Origin: Craspedostauros australis
Taxonomy: Eukaryota > Bacillariophyta > Bacillariophyceae > Mastogloiales > Achnanthaceae
Reading direction: 5' to 3'
DNA: 64,000 nucleotides
NCBI GenBank assembly: GCA_026770025.1
Contig: JAMXDE010000018.1
Coordinates: 372,001-436,000, forward strand
Below, piece by piece: positions 1 through 64,000 of this stretch (position 1 is its first letter; each line of letters begins with the position of its first letter). The notes beneath the pieces were generated by a model, which did no database searches, was not told the DNA's origin, and worked only from the letters and a program-made list of their open reading frames with translations. Made by a program: the position numbers and the translations under genes.

Positions 1-1399
1 TCGCGGATTGCCTCGCCCTTGGTTCGAACCGCGTCTGCGACAATCGTGTGTTTCCACCCTGTAGGAGCCGGTTCGCAAAAACACGATGTTGGTGTAGAAT
101 TGTGTGCGTCCAAAATCGGCACGAGGCACAACGTGTCACATGATCACTGGGCAATAAACGGGATGACTGAAGAAGAATCCTCGGATGAATCACGACTCAA
201 CCGCCTTCTTCGACTTGGTTTGAGGTGACCTGTTGGGCGCGATGCGGTAACGTTTTTAACGCCCACGACGCCATCCGGCGCCAAGCGTTCTCATCTCGTT
301 CTTGGTTCACGTATTGTGGCTGATATTCGTGACTGAGTGACAAATGGAATAATGGATCAACTCGACCAGAATGGACAAATCATCCACTTTCTCTGGATTT
401 GATGTTCTCGGCGATGGCACGAGAAGATGTTGTTGTTTCGGTTGTGCTGCCGCTGTGGCTGTTTCTGCTGTTGGCGCCATGGTCAACGTTGTTTTCCCAC
501 CATTCGTCTGCGGATACTTCTGGACGATAAATTACGGACGCAACAGCAGCAAGACGATCGCTGGAGATCATCAAGCTGGTTGGACGACTTGTACGTGCGC
601 TCAGCAGACAACAGTCTTCCCCTGCTCTCTATACATGTACGTGTCTCTTGGTGTGACGTTGATGCGTGGTGTGGCGTTTTCGAGTGACTCCCTTGCTCTC
701 TGCTGATTGTGATGGTGATGCAGCGATGGCGATGCAGCGATGATGCCTGGGAGACTCATTCCATCAAAGATGAGAAGGGTGCCCAGCGGCTGATGTGTCG
801 CGACGTTGACACGCGGAGACTTCGCTTTTGTTTTGATGTCTTGTTGATGTGGGTGGGAGGTCCCTGCAGCGGAGGGCACCAACGCGGATACCAAACAAAA
901 GATGACAAAGTGGGCAGGGTGGGAAATGAGAACTGCACGATCACGCAGCGAGACTCCGAAGATCGGTTGATCAACGGATGAGCCCTGTCCGGATCGTTTC
1001 TCTCCGTTGACTCGTGGTGTGGTCCGCGACTCCATCCCGGAGCGCCGCATGCAACACAGCAATGAGAGAGACAGAGAGGACAAGAACAAGAGGAATCGAA
1101 ACGGAGCTGAGGCTCCGCGAAATCATACACACAAAACAATCAGATCACAACCAACAACGCCAACCAATAGCATCCATCAAAATTGCAATACAACAAAGAA
1201 ACCAACCAATCCGAACGGACCATCTCTGCCCACATCAGCACTTGAAGACAAGCAACGGCAGTCTCCACAAGCAGATCGACGAAGCCTGCCGCCCCTCAAT
1301 TGACACGCCACATCGCAACCTTATTGATTTCTGCCCTCCCTTTTGCTTTTTTGCGCACTCATCATGACAGTCGCAGCTCCCATACTTCACAACAGCACC
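1..1399. other. No confident gene; 5' flank of the inhibitor-2 gene
   Basis: Several overlapping frames of 60-160 codons exist on both strands, but none shows a recognisable domain, a conserved-looking composition or a convincing exon structure. The last 300 bp are rich in CA and AAC words, as expected of a 5' leader or promoter of the phosphatase-inhibitor gene that follows. Part of an exon of a neighbouring gene may lie at the window edge; I cannot show it. Confidence 0.4.
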
Positions 1400-2014
1400 A
1401 TGTCATCAGGATTCACACAAACAGGCAACGCCGCATCACTGGCAAGCGCGGAGGCCGCGGAAGCGGCGCTGCTGAAGCCCAAGCCAGCCCTGGTGAAGGA
1501 CAAGACGAGGAAGAAGGATCCGAAGGAGCTGACCTGGGACGAGGTCGCCATCGAAGAGCATGACCAGCTGCGGGGGACCCGAATGAAGATCGAGGAGCCC
1601 AACACACCGTACCATCACCATTCGTACGACAGCGGCAGCGAAACGGATGGCAGTCACAGCGGACGCCGCGAGATGCGGATGAAGGAATCGCCCACGAACC
1701 GCGGACACCCGACCATATCGTGGGACACGCTGCAAAACAAGCTCGACAGCGTCGCTGCTGTGCGCGAGCAGTACCCGTCCTCGCCAAGCAGCCAGGGGAT
1801 GGCCGCCGCCGGTAGCGGAGAAGAGGGTGAGATGGATCTGGAGAGCGATAAGATGGAGGGCGTGGACAAGCAACGAACAGAAATGAAGAAGCTGGAGTTC
1901 CAGGAACATCGCAAGCGTCACTACAACGAAATGGAGCTCGTTCGCAAATGGAGGCAGGAGCACCCCGATGGTGGAATGGGCGACGATGAGAATGATGCGG
2001 ATGATGAAACGTGA
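1400..2014 (+). CDS. Protein phosphatase 1 inhibitor-2 (IPP-2/PPP1R2) family protein
   Basis: This single-exon gene encodes 204 residues, about the size of animal inhibitor-2, which binds and regulates the PP1 catalytic subunit. Two hallmark blocks are visible. LTWDE (Trp about 46) followed by MKIEEPNTPYHHH (residues 62-74) matches the human block around the GSK3-phosphorylated Thr of the EPSTPY motif; the equivalent here is Thr69. Near the C-terminus, FQEHRKRHYNEMELVRKWRQ contains HYNE (174-177), part of the helix that covers the PP1 active site in the known complex. The tail is acidic (DDENDADDE), and the middle is Ser/Gly-rich and probably disordered. The ATG at 1400 was chosen for its CACCATG context; an in-frame ATG at 1364 would add 12 unremarkable residues. 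A PP1-regulatory role is inferred from the family. An antisense frame over the same region is a shadow. Confidence 0.88.
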   Translation: MSSGFTQTGNAASLASAEAAEAALLKPKPALVKDKTRKKDPKELTWDEVAIEEHDQLRGTRMKIEEPNTPYHHHSYDSGSETDGSHSGRREMRMKESPTNRGHPTISWDTLQNKLDSVAAVREQYPSSPSSQGMAAAGSGEEGEMDLESDKMEGVDKQRTEMKKLEFQEHRKRHYNEMELVRKWRQEHPDGGMGDDENDADDET

Positions 2015-3555
2015 GAGCTGTGGATGTTGCCGCTGCGCCGGCAGCTGCTGTCGGCGATGGGTGCCCACTCCCGAAGGAATTGCGGTTATGCGAACCCGAA
2101 GGTGCCCATCACCACGACAAAAGAGAAGGCAAAACCAGATGATGTGATGCGAAGACCGACACGCACACAACAGAGAGGGAGACAGAGACGGAGGCAGCCC
2201 AGACAATGAGAACGCTATGTCCAGTGAGGCGCGCTATGGCAATGCGCGACAGTAGAGAAGCAGTGCAGAGTCCGCCACCGCCGATGGCCATCAGTAAGGC
2301 GATCAACAACTTTGATGATGTTACGAGAATGATAGGAGTCACTTAGTCGTACTATGCTAGTTTTATGTTCTGTAAGCCTCGATACGACCACATCTTCAGT
2401 TGCGGAGTGTGTCAGACTACCAATAGACAGTGCTTGAGAGTACAAGTGTGTATAGTAGGTCGTTGTTCTCGACCCTCTCTGGGGTTGGAGATTGATTTTT
2501 TGTGGCCAGTGCAGATTCACCGACCGCATTGCCACATACTCGCACTGGCTGAGCAATGTTGAAGGTTAATACATGCTGAACCACCGCATTGAGTACGCAC
2601 ATGGGGCACATTCCTCGTGTGCTGACGTGACGGACGCTGTTAGAAGGACCTAATTTCACGATGGTAGCTCGAGGTCTTTGCTGCCGACTCGACACGTTTT
2701 AATGTGTATTCGTTGTGACGATGGATAAAGTCCTCCTTGTCTAAGTGATGACATAACTCCCAACTATAATACAGATTACCATAGGGAGGAAAAGGCGGCC
2801 TGGCCTGTTCATGAAGCTTAACTACGAGCTACAGTTCCTGGCACCTCGTGTTCCATCCACCCAAAATTGAAAAGCGCTGCACACATTCAAGCGCATGACA
2901 CCACATCGACACGCCTTCAAGTAAGGTACGCGTGCGTGTACTCTCCCTACTAATACGTACGTACAACGAATAGCAGCGGATGCCATTTTGAAGAGGCAAG
3001 AAAACACAACGAGAACGCAGAAACACCGAAACAGAGACCAAAGGTGATGACGAACACAACAACAACACGAAGTTTGCAGGGCCTTTACGGTTGCAGAGAC
3101 CAACATCATCCACTTCCCCACTTCCTCATTCTCCCTCTCACTCTCACTCTCACACAACAATAGCTTCACCTCGCTCTCACTCTCACATCGCCCCACATCA
3201 CATCACTCCACCTCCAGAGCAAGACCAAACAGCAACGATACCTTCCACACAAGTGCGAGGGAGAGTATAGTATTGTATAATACGAGCAAAAACACAAACA
3301 CAGACACAAACACAAACAACCTAAGCTCAGGCCAGGCCTGCAAACCAAGAGAATTCCCATAGGTCGTAGGTCGCAGAGTATCCGGCTCCACTCTCAAGCT
3401 CGCTCTCGCGCTTGTGATCCTGCGTCTATTTGTGTCACAGTCCACATTGATCCACGCTGGTTCGCATTGGTCAACAACTGCATCAACAACAGCATCAACA
3501 ATCACAACAATCTCACTGTCCACCTCCGAGTCCAACCGGAAGACATTGAAAGACG
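2015..3555. other. Intergenic: inhibitor-2 3' region and gene A upstream region
   Basis: No supported gene. The downstream half is rich in CTCTCACTCTCAC and CAACAACA words typical of a 5' leader. Short frames on both strands are low-complexity Cys/Ser/Arg shadows of these repeats. Confidence 0.5.
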
Positions 3556-5935
3556 ATGCCCCCAGCCATGACACCAATCACCCCTCCGCAACCTTCGCAG
3601 GTGACAGGGAGGAAGCACCATGGCGATGGCACACCCAAGCTAACGGAAGACACCGCAACGGTGGTCTCCGCCGCATCCTCCTCCGCGCCGCAGTCTGCTT
3701 CCGAAGCCGCACCCCTCGGACTGGTCTCGAATGATCCCAATCCACCATCGCGGCATGGAATGGATGTCATCATCCCGAACGATGCGGACTTCGTCGACTT
3801 CACGCCACCCTCCACGGAGCAGCTGCATTGGAATCACGATCGCATCCTCGCCAACGAGATGAAGTCCCTCACCATGCAGCAGCGGGAGAAGGTCTACGAA
3901 GAGATCCACGGCGTCTCGACGGCCCTCGAGGAGACGCCTGAGATTCTCGAGACCGCGCTACAGCAGCTGCAGACGGCCATCGACAAGATCCCGCGCAAAG
4001 CGGCCTACCTGCAGGCCTTGCAACAGAACGCGGACTTCGTCCTCGATCGCAACTTCCAGCTGCGGTTCCTGCGTTCGCAAGCGCACAACGCCAAGGACGC
4101 GGCGCATCGTCTCGTGCGCCATTTCGAGACCAAGCTAGAGCTGTGGGGCGCCGATAAGCTCACGAAGAACATCACCATAGACGATTTTGACGACGAAATG
4201 AAGCAGCTCTTCTTTGATGGTGGCAGCATGCAGCTGCTGCCATGTCGCGACACGTCGGGAAGAGCGATCACGCTGTCGTGGGAGAAGTACCAACGCCAAT
4301 TCTTCCGCACCGACGATCCCAAGCATTTCATGGTGCGTGTTTTGGAATCGATGATGTTAATTCATGTGAAGTATCCGTATCGTGTTTTATCGCGGCAAGG
4401 CGTGGTGTGACGTGGCAAGGCGTGGGGTAATATGCTGTCATATGCTGTGATATGCTGTAAACCTTATGTGCCTCGAGCGTATGTATGCATTGCCATCTTC
4501 TCACGATGAACCGAACCTTGCTCGTCGTATCACATCCTAACACGCTCAACGCAATGCATCCAACAAAATACACTGCAACACTACGATTCACTACACTCAA
4601 TACAGAACCGTCTGTTTTGGTACTACATGATGTCATTCTCGGAGGATGTCGAGACGCAAATCAACGGCATCGTCTACATCGGTTACGGTCTCGACTTCGT
4701 TGCGCGCTTGGATGAGGATGAATTGAATGTCTGGTGGGGATGCTGCGGCGTGGCCAACGTCATGCCGGTCCGCATCACGGGATTCCATTACTGCTACAAC
4801 GATCCCAAGCTGCAGCCCATCATCTCCCTGCTTTCGCTCGGCGTCGTCGGCACAGTGCGCTGCCGTATTCGAACTCATCTCGGTACGTTGCCTTTCCTAT
4901 TCACGGTATTGCGTGAAATTGCGTTGCATTGGATCGCATTGAACATCTGTGAATGTGTTCCAGTGTTGATTGACCCGTGCGCAGTATTCTGCTGTGCTTT
5001 CGATTGTAATGCCTACGGTGTATACGGTGTGTCTGCCTTTTTCTCGTGATGCCAACTCTGCGACACTCACAAAACCTCTCGCTCCATTCGACATCACACT
5101 GCCACACTATTGCAATGTCACAATGTCCACCACAGGAACGCACCAGGAATGCCTGTACTCATTGATGACCTTCGGCATACCGTACGATGCCTTGCCAATC
5201 AACACTGACGGGGAATGGCGACGCACGAGCTTCCTCAAATGGGCCCAGCGCCGATACAAGAAGGAGCAGAACATTGAAAAGTACAAGGACGCCGTGGAGC
5301 TACCCTCGCGTTCGGACGTTCTGCTCGGCCGTGGCAAGCCAAACCAGGCGCACGCAGGAAACAAGTACCTGCACGATGTGATAGCCAGCAAGTACGAACA
5401 GTACGACATGTCCAGCCGGCGCGAAAAGACAAAGATTGCCACGGATCTAGTGCAGTCGATCAAGGATGCATCTGGACGATTCCTCAAGCGTGATGAGAAT
5501 GACATCTGGATGGAGGTGGATGACCACACTGCGAGGGAGAAAGTGTGCCACGGCTTCCGCAGAAAGCGCGAGGTGAATACCATCACGATGAAGCAAACCG
5601 CCATGGCCGAAGCTGCACAGCAACAACAGCGGTTACGCCAGAAGCATGAGCAGATGCTGGCGTCCACGACACTACTACCGCAAATGACAGGATCGGCAGC
5701 ATCGTGGAACTTCATGAGCCAGCAAGCCCAGCAGCAGGTGTTGATGCAGCGCGCCTTTGGTTCCATGGCGGCAGGAGGGGGCGCGGACATGAGCAATGGA
5801 GGGATTGGAAGCGGCAAGTGCATGCAATTCCCAGCAATGGGGTTTGGCAGCAACAACGAGGTTAACAACGTTCAATTTCCGATGCAGCAGCAGCAGCAGT
5901 GTTGTTCCTTCCAGCCAATGCCCAACACATGGTAA
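3556..5935 (+). CDS. CRAL-TRIO (Sec14-like) / DUF6824 fusion protein, gene A
   Basis: Three exons are inferred: 3556-4332, 4606-4882 and 5136-5935, with introns GTGCGT...CAG and GTACGT...CAG. They join in frame to 617 residues. Residues about 160-200 (DRNFQLRFLRS..., ending LELWG) look like the CRAL-TRIO N-terminal helical module. Residues about 235-352 (SGRAITLSWEKY, then NGIVYIGYGLDF) look like the start of the Sec14 lipid-binding fold. Exon 3 carries a DUF6824 domain starting at DVLLGRGKPNQAHAGNKYLH (412-431) and ending at HGFRRKRE. The C-terminal tail is rich in Gln, Gly and Met. CRAL-TRIO modules bind hydrophobic ligands; DUF6824 has no known biochemical role that I can cite. Genes B and C share both intron positions and phases, and exon 2 is exactly 277 bp in all three, which supports the model. 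The function of the fusion is unknown. Confidence 0.85.
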
Positions 5936-6111
5936 ATGTGAGCGTGAGTGTGAATGTGAGATACAATACACCGCAATCACTCATCAATAGCTCATTGGGA
6001 ACAGATTTGGGTCGAATCAAAATCTATAAAATGTTCTAAAAATGGATTCATACATTCCTCTACGCCATACGAGTACGAAGTGAGTGGCACGAACATGGTG
6101 CTCCTGGCAGC

Positions 6112-7819
6112 TCAGCAACTGTCAGCCCGGCCCAACAGCTCGGTGGCTTCCGTGACCTCCGAGTTCCAAATTAGGTTCTCCTCTTCTCTTTCGTTGGGTG
6201 AGACCTCACGAAGTCGCTCGCGCAGCTTGCGACTTGCCTCCGGTCCGTCCACGTCTCTCATCGTCAAGTACGTGTCCTCCATCGTGGTGTACGCCATCGC
6301 CAGGTTGTTGAAGTCGTTGGCATCCTCGCCGAAGGGATCATCAAGCTCGATGGCGACGAGTTCCAAACCGACGAAGCCATAGGTGAGGATGAACACCTGG
6401 CAGCAGTGGGCGAGGAGCGGCGACTCGTCTCCCAGAAGGACGAACGGCACGGTAAAGACGTACGCAAAGAGGAAGGTGCGCGCCATTTGAATCAAGGGGA
6501 ACGGCACCGGGGTTGTCAAGAACTTTCGGATTCTGTGGCGTTGCGTAGCAGAATATTGGGGGGGGGGGGGGGGGGGGGGGGGAGAGTGTTGGTTGCGTCC
6601 GAACAATGAAGAATCAGAGGACGCAGAAGGACGTCATCCCAACATTCGACAGAGTATAACCGTACGGTACGGTGCAGTGAAGGCGAAGTGATCGGAATGA
6701 GGAAGCATGCAAAGATCAATATTGCAGAGCCCATTTACCAGTGAGTGCCGAGACTCGAATGTTGATCGTCGGGCTGTACTATCCACAGAAGGACTCGCAC
6801 CAACGGCACCAACGACAACAACGAAGCAGGCACAGGACTCACCCGTAATACCCGCCCATGAATCCATCAACGCTGGCCAACAGTGCGGTCTCATGCATCG
6901 CAGTCAGCGGGACTTGCAAGCGCTGGGAATGGGAACAGATCGACTTCTTCAGAAGGTAGCCAATCCAAGTTGGGACTCTCATCGACTCTTCGAACTCGGT
7001 GCGTTGTTGATGAGCCAAGCAACGGACGTCTGGATTGAGATACGAATTGTTGCGAATGTTTTGCAGCTCCTCTCCGCTCAGCTCTGGCAGGTTCCAGGGA
7101 GCGATGTTGTCGCTCGGGTAGTCAACGACCGCCATGCTGGTGCGCAGAAGGATGAGGGCGCGGTACGCGATTTCCAACCTCCACTTTTTCGAGGCTTCGT
7201 CATCGTTGCCTTTCGCAGATAGAACTGCCATTGACGAGATTAGCTCGCCTGTTATTTAGTTGTGCAATTGTGCGGCGTGGCAGGAGATGGTACATAAGTG
7301 AAAGCAAAGCAAGGTGAGCGACGGCGTGCGAAGATGAAGCAAAGTGAAATAGTGCAGAGCTGAGATCGTTGCACAGCAGCAATTGGGAAGGATGATCAAA
7401 AGGCATGGTGTGGAAAGGCATGGAATGATGGAGCAGAATCGAAAAAAACGAAAGCATGGAGTATGGTACTTACGGGTCTCGCGATACATAACTCCAAGAT
7501 GCTGTCGAGCCTCGTCGAAGCGGCTGAGCACAAGGTTGACGCGAGAAACCAGGAGGAAGGCAACCACCACGGCGATGAAGTTGTGCCCTTCGTCCGAGAT
7601 CTCGAGATCTTTGTAGTACTCTTCCTGTAGGTAGCGGCCGATCACCATCAAACTAACATTGGCGAAGCAGTACACAATAATGCGTGGCCACAGGCTCCCA
7701 TTGAGCTGCGTCAACACAGAGAAGTGATCAGAAGAATCGTAGAGGATGCCGTGGCTTTGGGAAGGAGTCTTTGCTCTTGGATATGAGCGGGGGGCACGAG
7801 TTGACGCCGGCATAGTCAT
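6112..7819 (-). CDS. Bestrophin-type anion channel, paralogue 1
   Basis: Transcribed leftward in three exons: 7474-7819, 6843-7248 and 6112-6532. GT-AG junctions are at GTAAGT/CAG and GTGAGT/CAG, giving 390 residues. The translation matches the bestrophin (RFP-TM, PF01062) layout. There is a first membrane segment (LWPRIIVYCFANVSLMVIG) and a second of the form VVVAFLLVSRVN followed by RFDEAR. A third begins at PVPFPLIQMARTFLFAYVF. A fourth runs into GFVGLELVAIELDDPFG, the signature that lies near the calcium clasp in characterised bestrophins. Bestrophins are pentameric chloride/bicarbonate channels, and in algae some sit in thylakoid membranes; the location here is not shown, and I see no clear plastid targeting peptide. 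Gene A lies convergent, 176 bp away. Bestrophin 2 has identical intron phases and an exon 2 of the same length (406 bp). Confidence 0.88.
6558..6582. repeat. Poly-G run of 25 bases in a bestrophin intron
   Basis: Twenty-five consecutive G on the + strand, so poly-C on the coding strand, begin about 24 bp upstream of the intron 2 acceptor of bestrophin 1. The tract sits where a polypyrimidine tract would be. Its true length is uncertain because such runs are prone to sequencing error. Confidence 0.9.
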
Positions 7820-9129
7820 TGCGGTTCCGCAGGATTCTCGTCAATGGTGACGCTTCACGATCTTGGCTCGCGATGGACTGGTCTGCTCAAGATGGAGAGG
7901 TTTGCGAGCGGGATGGACGGGCCGCGGGCGTGATGGTGGTGGTGAACGTGGTAATGAAGGCGAGTGTAAATACTCGTTTACTGCGGCCGTTTCTGGTGTT
8001 TGCAATTTATGTGGGATTCCTCTCTCGCAGTTTTGCACATACTCGTACCAGACATACCATTGATCGTACGCTTTTGACTCAATTCCGTCGTTTGATGCTG
8101 CCCGTCGCAGCAGTGCTGCTGTTCTCGCAGGGGACCATGCTCGTGCCGTGCCCTGGCCAATCGCAGAGACGTGTCACCACCATGAGAATTCAGATGGATC
8201 TCTCTTTCGCAACAACGCTGAAGCAGCTTTGGGCGCCTTGCGCCTCCCCATTCTGCGCACGGACGAGGTTCGTTTTTGGTGAGAACGCCCATGGATTGAT
8301 GGTTGTTGATGTTGTCACGTGAGTGCAGGTATCTGATAGTACGTGCGTGTGGTGCGGTACGATCCACATGATGGATCGGAGTCGGCAAACAGGAGAACGC
8401 CTCTCCGCTTCACGCCATGGAAAACGCGATTCTGCTCTGACGTTGGTGAGCAGAAATTGCGACGGAATTCTGGAATGAGAACTCCTTGTGAATTGTAGGT
8501 GTAGAAACACCGCTGGATGTGGAAGATACAACAAGGCTGACAACGAAACAGAACTGGAGTATTCGAATGAGTCGATAATATTCGAAGTAAATCGATATTT
8601 CCACCGAACTCCATCCAAAACCGAACCATGTTGTTCTTCTTTTGCACAAACGAGAGAACAAACAGAAGCGAAAAGTGACGAACTCGTGAGAAATGCGCGT
8701 TTCGCCAACCAGACATGCTGAGAACGGTTGGTTTCTGTCTGCAGGTGTGGAACGATGCAGGATTCGTCCAATTGGTTCTTGAGAGAATTGTCACACAAAA
8801 GACGCCGTCACACATCGTGAAGGAACGGTCCAAATCTGCATTGATGGCTCCTACTCGCACAACAGCAACGACGACATCACCACCAGTGCATGCATAGGTC
8901 GTACACGTATGGGTCGCAGGAACAACAACAGCAACAACAAAAGTATTGGTGTAGATTGTCGAGTGTCGCGAATAGGAGCAGAAGCACTGCCGACATCAAC
9001 AGCGCACAAAAGGTTGATCGAATCTGAACAAGGCGCACTCAGCTCTCCGCTGCTCTGCCATCCAACCACTCTGCCATAGTCGTACAACCATCATCAGCAC
9101 TCTCACTCGGCCGCGTGCGACAATCCACC
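7820..9129. other. Divergent intergenic region between bestrophin 1 and the hydrolase
   Basis: This 1.3-kb stretch separates two divergently transcribed genes and should hold both promoters. Minus-strand frames of up to about 200 codons at 8190-8860 show no domain, membrane pattern or similarity to neighbours. I could not define promoter elements. Confidence 0.5.
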
Positions 9130-10443
9130 ATGACGCTGCAACGCAAGAAGTACCGATACAATGTCGAACAAGTGCAGTACGCTGGAACGGATGGGTTCGA
9201 GCAGGCGCTGGACATCTATCGGCCAGAAGAAGCTTATCAAGCAGACAGCACAGACAATGCTGCTGATGCTGCTGCTGTTGCTTCCACAGATGCAGAAGGA
9301 AAGCCACCGATGATCGTGGTCCTGGTCGGCGGATCCGCCTGGATGGGGCGCATCGCGCCTGTGTACTGGATGACATCGTGGTGGAACTCCTCCGGACCCA
9401 AGGTCATCACGTCCAAGCACGGCGTGCCGTGCGTTTGCATCCGCCATCGCGGCGCATTCCCGCATCTGTCGCTGGCGGAATGCATCACGATCATGCTGGT
9501 CCTGACCATTGTGCTGTTGCAGCAACAGCGGCTGGGCGATACCAGTGATGCCGGCGAAGAACAACCGAGCATTCATTTTGGGAAGGTGGCGCTGGGCGAA
9601 GTCATCGGCGTGACAGTCCTCCTGCTGATGCGATACTTCGCATCCACAGCTGCCAACTTTGACGACATGACGAGCGACGTCCTCGCGGCATTGAAATGGG
9701 TGCACTCAAACACGCACTACGTCTTGCACCAAGATGCGACGACGCAAGGAGACGCACAGAAACCGCTGATCGTGTTCGGCGGATACAGCTCGGGTGGTCA
9801 TGTAGCGGCATCCGTGCTGTCGTTTCCGGAGCGGCGATGGAAGGCGCACGGCCTGCCGATTCCAGAATTGTGGATGGATAGCGTGCTAATGCTGTCCGGA
9901 GTCCTGGCGGTGGCTCCGACGCCTTCCGCCGAACAGCAACGGCAATGGCAGCAGCAAAAACAAATGATCGCCAACGCAAACGCATCAAGTCCAACGATCG
10001 ATCCCGACACGAAGCTCAGCGCGGACGTGAAAGACTACGGTGTGGATACGTCGTTCGCATGGTTCCAGGAGTGGCTTGTGAGCAAAGTGTTCGGCCACAC
10101 GTCCGCGTCCATACCATCGCCGCTCTTCGAGTACAACATCCCCAACATCCCGCATTACTTGGTGGAATGCGAGAATGAGATGGCCCTTCCGATCTTGCGG
10201 CCCATCTTGGGAGTCTTCTTCTCCTCAACCCAGTACGCGCAGATGCTGGCAGACCGTGGCATCACGTGCATCCACAAGGTGCTGGTGTCTGGGGATCATT
10301 GGACGATTCTGGATACGGCCGAATTTGACGAGAGTCTTGGTGATTGTTTCGAATGCATGACAGAAGGCAACGACGACGATCACGATAACGGGAGGAAGGT
10401 CATCATGAACGGCAGCCAACGGACGAGCAAGAAGCACATCTAA
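9130..10443 (+). CDS. Alpha/beta hydrolase, isoprenylcysteine methylesterase / carboxylesterase-like
   Basis: A single-exon gene of 437 residues. The ATG at 9130 has a strong CCACCATG context; the frame extends upstream only through non-ATG codons. An oxyanion-hole-like strand VVLVGGSAWMG (residues 63-73) is followed by the nucleophile elbow GYSSGGH (218-224, Ser220). The C-terminal GDHW (388-391) supplies His390 as the probable catalytic histidine. At the usual acid position the sequence reads ECENEMALP, so Glu350 may replace the common Asp. Between the oxyanion hole and the elbow are two hydrophobic stretches (ITIMLVLTIVLL and EVIGVTVLLLM) that could be membrane-associated. The layout recalls plant isoprenylcysteine methylesterases and related esterases that begin with a GGAW block. 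The substrate is unknown. Confidence 0.75.
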   Translation: MTLQRKKYRYNVEQVQYAGTDGFEQALDIYRPEEAYQADSTDNAADAAAVASTDAEGKPPMIVVLVGGSAWMGRIAPVYWMTSWWNSSGPKVITSKHGVPCVCIRHRGAFPHLSLAECITIMLVLTIVLLQQQRLGDTSDAGEEQPSIHFGKVALGEVIGVTVLLLMRYFASTAANFDDMTSDVLAALKWVHSNTHYVLHQDATTQGDAQKPLIVFGGYSSGGHVAASVLSFPERRWKAHGLPIPELWMDSVLMLSGVLAVAPTPSAEQQRQWQQQKQMIANANASSPTIDPDTKLSADVKDYGVDTSFAWFQEWLVSKVFGHTSASIPSPLFEYNIPNIPHYLVECENEMALPILRPILGVFFSSTQYAQMLADRGITCIHKVLVSGDHWTILDTAEFDESLGDCFECMTEGNDDDHDNGRKVIMNGSQRTSKKHI

Positions 10444-10898
10444 TGATGACATACCATTAATAGACCATGCCTCCAGAGATGCAGACGATTGCTCTCAATA
10501 GAGAGTACTCCAGATGATGGATGCTGCTAGAAGAATTTTGGAGTGATTTTGTGAGCAAATGTGTCTAGCTTCGTCGGAATAGAATGCGTGCGATGTTGTC
10601 GTTGTGTTGTTCTCATTCCCGAGCTGTTCTGATCGCGGGACTAAGTAATGAGTCAGCGAGTTGATGTACTTTGTTGCAAACCGAAGCACCACACGAAGCA
10701 ACAACGACATCGTGGACAAACAACAACAAGCACGGCGCCTGCTGTCATGAGGATGCTGACCATCACCATGACGACGCCGACGATGAACATAGAAACCGCT
10801 ACTTCGCGACATCTATCGTATCAGCAACGAGATCGCTCATCTTCCTCGCAAAGGCCTCTTTAGCACAAGCAAGCACGCACGCACGCACGCACTCTATC
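10444..10898. other. Intergenic region upstream of the COX23-like gene
   Basis: No gene is supported. The last 40 bp before the ATG at 10899 contain an (ACGC)n run. A longer in-frame extension starting at 10671 translates to low-complexity Thr/His/Asp sequence and is probably leader. Confidence 0.5.
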
Positions 10899-11417
10899 AT
10901 GCTCTTCTGGAAGAAACAGGCCGAACCGGCTGCGGCTGATACCGACACGGCAGCGCAGCTACCGCCAGCGGACGTGACAACCGCCAAGACCACCAAGCGG
11001 TCCTTCGATGACATCGACGCGGTCACGAAAGCCAAGATGAATCAGGCCAACGAGCGCATTGCGCAAAACCTCAACGTGGGTTCGAACGATGGGACTGCGG
11101 CAACGGGAGATGCCGATGCGATTGCACAACAACCCACGCACAGACACGGACGACCCAAGCCATCGCCGCACGGCAGGGAAACGCAGGGTGCAGGTGCCGT
11201 CATCGGTTCCAACGGCGAAGTCAAGGATTCTCCGGCATTGTTCATGACGGATTGCAAGAAGCAGCACGCGGCATCACTGCAGTGCATCGAACGCAACTAC
11301 GACAACCGCGGGGCCTGCCAGCCGCTGTTCCAAGCCTACAAGGATTGCCGCAAAGCCGAGAATGAACGGCGACATGAGCGCAATGCGGCTTTGGTGAAGA
11401 ACAAGAGCTGGTGGTAG
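10899..11417 (+). CDS. COX23: Twin CX9C (CHCH) protein, COX23/CHCHD7-like
   Basis: A single-exon gene of 172 residues. The N-terminal two thirds are low-complexity and probably disordered. The C-terminus carries a CHCH domain with two CX9C motifs, Cys119/Cys129 and Cys140/Cys150, separated by ten residues that include ERNYDNRGA. After the last Cys comes a charged tail ending in SWW. The NYD(N/K)R-x-x-C spacer and the following PLFQAYKDC resemble Cox23/CHCHD7, small proteins of the mitochondrial intermembrane space imported and oxidised by the Mia40 relay and needed for cytochrome oxidase assembly. The N-terminal extension is longer than in yeast Cox23, and no clear presequence is seen. Other twin-CX9C families cannot be excluded. 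Confidence 0.75.
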   Translation: MLFWKKQAEPAAADTDTAAQLPPADVTTAKTTKRSFDDIDAVTKAKMNQANERIAQNLNVGSNDGTAATGDADAIAQQPTHRHGRPKPSPHGRETQGAGAVIGSNGEVKDSPALFMTDCKKQHAASLQCIERNYDNRGACQPLFQAYKDCRKAENERRHERNAALVKNKSWW

Positions 11418-11897
11418 GGCGTTTCAAAGAAATGCGGAAACGGGTGGAGTGTGGGGGATTATTGATTCGCGGCGATGCTCGTTGCTACGATCCACAGATC
11501 TGCTACAATCTGCCTCCCTCTTGTTTCTGCAGGAACCTGCGGTGACGAAAGTGGTGATGGTGGCCCTGACTGCGAGACCACAATCCAATGGTTCAATGAT
11601 TCAAGATGCATTCGATACAAATGCAACAGAGCGAAGTAAGACATGCTCATTGCCAACAGCGACTGGCTTGAGAGTATTGATTCCGAACCAGTGCCACCAG
11701 TGCTACATATGTAATCCGTCATGGGCACCATGCATGTATTCATCAATCAACTCAAGTCTCTCTCTCTCTTCTGCCTGGTTGTTCTTTGCTTGTTCTAAAG
11801 TGTATTAATATGTATCATACTGCAAATAGTTGAGTATGAAGACCCGTGTGATCTATCATCCATGCTACCAGCCTTGCCGCTGATGATGCGACAATGC
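11418..11897. other. Convergent intergenic region between the COX23-like gene and bestrophin 2
   Basis: These 480 bp hold the two 3' ends. I see no gene. An AT-richer stretch around 11800-11850 (TATTAATATGTATCAT) could include polyadenylation signals. Confidence 0.45.
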
Positions 11898-13778
11898 TCA
11901 ACAAGTTTCAGTCATGTCGGAAGATTCCTCGACACCGACTGCTCGGAGAGAATGGAAACGCTCGGACTCCTCAGCACGATCTGATCTCAACGAATCGAAA
12001 GGTTCTGACTCTCTGGGATTCTCGACGTCGCTTTCCATTGCTTCGGGTTCGCTGGGCGCGGCCTCTTCGGGCCTGTTGGCAACGCGCACGTGTCCCATCT
12101 TCTCGCGCAGCTTGCGGCTGGCCTCCTCGCCATCGATGTTCCTGATGGTCAGGTACACGTCTTCCATCACCGTCTCGGCCACGACGAGGTTGTCGAAGTC
12201 GTTGGCGTCGTCACCGAATGGATCATCCAGTTCGATGGCGACCAATTCCAATCCGACGAAACCGTAGGTGAGGATGAAGACTTGGAGGCAGTGCGCGTAG
12301 ATCGAGGAATCATCGCTCAAGAGGACGAATGGGACGGTGAAGACGTACGCGAAGTTGAAGGTGCGCGTCATTTGAACGAGTGGGAATGGCACGGGGGTCG
12401 TCAAGAACTTGCGCATTCTGACATCATGATGATGCATGGTGGATTGCAATTGTACATTTGGGCGATGGTTCGATGATGCGTTGATGCAACGGCAAAGAAG
12501 CAAGCGAATGGCACAGCAACAAAGGATGAAGGTTGGATGGATGGTTGGATGGATGAAAATAGGGTGAGATTGAGGTTTGGGTGGGGTTGACTCCGATTGA
12601 GTCACAGCAGAGCACACCATTTGGCTGTGTGAGCTTTTTCATGCCGTGATCGAACCGCGAGTTTTCTGCGTCGCAATATGTTCTGCCAAGCTGCTGGATG
12701 GGTGGATCAATCGAGAGGCGAACGCAGAAAGAAATTAGCAGAGATGCAACTACGGCCTCTCCAATTACGGTGCACACCGGAGCAACTCACCCAGCATATG
12801 CGTTGAGGAAGACATCGACGTTGGTCAAGCATCTGTGTTCGAAGATGAGCTCCAAAGGGACTTGGAGACGCTTGCTGTGCGAGTGGATGGACTGCCTCAG
12901 CAGGAAAGCGATGCGTGTGGGCACCCTCAACGACTCTTCAAACTCAGTCCGTTCATGGTGCACCAGATTTCGGGTCTGCGGGTTGAGGTAGGTGTTGCTC
13001 CGCACATCCTCAAGCTCTTCGCCATTGAGCTCTGGCAACTCCCATGGAGGGATGCCGGCGGTGGGGTAATCCACGACCGCCATGCATGTTCGGAGCAGAA
13101 GGAGCGTGCGGTACGCAACCTCCAGCCTCCACTTCTTGGATTCCTCGTCGGCATTGCCATCGGCAGACAAGATCGACATGACGGTGATCAATTCGCCTAT
13201 CGACAGCCGAAGCATTAGGGAAGTGGCGAACGCGATTGAGGCGCGCCGAGCATGAACATGTTATCAAAAATGAGAAAGTGTGAGGATATATGGGTGTGGG
13301 CGAGAGCGAAACGAAGGAGACTTTCATAGGCCGAGGTGCATTCCGGCGAAGCTGCTGTTGGACATTCTCAATGCACAGATGAGCGTGACATTAGGGTTGG
13401 ATCATTGCACCAGTACTCACGGCTTTCGTTGAACATGATCCCGAGGTTGGTGCAGGATTCATTGTACCTCGCCATGGCGGTGTTCACGCGAGAGACCAGC
13501 AGGAAGGCCACCACAGCGCCCATGAAGCCATGGCCTTGGTCTGACACCTCGATTCTATCGAAGTAATGGTCTCGCAACAAATGGACAGTGATCGCCAGCC
13601 CAACATTCAGCACGCAAAAGCCGATGATGCTTTTCCAGATACTGCCATTGAGCTGTGTCAAGATGGAGAGATGATCAGAGGAATCGTACAAGATGCCGTG
13701 GCTCTGGCTTGGAGTCCGCGCACGGTACTTGTGACGCGCATCGCCGGATGTGGTTGGCGAGCTCATTGCGAGATCCAT
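11898..13778 (-). CDS. Bestrophin-type anion channel, paralogue 2
   Basis: Leftward gene with exons 13421-13778, 12791-13196 and 11898-12417, giving 427 residues. Junctions are GTGAGT/TAG and GTGAGT/CAG. Intron positions and phases equal those of bestrophin 1, and exon 2 is again 406 bp. The same bestrophin blocks are present: AVVAFLLVSRVNTAMARY in exon 1, RELITVMSILSADGN opening exon 2, and PVPFPLVQMTRTFNFAYVFT plus GLELVAIELDDPFGDDANDF in exon 3. The C-terminal tail is about 35 residues longer than in paralogue 1 and rich in Glu, Ser and Arg. The predicted role is a chloride or bicarbonate channel in an internal or plasma membrane. It is transcribed away from gene B. Confidence 0.88.
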
Positions 13779-15848
13779 GCTTTGGTTGCTCTTGTTGGCG
13801 TACGGTGCTAATCATAGAAGTTATGAACAACCGACTTCAGAGCAGAACCTCAGCAATAATGTTAGTCGGAGTAGAGCAGAGTACTACCCTCACCGCCCTT
13901 GTGGTTGATGGAGCGGACAGAGACATTGCCCTGCCTCCAAACAGAATCATACCCCGTACCACCAACACCAAACACAAACACCGCACCAGAGAGAAGCCAA
14001 AAGCAGGCGGCGAGGTCGCAAGGGAACAAACAGGGAAGCGAAGGCGGACGTGGAGGCCGCGGCAGATTAGTATGATGTATCGCATGGTACGTGCACCACA
14101 CAATGCCGCGTGCGTGTAGGTGGGAGAGGATCTCATGTCACCACCTCCAGTCATGGGGAAGAAGGCGACGCAATTCCGCACAACTCCACAGCCAACGGGT
14201 TGAAGCAACCTGTTCGCAAAAGAGGCAGTGGATGTTGGGGTTCGGATTCTCGGTCGCGGCCTGTAGATCTTTCGTTCTGTGCCAACCATCACACCTGCGT
14301 GGATGTCACCAAAAAATCCACAAGAGCGTGCGATACTCCGAAGCGCAGAACGTCATCAAACAACTGGCACGGAAGAATGCCAGACGAAAGACACGATTTC
14401 AGAAAATGACGTGTGGATCATGCTTGTTGTGAGTCACGGAAACTATCGGTTCACGAGTGGGATCCAGAAAGCGTGGAAGAATGAAATTTGTGCGATTGTG
14501 TGAGTCATAGTCGTGGAAACCGCATACGCCGCCTGGGATTGATCGTGGTTTGCTCGCCAACGAATGCGTTGCCGCGTCGGGCAAAGGCATCGAAGATGAC
14601 TGCAACACTCGCATGAGTCGAAGCCGTTGTTACTGTAGCCAAGTTGGGCAGCGAACATCCATTTACCCACGATTCTACACGCCTTTGCTTCGTCTTGCAA
14701 TTTCGTTAATCGATGCATCTTATCGTCTTTTTGTCAAAGTCAACATTCCTGTTGGCGGATGCGATCCAAAAGATCCACCCACCTCGCTGGTGCAGTCCTC
14801 CATAAGTACTTCATTGCGTGGTGCATAAGTATTGAGGCACTTGTGATCGAAACAGACAGATCAGCAACTTGGTGGAGACTGCGACAGAACCACGCCTCAA
14901 TTGGGTGGAGCACGTGGATTCGGACGGACCAGGGAGAGAGAACAGAGGAGGACAGGATGAGCCGAGGAGAAAGGGCGGCACAGACGATGTTTGCTTCAAG
15001 GTCACCACCACCCAAGTGATCGGCACTCACGCCCACAGCTCGCAATGCCAGTATTCACAGATGGGAGGACTTTCGTGGACCTTCACACGAAGACGTTTAC
15101 ACAAGTGACAGGTTTCCTTTCCGATGGAGATTTCCGATTGTGTACATGGAAAGAAACTGGACGAAAGGTTGAGGAGTTGCTCTCTTGATGTGCGAGTCAT
15201 AGTTTGTGCCATACTCTGGCGACGTTGCAGACCATCCACGCAGACGAGCAGCAGGCGAAACACAAAAGTCGGTGAGGGGCAAGACATTGGAGAGAAGAGG
15301 AGGACCGCCGTGTTATGCTATGCTGTGCTGCACCAAACACAAAATCAAGTTCTACACAAACATAACGGCACCCCAACCAGCAACGAGCAGCTGAAGTACC
15401 ATTGTGTTGGTAGCCGAGCCATCAAGCGAGGAGGCAACGAAGCCGGCGAACCCAGCGAGCAACTCATCAGATAGGCAGAAGTGAGCAAGTGGCCACAAGT
15501 GATCGCAGGTCGCAGAACAGCACAACGCAACGTAACACAACACAGCATAGAACACATATAGAGAAGCTCTGCTTTCGATCGAGAGTGGGACAGCGGAAAC
15601 AGTGGGAATGAGCGTGTAGCAATCATCTCTAAAGTGCACAAACCACGCTACTCGACTCGACTCGACTCTCCCTGCATCCGAAACGGCCCCAGACGACCAA
15701 TCAGGGAAGCGTGCGTGAGAGTTGAACCGTGGCTCGATCGGACGAGATCTTGCAAGGCAGCAAGCCAGGTGCTGGTACCCGCAGCTTTCAACCAACAACA
15801 CAAACAACATCGTCTCCCTTGCAGCAACAAGTTCGGCAACGATTCGCT
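13779..15848. other. Region upstream of gene B; start of tandem unit 1
   Basis: This 2-kb region between divergent genes contains the left edge of the tandem unit at about 13937. From about 14400 on it is almost identical to 52620-54066 in unit 2. Short frames on both strands are conserved only because the DNA is duplicated. The frame of gene B stays open upstream of its ATG through non-ATG codons, so a 5' extension or extra exon is possible but not shown. Confidence 0.5.
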
Positions 15849-18791
15849 ATGGATCGCGACATGATGAATGAGCACATCATGAATCAGCACATCCCTGATA
15901 TCTACGACGATGCAAACAGAAATGTGAATGATAGCTTTGATGACACCATAGGTCTATTCGGCAATATGAACGCAGACGGCACCACGCAGACAAACGATAG
16001 CCTGAGCTCACCAATGAATGTGAACATGGACAAGGCTATGCTACGACTTAACCCGCATGAAGCGCCGGGACTCTCGTCGACTCCGATCGATGCCATCCTC
16101 AATCCATTGCAATTTCCCGCTACATCGCAGCACAAGCTAGGGACGCAACAGCGGCATGACTGGCAGCAGGATGATGGCTTCGGCATACAAGAAAAGGAGC
16201 ACACGTTCCATCACAAACCAACTCACCGCAAATCTTGTCAAGCTACGGACCGAACACTGCTCGACCAAGCGACGGCCACCACGAGCAAACACGATGCGCA
16301 GCACCTTGACGGCTCTGAAAATGAAACGATGGTAGCCGATCTGGTCGAAGCGACCCATTCGATGGCGCCGGACTACACGCAGCTGAAGGAGTCGAAGATC
16401 GACAAGCTACTGGCTGATGAGATGCACGCCATGTCGATAGTCGAACGCGAGAAAGCCTACGAGGACATCCATGGGGTTTCTCCTATGGCAGAGGAAACGG
16501 AAGAATTCCTTTCCACCAAGCTTGCAGAAATGGAGCATTGCTTGATGCACGACCGTCACGCAACATCTGAATCCCTGCCATCATCTCAGAAGGGCGCGAA
16601 TGGCAGAGCCGCATTCGATCAGGCCTGCTCCAAAAACTACGCGTATGTCAAAAGCATGTACCTGAAATTTCTGCGATGTGAATCGTATCGGCCGCAACAG
16701 GCAGCCAAGCGCATCGTACGGCATTTTGCCACCAAACTGGAGCTGTGGGGCGAAGAGAAGCTCACCAAGGATATCTCCATGCTCGAAGATATGGATGAGG
16801 AGACGAGAGAGGTGCTGTGTGGCTGTGCTGGCATGCAGCTCCTCCCCCAACGCGACTCGTCGGGCCGCGCCGTCGTCTTCTCGTGGGAGAGGTATCACCG
16901 ACGCTTCTTCCGAACCAAGAAGCCACATATATTCATGGTGAGTGATCCGTGCATCTGTCGTCATGTTGCATCGTTGCAAGAAGTATCATGCATCCTATCA
17001 TTTTTAGAATGGTTGCTTGGTTGGTTGCTTGATTGCTTGGTTGATTGATTGATTGATTGAGGAGCAACTGTCCATGACAAAGCGTCTGGATGGACAGCGG
17101 GATGCACAGATGGCTTGCACTCACCGCTTCTTTGCCATTGGTCCAAACACATTCGTCTTCGGTTTCATTGGTGTTGTGTCTTTGATCGCTGTTCCATATC
17201 TCTGGCTTGGGATCAACCTTGCATGCCATGCGAAATGCCATCCGACTTTACTTGCTTCGCCTCGCGGCGCACTCTCCTCGTGCCTTGAATAGGCTCGATT
17301 GACTTGGTACTTCTCGATGGCACTTACCGAGGACGAAGAAACTCAGAAGAATGGCATTGTGTTCGTTGGCTATGGTATCGATTTCGTGCCATCCCTGGAC
17401 GCCGACGAACGCAATGTTTGGTGGGGTGCTTGTGCTGTGGCAAATGCAGTTCCGTTCCGCATCGCAAGTTTCCACTGCTGCTTCAACCATCCAGTTCTAA
17501 AGCCCTTGATATCGTTGATCACCATGGGGCTCCCAACTGATGCGCGATGTCGCATGAGGATGCATTATGGTACGTGGCGTGCTTGCCTTGTTTGGGGAAT
17601 TTTGCGGGTGGATAGGTGCATTGGTACATGTATGCGTGTGTACATGTGCGCATCGAGGCGTCTGCGCGGGCAACTTCGCTCGATGTACCGTGGTTGTAGC
17701 GAATACTTGTACTCCTGACAGAGAGCAGGGCCATCCCATGGCAATGATGGCTTCAGCCGTATTGGCAACGGCAATGGCAACCATAGTATCCGTCGCAAAA
17801 CCGTTCCGGAGTAGATCTCCAGTATCCACGAGTACCAAAATCTTCGCCATCTCACATGTCTCTGCTTGTTTTTGCCGTTGGCATATTCAAATGAACGCAT
17901 CGGTGCGTGCGATGTGTGCGATGTGTGCGATGTGTGCGATGCATGATGATACGTGCCTGCTGTATGGCACATATTCCCGTATCATTCATGGCACTGGATC
18001 ATGGTTGCAACCACGAATGTACTTTCTTGTACACACTTCCCCATCCGTGCCGATGGCTCGCAGGCACGCATCAGGAAGTGCACTACATCCTAATGTCATT
18101 CGGGTTGCCTGTCCGGTCGTTCCCGGTGACCACGCGTGGTGAATGGAAGAAGGGTGGTTTCTTCAAATGGATCGCCCGCCGAAAGCTCCGGGATCAAGAT
18201 CCGGAGAAGTACCGAAACACTGTCGAAGTTCCGTCGCTTTGCGATGTCCTGTTAGGGCGCGGCAAGCCGTTCCAAGGTCATCCCGGAAACCGCCGGTTGC
18301 ACGATATCTTGGCTGCTCATTACGATGAATACAACAACGGAGGGCGGAAGGAGAAGACGGAGCTGGCAGAGAAGATTGTGAAGCTGGTGAAGGCCACCCC
18401 TGCGAAGTTTCTGAGGCGTGATGAAGATGAAATGTGGGTGACTGCTTCCGACGAGGCCGCACGAGAGAAAGTATCTCACGGGTTTCGACGCAAGCGGGAA
18501 TTGGAAAAGACCATCCAGGCGCAAACCTATCTATCAGACGGTGATGGTAGCGGTATAAGTGGCACAGGTGCATCTGTTTCTGGATCCGCCGTGGCAGCGG
18601 TCATGAGAAACCGAGTTGGCAGTGGAGGTTGCAGCATCGGTAGCACCACGACAGACATGAGGAAGGATGGATCCGGGTCTGATGACAGCGACGGCGAGAC
18701 GACGGTCACGCGAATGGGAGTCGCCTGGCCTCCGAGACGGAAACGCACGAAGATGTGTGACACTTCGTCTGCTTGCAAGGGTTGCAAGTGA
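15849..18791 (+). CDS. CRAL-TRIO (Sec14-like) / DUF6824 fusion protein, gene B
   Basis: Three exons, 15849-16937, 17293-17569 and 18064-18791, join to 697 residues. Junctions are ATG|GTGAGT...TAG and TATG|GTACGT...CAG, at the same positions and phases as in gene A. The start is the first ATG (MDRDMMNEH). Residues 265-305 (YVKSMYLKFLRCESYRPQQA) look like the CRAL-TRIO N-module. Residues about 339-455 begin with GRAVVFSWERYHRRFF and contain NGIVFVGYGIDF, the Sec14-like core. DUF6824 runs from DVLLGRGKPFQGHPGNRRLH (516-535) to HGFRRKRE (about 601), followed by a Gly/Ser-rich tail ending in CKGCK. The N-terminal 260 residues are long, polar and probably disordered. B and C differ at six residues by my comparison, against strong divergence from A. 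A ligand-sensing or regulatory role is only a guess. Confidence 0.87.
17011..17060. repeat. TTGN tetranucleotide microsatellite in intron 1 of gene B
   Basis: About 50 bp of GGTT/GCTT/GATT words (ttgattgattgattgattga at the end). The equivalent stretch in gene C is about 82 bp long, so this is one of the fastest-changing sites between the units. Confidence 0.85.
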
Positions 18792-19634
18792 GCACTTGAG
18801 GTGGGCGTTACTCCAGAACTTCGGATGTTGTTAAGGCGGCACATCGCGGTATCAATCGTACTCTGCCAGCAGCACGAGGTGCTCCACTTGAGGCACTCCA
18901 CACCAGTTGTCAATGTCAACGATCTAATCACTGTAATAGACAACGCTCCTATCAAATTGTGTGTGACACAGTACTATACTAGTACTACATTGCTTCCATG
19001 ACAAGCTGTTCAGTATGTACTCAGCTTTTCCGGCTGGGAATGCAGAAACCGCAATGTCCCCTTCAGTTGAGTGCATGTCCCATCTCCCATGCACATCCAT
19101 CCTGGGTCAAAGCGCAACTCTGGCTCGTGGCCTGCAGACATATCCCTCATAAATTTCTCATGGTACTGGCCTGCTACCTGCACCAAATGTGGAACGGTGT
19201 TCACGACAACAGTGGCTGCGGAGTTTTGGCCCCTTGTTTCCACTGGTTTGCTTGCAATTGGGAGAAGCGGGGATTGAATATTTATATCTATTTCGTGTCG
19301 TAGCTTCCCGATCCGTCTTCAACGTCAGAGGACACGGATCCCACGTCATGAAAGCCACTCGCAACACAAGAAGTAAGTTGACGTTCAATTAGGGACAGAC
19401 TATCTCCATTTTATGGTGTCCCTCGCCGATGCCTGAAATTCATTTTGGCACGAAACTTCCTGACTTCAACGAACGCAACACCCTCCTTTCTTCTCCCCCC
19501 TCCTCTTTCATTCACGAACCATTGCTGACTCAATGCCTGCATTGACCTGAGTCCAATCATCCTGGGAACTACAGGCTCTCCAGATCCTACTGACTGAGAC
19601 TCGCCTCGATTCCCTCCTTGTCTATGACAACCGC
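18792..19634. other. 3' flank of gene B
   Basis: No gene seen. The sequence is essentially identical to 56990-57832 in unit 2. It ends at the cttgt target site (19635-19639) used by the gypsy element. Confidence 0.6.
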
Positions 19635-19639
19635 CTTGT

Positions 19640-20199
19640 TGCCCTAGACGGCTGGCTAGATAGACTATTGGTGACACAAGACCTAGACTTGTGCACAATA
19701 GATACTAGTCAACAATAAGTCACCCAAGCAATCACGTTGTTAGTCTCACCTACGAGTCGTGTTAACAATCCATCCAGTCGGATCAGTCAAGATTCGAACT
19801 GAAGTCGGATTAGTCAAGACTCGAACTGAAGTCGTATTAGTCAAGACTCAAACTGAAGTCAGACGAGTCAAGATTCAATCGTAAAGAAATATTTGCATAT
19901 GAGAAGACACCTCTTCAACCAACCATTGACCTCCATTCAAAACAAGAAGGCTAATAGAAATTGACCAAGAGGTGCAAACCGAATAATCTCGAAATGCATG
20001 AATACGATTGACCAAGAGGTGCAAACCAAATCATCTTGAGATACGATCGACCAAGAGGTGCAGACAGCAGAAGAGAGAGAGATAGCTCAAGTAATCATAA
20101 TTTTTGGAATTACATCATCAACACCAACCTCAATCGTATCAAGTACAAAATCAATCGTAGAAAAAAAATACAACTTCAATCGTACGCCGGCATAAGGCA
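19640..20199 (+). repeat. 5' LTR of the gypsy element (560 bp)
   Basis: Bounded by TGCC...GGCA. It contains about four direct repeats of a 27-bp word (agtcaagactcgaactgaag core, about 19780-19880) and three of gaccaagaggtgca. Its sequence recurs in the split 3' LTR. Confidence 0.93.
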
Positions 20200-20243
20200 C
20201 AGTGATATCACTCCTTGCGGTTGAGCATCCAAGTCCAAGCAAG

Positions 20244-20985
20244 ATGAGCGAAGTCAAGCCAGGGCAGGAGCCTGTCCTCTATTGGGAGAGCCCAAAGGAG
20301 AAGAAGTACCCTCAAAGCATGTACCTCAAAATGGATGTCTATGAAGATCCATCAGATCAGGGCAATATCGACACAGTGGAGACATCAGTCCTCAAGTTCA
20401 ACGATGGGAGCGCAGAAGAATGGCTGAGGTTCCGCCGTGAGTTTGATACTCTCATGGCAGCAAAGAGAATGACCACTGCAGCACAGAAGATGATCCACCT
20501 CAACAACTTGTTGATGGGGGATGCGCAGAATCGATTTGCGACAGCAGTGCAAGCAGTCAGTGGCAATACCACCTCATCAGCCAGCAGCAAGCTCCAGGAG
20601 GGACTGAATGCTGTGGGTGCTCCATTCTTTGGACACCCAACGAGTGCTTGGCGACGCCAGCGCAATTACATGCGCCAACATGCTTCATTCAAGCATGGTG
20701 AACTAGCAAGCTTCCGTGCTCGGCTATTGGAACTAAATCAGTACCTTCCATTCATGCCCAAGCCAGGAGCTAATATTACACCAACGGCATTCCCAGACTT
20801 TGAGCTGGTCGAGATCTTGGACCGAGCAAGTCCAGAACAATACAGCCGTGCCCTACTCCAAAGTGGGTATCAGGTGTATGAGCACTCTTTCGAGGAGCTC
20901 TATCGTCGCCTCCTTGATGTGGCAAACAGCTATCGCCCCACCAAAAAGGGCAATGGTGCCAAGAAAGGCAAGCGTAATGCTAGCG
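20244..20985 (+). CDS. Gypsy gag region, part left of the Copia insertion
   Basis: Opens with MSEVKPGQEPVLYWE shortly after the 5' LTR. The region FNDGSAEEWLRFRREFDTLM resembles the start of the capsid-like domain of Ty3/gypsy gag proteins, where a tryptophan-containing helix follows a short acidic strand. The reading is cut by the Copia element beginning at 20986. The fossil element's remaining gag and pol lie to the right of that insertion. Confidence 0.75.
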
Positions 20986-21183
20986 TGTGCAGGTTTTTCA
21001 CGTGACCGGAGGTGTTGGGGGGGGGGGGGGGGGTGAAACCTGTCTGTTCTGAAAAATTATGACTGTGCGGAGCGGTCATTTGCTCAACGTGGATCCTACG
21101 CGTGGTTTGTGCGGTATCGTCTGTCCATCGACACTCATTGTTCGGATTCGGCCAGATTCGGGAATTGGCACTAAATCTGCACA
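20986..21183 (-). repeat. 3' LTR of Copia 1 (198 bp)
   Basis: Starts TGTGCAGG and ends CTGCACA on the + strand, so both ends carry the short inverted word TGTGCAG/CTGCACA. It contains a run of 17 G. It is the downstream LTR because the element is read on the minus strand. Confidence 0.92.
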
Positions 21184-21216
21184 CTCCCTCTTGTCGGTGG
21201 CACGGGCGGACCGCGC

Positions 21217-24200
21217 TTACCATCCCAGTAGTCGCAATCGCAGGGATTCGAATAGTGGGCGTGCCAAGGGCTTGGTGAATATGTCAGCCATCTGGTCCAA
21301 CGTGTCGACCTTTTCGATGGTGATGAGCCCTTTACTGACAGCTTCACGGAAGTGATGGTATTTGACATTGATGTGCTTGGTACGAGGACGCATTCTGGGT
21401 GCGTTGGCGAGTTCGAGGGCACCGGAGTTGTCCTCAAATGCTGTGCAGTGAACTGTTGGTGGCGAAGTGTCGAATGACGATATGTGTTGCTTCATTTCGT
21501 TGATGAGGTGTATCATGGGTATAACCTCTCGTAAAGCTTGGCTGAGAGCTACATACTCGGCTTCGGTGGTGCTGAGCGTAACTTCTGTTTGCAGTTTGGA
21601 GTTCCATATGATGGGGAATCCTGCGTACAGGACGACGTATCCAGTGCGACTTTTTGCCGTGTTGGGGTCGTTGTTGGCTTGTGAGAAGCCTCCTGCGAAG
21701 TCTGCATCAGCATAGCAGTGAATGGAGTCGTTGGTAGGTGAGATGCGGAGTCCCTTATCCCGTGTGTGAGCGAGGTATCGTACAATCCGTTCGATGGCAT
21801 CTTCGTGTGACTTCATCGGATGAGCCATGAAGCGTGCGCATTGATGGACTGCGAAGCAGATGTCAGGTCTCGTCGATCGTGTGAGGAAGTTGAGCATCCC
21901 CACAACCGATCGATAATCGAATCGTCGAGTGGCAGCGGGGCCACCGGTGTCTTTGTGTAGGAGCGGTTTGACGGCTGGCGTCGAATAGGTTCGTCCTGGT
22001 GCATTAGGATCGATCTTGATTGCTCGTATGATTCGGTCTATGAGTTGCGGTTGTGTGAGTATGATGGTGTCATTGGTGCGTTGAGTGTGAACGCCCAGAT
22101 ATTCACTCATGTTGCCTTCGTCGGTTAGCGTAAACCGTGCCTTGAGGCGCTCGATGATGTCATCAATCTCGTGCTTGTGTGGGCCAATGATGATGGCGTC
22201 GTCAACGTACAGCAGAATGGATGTGTTGCCTTTGTAGAGAAGGCATTCGTCGACTTGGCTTTGTCGGAATCCATGCTGCATCAGGCCGTCAACTACATGC
22301 CGGTGCCATACCAAAGCTGCTTGCTTGGTGCCGTACAGATTCTTCTTGAGCTTGAGAACGTGAGACCTGCTGTCTCCGTCCACGTTGCACCCCTGAGGTA
22401 CTTGCATGAAGATGTCGCATTCCACATCCGCTTGCGGGAACGCCAGAACGAAGTCGATTTGGCGAGTGTGCCAGCGCCGTTGGACGGCCATGGTGAGGAA
22501 TGTCCGAATGGTGGACCATTGCACGACTGGAGCAAATGTTTCCCAGTAGTTGACACCATATTGTTGCTCTCCTCCATGCACGCATAGCCGTGCTTTCCAC
22601 TTGTAGATTTCGCCGGTTGCGAGTCTGCGTTTGCGCTTGAATGACCAGACGGCTTTCAGGATCTTGTGCCCTTTTGGCACTTGATTGCGTTGCACGACCT
22701 CCCAATGTTGTCTGGACTGGTGGTCTTCGATCTCCTTGTGCATTGCCTCGATGAACTTGTCGCGGTCGTTCTGCTTCTGCATTTGCCCCCAGTACATGGT
22801 GTCATCGTCTGCGAGTGTTGCCGCGAATGACATGGGGTGCAGGTCGCCGGAGTTCATGTTGAGGATGTCAGATGCATGGAAGGATCGAGCTGTGTGCGTG
22901 TGGTATGATTGGAGTTGGAGTGTAAGCTGGTTGGTCTCTGCACGTTCTGTTGCGGATGGAGCGGATCGTGATGCGTTCTGCGTGGCGATGGCGTGTGTAG
23001 GTGTAGCTCCCTCTGAAGGTGAGCTTGCTGGCTGTCTCGGAAGACTTTGCCTCGGAAGGCTGGACCTTGGAAGGTTGTGCCCCGGAAGGCTGTGCCCCGG
23101 AAGGCTGGGCCTCGGAAGGCTGTGCCCCGGAAGGCTGGGCCTCGGAAGGCTGTGCCCCTTGTGCTGCATGTCAAGCTGGAATGGCTTGGCGTCAGGTGCA
23201 GCGTGTGTGGTCCCCGGAGGACGTGTGCTTGCGGAAAGCTGGTGCTGAACAGCATGTGTGATGCGTTCGGAGCGCATCTGCTGCGAGGGCTTGGCTGGTT
23301 CGTCGATGTGCGTGAGACGCTGCCACTGTGATGCGCCAGGACGCATTAGCGGGTTGGTCTTGACTGTTTGGAACCTGTCGTCGAAGTTCAGATGGAACTG
23401 TGGCGATATGTACCCTGTGTCGATCTTGAGAACGATAGGCACGCTGCTCGCATGTTCAGCTGACATGCCAAGGAAGATGGCAATGTTGGCGCGGCTGCTC
23501 CACTTGGGAACCTGAGATCCCTGTTGGAGTGCGGCCATGAGGATGTATACAGGGCATCCAAATGTGTGAAAGTGTTGCATTGAGGGTCGGACCTCGATCT
23601 GCGCGAATTGCTGGAGTGGCGATATACCTCCCTCTCGAGCAGCGTTCCTTCGGATCTCGGAGGCGTAGCGCAGAGCATACGGCCACAGAGACGGATGAAT
23701 GGCATCATGCCAATGGTGCTGTGCATGCAGGAGCATCGAGCGAGCGGACTCTTGGAGGTCGCGGATGCGTCGCTCGGCGACGCCATTCTGATGATGAGCA
23801 TTGACTCCACAGAATGTGATGGTTTGGTTGGCTGATGCGACAGCTGTGCGGAACAGCTGCTCAGCGAATCTGCCGTTGTCGGCGTGGTAGTGGTGTATGC
23901 GGATACCGAAGGAGTGAGCATAGCGCTCAAAAGCCTGCTTGGCTTGCAGTGTGTCGGCACCAGACTGGGTGAGCTGCAAGTGAACGTAGTCAATACCGGA
24001 GTATTGATCAACGAACACTGTCGCGCATGTGTATCGCGACCAGGTGTGCGTGCCCTTTTGCTGCGGAAGCACCCCAGGTTGGCGAGAGACGATCTGATCG
24101 ACTGACACGATGTGCCCTGGGAATCGCGCTCGCTTGACGACGCGTGTGATGCGATTTGGCTTGCGCCGGCGGACGGCTTTGCCATAGATGCACCCAGAGC

Positions 24201-24981
24201 AGAGAGGGAACTCGGCCTTGGCCAAGTGCCGTGGTATGATTCCGTGTGATGCCATGTTGCGCAAGACACGGAAGGGAAGGTGCCCCAAGCGATGGTGCCA
24301 CCGGAGTAGCTGTCCCTGTGCATCGGATGCACCAACAGGATGTGTTGCCGACTGATCGCGGACCAGTGTGTTGTTGTCTTGGAGAGGATCGGGCCTCAAC
24401 TCGGCGAGCTTGGGGTCTTCATGAACCTCTATCATGTCGTCGGGGACATCGGTGATGTTGAGAAGTTCAGAATCGCTTGAAGGACTGGAGGTAGCGAGGA
24501 ATGCTGGCGCATGTCGCTTGGTGTGGATGACGGACATCAGAGGCAGGTTGGTGCCAGGATGATGGTAGACGGTTACCTTGTGACGCGAAGAGCGCAGGAC
24601 TGTGTGGTTGCCGTAGGTTGTGCAGGTACGCAAGTGCCTGCCGTGATGATCGCGGGGACCTTGGTCTGACCATTGTTGTGGACAGAACAGTCGAATACGA
24701 AGCCGTGGCGCGTAGTAAGCGTTGGCTATCTTTATCCGCAGTGGCTGGCCGTCATCATCGAGTATTGTCCAGGTTAGTGTGCCCTTGGATTGGATGGGGA
24801 TGGACCCTCCAACTCCTTGTATGGCCATGCCGCGGACTGGCTGAAGATCGTTACTGAAGTCACCACGTTGTCCAGAGACTGTGGCCGACGTGCAGGTGTC
24901 AATTCCGATTGGCACATCACCCATCTGATGCAATGTCGTCTGCATCGCGGAGATGCCTTGCAGTGCTGTGACTGATAGCAT
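21217..24981 (-). CDS. Copia 1 pol polyprotein region
   Basis: A long open frame of about 1,250 codons. In order: a protease-like start (GIDTCTSATVSG), a pre-integrase zinc region (WHHRLGHLPFRVLRN), and an integrase core with YHADNGRF and NGVAERRI. A Pro/Ser/Leu-rich repeated linker follows, then the reverse transcriptase (KARLCVHGGEQQYGVNYWET, later YVDDAIIIG) and RNase H (TEAEYVALSQALRE). The order is that of Ty1/copia, and the RT resembles diatom CoDi elements. As a fossil element no repair analysis is attempted. Confidence 0.9.
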   Translation of the reverse strand: MLSVTALQGISAMQTTLHQMGDVPIGIDTCTSATVSGQRGDFSNDLQPVRGMAIQGVGGSIPIQSKGTLTWTILDDDGQPLRIKIANAYYAPRLRIRLFCPQQWSDQGPRDHHGRHLRTCTTYGNHTVLRSSRHKVTVYHHPGTNLPLMSVIHTKRHAPAFLATSSPSSDSELLNITDVPDDMIEVHEDPKLAELRPDPLQDNNTLVRDQSATHPVGASDAQGQLLRWHHRLGHLPFRVLRNMASHGIIPRHLAKAEFPLCSGCIYGKAVRRRKPNRITRVVKRARFPGHIVSVDQIVSRQPGVLPQQKGTHTWSRYTCATVFVDQYSGIDYVHLQLTQSGADTLQAKQAFERYAHSFGIRIHHYHADNGRFAEQLFRTAVASANQTITFCGVNAHHQNGVAERRIRDLQESARSMLLHAQHHWHDAIHPSLWPYALRYASEIRRNAAREGGISPLQQFAQIEVRPSMQHFHTFGCPVYILMAALQQGSQVPKWSSRANIAIFLGMSAEHASSVPIVLKIDTGYISPQFHLNFDDRFQTVKTNPLMRPGASQWQRLTHIDEPAKPSQQMRSERITHAVQHQLSASTRPPGTTHAAPDAKPFQLDMQHKGHSLPRPSLPGHSLPRPSLPGHSLPGHNLPRSSLPRQSLPRQPASSPSEGATPTHAIATQNASRSAPSATERAETNQLTLQLQSYHTHTARSFHASDILNMNSGDLHPMSFAATLADDDTMYWGQMQKQNDRDKFIEAMHKEIEDHQSRQHWEVVQRNQVPKGHKILKAVWSFKRKRRLATGEIYKWKARLCVHGGEQQYGVNYWETFAPVVQWSTIRTFLTMAVQRRWHTRQIDFVLAFPQADVECDIFMQVPQGCNVDGDSRSHVLKLKKNLYGTKQAALVWHRHVVDGLMQHGFRQSQVDECLLYKGNTSILLYVDDAIIIGPHKHEIDDIIERLKARFTLTDEGNMSEYLGVHTQRTNDTIILTQPQLIDRIIRAIKIDPNAPGRTYSTPAVKPLLHKDTGGPAATRRFDYRSVVGMLNFLTRSTRPDICFAVHQCARFMAHPMKSHEDAIERIVRYLAHTRDKGLRISPTNDSIHCYADADFAGGFSQANNDPNTAKSRTGYVVLYAGFPIIWNSKLQTEVTLSTTEAEYVALSQALREVIPMIHLINEMKQHISSFDTSPPTVHCTAFEDNSGALELANAPRMRPRTKHINVKYHHFREAVSKGLITIEKVDTLDQMADIFTKPLARPLFESLRLRLLGW
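23036..23156. repeat. 15/30-bp minisatellite inside Copia 1 pol
   Basis: Tandem copies of ggaaggctgkgcc(cc/tc) on the + strand encode repeated LPRPSLPGHS units on the minus strand, between integrase and reverse transcriptase. The period is a multiple of three, so the frame is kept. Confidence 0.85.
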
Positions 24982-25419
24982 TGATTGGATGGGCGTGCCT
25001 TCATGTCAGTTCTCGCTTATGTTTCCATCGCTGGGAGTGGAATGCTGGCTACTGTCGTAGTGGCCATCGCTGTCGTCGAAGTGGACGTGAGGAGCTGACT
25101 TGGCGTGGACCTTGACGGATTTGGACGAGGACGATTTCTTGTCGTGCTGGCGCTTCTTCCCAGAGGAGTCAGCGTTCTTGCCGGATCGGGCGCGACAGTC
25201 GGATGTCTTGTGCTTGCCCCATGCCTTGTGGTTGTCACACCAGTGGAAGGTTGTTCCTTGGTGGACGAAGTGCTTGGGATCATTGCCCTTTGGCGGATCG
25301 CGATTGGCGAGAGGGTGGTTGCCGCGCTTGTGGCGAGCCGTCCCTTTGTTGTCTTTCTTGTTGTTTGCTCGCTTGCCGGATGACTTGTTGAGCGAGGCTT
25401 TGAGCTGCTTCGTCTCGGC

Positions 25420-26451
25420 TCAGAGGGCGAGGAGCTGCTTGTCGCGGGAAAGGCGGTTCCATGTGCCGGCATTGACCAAGCTCTGGTACTTGGTTTCAGC
25501 AGTGTTCATGAGACTGACGTAGTCCGGAGTGCCGGAGTCGCTGCATCGCTGGATGCGGTTGACGAACTCCTCATTGTCTGCTGTGTTGTATGCAGTGATG
25601 AGTGCGAAGGTCACTTTGCTGCCAACTGCTTCGCCTTTGGACTGTAGAGTGAAGACTTGATTGCGAACGTGGTCGTTCAGCTTCTTGATGTCGTTGTCGA
25701 AGTCTTTGAGCTTCAACCGATGTAGATTCATGCGGATGCTCGTGCTGAGATCATCTGTGTCGATGCTGACATGAGAGAGGACGACGCGTAGGAGCGTTGG
25801 TCCATCCATGAGTCCGTTGATCTCGTATGTGCTGCGCTGCGGCAGGATACGGTTGACGAGGTTGGGGCTCAGCGAGTTGAGGATGGCGACACCTATGAGG
25901 TGCGCAGCTTGCTTCTCGACGCTGTCATTGATGTGACGCAATGTGGCACTGGTGCGCACATGGTCGATGGTGGTGAGTGGATAGTTGTCGAGGATGTTGT
26001 ACATGCCTGTTGTTGTGGCGACTTGGAAAATGTCAATGCATTGCATCATCATCGCGCGAGTGCGGATGTTGGCGAGGAAGACATTGATGTTCTCTGGAGC
26101 GCCTTCAAACTTGTCGTCGCTGAGCTTCTCTTGTGCTGTCTTGATGAGAGCAGCGCCTGTCTTTGTTGTTGGATCGATGAGAGATCCATATGGAGTTACA
26201 GCGAACTGTGCTGGTTGCTGGTTGGCTGGCGGATTCGGATTGGCTTGGACAACTGGCTGTGCAGCCGCTGCTGCTTGGACTTGTGCTGCCACTTGTTGCT
26301 GGATGATTTGGACGAGCTGTGCCATGTTCAGAGCGATGGGCTGTCCTCCTGCTTGTGGTGGTTGCTGTGCTGCCTGTGGTTGTGCAGCTGCTTGTCCTGC
26401 AGGTGCGGTTGCGGCTGTGGCGTCGTTGGGTTGGTTGCCTTGATCCGCCAT
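25420..26451 (-). CDS. Copia 1 gag-like region
   Basis: Begins MADQGNQPNDATAATA after the upstream LTR, with an Ala/Gln/Pro-rich N-terminal part. A helical region follows (DPTTKTGAALIKTAQEKLSD, later ENINVFLANIRTRAMMM) whose position and composition fit a copia-type gag. The region between this frame and pol (about 25017-25419) has Lys/Ser/His-rich, nucleocapsid-like composition in another frame. Confidence 0.7.
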   Translation of the reverse strand: MADQGNQPNDATAATAPAGQAAAQPQAAQQPPQAGGQPIALNMAQLVQIIQQQVAAQVQAAAAAQPVVQANPNPPANQQPAQFAVTPYGSLIDPTTKTGAALIKTAQEKLSDDKFEGAPENINVFLANIRTRAMMMQCIDIFQVATTTGMYNILDNYPLTTIDHVRTSATLRHINDSVEKQAAHLIGVAILNSLSPNLVNRILPQRSTYEINGLMDGPTLLRVVLSHVSIDTDDLSTSIRMNLHRLKLKDFDNDIKKLNDHVRNQVFTLQSKGEAVGSKVTFALITAYNTADNEEFVNRIQRCSDSGTPDYVSLMNTAETKYQSLVNAGTWNRLSRDKQLLAL

Positions 26452-26546
26452 GGTCGCTCTTCGAGTTTCGTTGTTGTTGTTGGTTTTGGTGCGTGCGACC
26501 AAACCAGACGATCAGAGCGCGTGTTTCACGTTGCGCAGAGGAAGCG

Positions 26547-26747
26547 TGTGCAGGTTTTTCACGTGACCGGAGGTGTTGGGGGGGGGGGGGGGGGGGGTGA
26601 AACCTGTCTGTTCTGAAAAATTATGACTGTGCGGAGCGGTCATTTGCTCAACGTGGATCCTACGCGTGGTTTGTGCGGTATCGTCTGTCCATCGACACTC
26701 ATTGTTCGGATTCGGCCAGATTCGGGAATTGGCACTAAATCTGCACA
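26547..26747 (-). repeat. 5' LTR of Copia 1 (201 bp)
   Basis: Identical to 20986-21183 except that the G run is 20 rather than 17 bases. Followed on the right by tagcg, the target duplication. Confidence 0.92.
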
Positions 26748-26752
26748 TAGCG

Positions 26753-29700
26753 ACGAACGTAGTCGTGAAAGGCGCGGTAAACGCCTGAATAACGACAATA
26801 AACGCCAAAAATTCAGTCACGGCAAATCCATTCCCAAATGTGGGAGATGCGGCAGAATCGGACACGAAACCAGTGAGTGCTGGAATGATCCGAAGAACGC
26901 AAGCCTCCGCCCAAGCGGTTGGCGCGTCCTGTCCGAAGACAAAAAGGCTTCCAATAAGAGTGATGAGAACCTCAATGTGGTCTTGACCCAAGAGGTCTTT
27001 CATCAACTCGTCCGATCCTTACCAAGCAAGAGGAATCTGAAGAAGAAGCGTCGCATTGCCGATGTAGTTGATGAAAATGCCAACTACCTGCGTCAATTGA
27101 ACCAGGACAATAATGATAACCGCTCTAGTAGCAGCGCATCTACAGAATACTCAACGCCTACACACAAATGTGCAGCAATTTGCTATAGTCTGGCTAGTCG
27201 AAAGGCCAAGCGCAGTAAGCATAACCATATGTCCACCGAAATTATTGGTGAAACGGTTGATAGCAAAGGCGAATTGGTACGAATGCGTGTCCTGCTAGAC
27301 TCTGGCACATCAAGCTGCCTGATACTGAGAAAGTATGCTCCTCGCACACTGAGACACAAAAGTGGACTCATGAAGTGGAAAACAATGGGCGGCAACTTCT
27401 ATACGTCCAGCCTGGCCACGATTAACCTAGTGCTGCCCGAATTCCACCTACATAAGTCAATCCGTTGGACCATGCACGTTGATGAAACAACGCAAGTTGA
27501 GAATGCCCAATACGATATGATCGTGGGTACAGACTTGATGCATGAGCTCGGAATAGACTTGTCATTCTCAGATAACACAATGACATGGGATAATAGCACG
27601 ATCCCAATGAAGAATCGTGGAGTGCTGACAAACAAGGAAGCACTCAACATCGCATACCAGATAGCGATGCAGTCTACCCTGCTCAACAAAGCAGAAGATA
27701 GGCAGAAGCGAATCATGGATGCTGACTACAGCGAGATAGAGCTGGATAAATACGTGTCCAAGCTGAGCCATCTCAGCGAAGCGCAACAACAAAAGCTGCT
27801 TGCAACACTCCAACATACACCAAAGACCTTCAAAGGAGGCCTGGGTACGTTGAAGATCAGTCCAGTACATCTGGAGCTCAAATCAAATGCAAAGCCATTC
27901 CATGGCAAAGCCTTTCCAGTGCCCAAAGCCTATGAGCGGGTAACAAAGAAGGAGAGCAAACAATTTGAGACGATCGGAGTGTGGGAGAAGTTCTCCAATA
28001 GTGACTGGGCTGCACCCAGCTTCATCCAGCCAAAGAAGACAGGAGATGTCCGAGTACTAACTGATTTTCGGGAGCTCAATAAGCACCTGAAACAGCGACC
28101 GTATCCGTTGCCAAAAATACAGGACATGCTCCAGAAGCTGGAACAGTTCAAGTACGCAACAGCATTCGACCTGTCAATGGGGTACTACCACATTCCATTA
28201 GATACCCCCAGCCAGAACTTGTGCACTACGGTATTACCGTGGGGAAAGTACAGATATAAAAAGCTGCCAATGGGTATATCCACAGCCCCTGACATATTCC
28301 AGCGCATCATGAATGAGCTGCTTGGAGACCTAGAATTCGTACTGGTCTACCTCGATGACATACTCGTCCTGTCGGATACAAATGACAGTGACGACGATCA
28401 TCTGACAAAATGTCATGCTGTACTCGCGCGTCTCCAAGATGCTGGGTTCGTTGTGAACCTGCGCAAGTCATTCTTCATGATGAAGGAGCTGGACTACTTA
28501 GGTTACAAACTGACGCAACGCGGCCTCGAGCCTCAGCCAAAGAAAGTGGAAGCGATACAGCGAGTGCTGCCGCCGTCGACAAAACGACAGCTGAGACGTT
28601 TCTTAGGCATGGTCAACTACTACCGCGATATGTGGAAGCGCAGGAGCCATGTGTTGGCCCCGCTTACCTCCCTCGCCGCCAAGAACATGAAATGGCACTG
28701 GGGCAAGCCCCAACAGAAAGCCTTCGATGAAGCCAAACAAATGGTAATGCGAGAGGCAGCGCTTGCATACCCAGATTTTAATAAAGAGTTCCATGTGCAC
28801 GCCGATGCGAGCGACTACCAACTTGGTGGCGTGATAGCACAGGAAGGAAGGCCACTGGCATTCTATACTCGTAAACTTAATGCCGCTCAAACGCGGTATA
28901 CCACAGGAGAGAAGGAGCTTCTCAGCATAGTCGAAACGCTGAAAGCATTCAACAATATTCTCCTTGGTCAGCAAATAACAATACACACAGATCATCTCAA
29001 TCTGTTGTACAAACCGCTATCCTCGAACAGACTCCAGAGGTGGCGAATCCTGCTGGAAGAATATGGACCAAACGTAGTCCACGTGAAGGGAGAAAATAAC
29101 GTAGTAGCCGATGCACTATCAAGACTCCCAATGGAACATCGTGACGACGATGTATTCAACACAAACGAAGACGAGAGTGTCCCACTTTCGTACATGTCAA
29201 CACGGGAAACCGAAAATGAAGAATTCCCGATGAAACCAGCACTGGTCGAGAAGTACCAGAAAAAGGACAAATCGTTGCAACGAACAATAAAAAATAGTCC
29301 GGATGAAAAATACCAGACCAAAGAGGTCGAAGGAGTCCAACTTGTACATTACAAGGACAAAATATTCGTACCAACAGAATTGCGCGCAAAAATAGCCGAT
29401 TGGTACCACCATTACTTGGTACACCCCGGGCAAACCCGGATGGAGGCAACCATTAGACAACTGTTCTACTGGCCAGGATTGAAAGCAGACATCGCTGACC
29501 GCTGCAAATCCTGTAAGCAATGCCAACTCTCTAAAAAGAACCGAAAGAAGTATGGTCACTTACCAGCAAAACAAGCTGAAGTCACCCCATGGGAAAGAGT
29601 CAACGTCGACCTCATTGGGCCATACACGATCATCACTCCATCCAAGAAGAAACACGAGATGAGAGCAATGACCATGATCGATCCAGCAACTGGATGGTTC

Positions 29701-30366
29701 GAAATAGCCGCAATTGGCCAACCAAACAGTGATGAAACCCAGAAGGCCTTTGATAGCCACTGGCTCGCACAATATCCACGACCCAGCCAATGCGGGTTCG
29801 ATAATGGAAGCGAGTTCAAACTCCTGTTTTCTACGATGTGCGATAACTTTGGAATAAAGAAGAAAACCACAAGTAGCTACAACCCACAAGGGAATGCCAT
29901 CGTAGAGCGAATCCATCAAGTATTGGGCGATGCGTTCCGCACGTTCAAACTAGATGCGATGGAACATGAGGGTCCAGACCCTTGGGAGCCCTTCCTGACG
30001 GCAGTTGCCTATGCAGTAAGGACCACGTACCACACCACACTCCAAGCAACCCCTGGACAATTGGTGTTTGGACGAGACATGCTCCTACCAGTCCGATTCA
30101 AAGTAGATTGGGCTCATATCGCAAAACGCAAACAGGATGCTATCAATCGATCCAACCAAAGAGAAAACTCTCAAAGGATTGCACATCAATACAAAATTGG
30201 GGACAAAGTCCTAGTGACCAAGCCAGGCATCCTTCCAAAGATGGCACAGCCACGGGAAGGACCATACACCGTCAAGGACGTATTTACGAATGGCACACTC
30301 CTAGTACAGAAAGGGATAGTAACTGAACGCATCAACCTGCGTCGGATCATCCCATTCTTCGAGTAG
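26753..30366 (+). CDS. Gypsy gag-end/pol region, part right of the Copia insertion
   Basis: Contains a CCHC knuckle (CGRCGRIGHETSEC), a protease motif (VLLDSGTSSCLIL) and reverse transcriptase (RVLTDFRELNKHLKQRPYPL, later LVYLDDILVL). RNase H follows (HVHADASDYQLGGVIAQ), then an HHCC zinc region and an integrase core (VNVDLIGPY, QCGFDNGSEF, NPQGNAIVERIHQ). This is the domain order of Ty3/gypsy. The region reads open to a stop 18 bp before the 3' LTR. Confidence 0.92.
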
Positions 30367-30779
30367 TGACCATCGGGAAGCGAGTGCCCTAGACGGCTGG
30401 CTAGATAGACTATTGGTGACACAAGACCTAGACTTGTGCACAATAGATACTAGTCAACAATAAGTCACCCAAGCAATCACGTTGTTAGTCTCACCTACGA
30501 GTCGTGTTAACAATCCATCCAGTCGGATCAGTCAAGATTCGAACTGAAGTCGGATTAGTCAAGACTCGAACTGAAGTCGTATTAGTCAAGACTCAAACTG
30601 AAGTCAGACGAGTCAAGATTCAATCGTAAAGAAATATTTGCATATCCATGAGGACAGATTCTGTCTGGGGAGACCAAAAATGGCCATTTTGGGCTCAGGA
30701 GACAAAGTTACCCGGAGGTTCGCCAAAATCCGGTCTGAGGAGACAATTTTCAGTTCCACGTGATAAATCTCCACGATAG

Positions 30780-30915
30780 GACCCGGTTGTGTGACGGGAC
30801 CTGCAGTCGGTCCTGGAGGGGTGGCAACTTACGGGGATTTCAACCAAACCACCCACATATTCATAAACTAGAGGAAAATATAAGAATCTCAGTGGACGCC
30901 GATTTTGTTTTAATG
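30780..30915. repeat. Left terminal inverted repeat of transposon Y
   Basis: About 135 bp, matching the reverse complement of 35199-35333 with about four mismatches before similarity is lost near 30915. Confidence 0.88.
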
Positions 30916-31211
30916 GTTTATTTTAAGTTTTATGGACCCATCGATTTCGCGCTCATCTAGACACGACTAGCGCACTACGGCCAGATTCGGTGTCTTGGTA
31001 CCTTGATTCGTATCGCCAAAAGAAGAATTATCGATGTCAATTGCAGTGCTAATTTATTTTCTTAGTCCCTCCAATCCGTGATACATGTGAAACCGTTGAA
31101 TTGGCGTTACGCTGTGAACACGTGCACCAATCAAGGACGATCCAGCAGTGAAGCAGTTGCACAGACTCGTACGACATCGATAAGACTCATAATCTGCATC
31201 TTTACCCCTTT

Positions 31212-32810
31212 TCATCTTAATTGGGTTTCACGTGTGTAATAACTTGCCTCCATTGCAGCTCTGACTCGCCGCAACAATTGTGTTCTCACATTTTGTTCCA
31301 CCAACTCCGGAGATTCCGTATTCTCCTTCATTGTTTGTGTCTCGCACGCAATTTGCTCCGATGCTTCGTTTTCTTCTTGTTGCAGCGCGATTTCCTCCTC
31401 ATCTGCTGTTGTGTGTTGTGCAGGCACGATCTCTGTGTGGGTGCTGTTCGCGTTCGTCGGTGGTGGGGTGTTCGTTGTGTTCGTTGCGTTTTTGTTGATC
31501 GTGGTTTCCAGGGTACTCGTGTTCGTGGGCTTCGGTTTCGTGCGCTGGTACGACGCGGACATGTATTGCTTCACTCGCATTGGGTTCACGTGTACCCGCG
31601 CATACCAGTCAGTCTTCATTTCGGTCGTCTCCATGCACCGCCTGAATGCCTCGTACTCAGTTGGTCTGTTCTTCGGGTTCGCGCGTGCCACTCTGCACAC
31701 CTCCTCCAACACTTCCACCAGGTATGGGCGAATGGGCTTGTTACGTCGTACGGCTTTCGCAGCCCAGCCAGGTTCAGTCAATCGCGGATGTTCTGTTGCT
31801 GCTGTGGTGTCCTGCAGCACACTACTTACGTCAGGTGTCTCCAAGGCTGCCATGTTGATCCCTTCGAGGTACGTCAGCGCCTTGCTTTCGGTGGCACTCT
31901 TCGCGAACCTGAGGGTCTTTTTCTGCTTCCGTGGTGATGTTGCTGCGAGTGGCTCTTGTGTGGACTGGTGTTCTATCATGATAGGAACCTCGGAATTCAT
32001 GACGTCATAGTCTTCCCATTCAGCTTCCTCCACATGCACTGGATCAGTAACATTTGAAGCTGTAAGTACGTCTGCGTAGCCGTTTCTGTGTTGCACCTCG
32101 TGCGTTGATCGTATATTCATGCCCTTCGCGCGGAACCTGATGCGTGTATTTGTCTTGTGCGTCACACAGCGACCTTTCAAACCCGATGCGTCAACCAAGA
32201 CGGTGGTAGTACCTCTGATATTTCCCATTCGCATCGCGACGACAATTTCGTGTTCGGTTTGAATCTTGCCGCCACTTTGCACATAGGATCGTAGTACAAT
32301 AGTGATGTAGGCGAAGTGAGTGTAGATTCGCCCTTTGCCTGTTTGGGCTTCTGTGTAGATCCAAACAACAAATTGGGGAAGTCCGTTGCATGACGCATTC
32401 TTGTTGATCCGTGATGAGACGAGCGCAATGTGCTCGTGGCTGGCAAAGCAGCCAGCGTTGTCTGACTGCAGGATGATTTCTGTCACCGATGGTAGGAGAT
32501 CGCGTACCTTCTTCTGGATGGCTTTGAGAAGCCCACCAACTTTAAGTGTGTCTTGGGTTGGCAGGTCATGAACAATTATATCAACAAAGCGATACGTGAA
32601 TTCGTCATCTTTGCAAGTGACAATCATAACACCAAGGAGCGACATGCCCTTCTTGCCCCAGTACTCTGTCTGCAATTCTCCTTGCGCTGTCAGCAGAATC
32701 TTCTGCTTATGGTTGATGACGACATAGGTGCACTTGTCATTGTTGTTGAGCTTGGCCTTGTACTTGTTCATCTGATTGAATTGGACCTTTGCTCTCACTT
32801 GGTGTGCCAT
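31212..32810 (-). CDS. Transposon Y ORF3: DDE/RNase H-fold transposase-like protein
   Basis: 532 residues from the ATG at 32810. The N-terminal part reads QTEYWGKKGMSLLGVMIV, then LQSDNAGCF (Asp117), then YTEAQTGKGR (Glu154). From memory, this spacing and the SDNAGC(Y/F)...EAQxGK pattern match a widespread group of uncharacterised animal proteins with the form MDFAMKF...WYGKRG...SDxAGCYH...SEPQxGKD. I infer an RNase H-fold nuclease. At the position where that group has the first Asp, this copy reads VVINHKQK (Asn33), so catalysis may be lost. The C-terminal half is polar and Thr/Asn/Glu-rich with no known domain. The frame is continuous with ORF2 apart from one TAG. Confidence 0.6.
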   Translation of the reverse strand: MAHQVRAKVQFNQMNKYKAKLNNNDKCTYVVINHKQKILLTAQGELQTEYWGKKGMSLLGVMIVTCKDDEFTYRFVDIIVHDLPTQDTLKVGGLLKAIQKKVRDLLPSVTEIILQSDNAGCFASHEHIALVSSRINKNASCNGLPQFVVWIYTEAQTGKGRIYTHFAYITIVLRSYVQSGGKIQTEHEIVVAMRMGNIRGTTTVLVDASGLKGRCVTHKTNTRIRFRAKGMNIRSTHEVQHRNGYADVLTASNVTDPVHVEEAEWEDYDVMNSEVPIMIEHQSTQEPLAATSPRKQKKTLRFAKSATESKALTYLEGINMAALETPDVSSVLQDTTAATEHPRLTEPGWAAKAVRRNKPIRPYLVEVLEEVCRVARANPKNRPTEYEAFRRCMETTEMKTDWYARVHVNPMRVKQYMSASYQRTKPKPTNTSTLETTINKNATNTTNTPPPTNANSTHTEIVPAQHTTADEEEIALQQEENEASEQIACETQTMKENTESPELVEQNVRTQLLRRVRAAMEASYYTRETQLR

Positions 32811-32822
32811 GTACACAGTGAT

Positions 32823-34136
32823 CTAATTGTAGAAGCCCAGTACCGCCTCCAGCATACTGCCTAATTCATCCTCATGGTCGCCAAGATGATCGGCCTTGAG
32901 CGTCTCGATGAATGGTGCGACGCGAACATCCATGAATCGCATCGCGTCTCCACATCTGTCGCATACTTTGCCTTGTTGATCATGAGCGATGGGAGGAATG
33001 GCATTGGCATCACACTCTGTTGTTGTTGTGGGAGGATGAATGACCACGCATGTCATATCGGTGCTGGCAGGTGCTGTTGTGGTGGTGGTGTTGAGTGTAG
33101 ATTTAGCCTGTCGCGTTTTTGGATCGCGGCGAAGCGCGAAATGAGCGCAGTGCATGCAGTCTTCTTTGCACTTGATCTGCATGTGCGACGCAGTATACTC
33201 CCACTTGAGGCATGTGATCATTAGGTCCAGATCGCGCACCAATGTCTCACAGGTTTGAATATACTCCACGGTTAGGTCGTCGTGTCCGTCATCACTGTTG
33301 AATGAATCCTCGAGTAGGGTATTCAAGCGCACGAGCATCTCCTTCAGCGTCTTGGTTGCCATCCAGAAGTAGTTTTCAAAAGAGGAGAGACCAGTAATAA
33401 CTTTGCCTCTGCGTGTGAGCAGGCCCGTCATTGCTTGGAATGCTGGCTTGCTGACTGGATTGTTCGTCGTAATCTTGTACATGTGGAACAGCTTGTCTAC
33501 GCTCGTTCTGCCACATTCGAATACTGGCACGTTTTCAAATATCACCCCTCCCAATTTGATAGTGTGACAAAGGCCCACCTTGTATGTGGTTGTGTTGCTG
33601 ATGAAGGACACCATGCCAGCCAAGCTGTATGTGCTGACACGATAGTCGTGAACAGCAGCACCAAGCACATTGCCCTCGCGCAAGAGCTCGTAGTAGTTGC
33701 GCAGAGTGAGGAGCTGGCCTCGTGTGATGGTGTATTGCTCTGGCAAGAGGCGAAGACGCTGATCGTCAGGAAGTTCGCTCTTGTGTCGCGAGAGGAGGTT
33801 AGTACACTGGCGTGGAGAGACAGACATGGCGAGAATGCACCTTGCTTTGCGTGCAATGTTTTTCTTGCCAACGAGGCAAATCGCGTAGAGGTTGGGAGCC
33901 AGCTTGATAGGCGGCAAGTCTACCCCCGCGCGCACGAACACCACCACCTGTTCCATCTGAGGAACTGGCAAGTTCATTGCCAGAATCAGCGCTTTCCACA
34001 GCGCATTGGAGGCCACCGCGAAGATCTTCTTCGCTTTGCTCCACACTTGCTTGTCGGAATTGTGCCCCAACACAAACCCGTAACGCGGCAAGTCGGCCAG
34101 CACAGTCGCAAGGTTCTTCACTCCAAGCTCTTGCAA
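32823..34136 (-). CDS. Transposon Y ORF2, unknown protein with Cys clusters
   Basis: About 437 codons. The open frame begins with a TTG codon and the first ATG comes some 50 codons in, so the true start is probably an upstream exon or ORF1 by splicing or frameshift. The C-terminal part contains CKEDCMHCAHF and CDRCGDAMRF, which look like metal-binding clusters; the rest is not recognised. A single TAG at 32823-32825 separates it from ORF3, in the same frame and 12 bp before the ORF3 ATG. ORF2 and ORF3 may therefore be one protein, with the TAG a mutation, a readthrough stop or part of an intron. Confidence 0.55.
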   Translation of the reverse strand: MQELGVKNLATVLADLPRYGFVLGHNSDKQVWSKAKKIFAVASNALWKALILAMNLPVPQMEQVVVFVRAGVDLPPIKLAPNLYAICLVGKKNIARKARCILAMSVSPRQCTNLLSRHKSELPDDQRLRLLPEQYTITRGQLLTLRNYYELLREGNVLGAAVHDYRVSTYSLAGMVSFISNTTTYKVGLCHTIKLGGVIFENVPVFECGRTSVDKLFHMYKITTNNPVSKPAFQAMTGLLTRRGKVITGLSSFENYFWMATKTLKEMLVRLNTLLEDSFNSDDGHDDLTVEYIQTCETLVRDLDLMITCLKWEYTASHMQIKCKEDCMHCAHFALRRDPKTRQAKSTLNTTTTTAPASTDMTCVVIHPPTTTTECDANAIPPIAHDQQGKVCDRCGDAMRFMDVRVAPFIETLKADHLGDHEDELGSMLEAVLGFYN

Positions 34137-34786
34137 ACCTTGTGGATGGTTTCAAACGCATCTCTCTTGTTCGTGTTGTGCTTGTTTTGGAATCTTCCCG
34201 CATTTGATTTCCTGCTCTTGATTTTGTTGCGTCCCTTGGGGCGGAAGGCTTCGTTGTCGCCAGCCTTGCGGCATTGGATGCGCTTGCCTATCTTTGCTGG
34301 TTGGATAGTCGGTGCGGGAAGGGGTGCGGGGAAAGCTGGAGGAGTCGGGACGCAGACTTTGACATGCACTTTTGTCCCAGCATTGGAGCCCTGTCCAAAG
34401 GCCTGGACTGTGACCTTGGAGGTGTCAAGAATCATGCCATTATCGGTGGTGATGTGCACACAGACGAAGAGGTTCTCGTTGGTTGCATTGAGTGTGCAAT
34501 TTTGCTCGTGGTTGCCTAGGATCTCAATGTCACACTCGTTGTTGAAGGTCGCGCCTTCGAGCACAGGAGGGAGGAGCTTGTCTGTTGCAGAAGTTGGATT
34601 GTGCTGCTTACCATCCATATCCAATGGAGGCAAGAGCTTCTCAGCAGTAGATGGTGCAAAGAGTTCCTTGCAATCAATCGGATCGGATGGGAAGGGACGC
34701 ACGGATGGAGAGGAGGGAAAACGCTGCTTCTTGGAGGGAGAAGGATTGGCGTCCTTCGACGCAGCTTTCGTGGTAGAGACGGGCAT
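34118..34786 (-). CDS. Transposon Y ORF1, unknown basic protein
   Basis: 222 residues from the ATG at 34786 (MPVSTTKAASKDANPSPSKK). The N-terminus is Ser/Pro/Lys-rich. A central stretch (GATFNNECDIEILGNHEQNC, later LFVCVHITTDNGMILD) has alternating hydrophobic residues like beta strands. The C-terminus is strongly basic (RPKGRNKIKSRKSNAGR). It overlaps ORF2 by 19 bp in another frame. I do not recognise it; DNA binding is only suggested by the charge. Confidence 0.45.
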   Translation of the reverse strand: MPVSTTKAASKDANPSPSKKQRFPSSPSVRPFPSDPIDCKELFAPSTAEKLLPPLDMDGKQHNPTSATDKLLPPVLEGATFNNECDIEILGNHEQNCTLNATNENLFVCVHITTDNGMILDTSKVTVQAFGQGSNAGTKVHVKVCVPTPPAFPAPLPAPTIQPAKIGKRIQCRKAGDNEAFRPKGRNKIKSRKSNAGRFQNKHNTNKRDAFETIHKVCKSLE

Positions 34787-35198
34787 GATGCTGATTGGTA
34801 CTGATGGGTGGATAGAGAAAACTAGTAATGATGGAAATGAACTGAGCAGGAGGAGTGCAAGAAGGTGACAACCGCAGAAAAGCAAAACTCGATTTGGCGG
34901 CAAAATGTGAGGAGATTGGTGACATGTGACGAGAGTCAAATTTGAATTTGAATGGTAACGTCAACTAACGGTTTGTTATTTCGAAAACGTGCTCGGACAA
35001 GTTGAACAATGGCGTCGCTGAAATGTCAAATTCCGTACGCAACCCGTCAAAAAAAGTTCTTTCCCGAACGTGTCTGCGCACATTGCGTTGTTTGCATCGG
35101 AAAAGCTAATCAATGCCTTGCGATCATCACGGAGCAGTGTTCATATTCGACCAAGAGGACCGTAAATCTACAAAGGTGGATAACAATTAAAAGAAGGC

Positions 35199-35333
35199 AT
35201 TAAAGCAAAATCGGCGTCCACTGCGATTCTTATATTTTTCTCTAGTTTATGAATATGTGGGTGGTTTGGTTGAAATCCCCGCAAGTTGCCACCCCTCCAG
35301 GACCGACTGCAGGTCCCGTCACACAACCGGGTC
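35199..35333. repeat. Right terminal inverted repeat of transposon Y
   Basis: Reverse complement of 30780-30915; ends CCGTCACACAACCGGGTC, followed by the duplicated atag. Confidence 0.88.
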
Positions 35334-35595
35334 ATAGGATTTTGCGGTCGAATACTTCGACTAAAAGAAACTCTGCCAGCTCTTCGTTCTGACATCTCCT
35401 CCTCCAAGATTTTCTTCATCGTCATTGTTTCTTCGCTTTCCTCCAGATGGCAACAACCCTCCCTCTCCAATCTCCTTGCCTGCTGTGGTTCATTTCATCC
35501 CATCATCAACCTCGCACCTCCTTGCTTATCATTCGCAGCATCCCCCATACTGCCTTCTTCTTCCAGCTTGCCTTCTTCGATACGTCAACTTCATC

Positions 35596-38309
35596 ATGGC
35601 ATCTTCTCTTCCGCCTGATGCTCCCAATGCCAATGACGACTTGCCCACAGCTTCCACTCCACTTGCAACAACCGGCCATGGCAATGTCTCTCCATCCCAG
35701 CAGCTTCATCCCTTTGGACAAGTTTTGGATGATGGAATGGGTGATGCAGGCAAACACACCCATGAAGAAGAAGGAGATGGCATCTGTGTCAACAGTGATG
35801 ACAAAGGTGCGGTGCCTACAGTGGTGCCTCCAGATCCTGTTGGCGATTTTGGAGTCCAACCGTGCTCGCTTCCTGGCTACAGCCATCGCATCGTCCTCCC
35901 TCCGAAGAAGGGGAGTAGGGAGATCTCTGTGGAGTGGAAGGTGCTCTCGGCCTACGAGCATGCAACAAAAGTGACTGTTGGAGAAGCCCAGAAGCTCGCT
36001 CTCCTCCATGCAAAGGAAGAGATTCGTTCACTGCGAACAGCTGTCTTGCAGCGCTTCCCCAAGAGTCCTCCTGGGTCTCCACCATACGTGCCAACACCCC
36101 ATGACTTGATCCACGATGTGCTGGGCCCCACATCTCCCATTTTCATCCGTGCATTTGGCCCAAGTGGGCTGGGTTTCTCATATGCTGAGTACATGGAGTT
36201 CCTCTATGCCATCACATCACAGATAGTGGAAGGCGGCACTGTTCGTCGGCTCTACGATGGCGGCAACGCTTCCACACTTCCCAGCTTTCCCACCAGACAG
36301 CACTACGTCAATCTCTGGGATCGTATTCAACGTAATGGAAACCCTGTCTCTCGGAATGGCCATCGCTTTGTTTGGACCGAATTGGAAAGTGCTTTTAACT
36401 TGACACTTGAGATTCTTTGTCTTTGGCATCGTTGCCCGAATCGGATCGTCACATTGGATGATGACAAGGTCCATTGCAGCAGCTGTGCGGAGAGCAGCTA
36501 TTTGCTTGGCATGAGACATACTCATGCAAATCGTAATGGGTAAGTGACGAACAGCATTGTGTGTTTTGTTGCAGAGGGGTGGCATCTCCATTTCATATTT
36601 CAATTCCTCACCCCAGGTCTCCGTCTCGTTTCCGTCTTCTGCGTTCCTTCAGATTAACCCTGAACACTCTTGTCCAGTCTGCTTCTGGACTTGTTGTGGG
36701 GTTGGCTGCTTGCCAAGATGGGTTGGATGACGACACCTATTGGTTGTTCACCCAACTAAAAGAACCAGATGGTTCTTTTTGAAATCTAACCCTCATGACA
36801 GATCGAGGATACAACTGCCGCAGCACCACCGTCTTCCTCACTACCAGGGGTGCCAATCTGGAGGGTACACACATGCGAGCTGGATACCTACCATTCACCT
36901 TTGGCCCATCCATTGGCAAGGGTGCACTCCAGATGAATATTGGGAGGAAGGGGCCACGGATGGTGCATAGCGCTGTCACCAACAGCATTGGCAAACGACA
37001 ATTGACATGCTATGGATACCGACTCAACGAACAAACTGTGCTTGCACTCTCCACAAGATCGAGTGGCTTTGAGTGGGACCTCACCCTCAGCAATGCCAGT
37101 GACCAACAAAAGTACCAAGACATGGTGGAGGACAAGCATGGGAACAATCAAAGATTCCCACACTACCCACGCTTCTTCCAAACATGCAATGTCAATCCAA
37201 CACGCTCGTCAGCAGTCAGAGCTGCCATATCCCAAACTCCCCTTGGCGCAACCGGCATTGTGGCTGCCGCATCCAAGAATGTGAAACAGCGTTGGGCAGA
37301 CATGGTGTGGGATCTACCTGTGGATGGACTCACCTGTGGCCAGGGTGACCATCTGTGGTTCGTCCACCGCCGCTTCGCGTTCACGAGCACCTCCACCTAC
37401 AGCATGATACAGAAGGTGCTTGAAAGCGGAGAGTGGTGCAATGCTGACAACGCCACCATATTCAATCAACCTGCATGAGAGTGCATTGGCCGCTACTTGG
37501 GATATGACGTACTTGGTCGGAAGGCGAAGTACCTTCAAGCATTGCAAGCAGAAAAGGCGAGATTGCGCGCACTTGATTTATACTCCAAACTCACATCTCC
37601 CACCTTCAATTCCCGTCATGTTGAAATTGCACTTCTCTCCTCTCTCCGCGACGATGCCCCTGAAGAGGATGCCCTCCCTGACAAAGACTTCATCGAACTC
37701 ATGGTTATGTTCTACCGCAGCAAGGCCCAGTGAAGCAAAGCCACACAATGCAAAATGCTCCGCACCATCCTTGCTGATGACGACAAGGTTCGACGGCGAT
37801 TCGTGGCTGTCAGCGACGCCTCCCTCAAGAAAGACCTCAAAGATCGTCTCCCCAAGACCAACATAACAAAAATGCCACGAGAGAAGGTTGTGGAGAGATT
37901 GGTTGCCCTGGCGATGAAGGAGATCGAGCAGGAGCCTGACCATCCATCCAGTTTCCAGGCAGGAATCACCACTTCACAGTGGATGCACAAGCTTGACCAC
38001 AACCTCACGTCTCTCATGTTACAATTGTGGTTCATGAAGTTGGTTTGGGGCAAGGCTGGAAAGCTCGAAAAGCTGGGCCACAAAAACAAAGCTCCCCTCA
38101 TGAAGCAGGCCCTCCACTGTGTTGGAGTGGGCAGCAAGGGAAGGCAAGTGAAGGCGATGTACCAAGTGGGGGTGGTGCGAAACACCGATGCACCAGCTCC
38201 ACAGAGACAGCGGACGCGCTCGGAGACAACTCCACAACGACCGCGGACGCGCGCAGCAGCTCAACAAGGAAAGTACAGCCATGGGAATGGGTCGAGATCT
38301 AACACATAG
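35596..38309 (+). pseudogene. Transposase of transposon X, copy 1 (broken)
   Basis: Starts MASSLPPDAPNANDD. Exon 1 is 35596-36539 and ends at GTAAGT. The acceptor is at 36616 (CCCCAG) or 36652 (TTCAG), both in the same frame, and exon 2 runs to 38309, about 878 codons. Conserved-looking blocks are RIVTLDDDKVHCSSC (possible first catalytic Asp) and LMTDRGYNCRSTTVFLTTRG (possible second Asp), followed by GTHMRAGYLPFTFG. Three in-frame TGA codons (near 36780, 37476 and 37731) interrupt exon 2; copy 2 has sense codons at all three. The C-terminus is Arg/Thr/Gln-rich. Confidence 0.75.
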
Positions 38310-38769
38310 CAAAGTAATAACACACAAATGTCCATCAAATACAGGGTGGTGTATCGTTCCTGTGAAGAGGCGTGGTCACAAATCATTGTGATGCAAGAGG
38401 AAGAACGCTGCGGAACGATCATGTCCTGTGAAGAGCGTGGAGGACATGGATAAGCATGCAATGAACGTATGTATACGAAGAACTGTGATGAGATGCAAGT
38501 GGCTCAATGCATCCAGGAGAAGCATTGAGCCATAGTAAGCAGGAGGGCATGCCAGGACATTGAGAAATCGGAAAAAACGATATGAGGGGGGGAAAAAGTG
38601 AGCGCGAACAAATAGTTTTAGTCGAGGTGGTCGAAGAAAATGCCATCGCGATAAAACGTCGCGTTGCTTGATTTTGGTCTGAGGAGACCAATTTTGGCAC
38701 CCCTCGAATCCGCTTGGTCTCCTGAGACAATTTTGGACTTTTATCGTGGACGAATTTCCTCATGGATAT

Positions 38770-41700
38770 CCATGAGGACAGATTCTGTCTGGGGAGACCA
38801 AAAATGGCCATTTTGGGCTCAGGAGACAAAGTTACCCGGAGGTTCGCCAAAATCCGGTCTGAGGAGACAATTTTCAGTTCCACGTGATAAATCTCCACGA
38901 TAGGATTTTTCGGTCGAATACTTCGACTAAAAGAAACTCTGCCAGCTCTTCGTTCTGACATCTTCTCCTCCAAGATTTTCTTCATCGTCATTGTTTCTTC
39001 GCTTTCCTCCAGATGGCAACAACCCTCCCTCTCCAACCTCCTTGCCTGCTGTGGTTCATTTCATTCCATCACCAACTTCGCACCTCCTTGCTTGTCATTC
39101 GCAGCATCCCCCATACTGCCTTCTTCTTCCAGCTTGCCTTCTTCGATACGTCACCTTCATCATGGCATCTTCTCTTCCACCTGATGCTCCCAATGCCAAT
39201 GACGACTTGCCCACAGCTTCCACTCCAGTTGCAACAACCGGCCATGGCAATGTCTCTCCATCCCAGCAGCTTCATCCCTTTGGACACATTTTGGATGATG
39301 GAATGGGTGATGCAGGCAAGCACACCCATGAAGAAGAAGGAGATGGCATCTGTGTCAACAGTGATGACAAGGGTGCGGTGCCAACATTGGTGCTTCGAAA
39401 TCCGGTTGGTGATTTTGGAGTCCAACCGTGCTCGCTTCCTGGCTACAGCCATCGCATCGTCCTCCCTCCCAAGAAAGGGAGTCGGGAGATCTCTGTGGAG
39501 TGGAAGGTGCTCTCGGCCTACAAGCATGCAACAAAAGTGACTGTTGGAGAAGCCCAGAAGCTTGCTCTCCTCCATGCAAAGGAAGAGATTCGTTCACTGT
39601 GAACAGCTGTCTTGCAGCGCTTCCCCAGGAGTCCTCCTGGGTCTCCACCATACGTGCCAACACCCCATGACTTGATCTACGATGTGCTGGGCCCCACATC
39701 TCCCATTTTCATCCATGCATTTGGCCCAAGCGGGCTGGGTTTCTCATATGCTGAGTACATGGAGTTCCTCTATGCCATCACATCACAGATGGTGGAAGGC
39801 TGCACCGTTCGTCGGCTCTACGATGGCGGCAATGCTTCCACACTTCCCAGCTTTCCTGCCAGACAGCACTACGTCAATCTCTGGGATCGTATTCAACGTA
39901 ATGGAAACCCTGTCTCTCAGAATGGCCATCGCTTTGTTTGGACCGAATTGGAAAGTGCTTTCAACTTGACACTTGAGATTCTTTGTCTTCAGCATCGTTG
40001 CCCGAATCAGATTGTCACATTGGATGATGACAAGGTCCATTGCAGCAGCCATGCAGAGAGCAGCTATCTGCTTGACATGAGACATACTCATGCAAATCGT
40101 AATGGGTAAGTGACAAACAGCATTGTGTGTTTTGTTGCAGAGGGGTGGCATCTCCATTTCATATTTCAATTCCTCACCCCAGGTCTCCGTCTCGTTTCCG
40201 TCTTCTGCGTTCCTTCAGATTAACCCTGAACACTCTTGTCCAGTCTGCTTCTGGACTTGTTGTGGGGTTGGCTGCTTGCCAAGATCGGTTGGATGACGAC
40301 ACCTATCGGTTGTTCACCCAACTAAAAGAACCAGATGGTTCTGTTCAAAATCTAACCCTCATGACAGATCGAGGATACAACTGCCGCAGCACCACCGTCT
40401 TCCTCACTACCAGGGGTGCCAATCTGGAGGGTACACACATGCAAGCTGGATGCCTACCATTCACCTTTGGCCCATCCATTGGAAAGGGTGCACTCCAGAT
40501 GAATATTGGGAGGAAGGGGCCAAGGATGGTGCATTGCGCTGTCACCAACAGCATCGGCAAACGACAATTGACATGCTATGGATACCGTCTCAACGAACAA
40601 ACTGTACTTGCACTCTCCACAAGATTGAGTGGCTTTGAGTGAGACCTTACCCTCACCAACGCCAGTGACCAACAAAAGTACCAAGACATGGTGGAGGACA
40701 AGCATGGGAACAATCGAAGATCCCCACACTACCCACACTTCTTCCAAACATGCACTGTCAATCCAACACGCTCGTTGGCAGTCAGAGCTGCCATATCCCA
40801 AACTCCCCTTGGCGCAACCGGCATTGTGGCTGCCGCATCCAAGAATGTGAAACAGCGTTGGGCAGACATGGTGTGGGATCTGCCTGTGGATGGACTCACC
40901 TGTGGCCAGGGTGACCATCTGTGGTTCGTCCACCGCCGCTTCGCGTTCACGAGCACCTCCACCTACAGCATGATACAGAAGGTGCTTGAAAGCGGAGAGT
41001 GGTGCAATACTGACAACACCACCATATTCAATCAACCTGCATGGGAGTGCATTGGCCGCTACTTGGGATATGACGTGCTTGGTCGGAAGGCGAAGTACCT
41101 CCAAGCATTGCAAGCAGAAAAGGCGAGATTGCGTGCACTTGATTTATACTCCAAACTCACATCTCCCATCTTCAATTCCCGTCATGTTGAAATTGCACTT
41201 CTCTCTTCTCTCCGCGACGATGCCCCTGAAGAGGATACCTTCTCAGGCAAAGACTTCATCGAACTCATGGCTATTTTTTACCGCAGCAAGGCCCAGCGAA
41301 GCAAAGTCACACGATGCAAAATGCTCCGCACCATCCTTGCTGATGACGACAAGGTTCGACGGCGATTCCTGGCCATCAACGACGCCCTCAAGAAAGACCT
41401 CAAGGCTCGTCTCCCCAAGACCAACATAACAAAAATGCCACGAGAGAAGGTTGTGGAGAGATTGGTTGCCCTGGCGATGAAGGAGATCGAGCAGGAGCCT
41501 GACCATCCATCCAGTTTCCAGGCAGGAAGCACCACTTCAGAGTGGATGCACAAGCTTGACCACGACCTCACGACTCTCATGTTACAATCGTGGTTCATGA
41601 AGTTGGTTCGGGGCAAGGCTGAAAAGCTCGCCAAGCTGGGCCACAAAAACGAAGCTCCCCTCATGAAGCAGGCCCTCCACTGTGTTGGAGTGGGCGGTGA

Positions 41701-42327
41701 GGGAAGGCAAGTGAAGGCGATGTACCAAGTGGGGGTGGTGCGAAACACCGATGCACCAGCACCACAGAGACCGCAGATGCGCTCGGAGACAACTCCACAA
41801 CGACCGCGAACACGAGCAGCTGCTCAACAAGGAAAGTACAGCCATGGGAATGGGTCAAGATGTAACATATAGCAAAGTAATAACACACAAATGTCCATCA
41901 AATATGGCGTGTGTATCGTTCCTGCAAAGAGGTGCGGCCACAAATCGTTGTGGTGCAAAAGGAAGAACGCTGCGGAACGATCATGTCCTGTGAAGAGCGT
42001 GGAGGACGTGGATAAGCATGCAATGAACGTATGTATACGAAGAACTGTGATGAGATGCAAGTGGCTCAATGCATCCAGGAGAAGCATTGAGCCATAGTAA
42101 GCAGGAGGGCATGCCAGGACATTGAGAAATCGGAAAAAACGATATGAGGGGGGGAAAAAGTGAGCGCGAACAAATAGTTTTAGTCGAGGTGGTCGAAGAA
42201 AATGCCATCGCGATAAAACGTCGCGTTACTTGATTTTGGTCTGAGGAGACCAATTTTGGCACTCCTCAAATTCACTTTGTCTCCTGAGACAATTTTGGAC
42301 TTTTATCGTGGACGAATTTCCTCATGG
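38770..42327 (+). mobile_element. DNA transposon X, copy 2 (3,558 bp)
   Basis: Begins CCATGAGGA and ends TCCTCATGG, and lies directly after copy 1 with only atat between them. The same tetranucleotide follows its right end (42328-42331) within the split gypsy LTR. It is full length and not interrupted. It differs from copy 1 by scattered substitutions and small indels, roughly a few percent by eye. Confidence 0.9.
39162..41872 (+). pseudogene. Transposase of transposon X, copy 2 (broken)
   Basis: Same structure as copy 1: exon 1 39162-40105 (944 bp in both copies), donor GTAAGT, acceptor at 40182 or 40218, and exon 2 to 41872, about 877 codons. In-frame TGA codons lie at 39600-39602 and 40640-40642, and both are sense codons in copy 1. 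The two copies therefore carry non-overlapping nonsense changes. Blocks IVTLDDDKVH and LMTDRGYNCRS are conserved. The length and intron are shared, so this is a true gene family and not chance open frames. Confidence 0.78.
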
Positions 42328-42721
42328 ATATGAGAAGACACCTCTTCAACCAACCATTGACCTCCATTCAAAACAAGAAGGCTAATAGAAATTGACCAAG
42401 AGGTGCAAACCGAATAATCTCGAAATGCATGAATACGATTGACCAAGAGGTGCAAACCGAATCATCTTGAGATACGATCGACCAAGAGGTGCAGACAGCA
42501 GAAGAGAGAGAGATAGCTCAAGTAATCATAATTTTTGGAATTACATCATCAACACCAACCTCAATCGTATCAAGTACAAAATCAATCGTAGAAAAAAATA
42601 CAACTTCAATCGTACGCCGGCATAAGGCACTTGTCGTCACAGTCATAGCATGGATATCCAACCTGCTTCAACTCAAGCGGGGAATCTGATGGTGAATTCC
42701 AACTGCAACTGCTGCTGCATC

Positions 42722-43506
42722 TGTTGGCAAGTTCCGCTCACGGTAACCTACGATCGTGGAAGATGGTGTTGGTTGATAGTCGTCTGTTTGCTATTTCATT
42801 ACGTTGACACTCCGATACTCTCAGTGTCCGTTCGTTCTCTTGCCCGATGCTCTCGGCGCTTCAATCTGTTTCGTAGATTCAGTCTCCGACTATGAGTCGG
42901 TACGCGAGATCCTCTCTCGCTCCTCTCTGTACTCTCTCTCTCAACATCGTGTGCTTGTGCTACACGATACTCCGTGTTCGATGCGTACTCCGCATTCGAC
43001 ACTCTGTTCATTCAGTACTGGCTTCTACTCCATGAGTACTTACCATTTGAAGTTCACCTTCAGTATCCATGATCTTCATGGGTCATCACATCTTCGCCTC
43101 CTGCTCTGACTTGGAGACAGCTGTCGACGTGGTGACATGTTGACATCCTGTCGACGTCAGTAGGCGTCCTTCTGTTCTCCAGATGTCACGTTCCATTGGT
43201 GATGCAGTAGTCTGTCAGATGATATCGTCATCTGAGGTTTAGTTGGGAAGTACCTCGAGATTCTCTTGGTACCATTGATGCATGGACGGACGATCTTCTG
43301 ATTCTCTCAGAAATCGTTATCTGCAAATTTCCTCCAGAAATCTTGCCCCTTTTCGTGTGTTCCATTTCCCCTGTAATTCTGACGAATCACAGTATACTAT
43401 CGACACGAGTATAGTTATACCGTCCAAGTGCGTATGAGAGAATAGCGGGTGAACGATGCACATATACACGTACATCTTGACATATACTCACATATACATC
43501 TCGACA
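42722..43506 (-). repeat. 3' LTR of Copia 2 (785 bp)
   Basis: Starts TGTTGGCAAG and ends CTCGACA on the + strand. Recurs at 49787-50573, 59629-60420 and, inverted and diverged, at 50939-51744 and 58283-59090. Confidence 0.92.
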
Positions 43507-43526
43507 CCCTTCCTGTGTGCATTCGG

Positions 43527-46500
43527 TCATTCGAATGTTCTCGATGTGTCAAGGTACGACTTCTCATGTTCACGTTGCAAGTCGGCCTTGATGTTCTTGG
43601 TGAATCCGTCGCTTGTGTTCTGCTCGGATTTGACGAAAATGATTTCGATGGTTTTGTTGATTACCATATTCCTCACGTAGTGATGGCGCACGTCGATGTG
43701 CCGCGATCGTTGGGATGTTGATGGGTTCTTGGCGATGAAGATCGCTCCGATGTTGTCCACACGGACCTTGATCGGTGTCTTCACTGGGACGCCCACACTT
43801 TCGAGTAGCTGCACAACGAAGAAGATCTCCTTTACCGCTTCGGAAAGGGCAACATATTCTGCTTCGGATGAGCTGAGTGTGACGGCCTTCTGTGCCTTGG
43901 ATCGCCAAAGGATTGGTACCTTGCACAGGTATAGGATGAATCCCCCTACGCTGATTCTTGTGTTCTTGTCTCCTGCATATTCGCTATCGCAGAAGAGCTC
44001 CATGTCCCAGCCGTCGTCGTCTGGACGCGCTGGATGGATCTTCAATCCATAGTCCTTTGTATCGATCACATACTTGATGATCCGATACATCTCCTTCATT
44101 GCGGCCTTGGTGGGCCCAATCAATACCTTGGAGAGTTCCCTCACAGGGTTCGCGATGTCTGGTCGCGAGTGCTTGATGAGGAAGAGTAGCATACCGACGC
44201 CTCGGCGATATTCGGCATGTTCTTCCGGTCCGACCTTCTGCAGTCCGTTATCTTCGGATGGTCGTACGATGATTTGACCCGGGGTTCCCGGTGTCCCGTA
44301 GCGTTGCATCTTTTCAACCTTGGTTCCGAACTCTTCGATGAGGTGTCGGATGAGATGTGGTTGACGCAATGTCGCTCTAGTCTTGTCATGGTTCAGTTCG
44401 ATGTTACAGCTGAGGTAGTCTCCGAGTCCGCGCTCGATTGTCACCTTGAATTTGCTGCCTTGGATGTCCTTCAGGAATGTCTCCAGTGCTTTGGAGTCTC
44501 CGCAACAGAAGCAATCGTCCACGTAGATGGCCACGATCATGCTTCCTTCGTTCGTCTTTCTGTAGAACAGACACGGGTCTGCTGCGCTCTGTTCAAAGTT
44601 GATATTCTTGAGGGTCGATACCAACATCTTGAACCATTGCCTGGCGCTCTGCACAAGTCCGTAGATTGGCTTGTGTAGGGTCAGGGCTTCGTCTGCTTGA
44701 TGATCCATCCCGTTGGGACAGTTCATGTAGATCTCCTCGTCGAGGTCTCCGTGTAGGAATGCCGTTACGACATCGACGAGTGCGCAGTCCATCTTCTTGA
44801 TTAGCATGATCACCATTATAACCCGATAGGTCACGTCATGGATGACGGGTGAGTAATGCTCTTGGAAGTCTACTCCTGCGACTTGTGAATAGCCACATGC
44901 AACGAGCCGCGCTCGATGTGTGCCATCACGCTTCAGCTTGAAGACCCATTTGCACTTGCAGCATCTACGGCCGCGTGGGATGGCGTCTCGTTTGATCTTA
45001 CTGTACACCTTTCGTGTATCCATGGAATCGAACTCCTTCTTGATGGCTGCTCGATATCCCTTCCGATGGATAGGATCTGGGTGATTGAAGGCTCCATCGA
45101 ATGTTGTAGGTTCGATATGCTTCTCTGGTTCCTTGTTTTCGTCCTGCATCGACAATCCGATGTCGATCGCTGGTCTCTCGGTGATGATTGCATTCATCCC
45201 GTATAGTCCTGTTGTGCTATAGTGAGTGATCTCGATCTCTCCTTCATCTTCGTCTATGATTTCTTCGTCATCTGTAGTTTCGTTGTTGGAATCGTCGATC
45301 ATCTCGTCACTGAGTTCGTCACTCGCCTCATTGGATGATGGATCGCTCTCATAGCCTTCTTCCTTTCGACCTCGTTCGTTGAAGTCTGCGAGCTCGCGCA
45401 GAGCTCTGGGAATACTCTTCCCTGTAGTTGACTTGGGATTAGCTTCTCCCTTCCTGCCTCGTGCTTTGTGACATCGGATCCTCTCCTTTCTAGCTATGTC
45501 ACGCTTGCTTGGTTTGCTCGGTGGAGGTCTGGATGGTGTGTCATGTGTAGACCTCGCTGGTGTGTTCGGAGGAGTGACGCCTGTGTCATCGTCGGCTTCG
45601 TCGCCGGATGGTAGGATCTCATCATCTTCATGATTGGATTCGCTCCGATCTTCCTCGTCATTGTGGACTAGTTGAGTCGTTACTCCATCGTCCTCATTAT
45701 CCTCATCATCGCTGTCTGATAGGATGTAGTATCTGTTGCTGTCAGCGAAAGATACTCTCTTCGCTTCCGATGTTTGACGCGTTGCCGTCCTTGGCGTTGC
45801 TCCCTTCCGTCCGATGGTTGTGAAGCCGTCTGCATCCGTTGTTTCTGCTTCGTTGGATATGTTCGGTGCTGGTGCCCAGCCACGGAACTGTCCGTATGAT
45901 TGGTTGAGCCACTTGATGTCGCGTGAGCAGATGAGTGACTTGGTCGATGGTCTGTACATGTTGTAGACCCCTGATGCATGTTGGTGTGCATATCCGATGA
46001 ACACCATCTCTTCTCCTCTGTTCTTGAGTTTGGCGGTAATCCCGCTGTAGGTAGTCTTCACAACACCCACCTCTCCAAACGTGCGGAGTGCATCCGCATA
46101 TGGTGGATCGTTGCCAAAGAATTGTCGATGTGGTGACTCCTTCTGGTTCTTCGCTACAGTGATGTTGGCGATGGCGGTGGCAGTGCTAGCAGCCGCTGCC
46201 CACAGGCCATGCCTATACTCTTCGTCGAGCTGTGCTCCGTTGAGCATGGAGCGGACCTTGGTGTAGAGGTACGCGAACTTGCGTTCCACTCTGCCGTTCT
46301 GTTGCGGCGTGTTCGATGCCGTGTATTCGAATTTCACGTTGAGTCCTGCATCGATGAGAATATCCTGCGTGGATTTGTTCTCTCCGCTGTTGTCACCTCG
46401 GAAGATGATCTGTTGGTCACCAGTCTGTGACTTGATCGTTTGAACGAATCGTTTGATGTATCCTGGTTGGTCACTCTTGTTCTTGAGGAAGAAACTCCAG

Positions 46501-46931
46501 CAGTGATCCGTGCAGTCGTCCACGATCAGGGTCCAGTAGCGTTTATCTCCGAAGCTTATGTGTTTAGTGTAACTAATGTCAATGAAGAGCCGTTCGCCAC
46601 GGCGAGTTGCTCTCGGAATGGTTGCCTTCGGAATATTCTTCACTCTTGCATTCGCAACCGCGCAGTCACGACATACCGGCATCTCGCCGATAATCTTCCA
46701 TCCATACTGAGCGGCCGTCCGCTTCATGGTTTCGAGTGGCGCGTGCCCGAGCATTCGGTGCAGGTTCACTGCGCTGATCTCCTTGGATGGATTCTTGACG
46801 ATGGCTGTGCAAGCCTTGTCGTCGTCTGTTGGCATGATGGGATGCATCTGCACTCCCGTGATAAATCCGTTGGATGTGGGGAAGACTCGATCGAACACGA
46901 TCTTCGTTCCGGATCCGTTGATGATGTCCAT
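43527..46931 (-). CDS. Copia 2 pol region (integrase, reverse transcriptase, RNase H)
   Basis: About 1,130 codons. It shows a pre-integrase block (NLHRMLGHAPLETMKRTA) and an integrase core (FRGDNSGENKSTQD, later NTPQQNGRVERKFAYL). After a long acidic linker comes reverse transcriptase (VDVVTAFLHGDLDEEIYMNC, YVDDCFCCGD), then RNase H (SSSEAEYVALSEAVKEI) ending RSRHIDVRHHYVRN. This is the order of Ty1/copia. The 60441-62156 copy is a close relative. Confidence 0.92.
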   Translation of the reverse strand: MDIINGSGTKIVFDRVFPTSNGFITGVQMHPIMPTDDDKACTAIVKNPSKEISAVNLHRMLGHAPLETMKRTAAQYGWKIIGEMPVCRDCAVANARVKNIPKATIPRATRRGERLFIDISYTKHISFGDKRYWTLIVDDCTDHCWSFFLKNKSDQPGYIKRFVQTIKSQTGDQQIIFRGDNSGENKSTQDILIDAGLNVKFEYTASNTPQQNGRVERKFAYLYTKVRSMLNGAQLDEEYRHGLWAAAASTATAIANITVAKNQKESPHRQFFGNDPPYADALRTFGEVGVVKTTYSGITAKLKNRGEEMVFIGYAHQHASGVYNMYRPSTKSLICSRDIKWLNQSYGQFRGWAPAPNISNEAETTDADGFTTIGRKGATPRTATRQTSEAKRVSFADSNRYYILSDSDDEDNEDDGVTTQLVHNDEEDRSESNHEDDEILPSGDEADDDTGVTPPNTPARSTHDTPSRPPPSKPSKRDIARKERIRCHKARGRKGEANPKSTTGKSIPRALRELADFNERGRKEEGYESDPSSNEASDELSDEMIDDSNNETTDDEEIIDEDEGEIEITHYSTTGLYGMNAIITERPAIDIGLSMQDENKEPEKHIEPTTFDGAFNHPDPIHRKGYRAAIKKEFDSMDTRKVYSKIKRDAIPRGRRCCKCKWVFKLKRDGTHRARLVACGYSQVAGVDFQEHYSPVIHDVTYRVIMVIMLIKKMDCALVDVVTAFLHGDLDEEIYMNCPNGMDHQADEALTLHKPIYGLVQSARQWFKMLVSTLKNINFEQSAADPCLFYRKTNEGSMIVAIYVDDCFCCGDSKALETFLKDIQGSKFKVTIERGLGDYLSCNIELNHDKTRATLRQPHLIRHLIEEFGTKVEKMQRYGTPGTPGQIIVRPSEDNGLQKVGPEEHAEYRRGVGMLLFLIKHSRPDIANPVRELSKVLIGPTKAAMKEMYRIIKYVIDTKDYGLKIHPARPDDDGWDMELFCDSEYAGDKNTRISVGGFILYLCKVPILWRSKAQKAVTLSSSEAEYVALSEAVKEIFFVVQLLESVGVPVKTPIKVRVDNIGAIFIAKNPSTSQRSRHIDVRHHYVRNMVINKTIEIIFVKSEQNTSDGFTKNIKADLQREHEKSYLDTSRTFE

Positions 46932-46944
46932 CAGAATGCCGTTG

Positions 46945-49704
46945 TTACCAAGCTGGTAACCGTTGTACAGAGCCTTGTTCGTGGAGAAAAGGGTTCACCG
47001 CCATCTTGGGTGTGTACTTCACATCATCGAGTCGGATGACGTGACCAGTGTTATCTCGCTGCTTGACTTTCAAGCGAATGGATCCCATCTTGGGAGAGTC
47101 CAGCTTCGTGCTGTCTCCCACTTGGACGAAGGACTTGATATGCCACACGTTGAAGAGAGCGGCGTCCGAGTTGACGATGTGACACGAAGCTCCGCTGTCG
47201 GCGAGCCAGGTGTCCTTGTTGACCTTGTCCTTGTACTTGGTGCTCAGCTCGTGGAGTTGCTCCATAGCTGCCGCAGCTATCTCGTCGTTGAAGCTGCCGT
47301 CATCATCGTCTTCGTGGACTCCATCTTCGTTGTATGGAGGATGATGATCTCCGTCATCCATGTCATTGGGTAATTGCGCGTAGTCTGATGGAATCGTACT
47401 GTTCCGATGAGATCCTGTGGCTGGATCGTATGGATGGACCCGTGGTCGTTCGCGTAAGAGTACGCGCATACATCCTCCAAGGATGTAATGAAGATCCGTC
47501 TCTGGGATCGTCTCTGTCTCGGCTGCTTCTAGTATGCGATTGATCACAACCGAATTGGCGAGAATCTCTTCAATCGATCTGAAGTTCTTGGATAGGATGG
47601 ATCCCATCATGTTGACCCATATCGGTCTGAGTACTCCTCGTTCGATTCCTGGGAATAGGCTCACTCCTGCTTCCATCACTGCATCGAAGATGAGTTGCTT
47701 CTGGATCACCAATGCTGTTTCTGTTGCATATGGGATGGTGTCATGACGATGGAGGTAGTTGGACCTGTTGGGATCCTCGATTGGTGGGAAGTCGATATTC
47801 CCTGGGTACACGACACGCTCGTTTGGATTGAAGCTGTCGTCTGGATGATTGCCGTCCTCGGATTCGTCGCTGTCATCCTCGTCGAAGATGCCCGATCTGT
47901 TGTTCCCTGCCGCTGGGGGAGGAGGCGCCGCGCCGCGGTCCGCCTCATCGTCTTCATCTGCGCCGTCCTCGTCGGCGTCGTCGTCGTCATCGCTCATGGC
48001 CTCTTCGATGTCACTATCGTTGGCCTCGTTGTCCATCTCAGCTTCGTCGCCGTATGAACCGATCAGGTCGTGCGCGTTGAAGCAGCATTCGTAGCTCACT
48101 TCGCGTCTTGGATCCACCTCGTGGATGATTGGCTCCTCGCTGAGCCACTCCGGGATGATCTCATCATCCTGCACTTCGTCGTCACTCCCGACGTATTCGA
48201 AGTTATCGAAGAAGGAGTCTTCGATGTAGTCGTCGGACACCAACATGCAGAGGGGCATGTCCTTTGCTGAGAGTACCATCTCGTGCCCACTCTTGTCGTG
48301 TCCTTCCGTAGCCGCGTTGGCTTGTTCGTTGTTCTTCTTGCTTTCGTTGAACTTCTTCTTTCGGCACTCCGCCTCACGATGTCCGAAGATGCCGCAGTAG
48401 TTGCACTTGCCCTTGAAGCCGCTTCCCTTGTTGCGCTTTCCGTTCATTTTGTTGTTGTTGTTGTTGTTGTTTTTCTTGTTGTTCGATTTCTTGCGTTCTG
48501 GGCAATCGGCGGATCTATGGCCATACACGCCACAGTTGTGACAAGTACCCTTGAAGTTACCGGTGCTTGTGAAGCCGGTGTCGTTGCTCTTCGTGTTGCT
48601 GTCTTGGAAGTCGTCGACATATGCTTTGCCTCCTCTGTGCGTGGCGTATGCAGTGCGGAGTACTCCTCTGATCGTGTTGATGGTAACCAGTTCCGGATTG
48701 AACGTGAGTTGGTGTTGGAAGTTCACGACGTGGGTTTTGTATTCCACGCTCACCGTGCTGAGAATCTGCATGATCATTTCCTCATCCGTGATCTCATACT
48801 TGACATCGTGGAGACGCGATCGTAGACTCTCGAGTTGCGTGATGTAGATGTCGGGGTCCGTGTCTCTCTTCATCTTTTCGTTATTGAATTGGCGCTTGAG
48901 TTTGATCTTCGTCACTGCATCGGATGGTCGGAACTTCTCCGCGAGAACGTTCCACGCTGCGTGTGCGTCTCCTTCAGGGTAGTCGTCGGAGATGCATTGG
49001 TTGATGTACTGGATGGCCTGCTTGCCTTTTCCTTTCTCTGCATCCATCATGAGGATCAGATCGCTGAAGCAGTCGCATCCCAATTCGTAGATCTCCTCCA
49101 TCGCTTCCTTGGCTTCACCGGCGGCTGCCGCGATCTCGCTCACTGTTGGCACCTTGGTCTTGCCCAACATCACGTCTCTCGTCTTCTGTGCACGAGCGTA
49201 TGCCTTCGCTTGGGACTCCCATGTGCTATAGTCTTCCTGTTCACCGCTGAACATCGGCGCCTTGATGCGTCGCTTGTTCACGTTGGCTGATGTTGCCATG
49301 TTGGTTCGTTGTTTCGTCGTTGGTGCGCTCGCGCCCTTGATTTCCGTCGGTTTCTGTGTTGCCGATTCTTCGATTTTCGCCTGTTGTTGCGCGGAGATTG
49401 TTTTCGTCACAAATTCTCCTCCTGGTGGTGTCTCACTTTTCCCACCCTGTTTGGCTGTGCGAATGCTCTTCGTCACACCAGTCTCCTCTTGCTTGATCGC
49501 CTTGAGAATCCTCTTCTCCTCGCGGTGTAGTCTTGCAGACCGTTCTTCTTTGGTCTCGTCGATCGCGCTTGCGTCTGCGCCTGATAGGACAGTAGCCGCG
49601 GCTGCTTCCTTCTCTTGTCGTGGTGGAGTCTCACTTGCACCTTCTTCTCTCTTGATAGCCGGATTGGACAGAGGGATGTCTTTCAATTCCTCTTCCTCGC
49701 TCAT
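46945..49704 (-). CDS. Copia 2 gag-protease region
   Basis: About 920 codons. An acidic/basic N-terminus is followed by a UBN2/gag-like region (FSGEQEDYSTWESQAKAYAR) and two CCHC knuckles (CHNCGVYGHRSADC and CNYCGIFGHREAEC). A long Asp/Glu-rich spacer precedes a protease motif (WLADSGASCHIV). The spacer makes this gag unusually long for a copia element. Confidence 0.9.
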   Translation of the reverse strand: MSEEEELKDIPLSNPAIKREEGASETPPRQEKEAAAATVLSGADASAIDETKEERSARLHREEKRILKAIKQEETGVTKSIRTAKQGGKSETPPGGEFVTKTISAQQQAKIEESATQKPTEIKGASAPTTKQRTNMATSANVNKRRIKAPMFSGEQEDYSTWESQAKAYARAQKTRDVMLGKTKVPTVSEIAAAAGEAKEAMEEIYELGCDCFSDLILMMDAEKGKGKQAIQYINQCISDDYPEGDAHAAWNVLAEKFRPSDAVTKIKLKRQFNNEKMKRDTDPDIYITQLESLRSRLHDVKYEITDEEMIMQILSTVSVEYKTHVVNFQHQLTFNPELVTINTIRGVLRTAYATHRGGKAYVDDFQDSNTKSNDTGFTSTGNFKGTCHNCGVYGHRSADCPERKKSNNKKNNNNNNNKMNGKRNKGSGFKGKCNYCGIFGHREAECRKKKFNESKKNNEQANAATEGHDKSGHEMVLSAKDMPLCMLVSDDYIEDSFFDNFEYVGSDDEVQDDEIIPEWLSEEPIIHEVDPRREVSYECCFNAHDLIGSYGDEAEMDNEANDSDIEEAMSDDDDDADEDGADEDDEADRGAAPPPPAAGNNRSGIFDEDDSDESEDGNHPDDSFNPNERVVYPGNIDFPPIEDPNRSNYLHRHDTIPYATETALVIQKQLIFDAVMEAGVSLFPGIERGVLRPIWVNMMGSILSKNFRSIEEILANSVVINRILEAAETETIPETDLHYILGGCMRVLLRERPRVHPYDPATGSHRNSTIPSDYAQLPNDMDDGDHHPPYNEDGVHEDDDDGSFNDEIAAAAMEQLHELSTKYKDKVNKDTWLADSGASCHIVNSDAALFNVWHIKSFVQVGDSTKLDSPKMGSIRLKVKQRDNTGHVIRLDDVKYTPKMAVNPFLHEQGSVQRLPAW

Positions 49705-49786
49705 TCAGCCTGCTGCTCTTGAATGATGTTTGTCTTCCTCGCACGATACGATTCGCGGGCTCGCCCTGATCTATCGTTTATAAACG

Positions 49787-50573
49787 TGTTGGCAAGTTCC
49801 GCTCACGGTAACCTACGATCGTGGAAGATGGTGTTGGTTGATAGTCGTCTGTTTGCTATTTCATTACGTTGACACTCCGATGCTCTCGGTGTCCGTTCGT
49901 TCTCTTGCCCGATGCTCTCGGCGCTTCAATCTGTTTCGTAGATTCAGTCTCCGACTATGAGTCGGTACGCGAGATGCTCTCTCGCTCCTATCTGTATTCT
50001 CTCTCTCTCAACATCATGTGCTCGTGCTACACGATACTCCGTGTTCGATGCGTACTCCGCATTTGACACTCTGTTCATTCAGTACTGGCTTCTACTCCAT
50101 GAGTACTTACCATTTGAAGTTCACCTTCAGTATCCATGATCTTCATGGGTCATCGCATCTTCGCCTCCTGCTCTGACTTGGAGACAGCTGTCGACGTGGT
50201 GACATGTTGACATCCTGTCGACGTCAGTAGGCGTCCTTCTGTTCTCCAGATGTCACGTTCCATTGGTGATGCAGTAGTCTGTCAGATGATATCGTCATCT
50301 GAGGTTTAGTTGGGAAGTACCTCGAGATTCTCTTGGTACCATTGATGCATGGACGGACGATCTTCTGATTCTCTCAGAAATCGTTATCTGCAAATTTCCT
50401 CCAGAAATCTTGCCCCTTTTCGTGTGTTCCATTTCCCCTGTAATTCTGACGAATCACAGCATACTATTGACACGAGTATAGTTGTACCGTCCAAGTGCGT
50501 ATGAGAGAATAGCGGGTGAACGATGCACATATACACGTACATCTTGACATATACTCACATGTACATCTCGACA
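49787..50573 (-). repeat. 5' LTR of Copia 2 (787 bp)
   Basis: Near-identical partner of 42722-43506; followed by the tgcatc target duplication. Confidence 0.92.
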
Positions 50574-50938
50574 TGCATCATCAACTTCTATAAAAGAACT
50601 GAGCTGTTATGCTCTACACTACAATGCAACAGCACATGGAGAGATGAGCAATGACAGGGAGCAATGTCCGCCCTCAACACTGAACCATGTGAATCAGTGC
50701 AGAGGCGTATCAACTTTGTGACATCATTTCTTCATCCTACCAAGACTACAAACTAACTCATAATAACACAAGCCGAGATTAGTACAAACAGCACTACTCT
50801 ACTCATCGTTACAGTACCACATCTTCGACAAGTTCACACCTCTTGAACTGCATTGCACAGTTATCTCGAAACCAGCAGTTCACGAGGCTTTTCCACCGAA
50901 TTGTGTCACCAACAGAGCACGAATTTCAACTCCGTCCT
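50574..50938. other. Unit 1 host segment between Copia 2 and the solo LTR
   Basis: Matches 57919-58282 of unit 2. It contains a TATA-like word (ctataaaagaac) followed by ctacac words, which could be a core promoter, but no gene follows that I can support. Confidence 0.5.
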
Positions 50939-51744
50939 TGTCGAGATGTACATGTGAGTATATGTCAAGATGTACGTGTATATGTGCATCGTTCACCTGT
51001 TATTCTCTCATACACACTTGGACGGTAAAGCTACATTCGTGTCAATAGTATGCTGTGATTTGTCAAAATCACAATGGAAATGGAACACACAAAAATGAGC
51101 AGAATTTCTGGAGGAAATTTGCGATCAACGAATTCTGAGAGAATCAGGAACATCGTGCGTCCATCCATCAATGGAAACGTATGGTATCGAGCGAAACTCA
51201 ATGTACCTCCCAACTAAACCCCAGATGACAATATCATCTGACAGACTGCTGCATCATTGATGGAACGTGACATCTGGAGAGCAGAAGGATGCCTACTGAC
51301 GTCAAGAGGATGTCATCGTGTCACCATGTTGACATCTGTCTCCAGGTCAGAGCAAGAGGCGAAGATCCGATGACCGAAGGGCATCAAGATCATGGATACA
51401 AGAGGTGAAATTCAAATGGTAAGTACTCATGGAGTAGAAGCCAGTAAGGAACGAACGAAGCGTCGAATGCGGAGTACACATCGAACGCGAAGTATTGTGT
51501 AGCACGAGTACACGATATTGAGAGAGAGAGAGAGAGAATACGAAGAGTAGCCAGAGAGCATCTCTCACACCAACTCATAGTCGGAGACTGAATCTACGAA
51601 ACAGATAAACGCACTGAGAGCATCGGGCAAGAGAGAGGACACCGAGAGGATTGGAGTCTCAATTTAATGAAATAGCAAACACAATGACTATCAACAACAC
51701 TGTCTTCCACGATCGTAGGCTTGCTGTCACGGAACTTGCCAACA
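50939..51744 (+). repeat. Solo LTR of the Copia 2 family, unit 1 copy
   Basis: Starts TGTCGAGATG and ends CTTGCCAACA, the reverse complement of the Copia 2 LTR orientation, with perhaps 8-10% divergence by eye. No internal element sequence and no clear target duplication are seen. Its twin at 58283-59090 shows it was there before the tandem duplication. Confidence 0.88.
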
Positions 51745-54066
51745 ATGGAGTGTTTCATGTTCCCAAGTTTTGCTGTTTTCAATTTTGTTGCTGCAGTCAA
51801 TCATTTTGTGAGCTCCGCATTGCCATCAATTGACCATTATTATTCACTGTTTCAATTATCCCTACTCAGGAGTCTGGCCCATGTGTGGCCATTAAACCGT
51901 CGTTTCAGGTCTCCGTTGCAGAGGCGTGCGCACGACTTGCACCTCTGTTGCATTCCTGTCTTCTTCCTTCAGATGGTGCCCTGGAGTCGTATGGGTTGGC
52001 TGTATCAACCATTCAATTATGTCCAGAAGTGACCTGAATATGGAAGAAACCAGTGTTGCCTTATCGTGGTAAAGGCAAAATCCCCTTCTTCCCCTGCTGC
52101 CACCAAACAGAATCATACCCTGTACCACCAACACCAAACGCAGACACTGTGCCAGAGAGAAGCCAAAAGTAGACAGCGAGGTTGCAAGAGGACAAACAAG
52201 GAAGTGAGAGCGGAGGCTGTGACAGATACGTACGATCTGTGGTATGGTACGTGCACCACACAATGCCACATGTGTGTAGGTGGGAGAGGATCTCACGTCA
52301 CCACCTCCAGTCATGGGGAAGAAGGCGACGCAGTCGCAAGGCCGACGCAACTCTGCACAAATCCACACAATTTCGCAGTCAGTGTGTCGAAGGCCAAAAC
52401 AACGAACCTGTTCGCAAAAGAGGCAGTGGATGTTGGGGTTCGGATTCATGGCCGTGGCTTGTAGATCTTTCGTTCTGTGTCAACCATCACACCTGCGTTC
52501 CGTTTGCTTTGTCTCGTTGGATGTCACCAAAAACTCCACAAGAGCGTGCGATGCTCCGAAGCGCAGAACGCCATCAAACAACTGGTACGGAAGAATGCCA
52601 GACAAAAGACACTGTTTCAGAAAATGACGTGTGGATCATGCTTGTTGTGAGTCACGGAAACTATCGGTTCACGAGTGGGATCCAGAAAGCGTGGAAGAAT
52701 GAAATTTGTGCGATTGTGTGAGTCATAGTCGTGGAAACCGCATACGCCGCCTGGGATTGATCGTGGTTTGCTCGCCAACGAATGCGTTGCCGCGTCGGGC
52801 AAAGGCATCGAAGATGTCTGCAACACTCGCATGAGTCGAAGCCGTTGTTACTGTAGCCAAGTTGGGCAGCGAACATCCATTTACCCACGATTCTACACGC
52901 CTTTGCTTCGTCTTGCAATTTCGTTAATCGATGCATCTTATCGTCTTTTTGTCAAAGTCAACATTCCTGTTGGCGGATGCGATCCAAAAGATCCACCCAC
53001 CTCGCTGGTGCAGTCCTCCATAAGTACTTCATTGCGTGGTGCATAAGTATTGAGGCACTTGTGATCGAAACAGACAGATCAGCAACTTGGTGGAGACTGC
53101 GACAGAACCACGCCTCAATTGGGCGGAGCACGTGGATCGGAACAGACCAGGGAGAGAGAAAAGAGGAGGACAGGATGAGCCGAGGAGAAAGGGCGGCACA
53201 GACGATGTTTGCTTCAAGGTCACCACCACCCAAGTGATCGGCACTCACGCCCACAGCTCGCAATGCCAGTATTCACAGATGGGAGGACTTTCGTGGACCT
53301 TCACACGAAGACGTTTACACAAGTGACAGGTTTCCTTTCCGATGGAGATTTCCGATTGTGTACATGGAAAGAAACTGGACGAAAGGTTGAGGAGTTGCTC
53401 TCTTGATGTGCGAGTCATAGTTTGTGCCATACCCTGGCGACGCTGCAGACCATCCACGCAGACGAGCAGCAGGCGAAACACAAAAGTCGGTGAGGGGCAA
53501 GACATTGGAGAGAAGAGGAGGACCGCCGTGTTATGCTATGCTGTGCTGCACCAAACACAAAATCAAGTTCTACACAAACATAACGGCACCCCAACCAGCA
53601 ACGAGCAGCTGAAGTACCATTGTGTTGGTAGCCGAGCCATCAAGCGAGGAGGCAACGAAGCCGGCGAACCCAACGAGCAACTCATCAGATAGGCAGAAGT
53701 GAACAAGTAGTCGCAAGTGATCGCAGGTCGCAGAACAGCACAACGCAACGTAACACAACACAGCATAGAACACATATAGAGAAGCTCTGCTTTCGATCGA
53801 GAGTGGGACAGCGGAAACAGTGGGAATGAGCGTGTAGCAATCATCTCTAAAGTGCACAAACCACGCTACTCGACTCGACTCGACTCTCCCTGCATCCGAA
53901 ACGGCCCCAGACGACCAATCAGGGAAGCGTGCGTGAGAGTTGAACCGTGGCTCGATCGGACGAGATCTTGCAAGGCAGCAAGCCAGGTGCTGGTACCCGC
54001 AGCTTTCAACCAACAACACAAACAACATCGTCTCCCTTGCAGCAACAAGTTCGGCAACGATTCGCT
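51745..54066. other. End of unit 1, junction, and upstream region of gene C
   Basis: No gene supported. The unit boundary falls at about 52103 (ccaaacagaatcat). 52620-54066 is nearly identical to 14400-15848. A frame of 103 codons at 51721-52032 recurs in unit 2 but has no recognisable features. Confidence 0.5.
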
Positions 54067-56989
54067 ATGGATCGCGACATGATGAATGAGCACATCATGA
54101 ATCAGCACATCCCTGATATCTACGACGATGCAAACAGAAATGTGAATGATAGCTTTGATGACACCATAGGTCTATTCGGCAATATGAACGCAGACGGCAC
54201 CACGCAGACAAACGATAGCCCGAGCTCACCAATGAATGTGAACATGGAAAAGGCTATGCTACGACTTAACCCGCATGAAGCGCCGGGACTCTCGTCGACT
54301 CCGATCGATGCCATCCTCAATCCATTGCAATTTCCCGCTACATCGCAGCACAAGCTAGGGACGCAACAGCGGCATGACTGGCAGCAGGATGATGGCTTCG
54401 GCATACAAGAAAAGGAGCACACGTTCCATCACAAACCAACTCACCGCAAATCTTGTCAAGCTACGGACCGAACACTGCTCGACCAAGCGACGGCCACCAC
54501 GAGCAAACACGATGCGCAGCACCTTGACGGCTCTGAAAATGAAACGATGGTAGCCGATCTGGTCGAAGCGGCCCATTCGATGGCGCCGGACTACACGCAG
54601 CTGAAGGAGTCGAAGATCGACAAGCTACTGGCTGATGAGATGCACGCCATGTCGATAGTCGAACGCGAGAAAGCCTACGAGGACATCCATGGGGTTTCTC
54701 CTATGGCAGAGGAAACGGAAGAATTCCTTTCCACCAAGCTTGCAGAAATGGAGCATTGCTTGATGCACGACCGTCACGCAACATCTGAATCCCTGCCATC
54801 ATCTCAGAAGGGCGCGAATGGCAGAGCCGCATTCGATCAGGCCTGCTCCAAAAACTACGCGTATGTCAAAAGCATGTACCTGAAATTTCTGCGATGTGAA
54901 TCGTATCGGCCGCAACAGGCAGCCAAGCGCATCGTACGGCATTTTGCCACCAAACTGGAGCTGTGGGGCGAAGAGAAGCTCACCAAGGATATCTCCATGC
55001 TCGAAGATATGGATGAGGAGACGAGAGAGGTGCTGTGTGGCTGTGCTGGCATGCAGCTCCTCCCCCAACGCGACTCGTCGGGCCGCGCCGTCGTCTTCTC
55101 GTGGGAGAGGTATCACCGACGCTTCTTCCGAACCAAGAAGCCACATATATTCATGGTAAGTGATCCGTGCATCTGTCGTCATGTTGCATCGTTGCAAGAA
55201 GTATCATGCATCCTATCATTTTTAGAATGGTTGCTTGGTTGGTTGCTTGCTTGCTTGCTTGGTTGATTGGTTGCTTGATTGGTTGCTTGATTGGTTGCTT
55301 GATTGATTGGGGAGCAATTGTCCCTGGCAAAGCGTCTGGATGGACAGCTGGATGCACAAATGCCTTGTACTCACCGCTTTTTTGCCATTGGTCCAAACAC
55401 ATTCGTCTTCGGTTTCATTGGTGTTGTGTCTTCGATTGCTGTTCCATATCTCTGGCTTGGGATCAACCTTGCATGCCATGCGAAATGCCATCCGACTTTA
55501 CTTGCTTCGCCTCGCGGCGCACTCTCCTCGTGCCTTGAATAGGCTCGATTGACTTGGTACTTCTCGATGGCACTTACCGAGGACGAAGAAACTCAGAAGA
55601 ATGGCATTGTGTTCGTTGGCTATGGTATCGATTTCGTGCCATCCCTGGACGCCGACGAACGCAATGTTTGGTGGAGTACTTGTGCTGTGGCAAATGCAGT
55701 TCCGCTCCGCATCGCAAGTTTCCACTGCTGCTTCAACCATCCAGTTCTAAAGCCCTTGATATCGTTGATCACCATGGGGCTCCCAACTGATGCGCGATGT
55801 CGCATGAGGATGCATTATGGTACGTGACGTGCTTGCCTTGTTTGGGGAATTTTGCGGGTGGATAGGTGCATTGGTACATGTATGCGTGTGGACATGTATG
55901 CGTGTGGGCATGTGCGCATCGAGGTGTCTGCGCGGGCAACTTTGCTCGATGTACCGTGGTTGTAGCGAATACTTGTACTCCTGACAGAGAGCAGGGTCAT
56001 CCCATGGCAATGATGGCTTCAGCCGTATTGGCAACGGCAATGGCAACGGCAATGGCAACCATAGTATCCGCACCAGTCGCGAAGACTGTCGCAAAACCGT
56101 TCCGGAGTAGATCTCCAGTATCCACGAGTACCAAAATCTTCGCCATCTCACATGTCTCTCTGCTTGTTTTTGCCGTTGGCATATTCAAATGAACGCATCG
56201 GTGCGTGCGATGTGTGCGATGCATGATGATACGTGCCTGCTGCCGTGCCAATGGCTCGCAGGCACGCATCAGGAAGTGCACTACATCCTAATGTCATTCG
56301 GGTTGCCTGTCCGGTCGTTCCCGGTGACCACGCGTGGTGAATGGAAGAAGGGTGGTTTCTTCAAATGGATCGCCCGCCGAAAGCTCCGGGATCAAGATCC
56401 GGAGAAGTACCGAAACACTGTCGAAGTTCCGTCGCTTTGCGATGTCCTGTTAGGGCGCGGCAAGCCGTTCCAAGGTCATCCCGGAAACCGCCGGTTGCAC
56501 GATATCTTGGCTGCTCATTACGATGAATACAACAACGGAGGGCGGAAGGAGAAGACGGAGCTGGCAGAGAAGATTGTGAAGCTGGTGAAGGCCACCCCTG
56601 CGAAGTTTCTGAGGCGTGATGAAGATGAAATGTGGGTGACTGCTTCCGACGAGGCCGCACGAGAGAAAGTATCTCACGGGTTTCGACGCAAGCGGGAATT
56701 GGAAAAGACCATCCAGGCGCAAACCTATCTATCAGACGGTGATGGTAGCGGTATAAGTGGCACAGGTGCATCTGTTTCTGGATCCGCCGTGGCAGCGGTC
56801 ATGAGAAACCGAGTTGGCAGTGGAGGTTGCAGCATCGGTAGCACCACGACAGACATGAGGAAGGATGGATCCGGGTCTGATGACAGCGACGGCGAGACGA
56901 CGGTCACGCGAATGGGAGTCGCCTGGCCTCCGAGACGGAAACGCACGAAGATGTGTGACACTTCGTCTGCTTGCAAGGGTTGCAAGTGA
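54067..56989 (+). CDS. CRAL-TRIO (Sec14-like) / DUF6824 fusion protein, gene C
   Basis: Exons 54067-55155, 55543-55819 and 56262-56989 join to 697 residues. All splice sites are conserved with gene B; the first donor is GTAAGT here and GTGAGT in B. Compared with B I count six residue changes: SLSS/SPSS, MDKA/MEKA, EATH/EAAH, and GA/ST and F/L in exon 2 (WWGAC to WWSTC, VPFR to VPLR). Exon 3 with DUF6824 gives an identical protein. Intron 1 has a longer TTGN microsatellite. Intron 2 has fewer GTGTGCGAT repeats, two small insertions and a deletion of several tens of bp. The pattern of conserved exons and drifting introns suggests both copies are functional. Domains are as in gene B. Confidence 0.87.
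55229..55310. repeat. TTGN tetranucleotide microsatellite in intron 1 of gene C
   Basis: About 82 bp of TTGC/TTGA/TTGG words, 32 bp longer than the matching site in gene B. Confidence 0.85.
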
Positions 56990-58282
56990 GCACTTGAGGT
57001 GGGCGTTACTCCAGAACTTCGGATGTTGTTAAGGCGGCACATCGCGGTATCAATCGTACTCTGCCAGCAGCACGAGGTGCTCCACTTGAGGCACTCCACA
57101 CCAGTTGTCAATGTCAACGATCTAATCACTGTAATAGACAACGCTCCTATCAAATTGTGTGTGACACAGTACTATACTAGTACTACATTGCTTCCATGAC
57201 AAGCTGTTCAGTATGTACTCAGCTTTTCCGGCTGGGAATGCAGAAACCGCAATGTCCCCTTCAGTTGAGTGCATGTCCCATCTCCCATGCACATCCATCC
57301 TGGGTCAAAGCGCAACTCTGGCTCGTGGCCTGCAGACATATCCCTCATAAATTTCTCATGGTACTGGCCTGCTACCTGCACCAAATGTGGAACGGTGTTC
57401 ACGACAACAGTGGCTGCGGAGTTTTGGCCCCTTGTTTCCACTGGTTTGCTTGCAATTGGGAGAAGCGGGGATTGAATATTTATATCTATTTCGTGTCGTA
57501 GCTTCCCGATCCGTCTTCAACGTCAGAGGACACGGATCCCACGTCATGAAAGCCACTCGCAACACAAGAAGTAAGTTGACGTTCAATTAGGGACAGACTA
57601 TCTCCATTTTATGGTGTCCCTCGCCGATGCCTGAAATTCATTTTGGCACGAAACTTCCTGACTTCAACGAACGCAACACCCTCCTTTCTTCTCCCCCCTC
57701 CTCTTTCATTCACGAACCATTGCTGACTCAATGCCTGCATTGACCTGAGTCCAATCATCCTGGGAACTACAGGCTCTCCAGATCCTACTGACTGAGACTC
57801 GCCTCGATTCCCTCCTTGTCTATGACAACCGCCTTGTCGTCACAGTCATAGCATGGATATCCAACCTGCTTCAACTCAAGCAGGGAATCTGATGGTGAAT
57901 TCCAACTGCAACTGCTGCTGCATCATCAACTTCTATAAAAGAACTGAGCTGTTATGCTCTACACTACAATGCAACAGCACATGGAGAGATGAGCGATGAC
58001 AGGGAGCAACGTCCGCCCTCAACACTGAACCATGCGGATCAGTGCAGAGCCGAATCAACTTGTGGCATCATTTCTTCATCCTACCAAGACTATAAACTAA
58101 CTCATAATAACACAAGCCAAGAATAGTACAAACAGCACTACTCTACTCATCGTTACAGTACCACATCTTCGACAAGTTCACACCTCTTGAACTGCATTGC
58201 ACAGTTATCTCGAAACCAGCAGTTCACGAGGCTTTTCCACCGAATTGTGTCACCAACAGAGCACGAATTTCAACTCCGTCCT
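56990..58282. other. 3' flank of gene C with two empty insertion sites
   Basis: No gene seen. Contains the undisturbed sequence ccgccttgtcgtcacag, where unit 1 carries the gypsy element, and ctgctgcatcatcaac, where unit 1 carries Copia 2. Confidence 0.7.
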
Positions 58283-59090
58283 TGTCGAGATGTACATGTG
58301 AGTATATGTCAAGATGTACGTGTATATGTGCATCGTTCACCTGTTATTCTCTCATACACACTTGGACGGTAAAGCTACATTCGTGTCAATAGTATGCTGT
58401 GATTTGTCAAAATCACAATGGAAATGGAACACACAAAAATGAGCAGAATTTCTGGAGGAAATTTGCGATCAACGAATTCTGAGAGAATCAGGAACATCGT
58501 GCGTCCATCCATCAATGGAAACGTATGGTATCGAGCGAAACTCAATGTACCTCCCAACTAAACCCCAGATGACAATATCATCTGACAGACTGCTGCATCA
58601 TTGATGGAACGTGACATCTGGAGAGCAGAAGGATGCCTACTGACGTCAAGAGGATGTCATCGTGTCACCATGTTGACATCTGTCTCCAGGTCAGAGCAGG
58701 AGGCGAAGATCCGATGACCGAAGGGCATCAAGATCATGGATACAAGAGGTGAAATTCAAATGGTAAGTACTCATGGAGTAGAAGCCAGTAAAGAACGAAC
58801 GAAGCGTCGAATGCGGAGTACACATCGAACGCAAAGTATTGTGTAGCACGAGTACACGATATTGAGAGAGAGAGAGAGAGAGAATACGAAGAGTAGCCAG
58901 AGAGCATCTCTCACACCGACTCATAGTCGGAGACTGAATCTACAAAACAGATAAACGCACTGAGAGCATCGGGCAAGAGAGAGGACACCGAGAGGATTGG
59001 AGTCTCAATTTAATGAAATAGCAAACACAATGACTATCAACAACACTGTCTTCCACGATCGTAGGCTTGCTGTCACGGAACTTGCCAACA
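58283..59090 (+). repeat. Solo LTR of the Copia 2 family, unit 2 copy
   Basis: Nearly identical to 50939-51744, including the flanks (ccgtcct on the left, atggagtg on the right), so it was copied with the unit. Confidence 0.88.
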
Positions 59091-59448
59091 ATGGAGTGTT
59101 TCATGTTCCCAAGTTTTGCTGTTTTCAATTTTGTTGCTGCAGTCAATCATTTTGTGAGCTCCGCATTGCCATCAATTGACCATTATTATTCACTGTTTCA
59201 ATTATCCCTACTCAGGAGTCTGGCCCATGTGTGGCCATTAAACCGTCGTTTCAGGTCTCCGTTGCAGAGGCGTGCGCACGACTTGCACCTCTGTTGCATT
59301 CCTGTCTTCTTCCTTCAGATGGTGCCCTGGAGTCGTATGGGTTGGCTGTATCAACCATTCAATTATGTCCAGAAGTGACCTGAATATGGAAGAAACCAGT
59401 GTTGCCTTATCGTGGTAAAGGCAAAATCCCCTTCTTCCCCTGCTGCCA

Positions 59449-59628
59449 CCAAACAGAATCATACCCTGTACCACCAACACCAAACGCAGACACTGTGCCA
59501 GAGAGAAGCCAAAAGTAGACAGCGAGGTTGCAAGAGGACAAACAAGGAAGCGAGGGCGGAGGCCGCAGCAGATACGTACGATCTGTGGTATGGTACGTGC
59601 ACCACACAATGCCACACGTGTGTAGGTG
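59449..59628. repeat. Start of a third tandem unit
   Basis: Begins ccaaacagaatcatacc exactly like 52103 and continues for 180 bp to gtgtgtaggtg, where Copia 3 starts. Whether a third gene copy exists beyond the window cannot be seen. Confidence 0.85.
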
Positions 59629-60420
59629 TGTTGGCAAGTTCCGCTCACGGTAACCTACGATCGTGGAGATGATGTTGGTTGATAGTCGTCTGTTTGCTAT
59701 TTCATTAGTTGGTTACTCCAATCCTCTCGGTGTACGCCCGTTCTCTTGCCCAATGCTCTCGGCGCTTCAATCTGTTTTGTAGATTCGGTCTCCGACTATG
59801 AGTCGGTACGCGAGATGCTCTCTCGCTCCTCTCTGTATTCTCTCTCTCTCTCTCTCAGCATCGTGTACTCGTGCTACACGATACTCCGTGTTTGATGCAT
59901 ACTCCGCATTTGACATTCTGTTTGTTCAGTACTGGCTCCTACTCCATGAGTACTTACCATTTGAAGTTCACCTTCAGTATCCATGATCTTCATGGGTCAT
60001 TGGATCTTCGCCTCCTGCTCTGACTTGGAGACAGATGTCGACGTGGTGACATGATGACATCCTGTCGACATCAGTAGGCGTCCTTCTGCTCTCCAGATGT
60101 CATGTTCCATTGGTGATGCAGCAGTCTGTCAGATGATATTGTCATCTGAGGTTTAGTTGGGAAGTACCTCGAGATTCTCTTGGTACCATTGATGGATGGA
60201 CGGACGATCTTCTAATTCTCTCAGAAATCGTTATCTGCAAATTTCCTCCAGAAATTCTGCTCTTTTTTGTGTGTTCCATTTCCCCTGTAATTCTGACGAA
60301 TCACAGTATACTATTGACACGAGTGTAGTTGTACCGTCCAAGTGCGTATGAGAGAATAGCGGGTGAACGATGCACATATACACGTACATCTCGACATATA
60401 CTCACATATACATCTCGACA
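59629..60420 (-). repeat. 3' LTR of Copia 3 (792 bp)
   Basis: TGTTGGCAAG...CTCGACA; a diverged match of the Copia 2 LTRs with small indels, for example a longer CT run near 59840. Confidence 0.9.
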
Positions 60421-60440
60421 CCCTTCCTGTGTGCATTCGG

Positions 60441-62156
60441 TCATTCGAATGTTCTCGATGTGTCAAGGTACGACTTCTCGTGTTCACGTTGTAAGTCGGC
60501 CTTGATGTTCTTGGTGAATCCGTCGCTTGTGTTCTGCTCGGATTTGACAAAAATGATTTCAATGGTTCTGTTGATTATCATGTTCCTCACGTAGTGATGG
60601 CGCACGTCGATGTGCCGCGATCGTTGGGATGTTGATGGGTTCTTGGCGATGAAGATTGCTCCGATGTTGTCCACACGGACCTTGATCGGTGTCTTCACTG
60701 GGATGCCCACACTCTCGAGTAGCTGCACAACGAAGAAGATCTCCTTTGCCGCTTCGGAAAGGGCAACATATTCTGCTTCGGATGAGCTGAGTGTGACGGC
60801 CTTCTGTGCCTTGGATCGCCAAAGGATTGGTACCTTGCACAGGTATAGGATGAACCCTCCTACGCTGATTCTCGTGTTCTTGTCTCCTGCATATTCGCTA
60901 TCGCAGAAGAGCTCCATGTCCCAGCCGTCGTCGTCTGGACGCGCTGGATGGATCTTCAATCCATAGTCCTTTGTATCGATCACATACTTGATGATCCGAT
61001 ACATCTCCTTCATTGCGGCCTTGGTGGGCCCGATCAATACCTTGGAGAGCTCCCTCACAGGGTTCGCGATATCTGGTCGCGAGTGCTTGATGAGGAAGAG
61101 TAGCATACCGACGCCTCGGCGATATTCGGCATGTTCTTCCGGTCCGACCTTCTGCAGTCCGTTATCTTCGGATGGTCGTACGATGATTTGACCCGGGGTT
61201 CCCGGTGTCCCATAGCATTGCATCTTTTCAACCTTGGTTCCGAACTCTTCGATGAGGTGTCGGATGAGATGTGGTTGACGCAACGTTGCTCTGGTCTTGT
61301 CATGGTTCAGTTCGATGTTACAGCTGAGGTAATCTCCGAGGCCGCGCTCGATTGTCACCTTGAATTTGCTGCCTTGGATGTCCTTCAGGAATATCTCCAG
61401 TGCTTTGGAGTCTCCACAGCAGAAGCAATCGTCCACATAGATGGCCACGATCATGCTTCCTTCATTCGTCTTTCTGTAGAACAGACACGGGTCTGCTGCG
61501 CTCTGTTCAAAGTTGATATTCTTGAGGGTCGACACCAACATCTTGAACCATTGCCTGGCGCTCTGCACAAGTCCGTAGATTGGCTTGTGTAGGGTCAGGG
61601 CTTCGTCTGCTTGATGATCCATCCCGTTGGGACAGTTCATGTAGATCTCCTCGTCGAGGTCTCCGTGTAGGAATGCCGTTACGACATCGACGAGTGCGCA
61701 GTCCATCTTCTTGATCAGCATGATCACCATCATGACTCGATATGTCACATCGTGGATGACGGGTGAGTAGTGCTCTTGGAAGTCTACTCCTGCGACTTGC
61801 GAATAGCCACATGCAACGAGTCGCGCTCGATGTGTGCCGTCACGCTTCAACTTGAAGACCCATTTGCACTTGCAGCATCTGCGGCCGCGTGGGATGGTGT
61901 CTTGTTTGATCTTGCTGTACACCTTACGTGTATCCATGGAATCGAACTCCTTTTTGATGGCTGCTCGATATCCCTTTCGATGGATGGGATCTGGGTGGTT
62001 GAAGGCTCCATCGAATGTTGTAGGTTCGATGTGCTTCTCTGGTTCCTTGTTCTCGTCCTGCATCGACAGTCCGATGTCGATTGCTGGTGCTTCGGTGATG
62101 ATTGCATTCATCCCGTATAGTCCTGTTGTGCTATGATGAGTGATTTCGATCTCTTC
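60441..62156 (-). CDS. Copia 3 pol region (reverse transcriptase and RNase H part)
   Basis: Encodes the RT (VDVVTAFLHGDLDEEIYMNC, YVDDCFCCGD) and RNase H (SSSEAEYVALSEAAKEI) parts, almost residue for residue like Copia 2. The integrase side is not present because the LINE interrupts it. The same frame happens to stay open for about 200 bp into the LINE tail, which is not coding sequence of either element. Confidence 0.85.
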   Translation of the reverse strand, partial: EEIEITHHSTTGLYGMNAIITEAPAIDIGLSMQDENKEPEKHIEPTTFDGAFNHPDPIHRKGYRAAIKKEFDSMDTRKVYSKIKQDTIPRGRRCCKCKWVFKLKRDGTHRARLVACGYSQVAGVDFQEHYSPVIHDVTYRVMMVIMLIKKMDCALVDVVTAFLHGDLDEEIYMNCPNGMDHQADEALTLHKPIYGLVQSARQWFKMLVSTLKNINFEQSAADPCLFYRKTNEGSMIVAIYVDDCFCCGDSKALEIFLKDIQGSKFKVTIERGLGDYLSCNIELNHDKTRATLRQPHLIRHLIEEFGTKVEKMQCYGTPGTPGQIIVRPSEDNGLQKVGPEEHAEYRRGVGMLLFLIKHSRPDIANPVRELSKVLIGPTKAAMKEMYRIIKYVIDTKDYGLKIHPARPDDDGWDMELFCDSEYAGDKNTRISVGGFILYLCKVPILWRSKAQKAVTLSSSEAEYVALSEAAKEIFFVVQLLESVGIPVKTPIKVRVDNIGAIFIAKNPSTSQRSRHIDVRHHYVRNMIINRTIEIIFVKSEQNTSDGFTKNIKADLQREHEKSYLDTSRTFE

Positions 62157-64000
62157 TAATAATAATAACTCAGTGATTACGTTACGTGCCGCTAGGGCTT
62201 TACCCTCGTCTAGACGGGCCCCTCTAGGACCCGCTGTCGAGCGAGCTGTCGAAAGCGCGATCAAAGTTTGACGAGCCACCCGGCCATCAGCGAGCGTTCC
62301 TGTGTCATAGACTGGTGCCGCTGTCTGGCTCGAGCGTCCCGCCGTACCTGTTTCGCTCGTTCGATCCATGTGAGAACTTGACGATGCGTGCCAGTGTCGG
62401 CCACCCCGCCTTGTAGAAGAACCTGCGATTCGCGCAGGGTAAGGCCGGGGGGATGAGAGGAGCGGAGTCGTCGCGCGAAATTGCGATCACGTGCAACCTC
62501 CGAGTCTGGCGCTTCATGGACCAGGTGGTTCCTGGCGATCCAGACAGCCCAGGGTATCTTCCATATCCGGCGTATCACATCGGCCGCCCAGGCCTCCGCC
62601 GTTCGGTGCTTGGACTGATTGTGTTTCATCCATTCGTGTTGTTGCTGGCGCCAGTCCACATGCAGAAAGCCTTGGAGCAGCGGCAGCCACCCCAGAACTC
62701 GCTGAGGGCCCTGCGGCCGAACCTTCCAACGCCAACGACGCATCCCACTGCGCATGCCGTCCACCACTGTAGGGGCTGTGCCAACCGCCACCATGTACTC
62801 CGTCAATTCCACCACCGACGCTTCCCATACATCGTCAAACCCACCACAGGTAAGAAGATGCTCCACAGTCTCATCTTGACGGCAGCTAGGACACTCGGAG
62901 TGCCCTTGCTGCCCTGCCTGTTTCATTTTTCGGCCCACCGCCATGAACCCGGTTGAGAGCTTCGTCACGAACCGGGTATACTCACGGGCGGAAGCGGACT
63001 TGCGCGCCTTGGAGTATGCCAGCCAATCCACCGACGAGCAATCTGACTCACTCCAGCCATGTTTTGCTTGCCAATACTCAAGAATGTCATCCTGTTGTGC
63101 AGCTACCTCCATGGCGGAGGAGTCCACGTGCGAGTAGGGAGCCCCATTCCAGCCGATTCGCCAAATCGGGGCCGAAACGACCCATTTGTCTATCGCTGGC
63201 AACGCCGAGATTGCATCCCAGTGTCGCTTGGCTTCCGCGTCCGCTCGGACGTTCAGCCTAGCCCAGATGTCGAGTGGGGATGATGTATCATCCTGGTGCC
63301 CTTTCACCCACCTCCACTGTATAGAGCACTGGAGCATGGATTTAACGTGCTCGATCTCCGAGAGGATATCCCAATCCCTGTGTGTAGGCCGGGGAGAGCC
63401 GTCCCTAGCTCTGTTGAGAGCTTGTTTGCCATCGAGAGCGAGAGTGATGGAAGGGATGCTCACCTCGTGCTGCAGAAGAAACACGTGGATGAGGGAGGCG
63501 AGGATGCCCACCAGTTCGCTGCGATACGAGCTCTGCATCTGGGGAGATCCGGGGACTGTAGCCAACACCGAGACCGACTTTTGAGTGAGGGTGTCGTAGA
63601 TGATGGAAGCTGAGGTGCCCCTGCCGTCCTTGTAGGAGCCGTCGCTCACTGCCACCAGAGTACCCGCCTCGGACGCCCTTTGGGCATCTTGAGGAGTGAG
63701 GTCGCCTTCCGTGCTTTGGATGTACGGGAAGCGCTCGGGCTCGTGATGCGGAACCTCGTCCTGCGTGACTTGATGGCCTTTCGCGCTGTCCCATGTGATG
63801 TATCGGCCGTGCCTCGTCACAGAGACTCTCACAGCTTCCGCTGGTATGGGAAGGTCTGTGTATGCTGGGTGGAATCGCGCTCGCCTTGTGCGCCGTTGGC
63901 CCTGAGTCCTCCTGTAAGCTATCGTGGAGACCGTAGTCACCTCGAAGATTGCATCAGTGAGCGGGTCGTACCACCACCGCCACCTGTGCTCGTCAAAGTG
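62157..64000 (-). mobile_element. Non-LTR retrotransposon (LINE), 3' part, inserted in Copia 3
   Basis: On the minus strand the element enters from beyond the window and ends in a (TTA)4 tail at 62157-62168, where Copia sequence resumes. The coding frame covers an RNase H domain and a C-terminal zinc-binding motif, after which about 90 bp of 3' UTR precede the tail. RNase H at the C-terminus is known in several LINE clades; the clade cannot be fixed without the reverse transcriptase, which lies outside. Confidence 0.85.
62261..64000 (-). CDS. LINE ORF2 C-terminus: RNase H and zinc-binding region (partial)
   Basis: Open from the window edge to a stop at 62261, about 580 codons, so the protein's start is missing. 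RNase H signature: VAVSDGSYKDGRGTSAS (first Asp), SSYRSELVGILASLIH (Glu), LALDGKQALNRA (second Asp) and QWRWVKGHQDD (the usual WVKGH loop). All catalytic acids expected of an RNase H seem present. Further on, CPSCRQDETVEHLLTC is a CX2CX7HX3C motif like the zinc-binding region that follows the RT in many LINEs. The C-terminal 200 residues are Trp- and Arg-rich. No stop interrupts the visible part, so the copy may be recent. Confidence 0.85.
   Translation of the reverse strand, partial: HFDEHRWRWWYDPLTDAIFEVTTVSTIAYRRTQGQRRTRRARFHPAYTDLPIPAEAVRVSVTRHGRYITWDSAKGHQVTQDEVPHHEPERFPYIQSTEGDLTPQDAQRASEAGTLVAVSDGSYKDGRGTSASIIYDTLTQKSVSVLATVPGSPQMQSSYRSELVGILASLIHVFLLQHEVSIPSITLALDGKQALNRARDGSPRPTHRDWDILSEIEHVKSMLQCSIQWRWVKGHQDDTSSPLDIWARLNVRADAEAKRHWDAISALPAIDKWVVSAPIWRIGWNGAPYSHVDSSAMEVAAQQDDILEYWQAKHGWSESDCSSVDWLAYSKARKSASAREYTRFVTKLSTGFMAVGRKMKQAGQQGHSECPSCRQDETVEHLLTCGGFDDVWEASVVELTEYMVAVGTAPTVVDGMRSGMRRWRWKVRPQGPQRVLGWLPLLQGFLHVDWRQQQHEWMKHNQSKHRTAEAWAADVIRRIWKIPWAVWIARNHLVHEAPDSEVARDRNFARRLRSSHPPGLTLRESQVLLQGGVADTGTHRQVLTWIERAKQVRRDARARQRHQSMTQERSLMAGWLVKL

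Follow-up and report, generated by a model that had tools for sequence, protein, structure and literature searches.

The transposon copy at positions 30780-35333 (4,554 bp) of the window, that is, of the whole 64,000-nucleotide stretch of DNA analysed here, is quite probably a dead member of an abundant family of terminal-inverted-repeat (TIR) transposons, with one DDD/E-type transposase of about 1,200 amino acids and the following mechanism of movement. In the model proposed, the family encodes a single transposase of about 1,200 aa, the N-terminal half of which would bind the long inverted repeats, with the core acting as a DDD/E-type RNase H-like enzyme that would cut at the GACCC ends. The ends would then be joined to the target at NTAN sites, the two strands being staggered by 4 bp, which would give rise to the 4-bp duplications. 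The route would presumably be of the cut-and-paste rather than the replicative kind.

The two termini of the window copy are perfect inverted copies of each other, each reading GACCCGGTTGTGTGACGGGA, and a 4-bp target-site duplication, ATAG, stands on either side of the element, as had been proposed in an earlier reading made from the sequence only (Table 1). The inverted repeats, which that sequence-only reading had put at about 135 bp, are present and measure about 155-160 bp, the arms of 162 nt (including 3 nt of flank) being 93% complementary with a BLAST E of ~6e-65. The window also contains an element-free site, a segmental duplicate of the flanks of the element. Its alignment with the two flanks, fused at a single ATAG, covers 3,573 columns at 95.9% and includes 2 gap openings. 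Because this duplicate lacks the element, the insertion is demonstrated within the window itself. The features of a TIR (class II) DNA transposon, namely terminal inverted repeats, a duplication of fixed length and an empty site, are all found, and the earlier assignment to the DNA transposons is borne out by the termini, the ATAG duplication and the element-free site.

Table 1. Coordinates of the transposon features and of the element-free site in the window.
Feature	Position	Strand	Remark
Target-site duplication, left, ATAG	30776..30779	.	
Terminal inverted repeat, left, begins GACCCGGTTGTGTGACGGGA	30780..30938	+	162-nt arms, 93% complementary
ORF3 (C-terminal part of transposase gene, candidate catalytic core)	31212..32816	-	same frame as ORF2
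Third candidate acid codon, Tyr in window copy, Asp in 41/43	32322..32324	-	core position 184
Glu154 codon (TEAQTGKG), Glu in 43/43	32349..32351	-	core position 175
Second candidate acid codon (QSDNA), Asp117, Asp in 40/43	32460..32462	-	core position 138
First candidate acid codon, Asn in window copy, Asp in 36/43	32712..32714	-	core position 54
TAG stop between ORF2 and ORF3	32823..32825	-	
ORF2 (middle part of transposase gene)	32823..34136	-	aligned to intact protein
CxxC pair (CDRC), possible zinc site	32952..32963	-	invariant in 6 aligned full-length proteins
ORF1 (N-terminal part, ends at frameshift)	34118..34786	-	aligned to intact protein
Terminal inverted repeat, right	35175..35333	-	
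Target-site duplication, right, ATAG	35334..35337	.	
Element-free duplicate of flanks, single ATAG at 38900-38903	38763..42331	+	

Segmental duplications with identities of ~94-99.9% are found in the window at 35334-38769/38900-42331 (the pair that supplies the element-free site), 13931-17962/52097-56242 and 18045-19639/56243-57837. The left side of the transposon is adjoined by a Gypsy-like element (26617-30363, plus strand) with RVT_1, RNase H, H2C2 and a weak rve match, and Copia-like elements with RVT_2, gag and a zinc knuckle are located at 21220-25005 and 43530-49704, both on the minus strand.

The genome search for the termini and their flanking duplications, which the sequence-only reading had suggested as a check, covered both ends of 18 copies including L033, a member of a distant subfamily; L027, L030 and L032, for which the sequence retrieved around the copy contained a single inverted repeat, and the distant copies L034-L036 were left out of the duplication count. 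Perfect 4-bp duplications flank 14 of the 18 copies (ATAG in four, ATAA, ATAC and TTAT in two each, and GTAT, TTAC, CTAT and ATAT in one each), and all 14 conform to the pattern NTAN, TA making up 2.9% of the dinucleotides in the window. The other four of the 18 (L018, L028, L029 and L031) show no clean duplication, and the duplication of L020 depends on the boundary chosen, being seen with a right boundary whose terminal bases are altered and not with the alternative one. The distant copy L033 likewise begins with GACCCGG and is flanked by an ATAC duplication, and the ends and the target rule are therefore common to the family, as far as tested. Two groups of elements can be set aside on these grounds: the TTAA duplication of piggyBac and Kolobok occurs in none of the 14, and the 2-bp TA of Tc1/mariner does not account for outer bases that differ among sites and are also duplicated.

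The family is abundant and widely spread through the genome, with many intact copies. Across all 90 contigs (74.8 Mb) of the genome, a search with the ORF3 protein gave 455 candidate places, of which 81 were scored, all counts being lower bounds; these at least 81 places comprise 26 near (69-100% identity) and 55 distant ones (45-51%). In 41 of the 81 scored places (3 near, 38 distant) the frame stays open for at least 1,170 aa and the match is free of stops, and the seven intact frames that were read (L019, L021, L023 and L033-L036) encode 1,183-1,295 aa. Of the 21 pairs of these intact genes, 19 have a dN/dS of 0.10-0.26; the ratio is 0.57 for the pair L019/L021, which are 98.9% identical, and is undefined in one pair owing to saturated dS; the other pairs of near with distant subfamilies have dS >2, which makes their ratios rough. 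Judging from these sequence comparisons, the transposase has been selected as one unit, with purifying selection in many copies. Of 113 inverted-repeat candidates 40 were scored, and among these no two ends lay within 2 kb of each other, the spacing that short non-autonomous derivatives would show.

The three ORFs that had been described for the window copy are pieces of one gene, which in other genomic copies is single and uninterrupted, with a length of about 1,180-1,300 aa. ORF2 and ORF3 share one minus-strand frame, with nothing but the TAG to divide them, and ORF1 joins ORF2 at a frameshift near 34118-34151. Of the earlier description, the basic character of ORF1 and the Cys clusters of ORF2 hold as features, and their allocation to separate ORFs does not, both residing in one protein. 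An element with three separate genes, which could appeal to the frameshift position near residue 248 shared by four copies (L013-L016) and therefore to a split state that was inherited, is hardly credible and was rejected, being contradicted by the intact single-ORF copies in near and distant subfamilies and by the continuity of ORF2 and ORF3 across one TAG, a region in which L014 has an open frame of 739 aa.

The window copy itself is dead on several counts: it has a frameshift, a TAG, and Asn and Tyr in place of the first and the last candidate Asp, respectively. This copy (L013) and L014-L016 have the frameshift and the Asn in common and occupy different sites, with the differing duplications ATAG, ATAA, GTAT and TTAC. 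The simplest reading would be that such defective full-length copies were mobilised by the enzyme of intact relatives. Alternatively, the first candidate Asp may be dispensable, and hence perhaps non-catalytic, because copies bearing the Asn have spread. Full-length copies at separate sites with a common frameshift and a lost candidate Asp provide a natural setting in which to test mobilisation in trans.

Two copies contain additional DNA. They are located at G000:C7:1488165-1496883 (L019+L081) and G000:C58:268592-277311 (L021+L082), measure 8,719 and 8,720 bp and are 97% identical, with different outer duplications (ATAT and TTAT), and each is enlarged by about 4 kb, in which an ORF of 829 aa is located. 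Of this ORF, 434 aa match PF13843, a family of piggyBac type (E 2.3e-11), which is why the ~4-kb insert is probably a nested element carried along by the host element; the insert is apparently flanked by CTAG, not TTAA.

The sole rRNA locus matched in the assembly (L078, G000:C62:20700-30699, minus strand; L037) is possibly more unusual than the transposon. Its SSU gene spans 4,940 bp and is covered by the Rfam SSU model end to end (1-1831, 666 bits), with ten interruptions of the form GTA(A/C/T)G...AG in the 3' third, which by eye are like spliceosomal introns; one of the exons is about 14 nt long. A group I intron (68 bits) lies in the LSU part, and the locus was the sole match of a 231-base exon query. 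Alternatively, an rDNA array may be missing from the assembly. At its 3' end the SSU looks stramenopile-like, and the rRNA of the genome that hosts the element gives this impression.

The candidate catalytic core was aligned in 43 sequences, 44 loci having one and L030 (82 residues) being dropped. The three conserved acids of a DDD/E enzyme are found in it, the first as the D of VV[IL]DHKQ (36/43), the second as the D of QSDNA (40/43), and the third as either the E of TEAQTGKG (43/43) or the D of R[IL]DTHF (41/43), nine residues past Glu154. The SDNAGC and EAQTGKG motifs noticed earlier are present in ORF3, and Asp117, one of the two residues singled out by that reading, fits the second catalytic acid. 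The other, Glu154, is invariant as expected, and it is the Asp nine residues on that fits better as the third acid. This last Asp presumably begins the stretch where other DDD/E enzymes have their third acid, and because of this match in position the D of R[IL]DTHF, and with it a D-D-D rather than a D-D-E arrangement, is favoured on the alignment and the predicted structure.

The RNase H-like layout that had been suspected gains weak support in the order of strands and helices. In an AlphaFold2 model of the window core, made from the single sequence and having a low pLDDT of 33, the strands, helix, strand, helix and strand follow in RNase H order, and the final segment is a strand where the RNase H helix is expected. 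The averaged propensities reproduce the five main strands and give mostly strand at the positions of the first and the last helix. A PDB fold search with this weak model returned nothing at E <= 0.001, weak unrelated folds being the only matches, and an RNase H fold of the core is accordingly put forward as a hypothesis. A nuclease of another type, in which the conserved acids would have other roles, could draw on the low confidence of the model and on its missing last helix. It is nevertheless improbable, as the first candidate Asp follows predicted strand 1 and the second follows predicted strand 4, and elements that combine long inverted repeats with a fixed 4-bp duplication are typically the work of DDD/E enzymes. 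The transposase most likely works as a DDD/E enzyme.

The element had been left without a superfamily by the sequence-only reading, and the profile searches agree with this: Pfam gave no transposase family for the three fragments of the window copy, among them the ORF3 for which an HMM search had been proposed, or for six complete proteins and six cores, and nothing significant was matched in NCBIfam, PHROGs or PDB sequences. Weak profile matches in these four collections were disregarded as unrelated. The Pfam scan can be said to work because the same library picked up both the retroelements of the window and the piggyBac-type ORF of the nested insert. By eye, the 43-row alignment contains no C/DxxH motif of the kind typical of the hAT/P/MuDR/Kolobok/Dada group, the nearest being a CxxxH (CFASH). 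Among viral contigs, two alignments gave 42 and 75 pattern matches with none confirmed by tblastn, prokaryote genome contigs gave 102 and 80 with none confirmed, and plasmids and phages gave no match by tblastn with one core at E up to 10. This lack of relatives says little, because the collections are prokaryote, viral, phage and plasmid ones and pattern-based scans reach close relatives best. The order of the SDNAGC-type motif around the second acid presumably resembles that of uncharacterised animal proteins; a pattern for an animal-like motif of this kind retrieved 20 stretches, none of them like the core by eye, and a literature text search for SDNAGC-type peptide words brought up nothing relevant.

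The family is large, has many intact copies and goes unrecognised by the profile libraries searched. Membership in another described superfamily, e.g. Academ, KDZ-like or EnSpm-like, too divergent for the profiles used, is unlikely. In its favour, the libraries in our judgement hold few models for rare eukaryotic transposases, and more than 20 DDD/E superfamilies are counted in Repbase according to PMC9587614 and PMC10045372. Against that, no weak transposase match appeared at E up to 5 or 10 with a library that caught the retroelements and the piggyBac-type ORF, and GACCC termini with NTAN duplications are unlike those of TTAA or TA inserters. For Academ, Zator, Novosib, KDZ/Zisupton and EnSpm the comparison consisted of the Pfam scans of proteins and cores, which returned no transposase family. 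That the transposase, unplaced by the libraries searched, defines a new superfamily, with a protein of about 1,200 aa, DDD plus an invariant Glu, GACCC ends and a strict NTAN target, is possible and at present doubtful; the criterion used by Repbase, as quoted in PMC4455052, is an iterated profile search converging at E < 0.005.

Among the named systems, the integrase-type Ginger1 and Ginger2 resemble the element in duplication length, which is 4 bp, or 4 or 5 bp, according to PMC10045372. They differ in that the proteins and cores of the element have no rve or H2C2 match in Pfam, and an integrase-type assignment is not supported by these scans, the same library having returned rve in the retroelements of the window; an hhalign comparison with the integrase region of the window gypsy element gave a probability of 0.2%, a weak test given the shallow profile. 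The nearest named superfamily is Sola, and a divergent member or sister branch of Sola (Sola1/2/3), with DDD and 4-bp duplications, is the leading specific guess, if a tentative one, the comparison being one of descriptions and not of sequence, termini or target preference. The stramenopile-like impression given by the rRNA would suit such an affiliation. Sola-1 and Sola-2 are present in a brown alga, as stated in PMC12477816. According to PMC10741241, Sola has a DDD transposase, 4-bp duplications, most elements of 2-9 kb, inverted repeats of 11-1124 bp and a wide distribution, and all of these descriptors are compatible with the element, which shares the 4-bp duplications, has a size and inverted-repeat length within the range and may have a DDD transposase. 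With regard to DDD versus DDE, the invariant E and the near-invariant D are both candidates here for the third acid. If the family is not Sola, it would represent an additional transposase lineage; if it is, it would be a well-preserved protist member of that superfamily, in which many genes are intact and the NTAN target rule is sharp.
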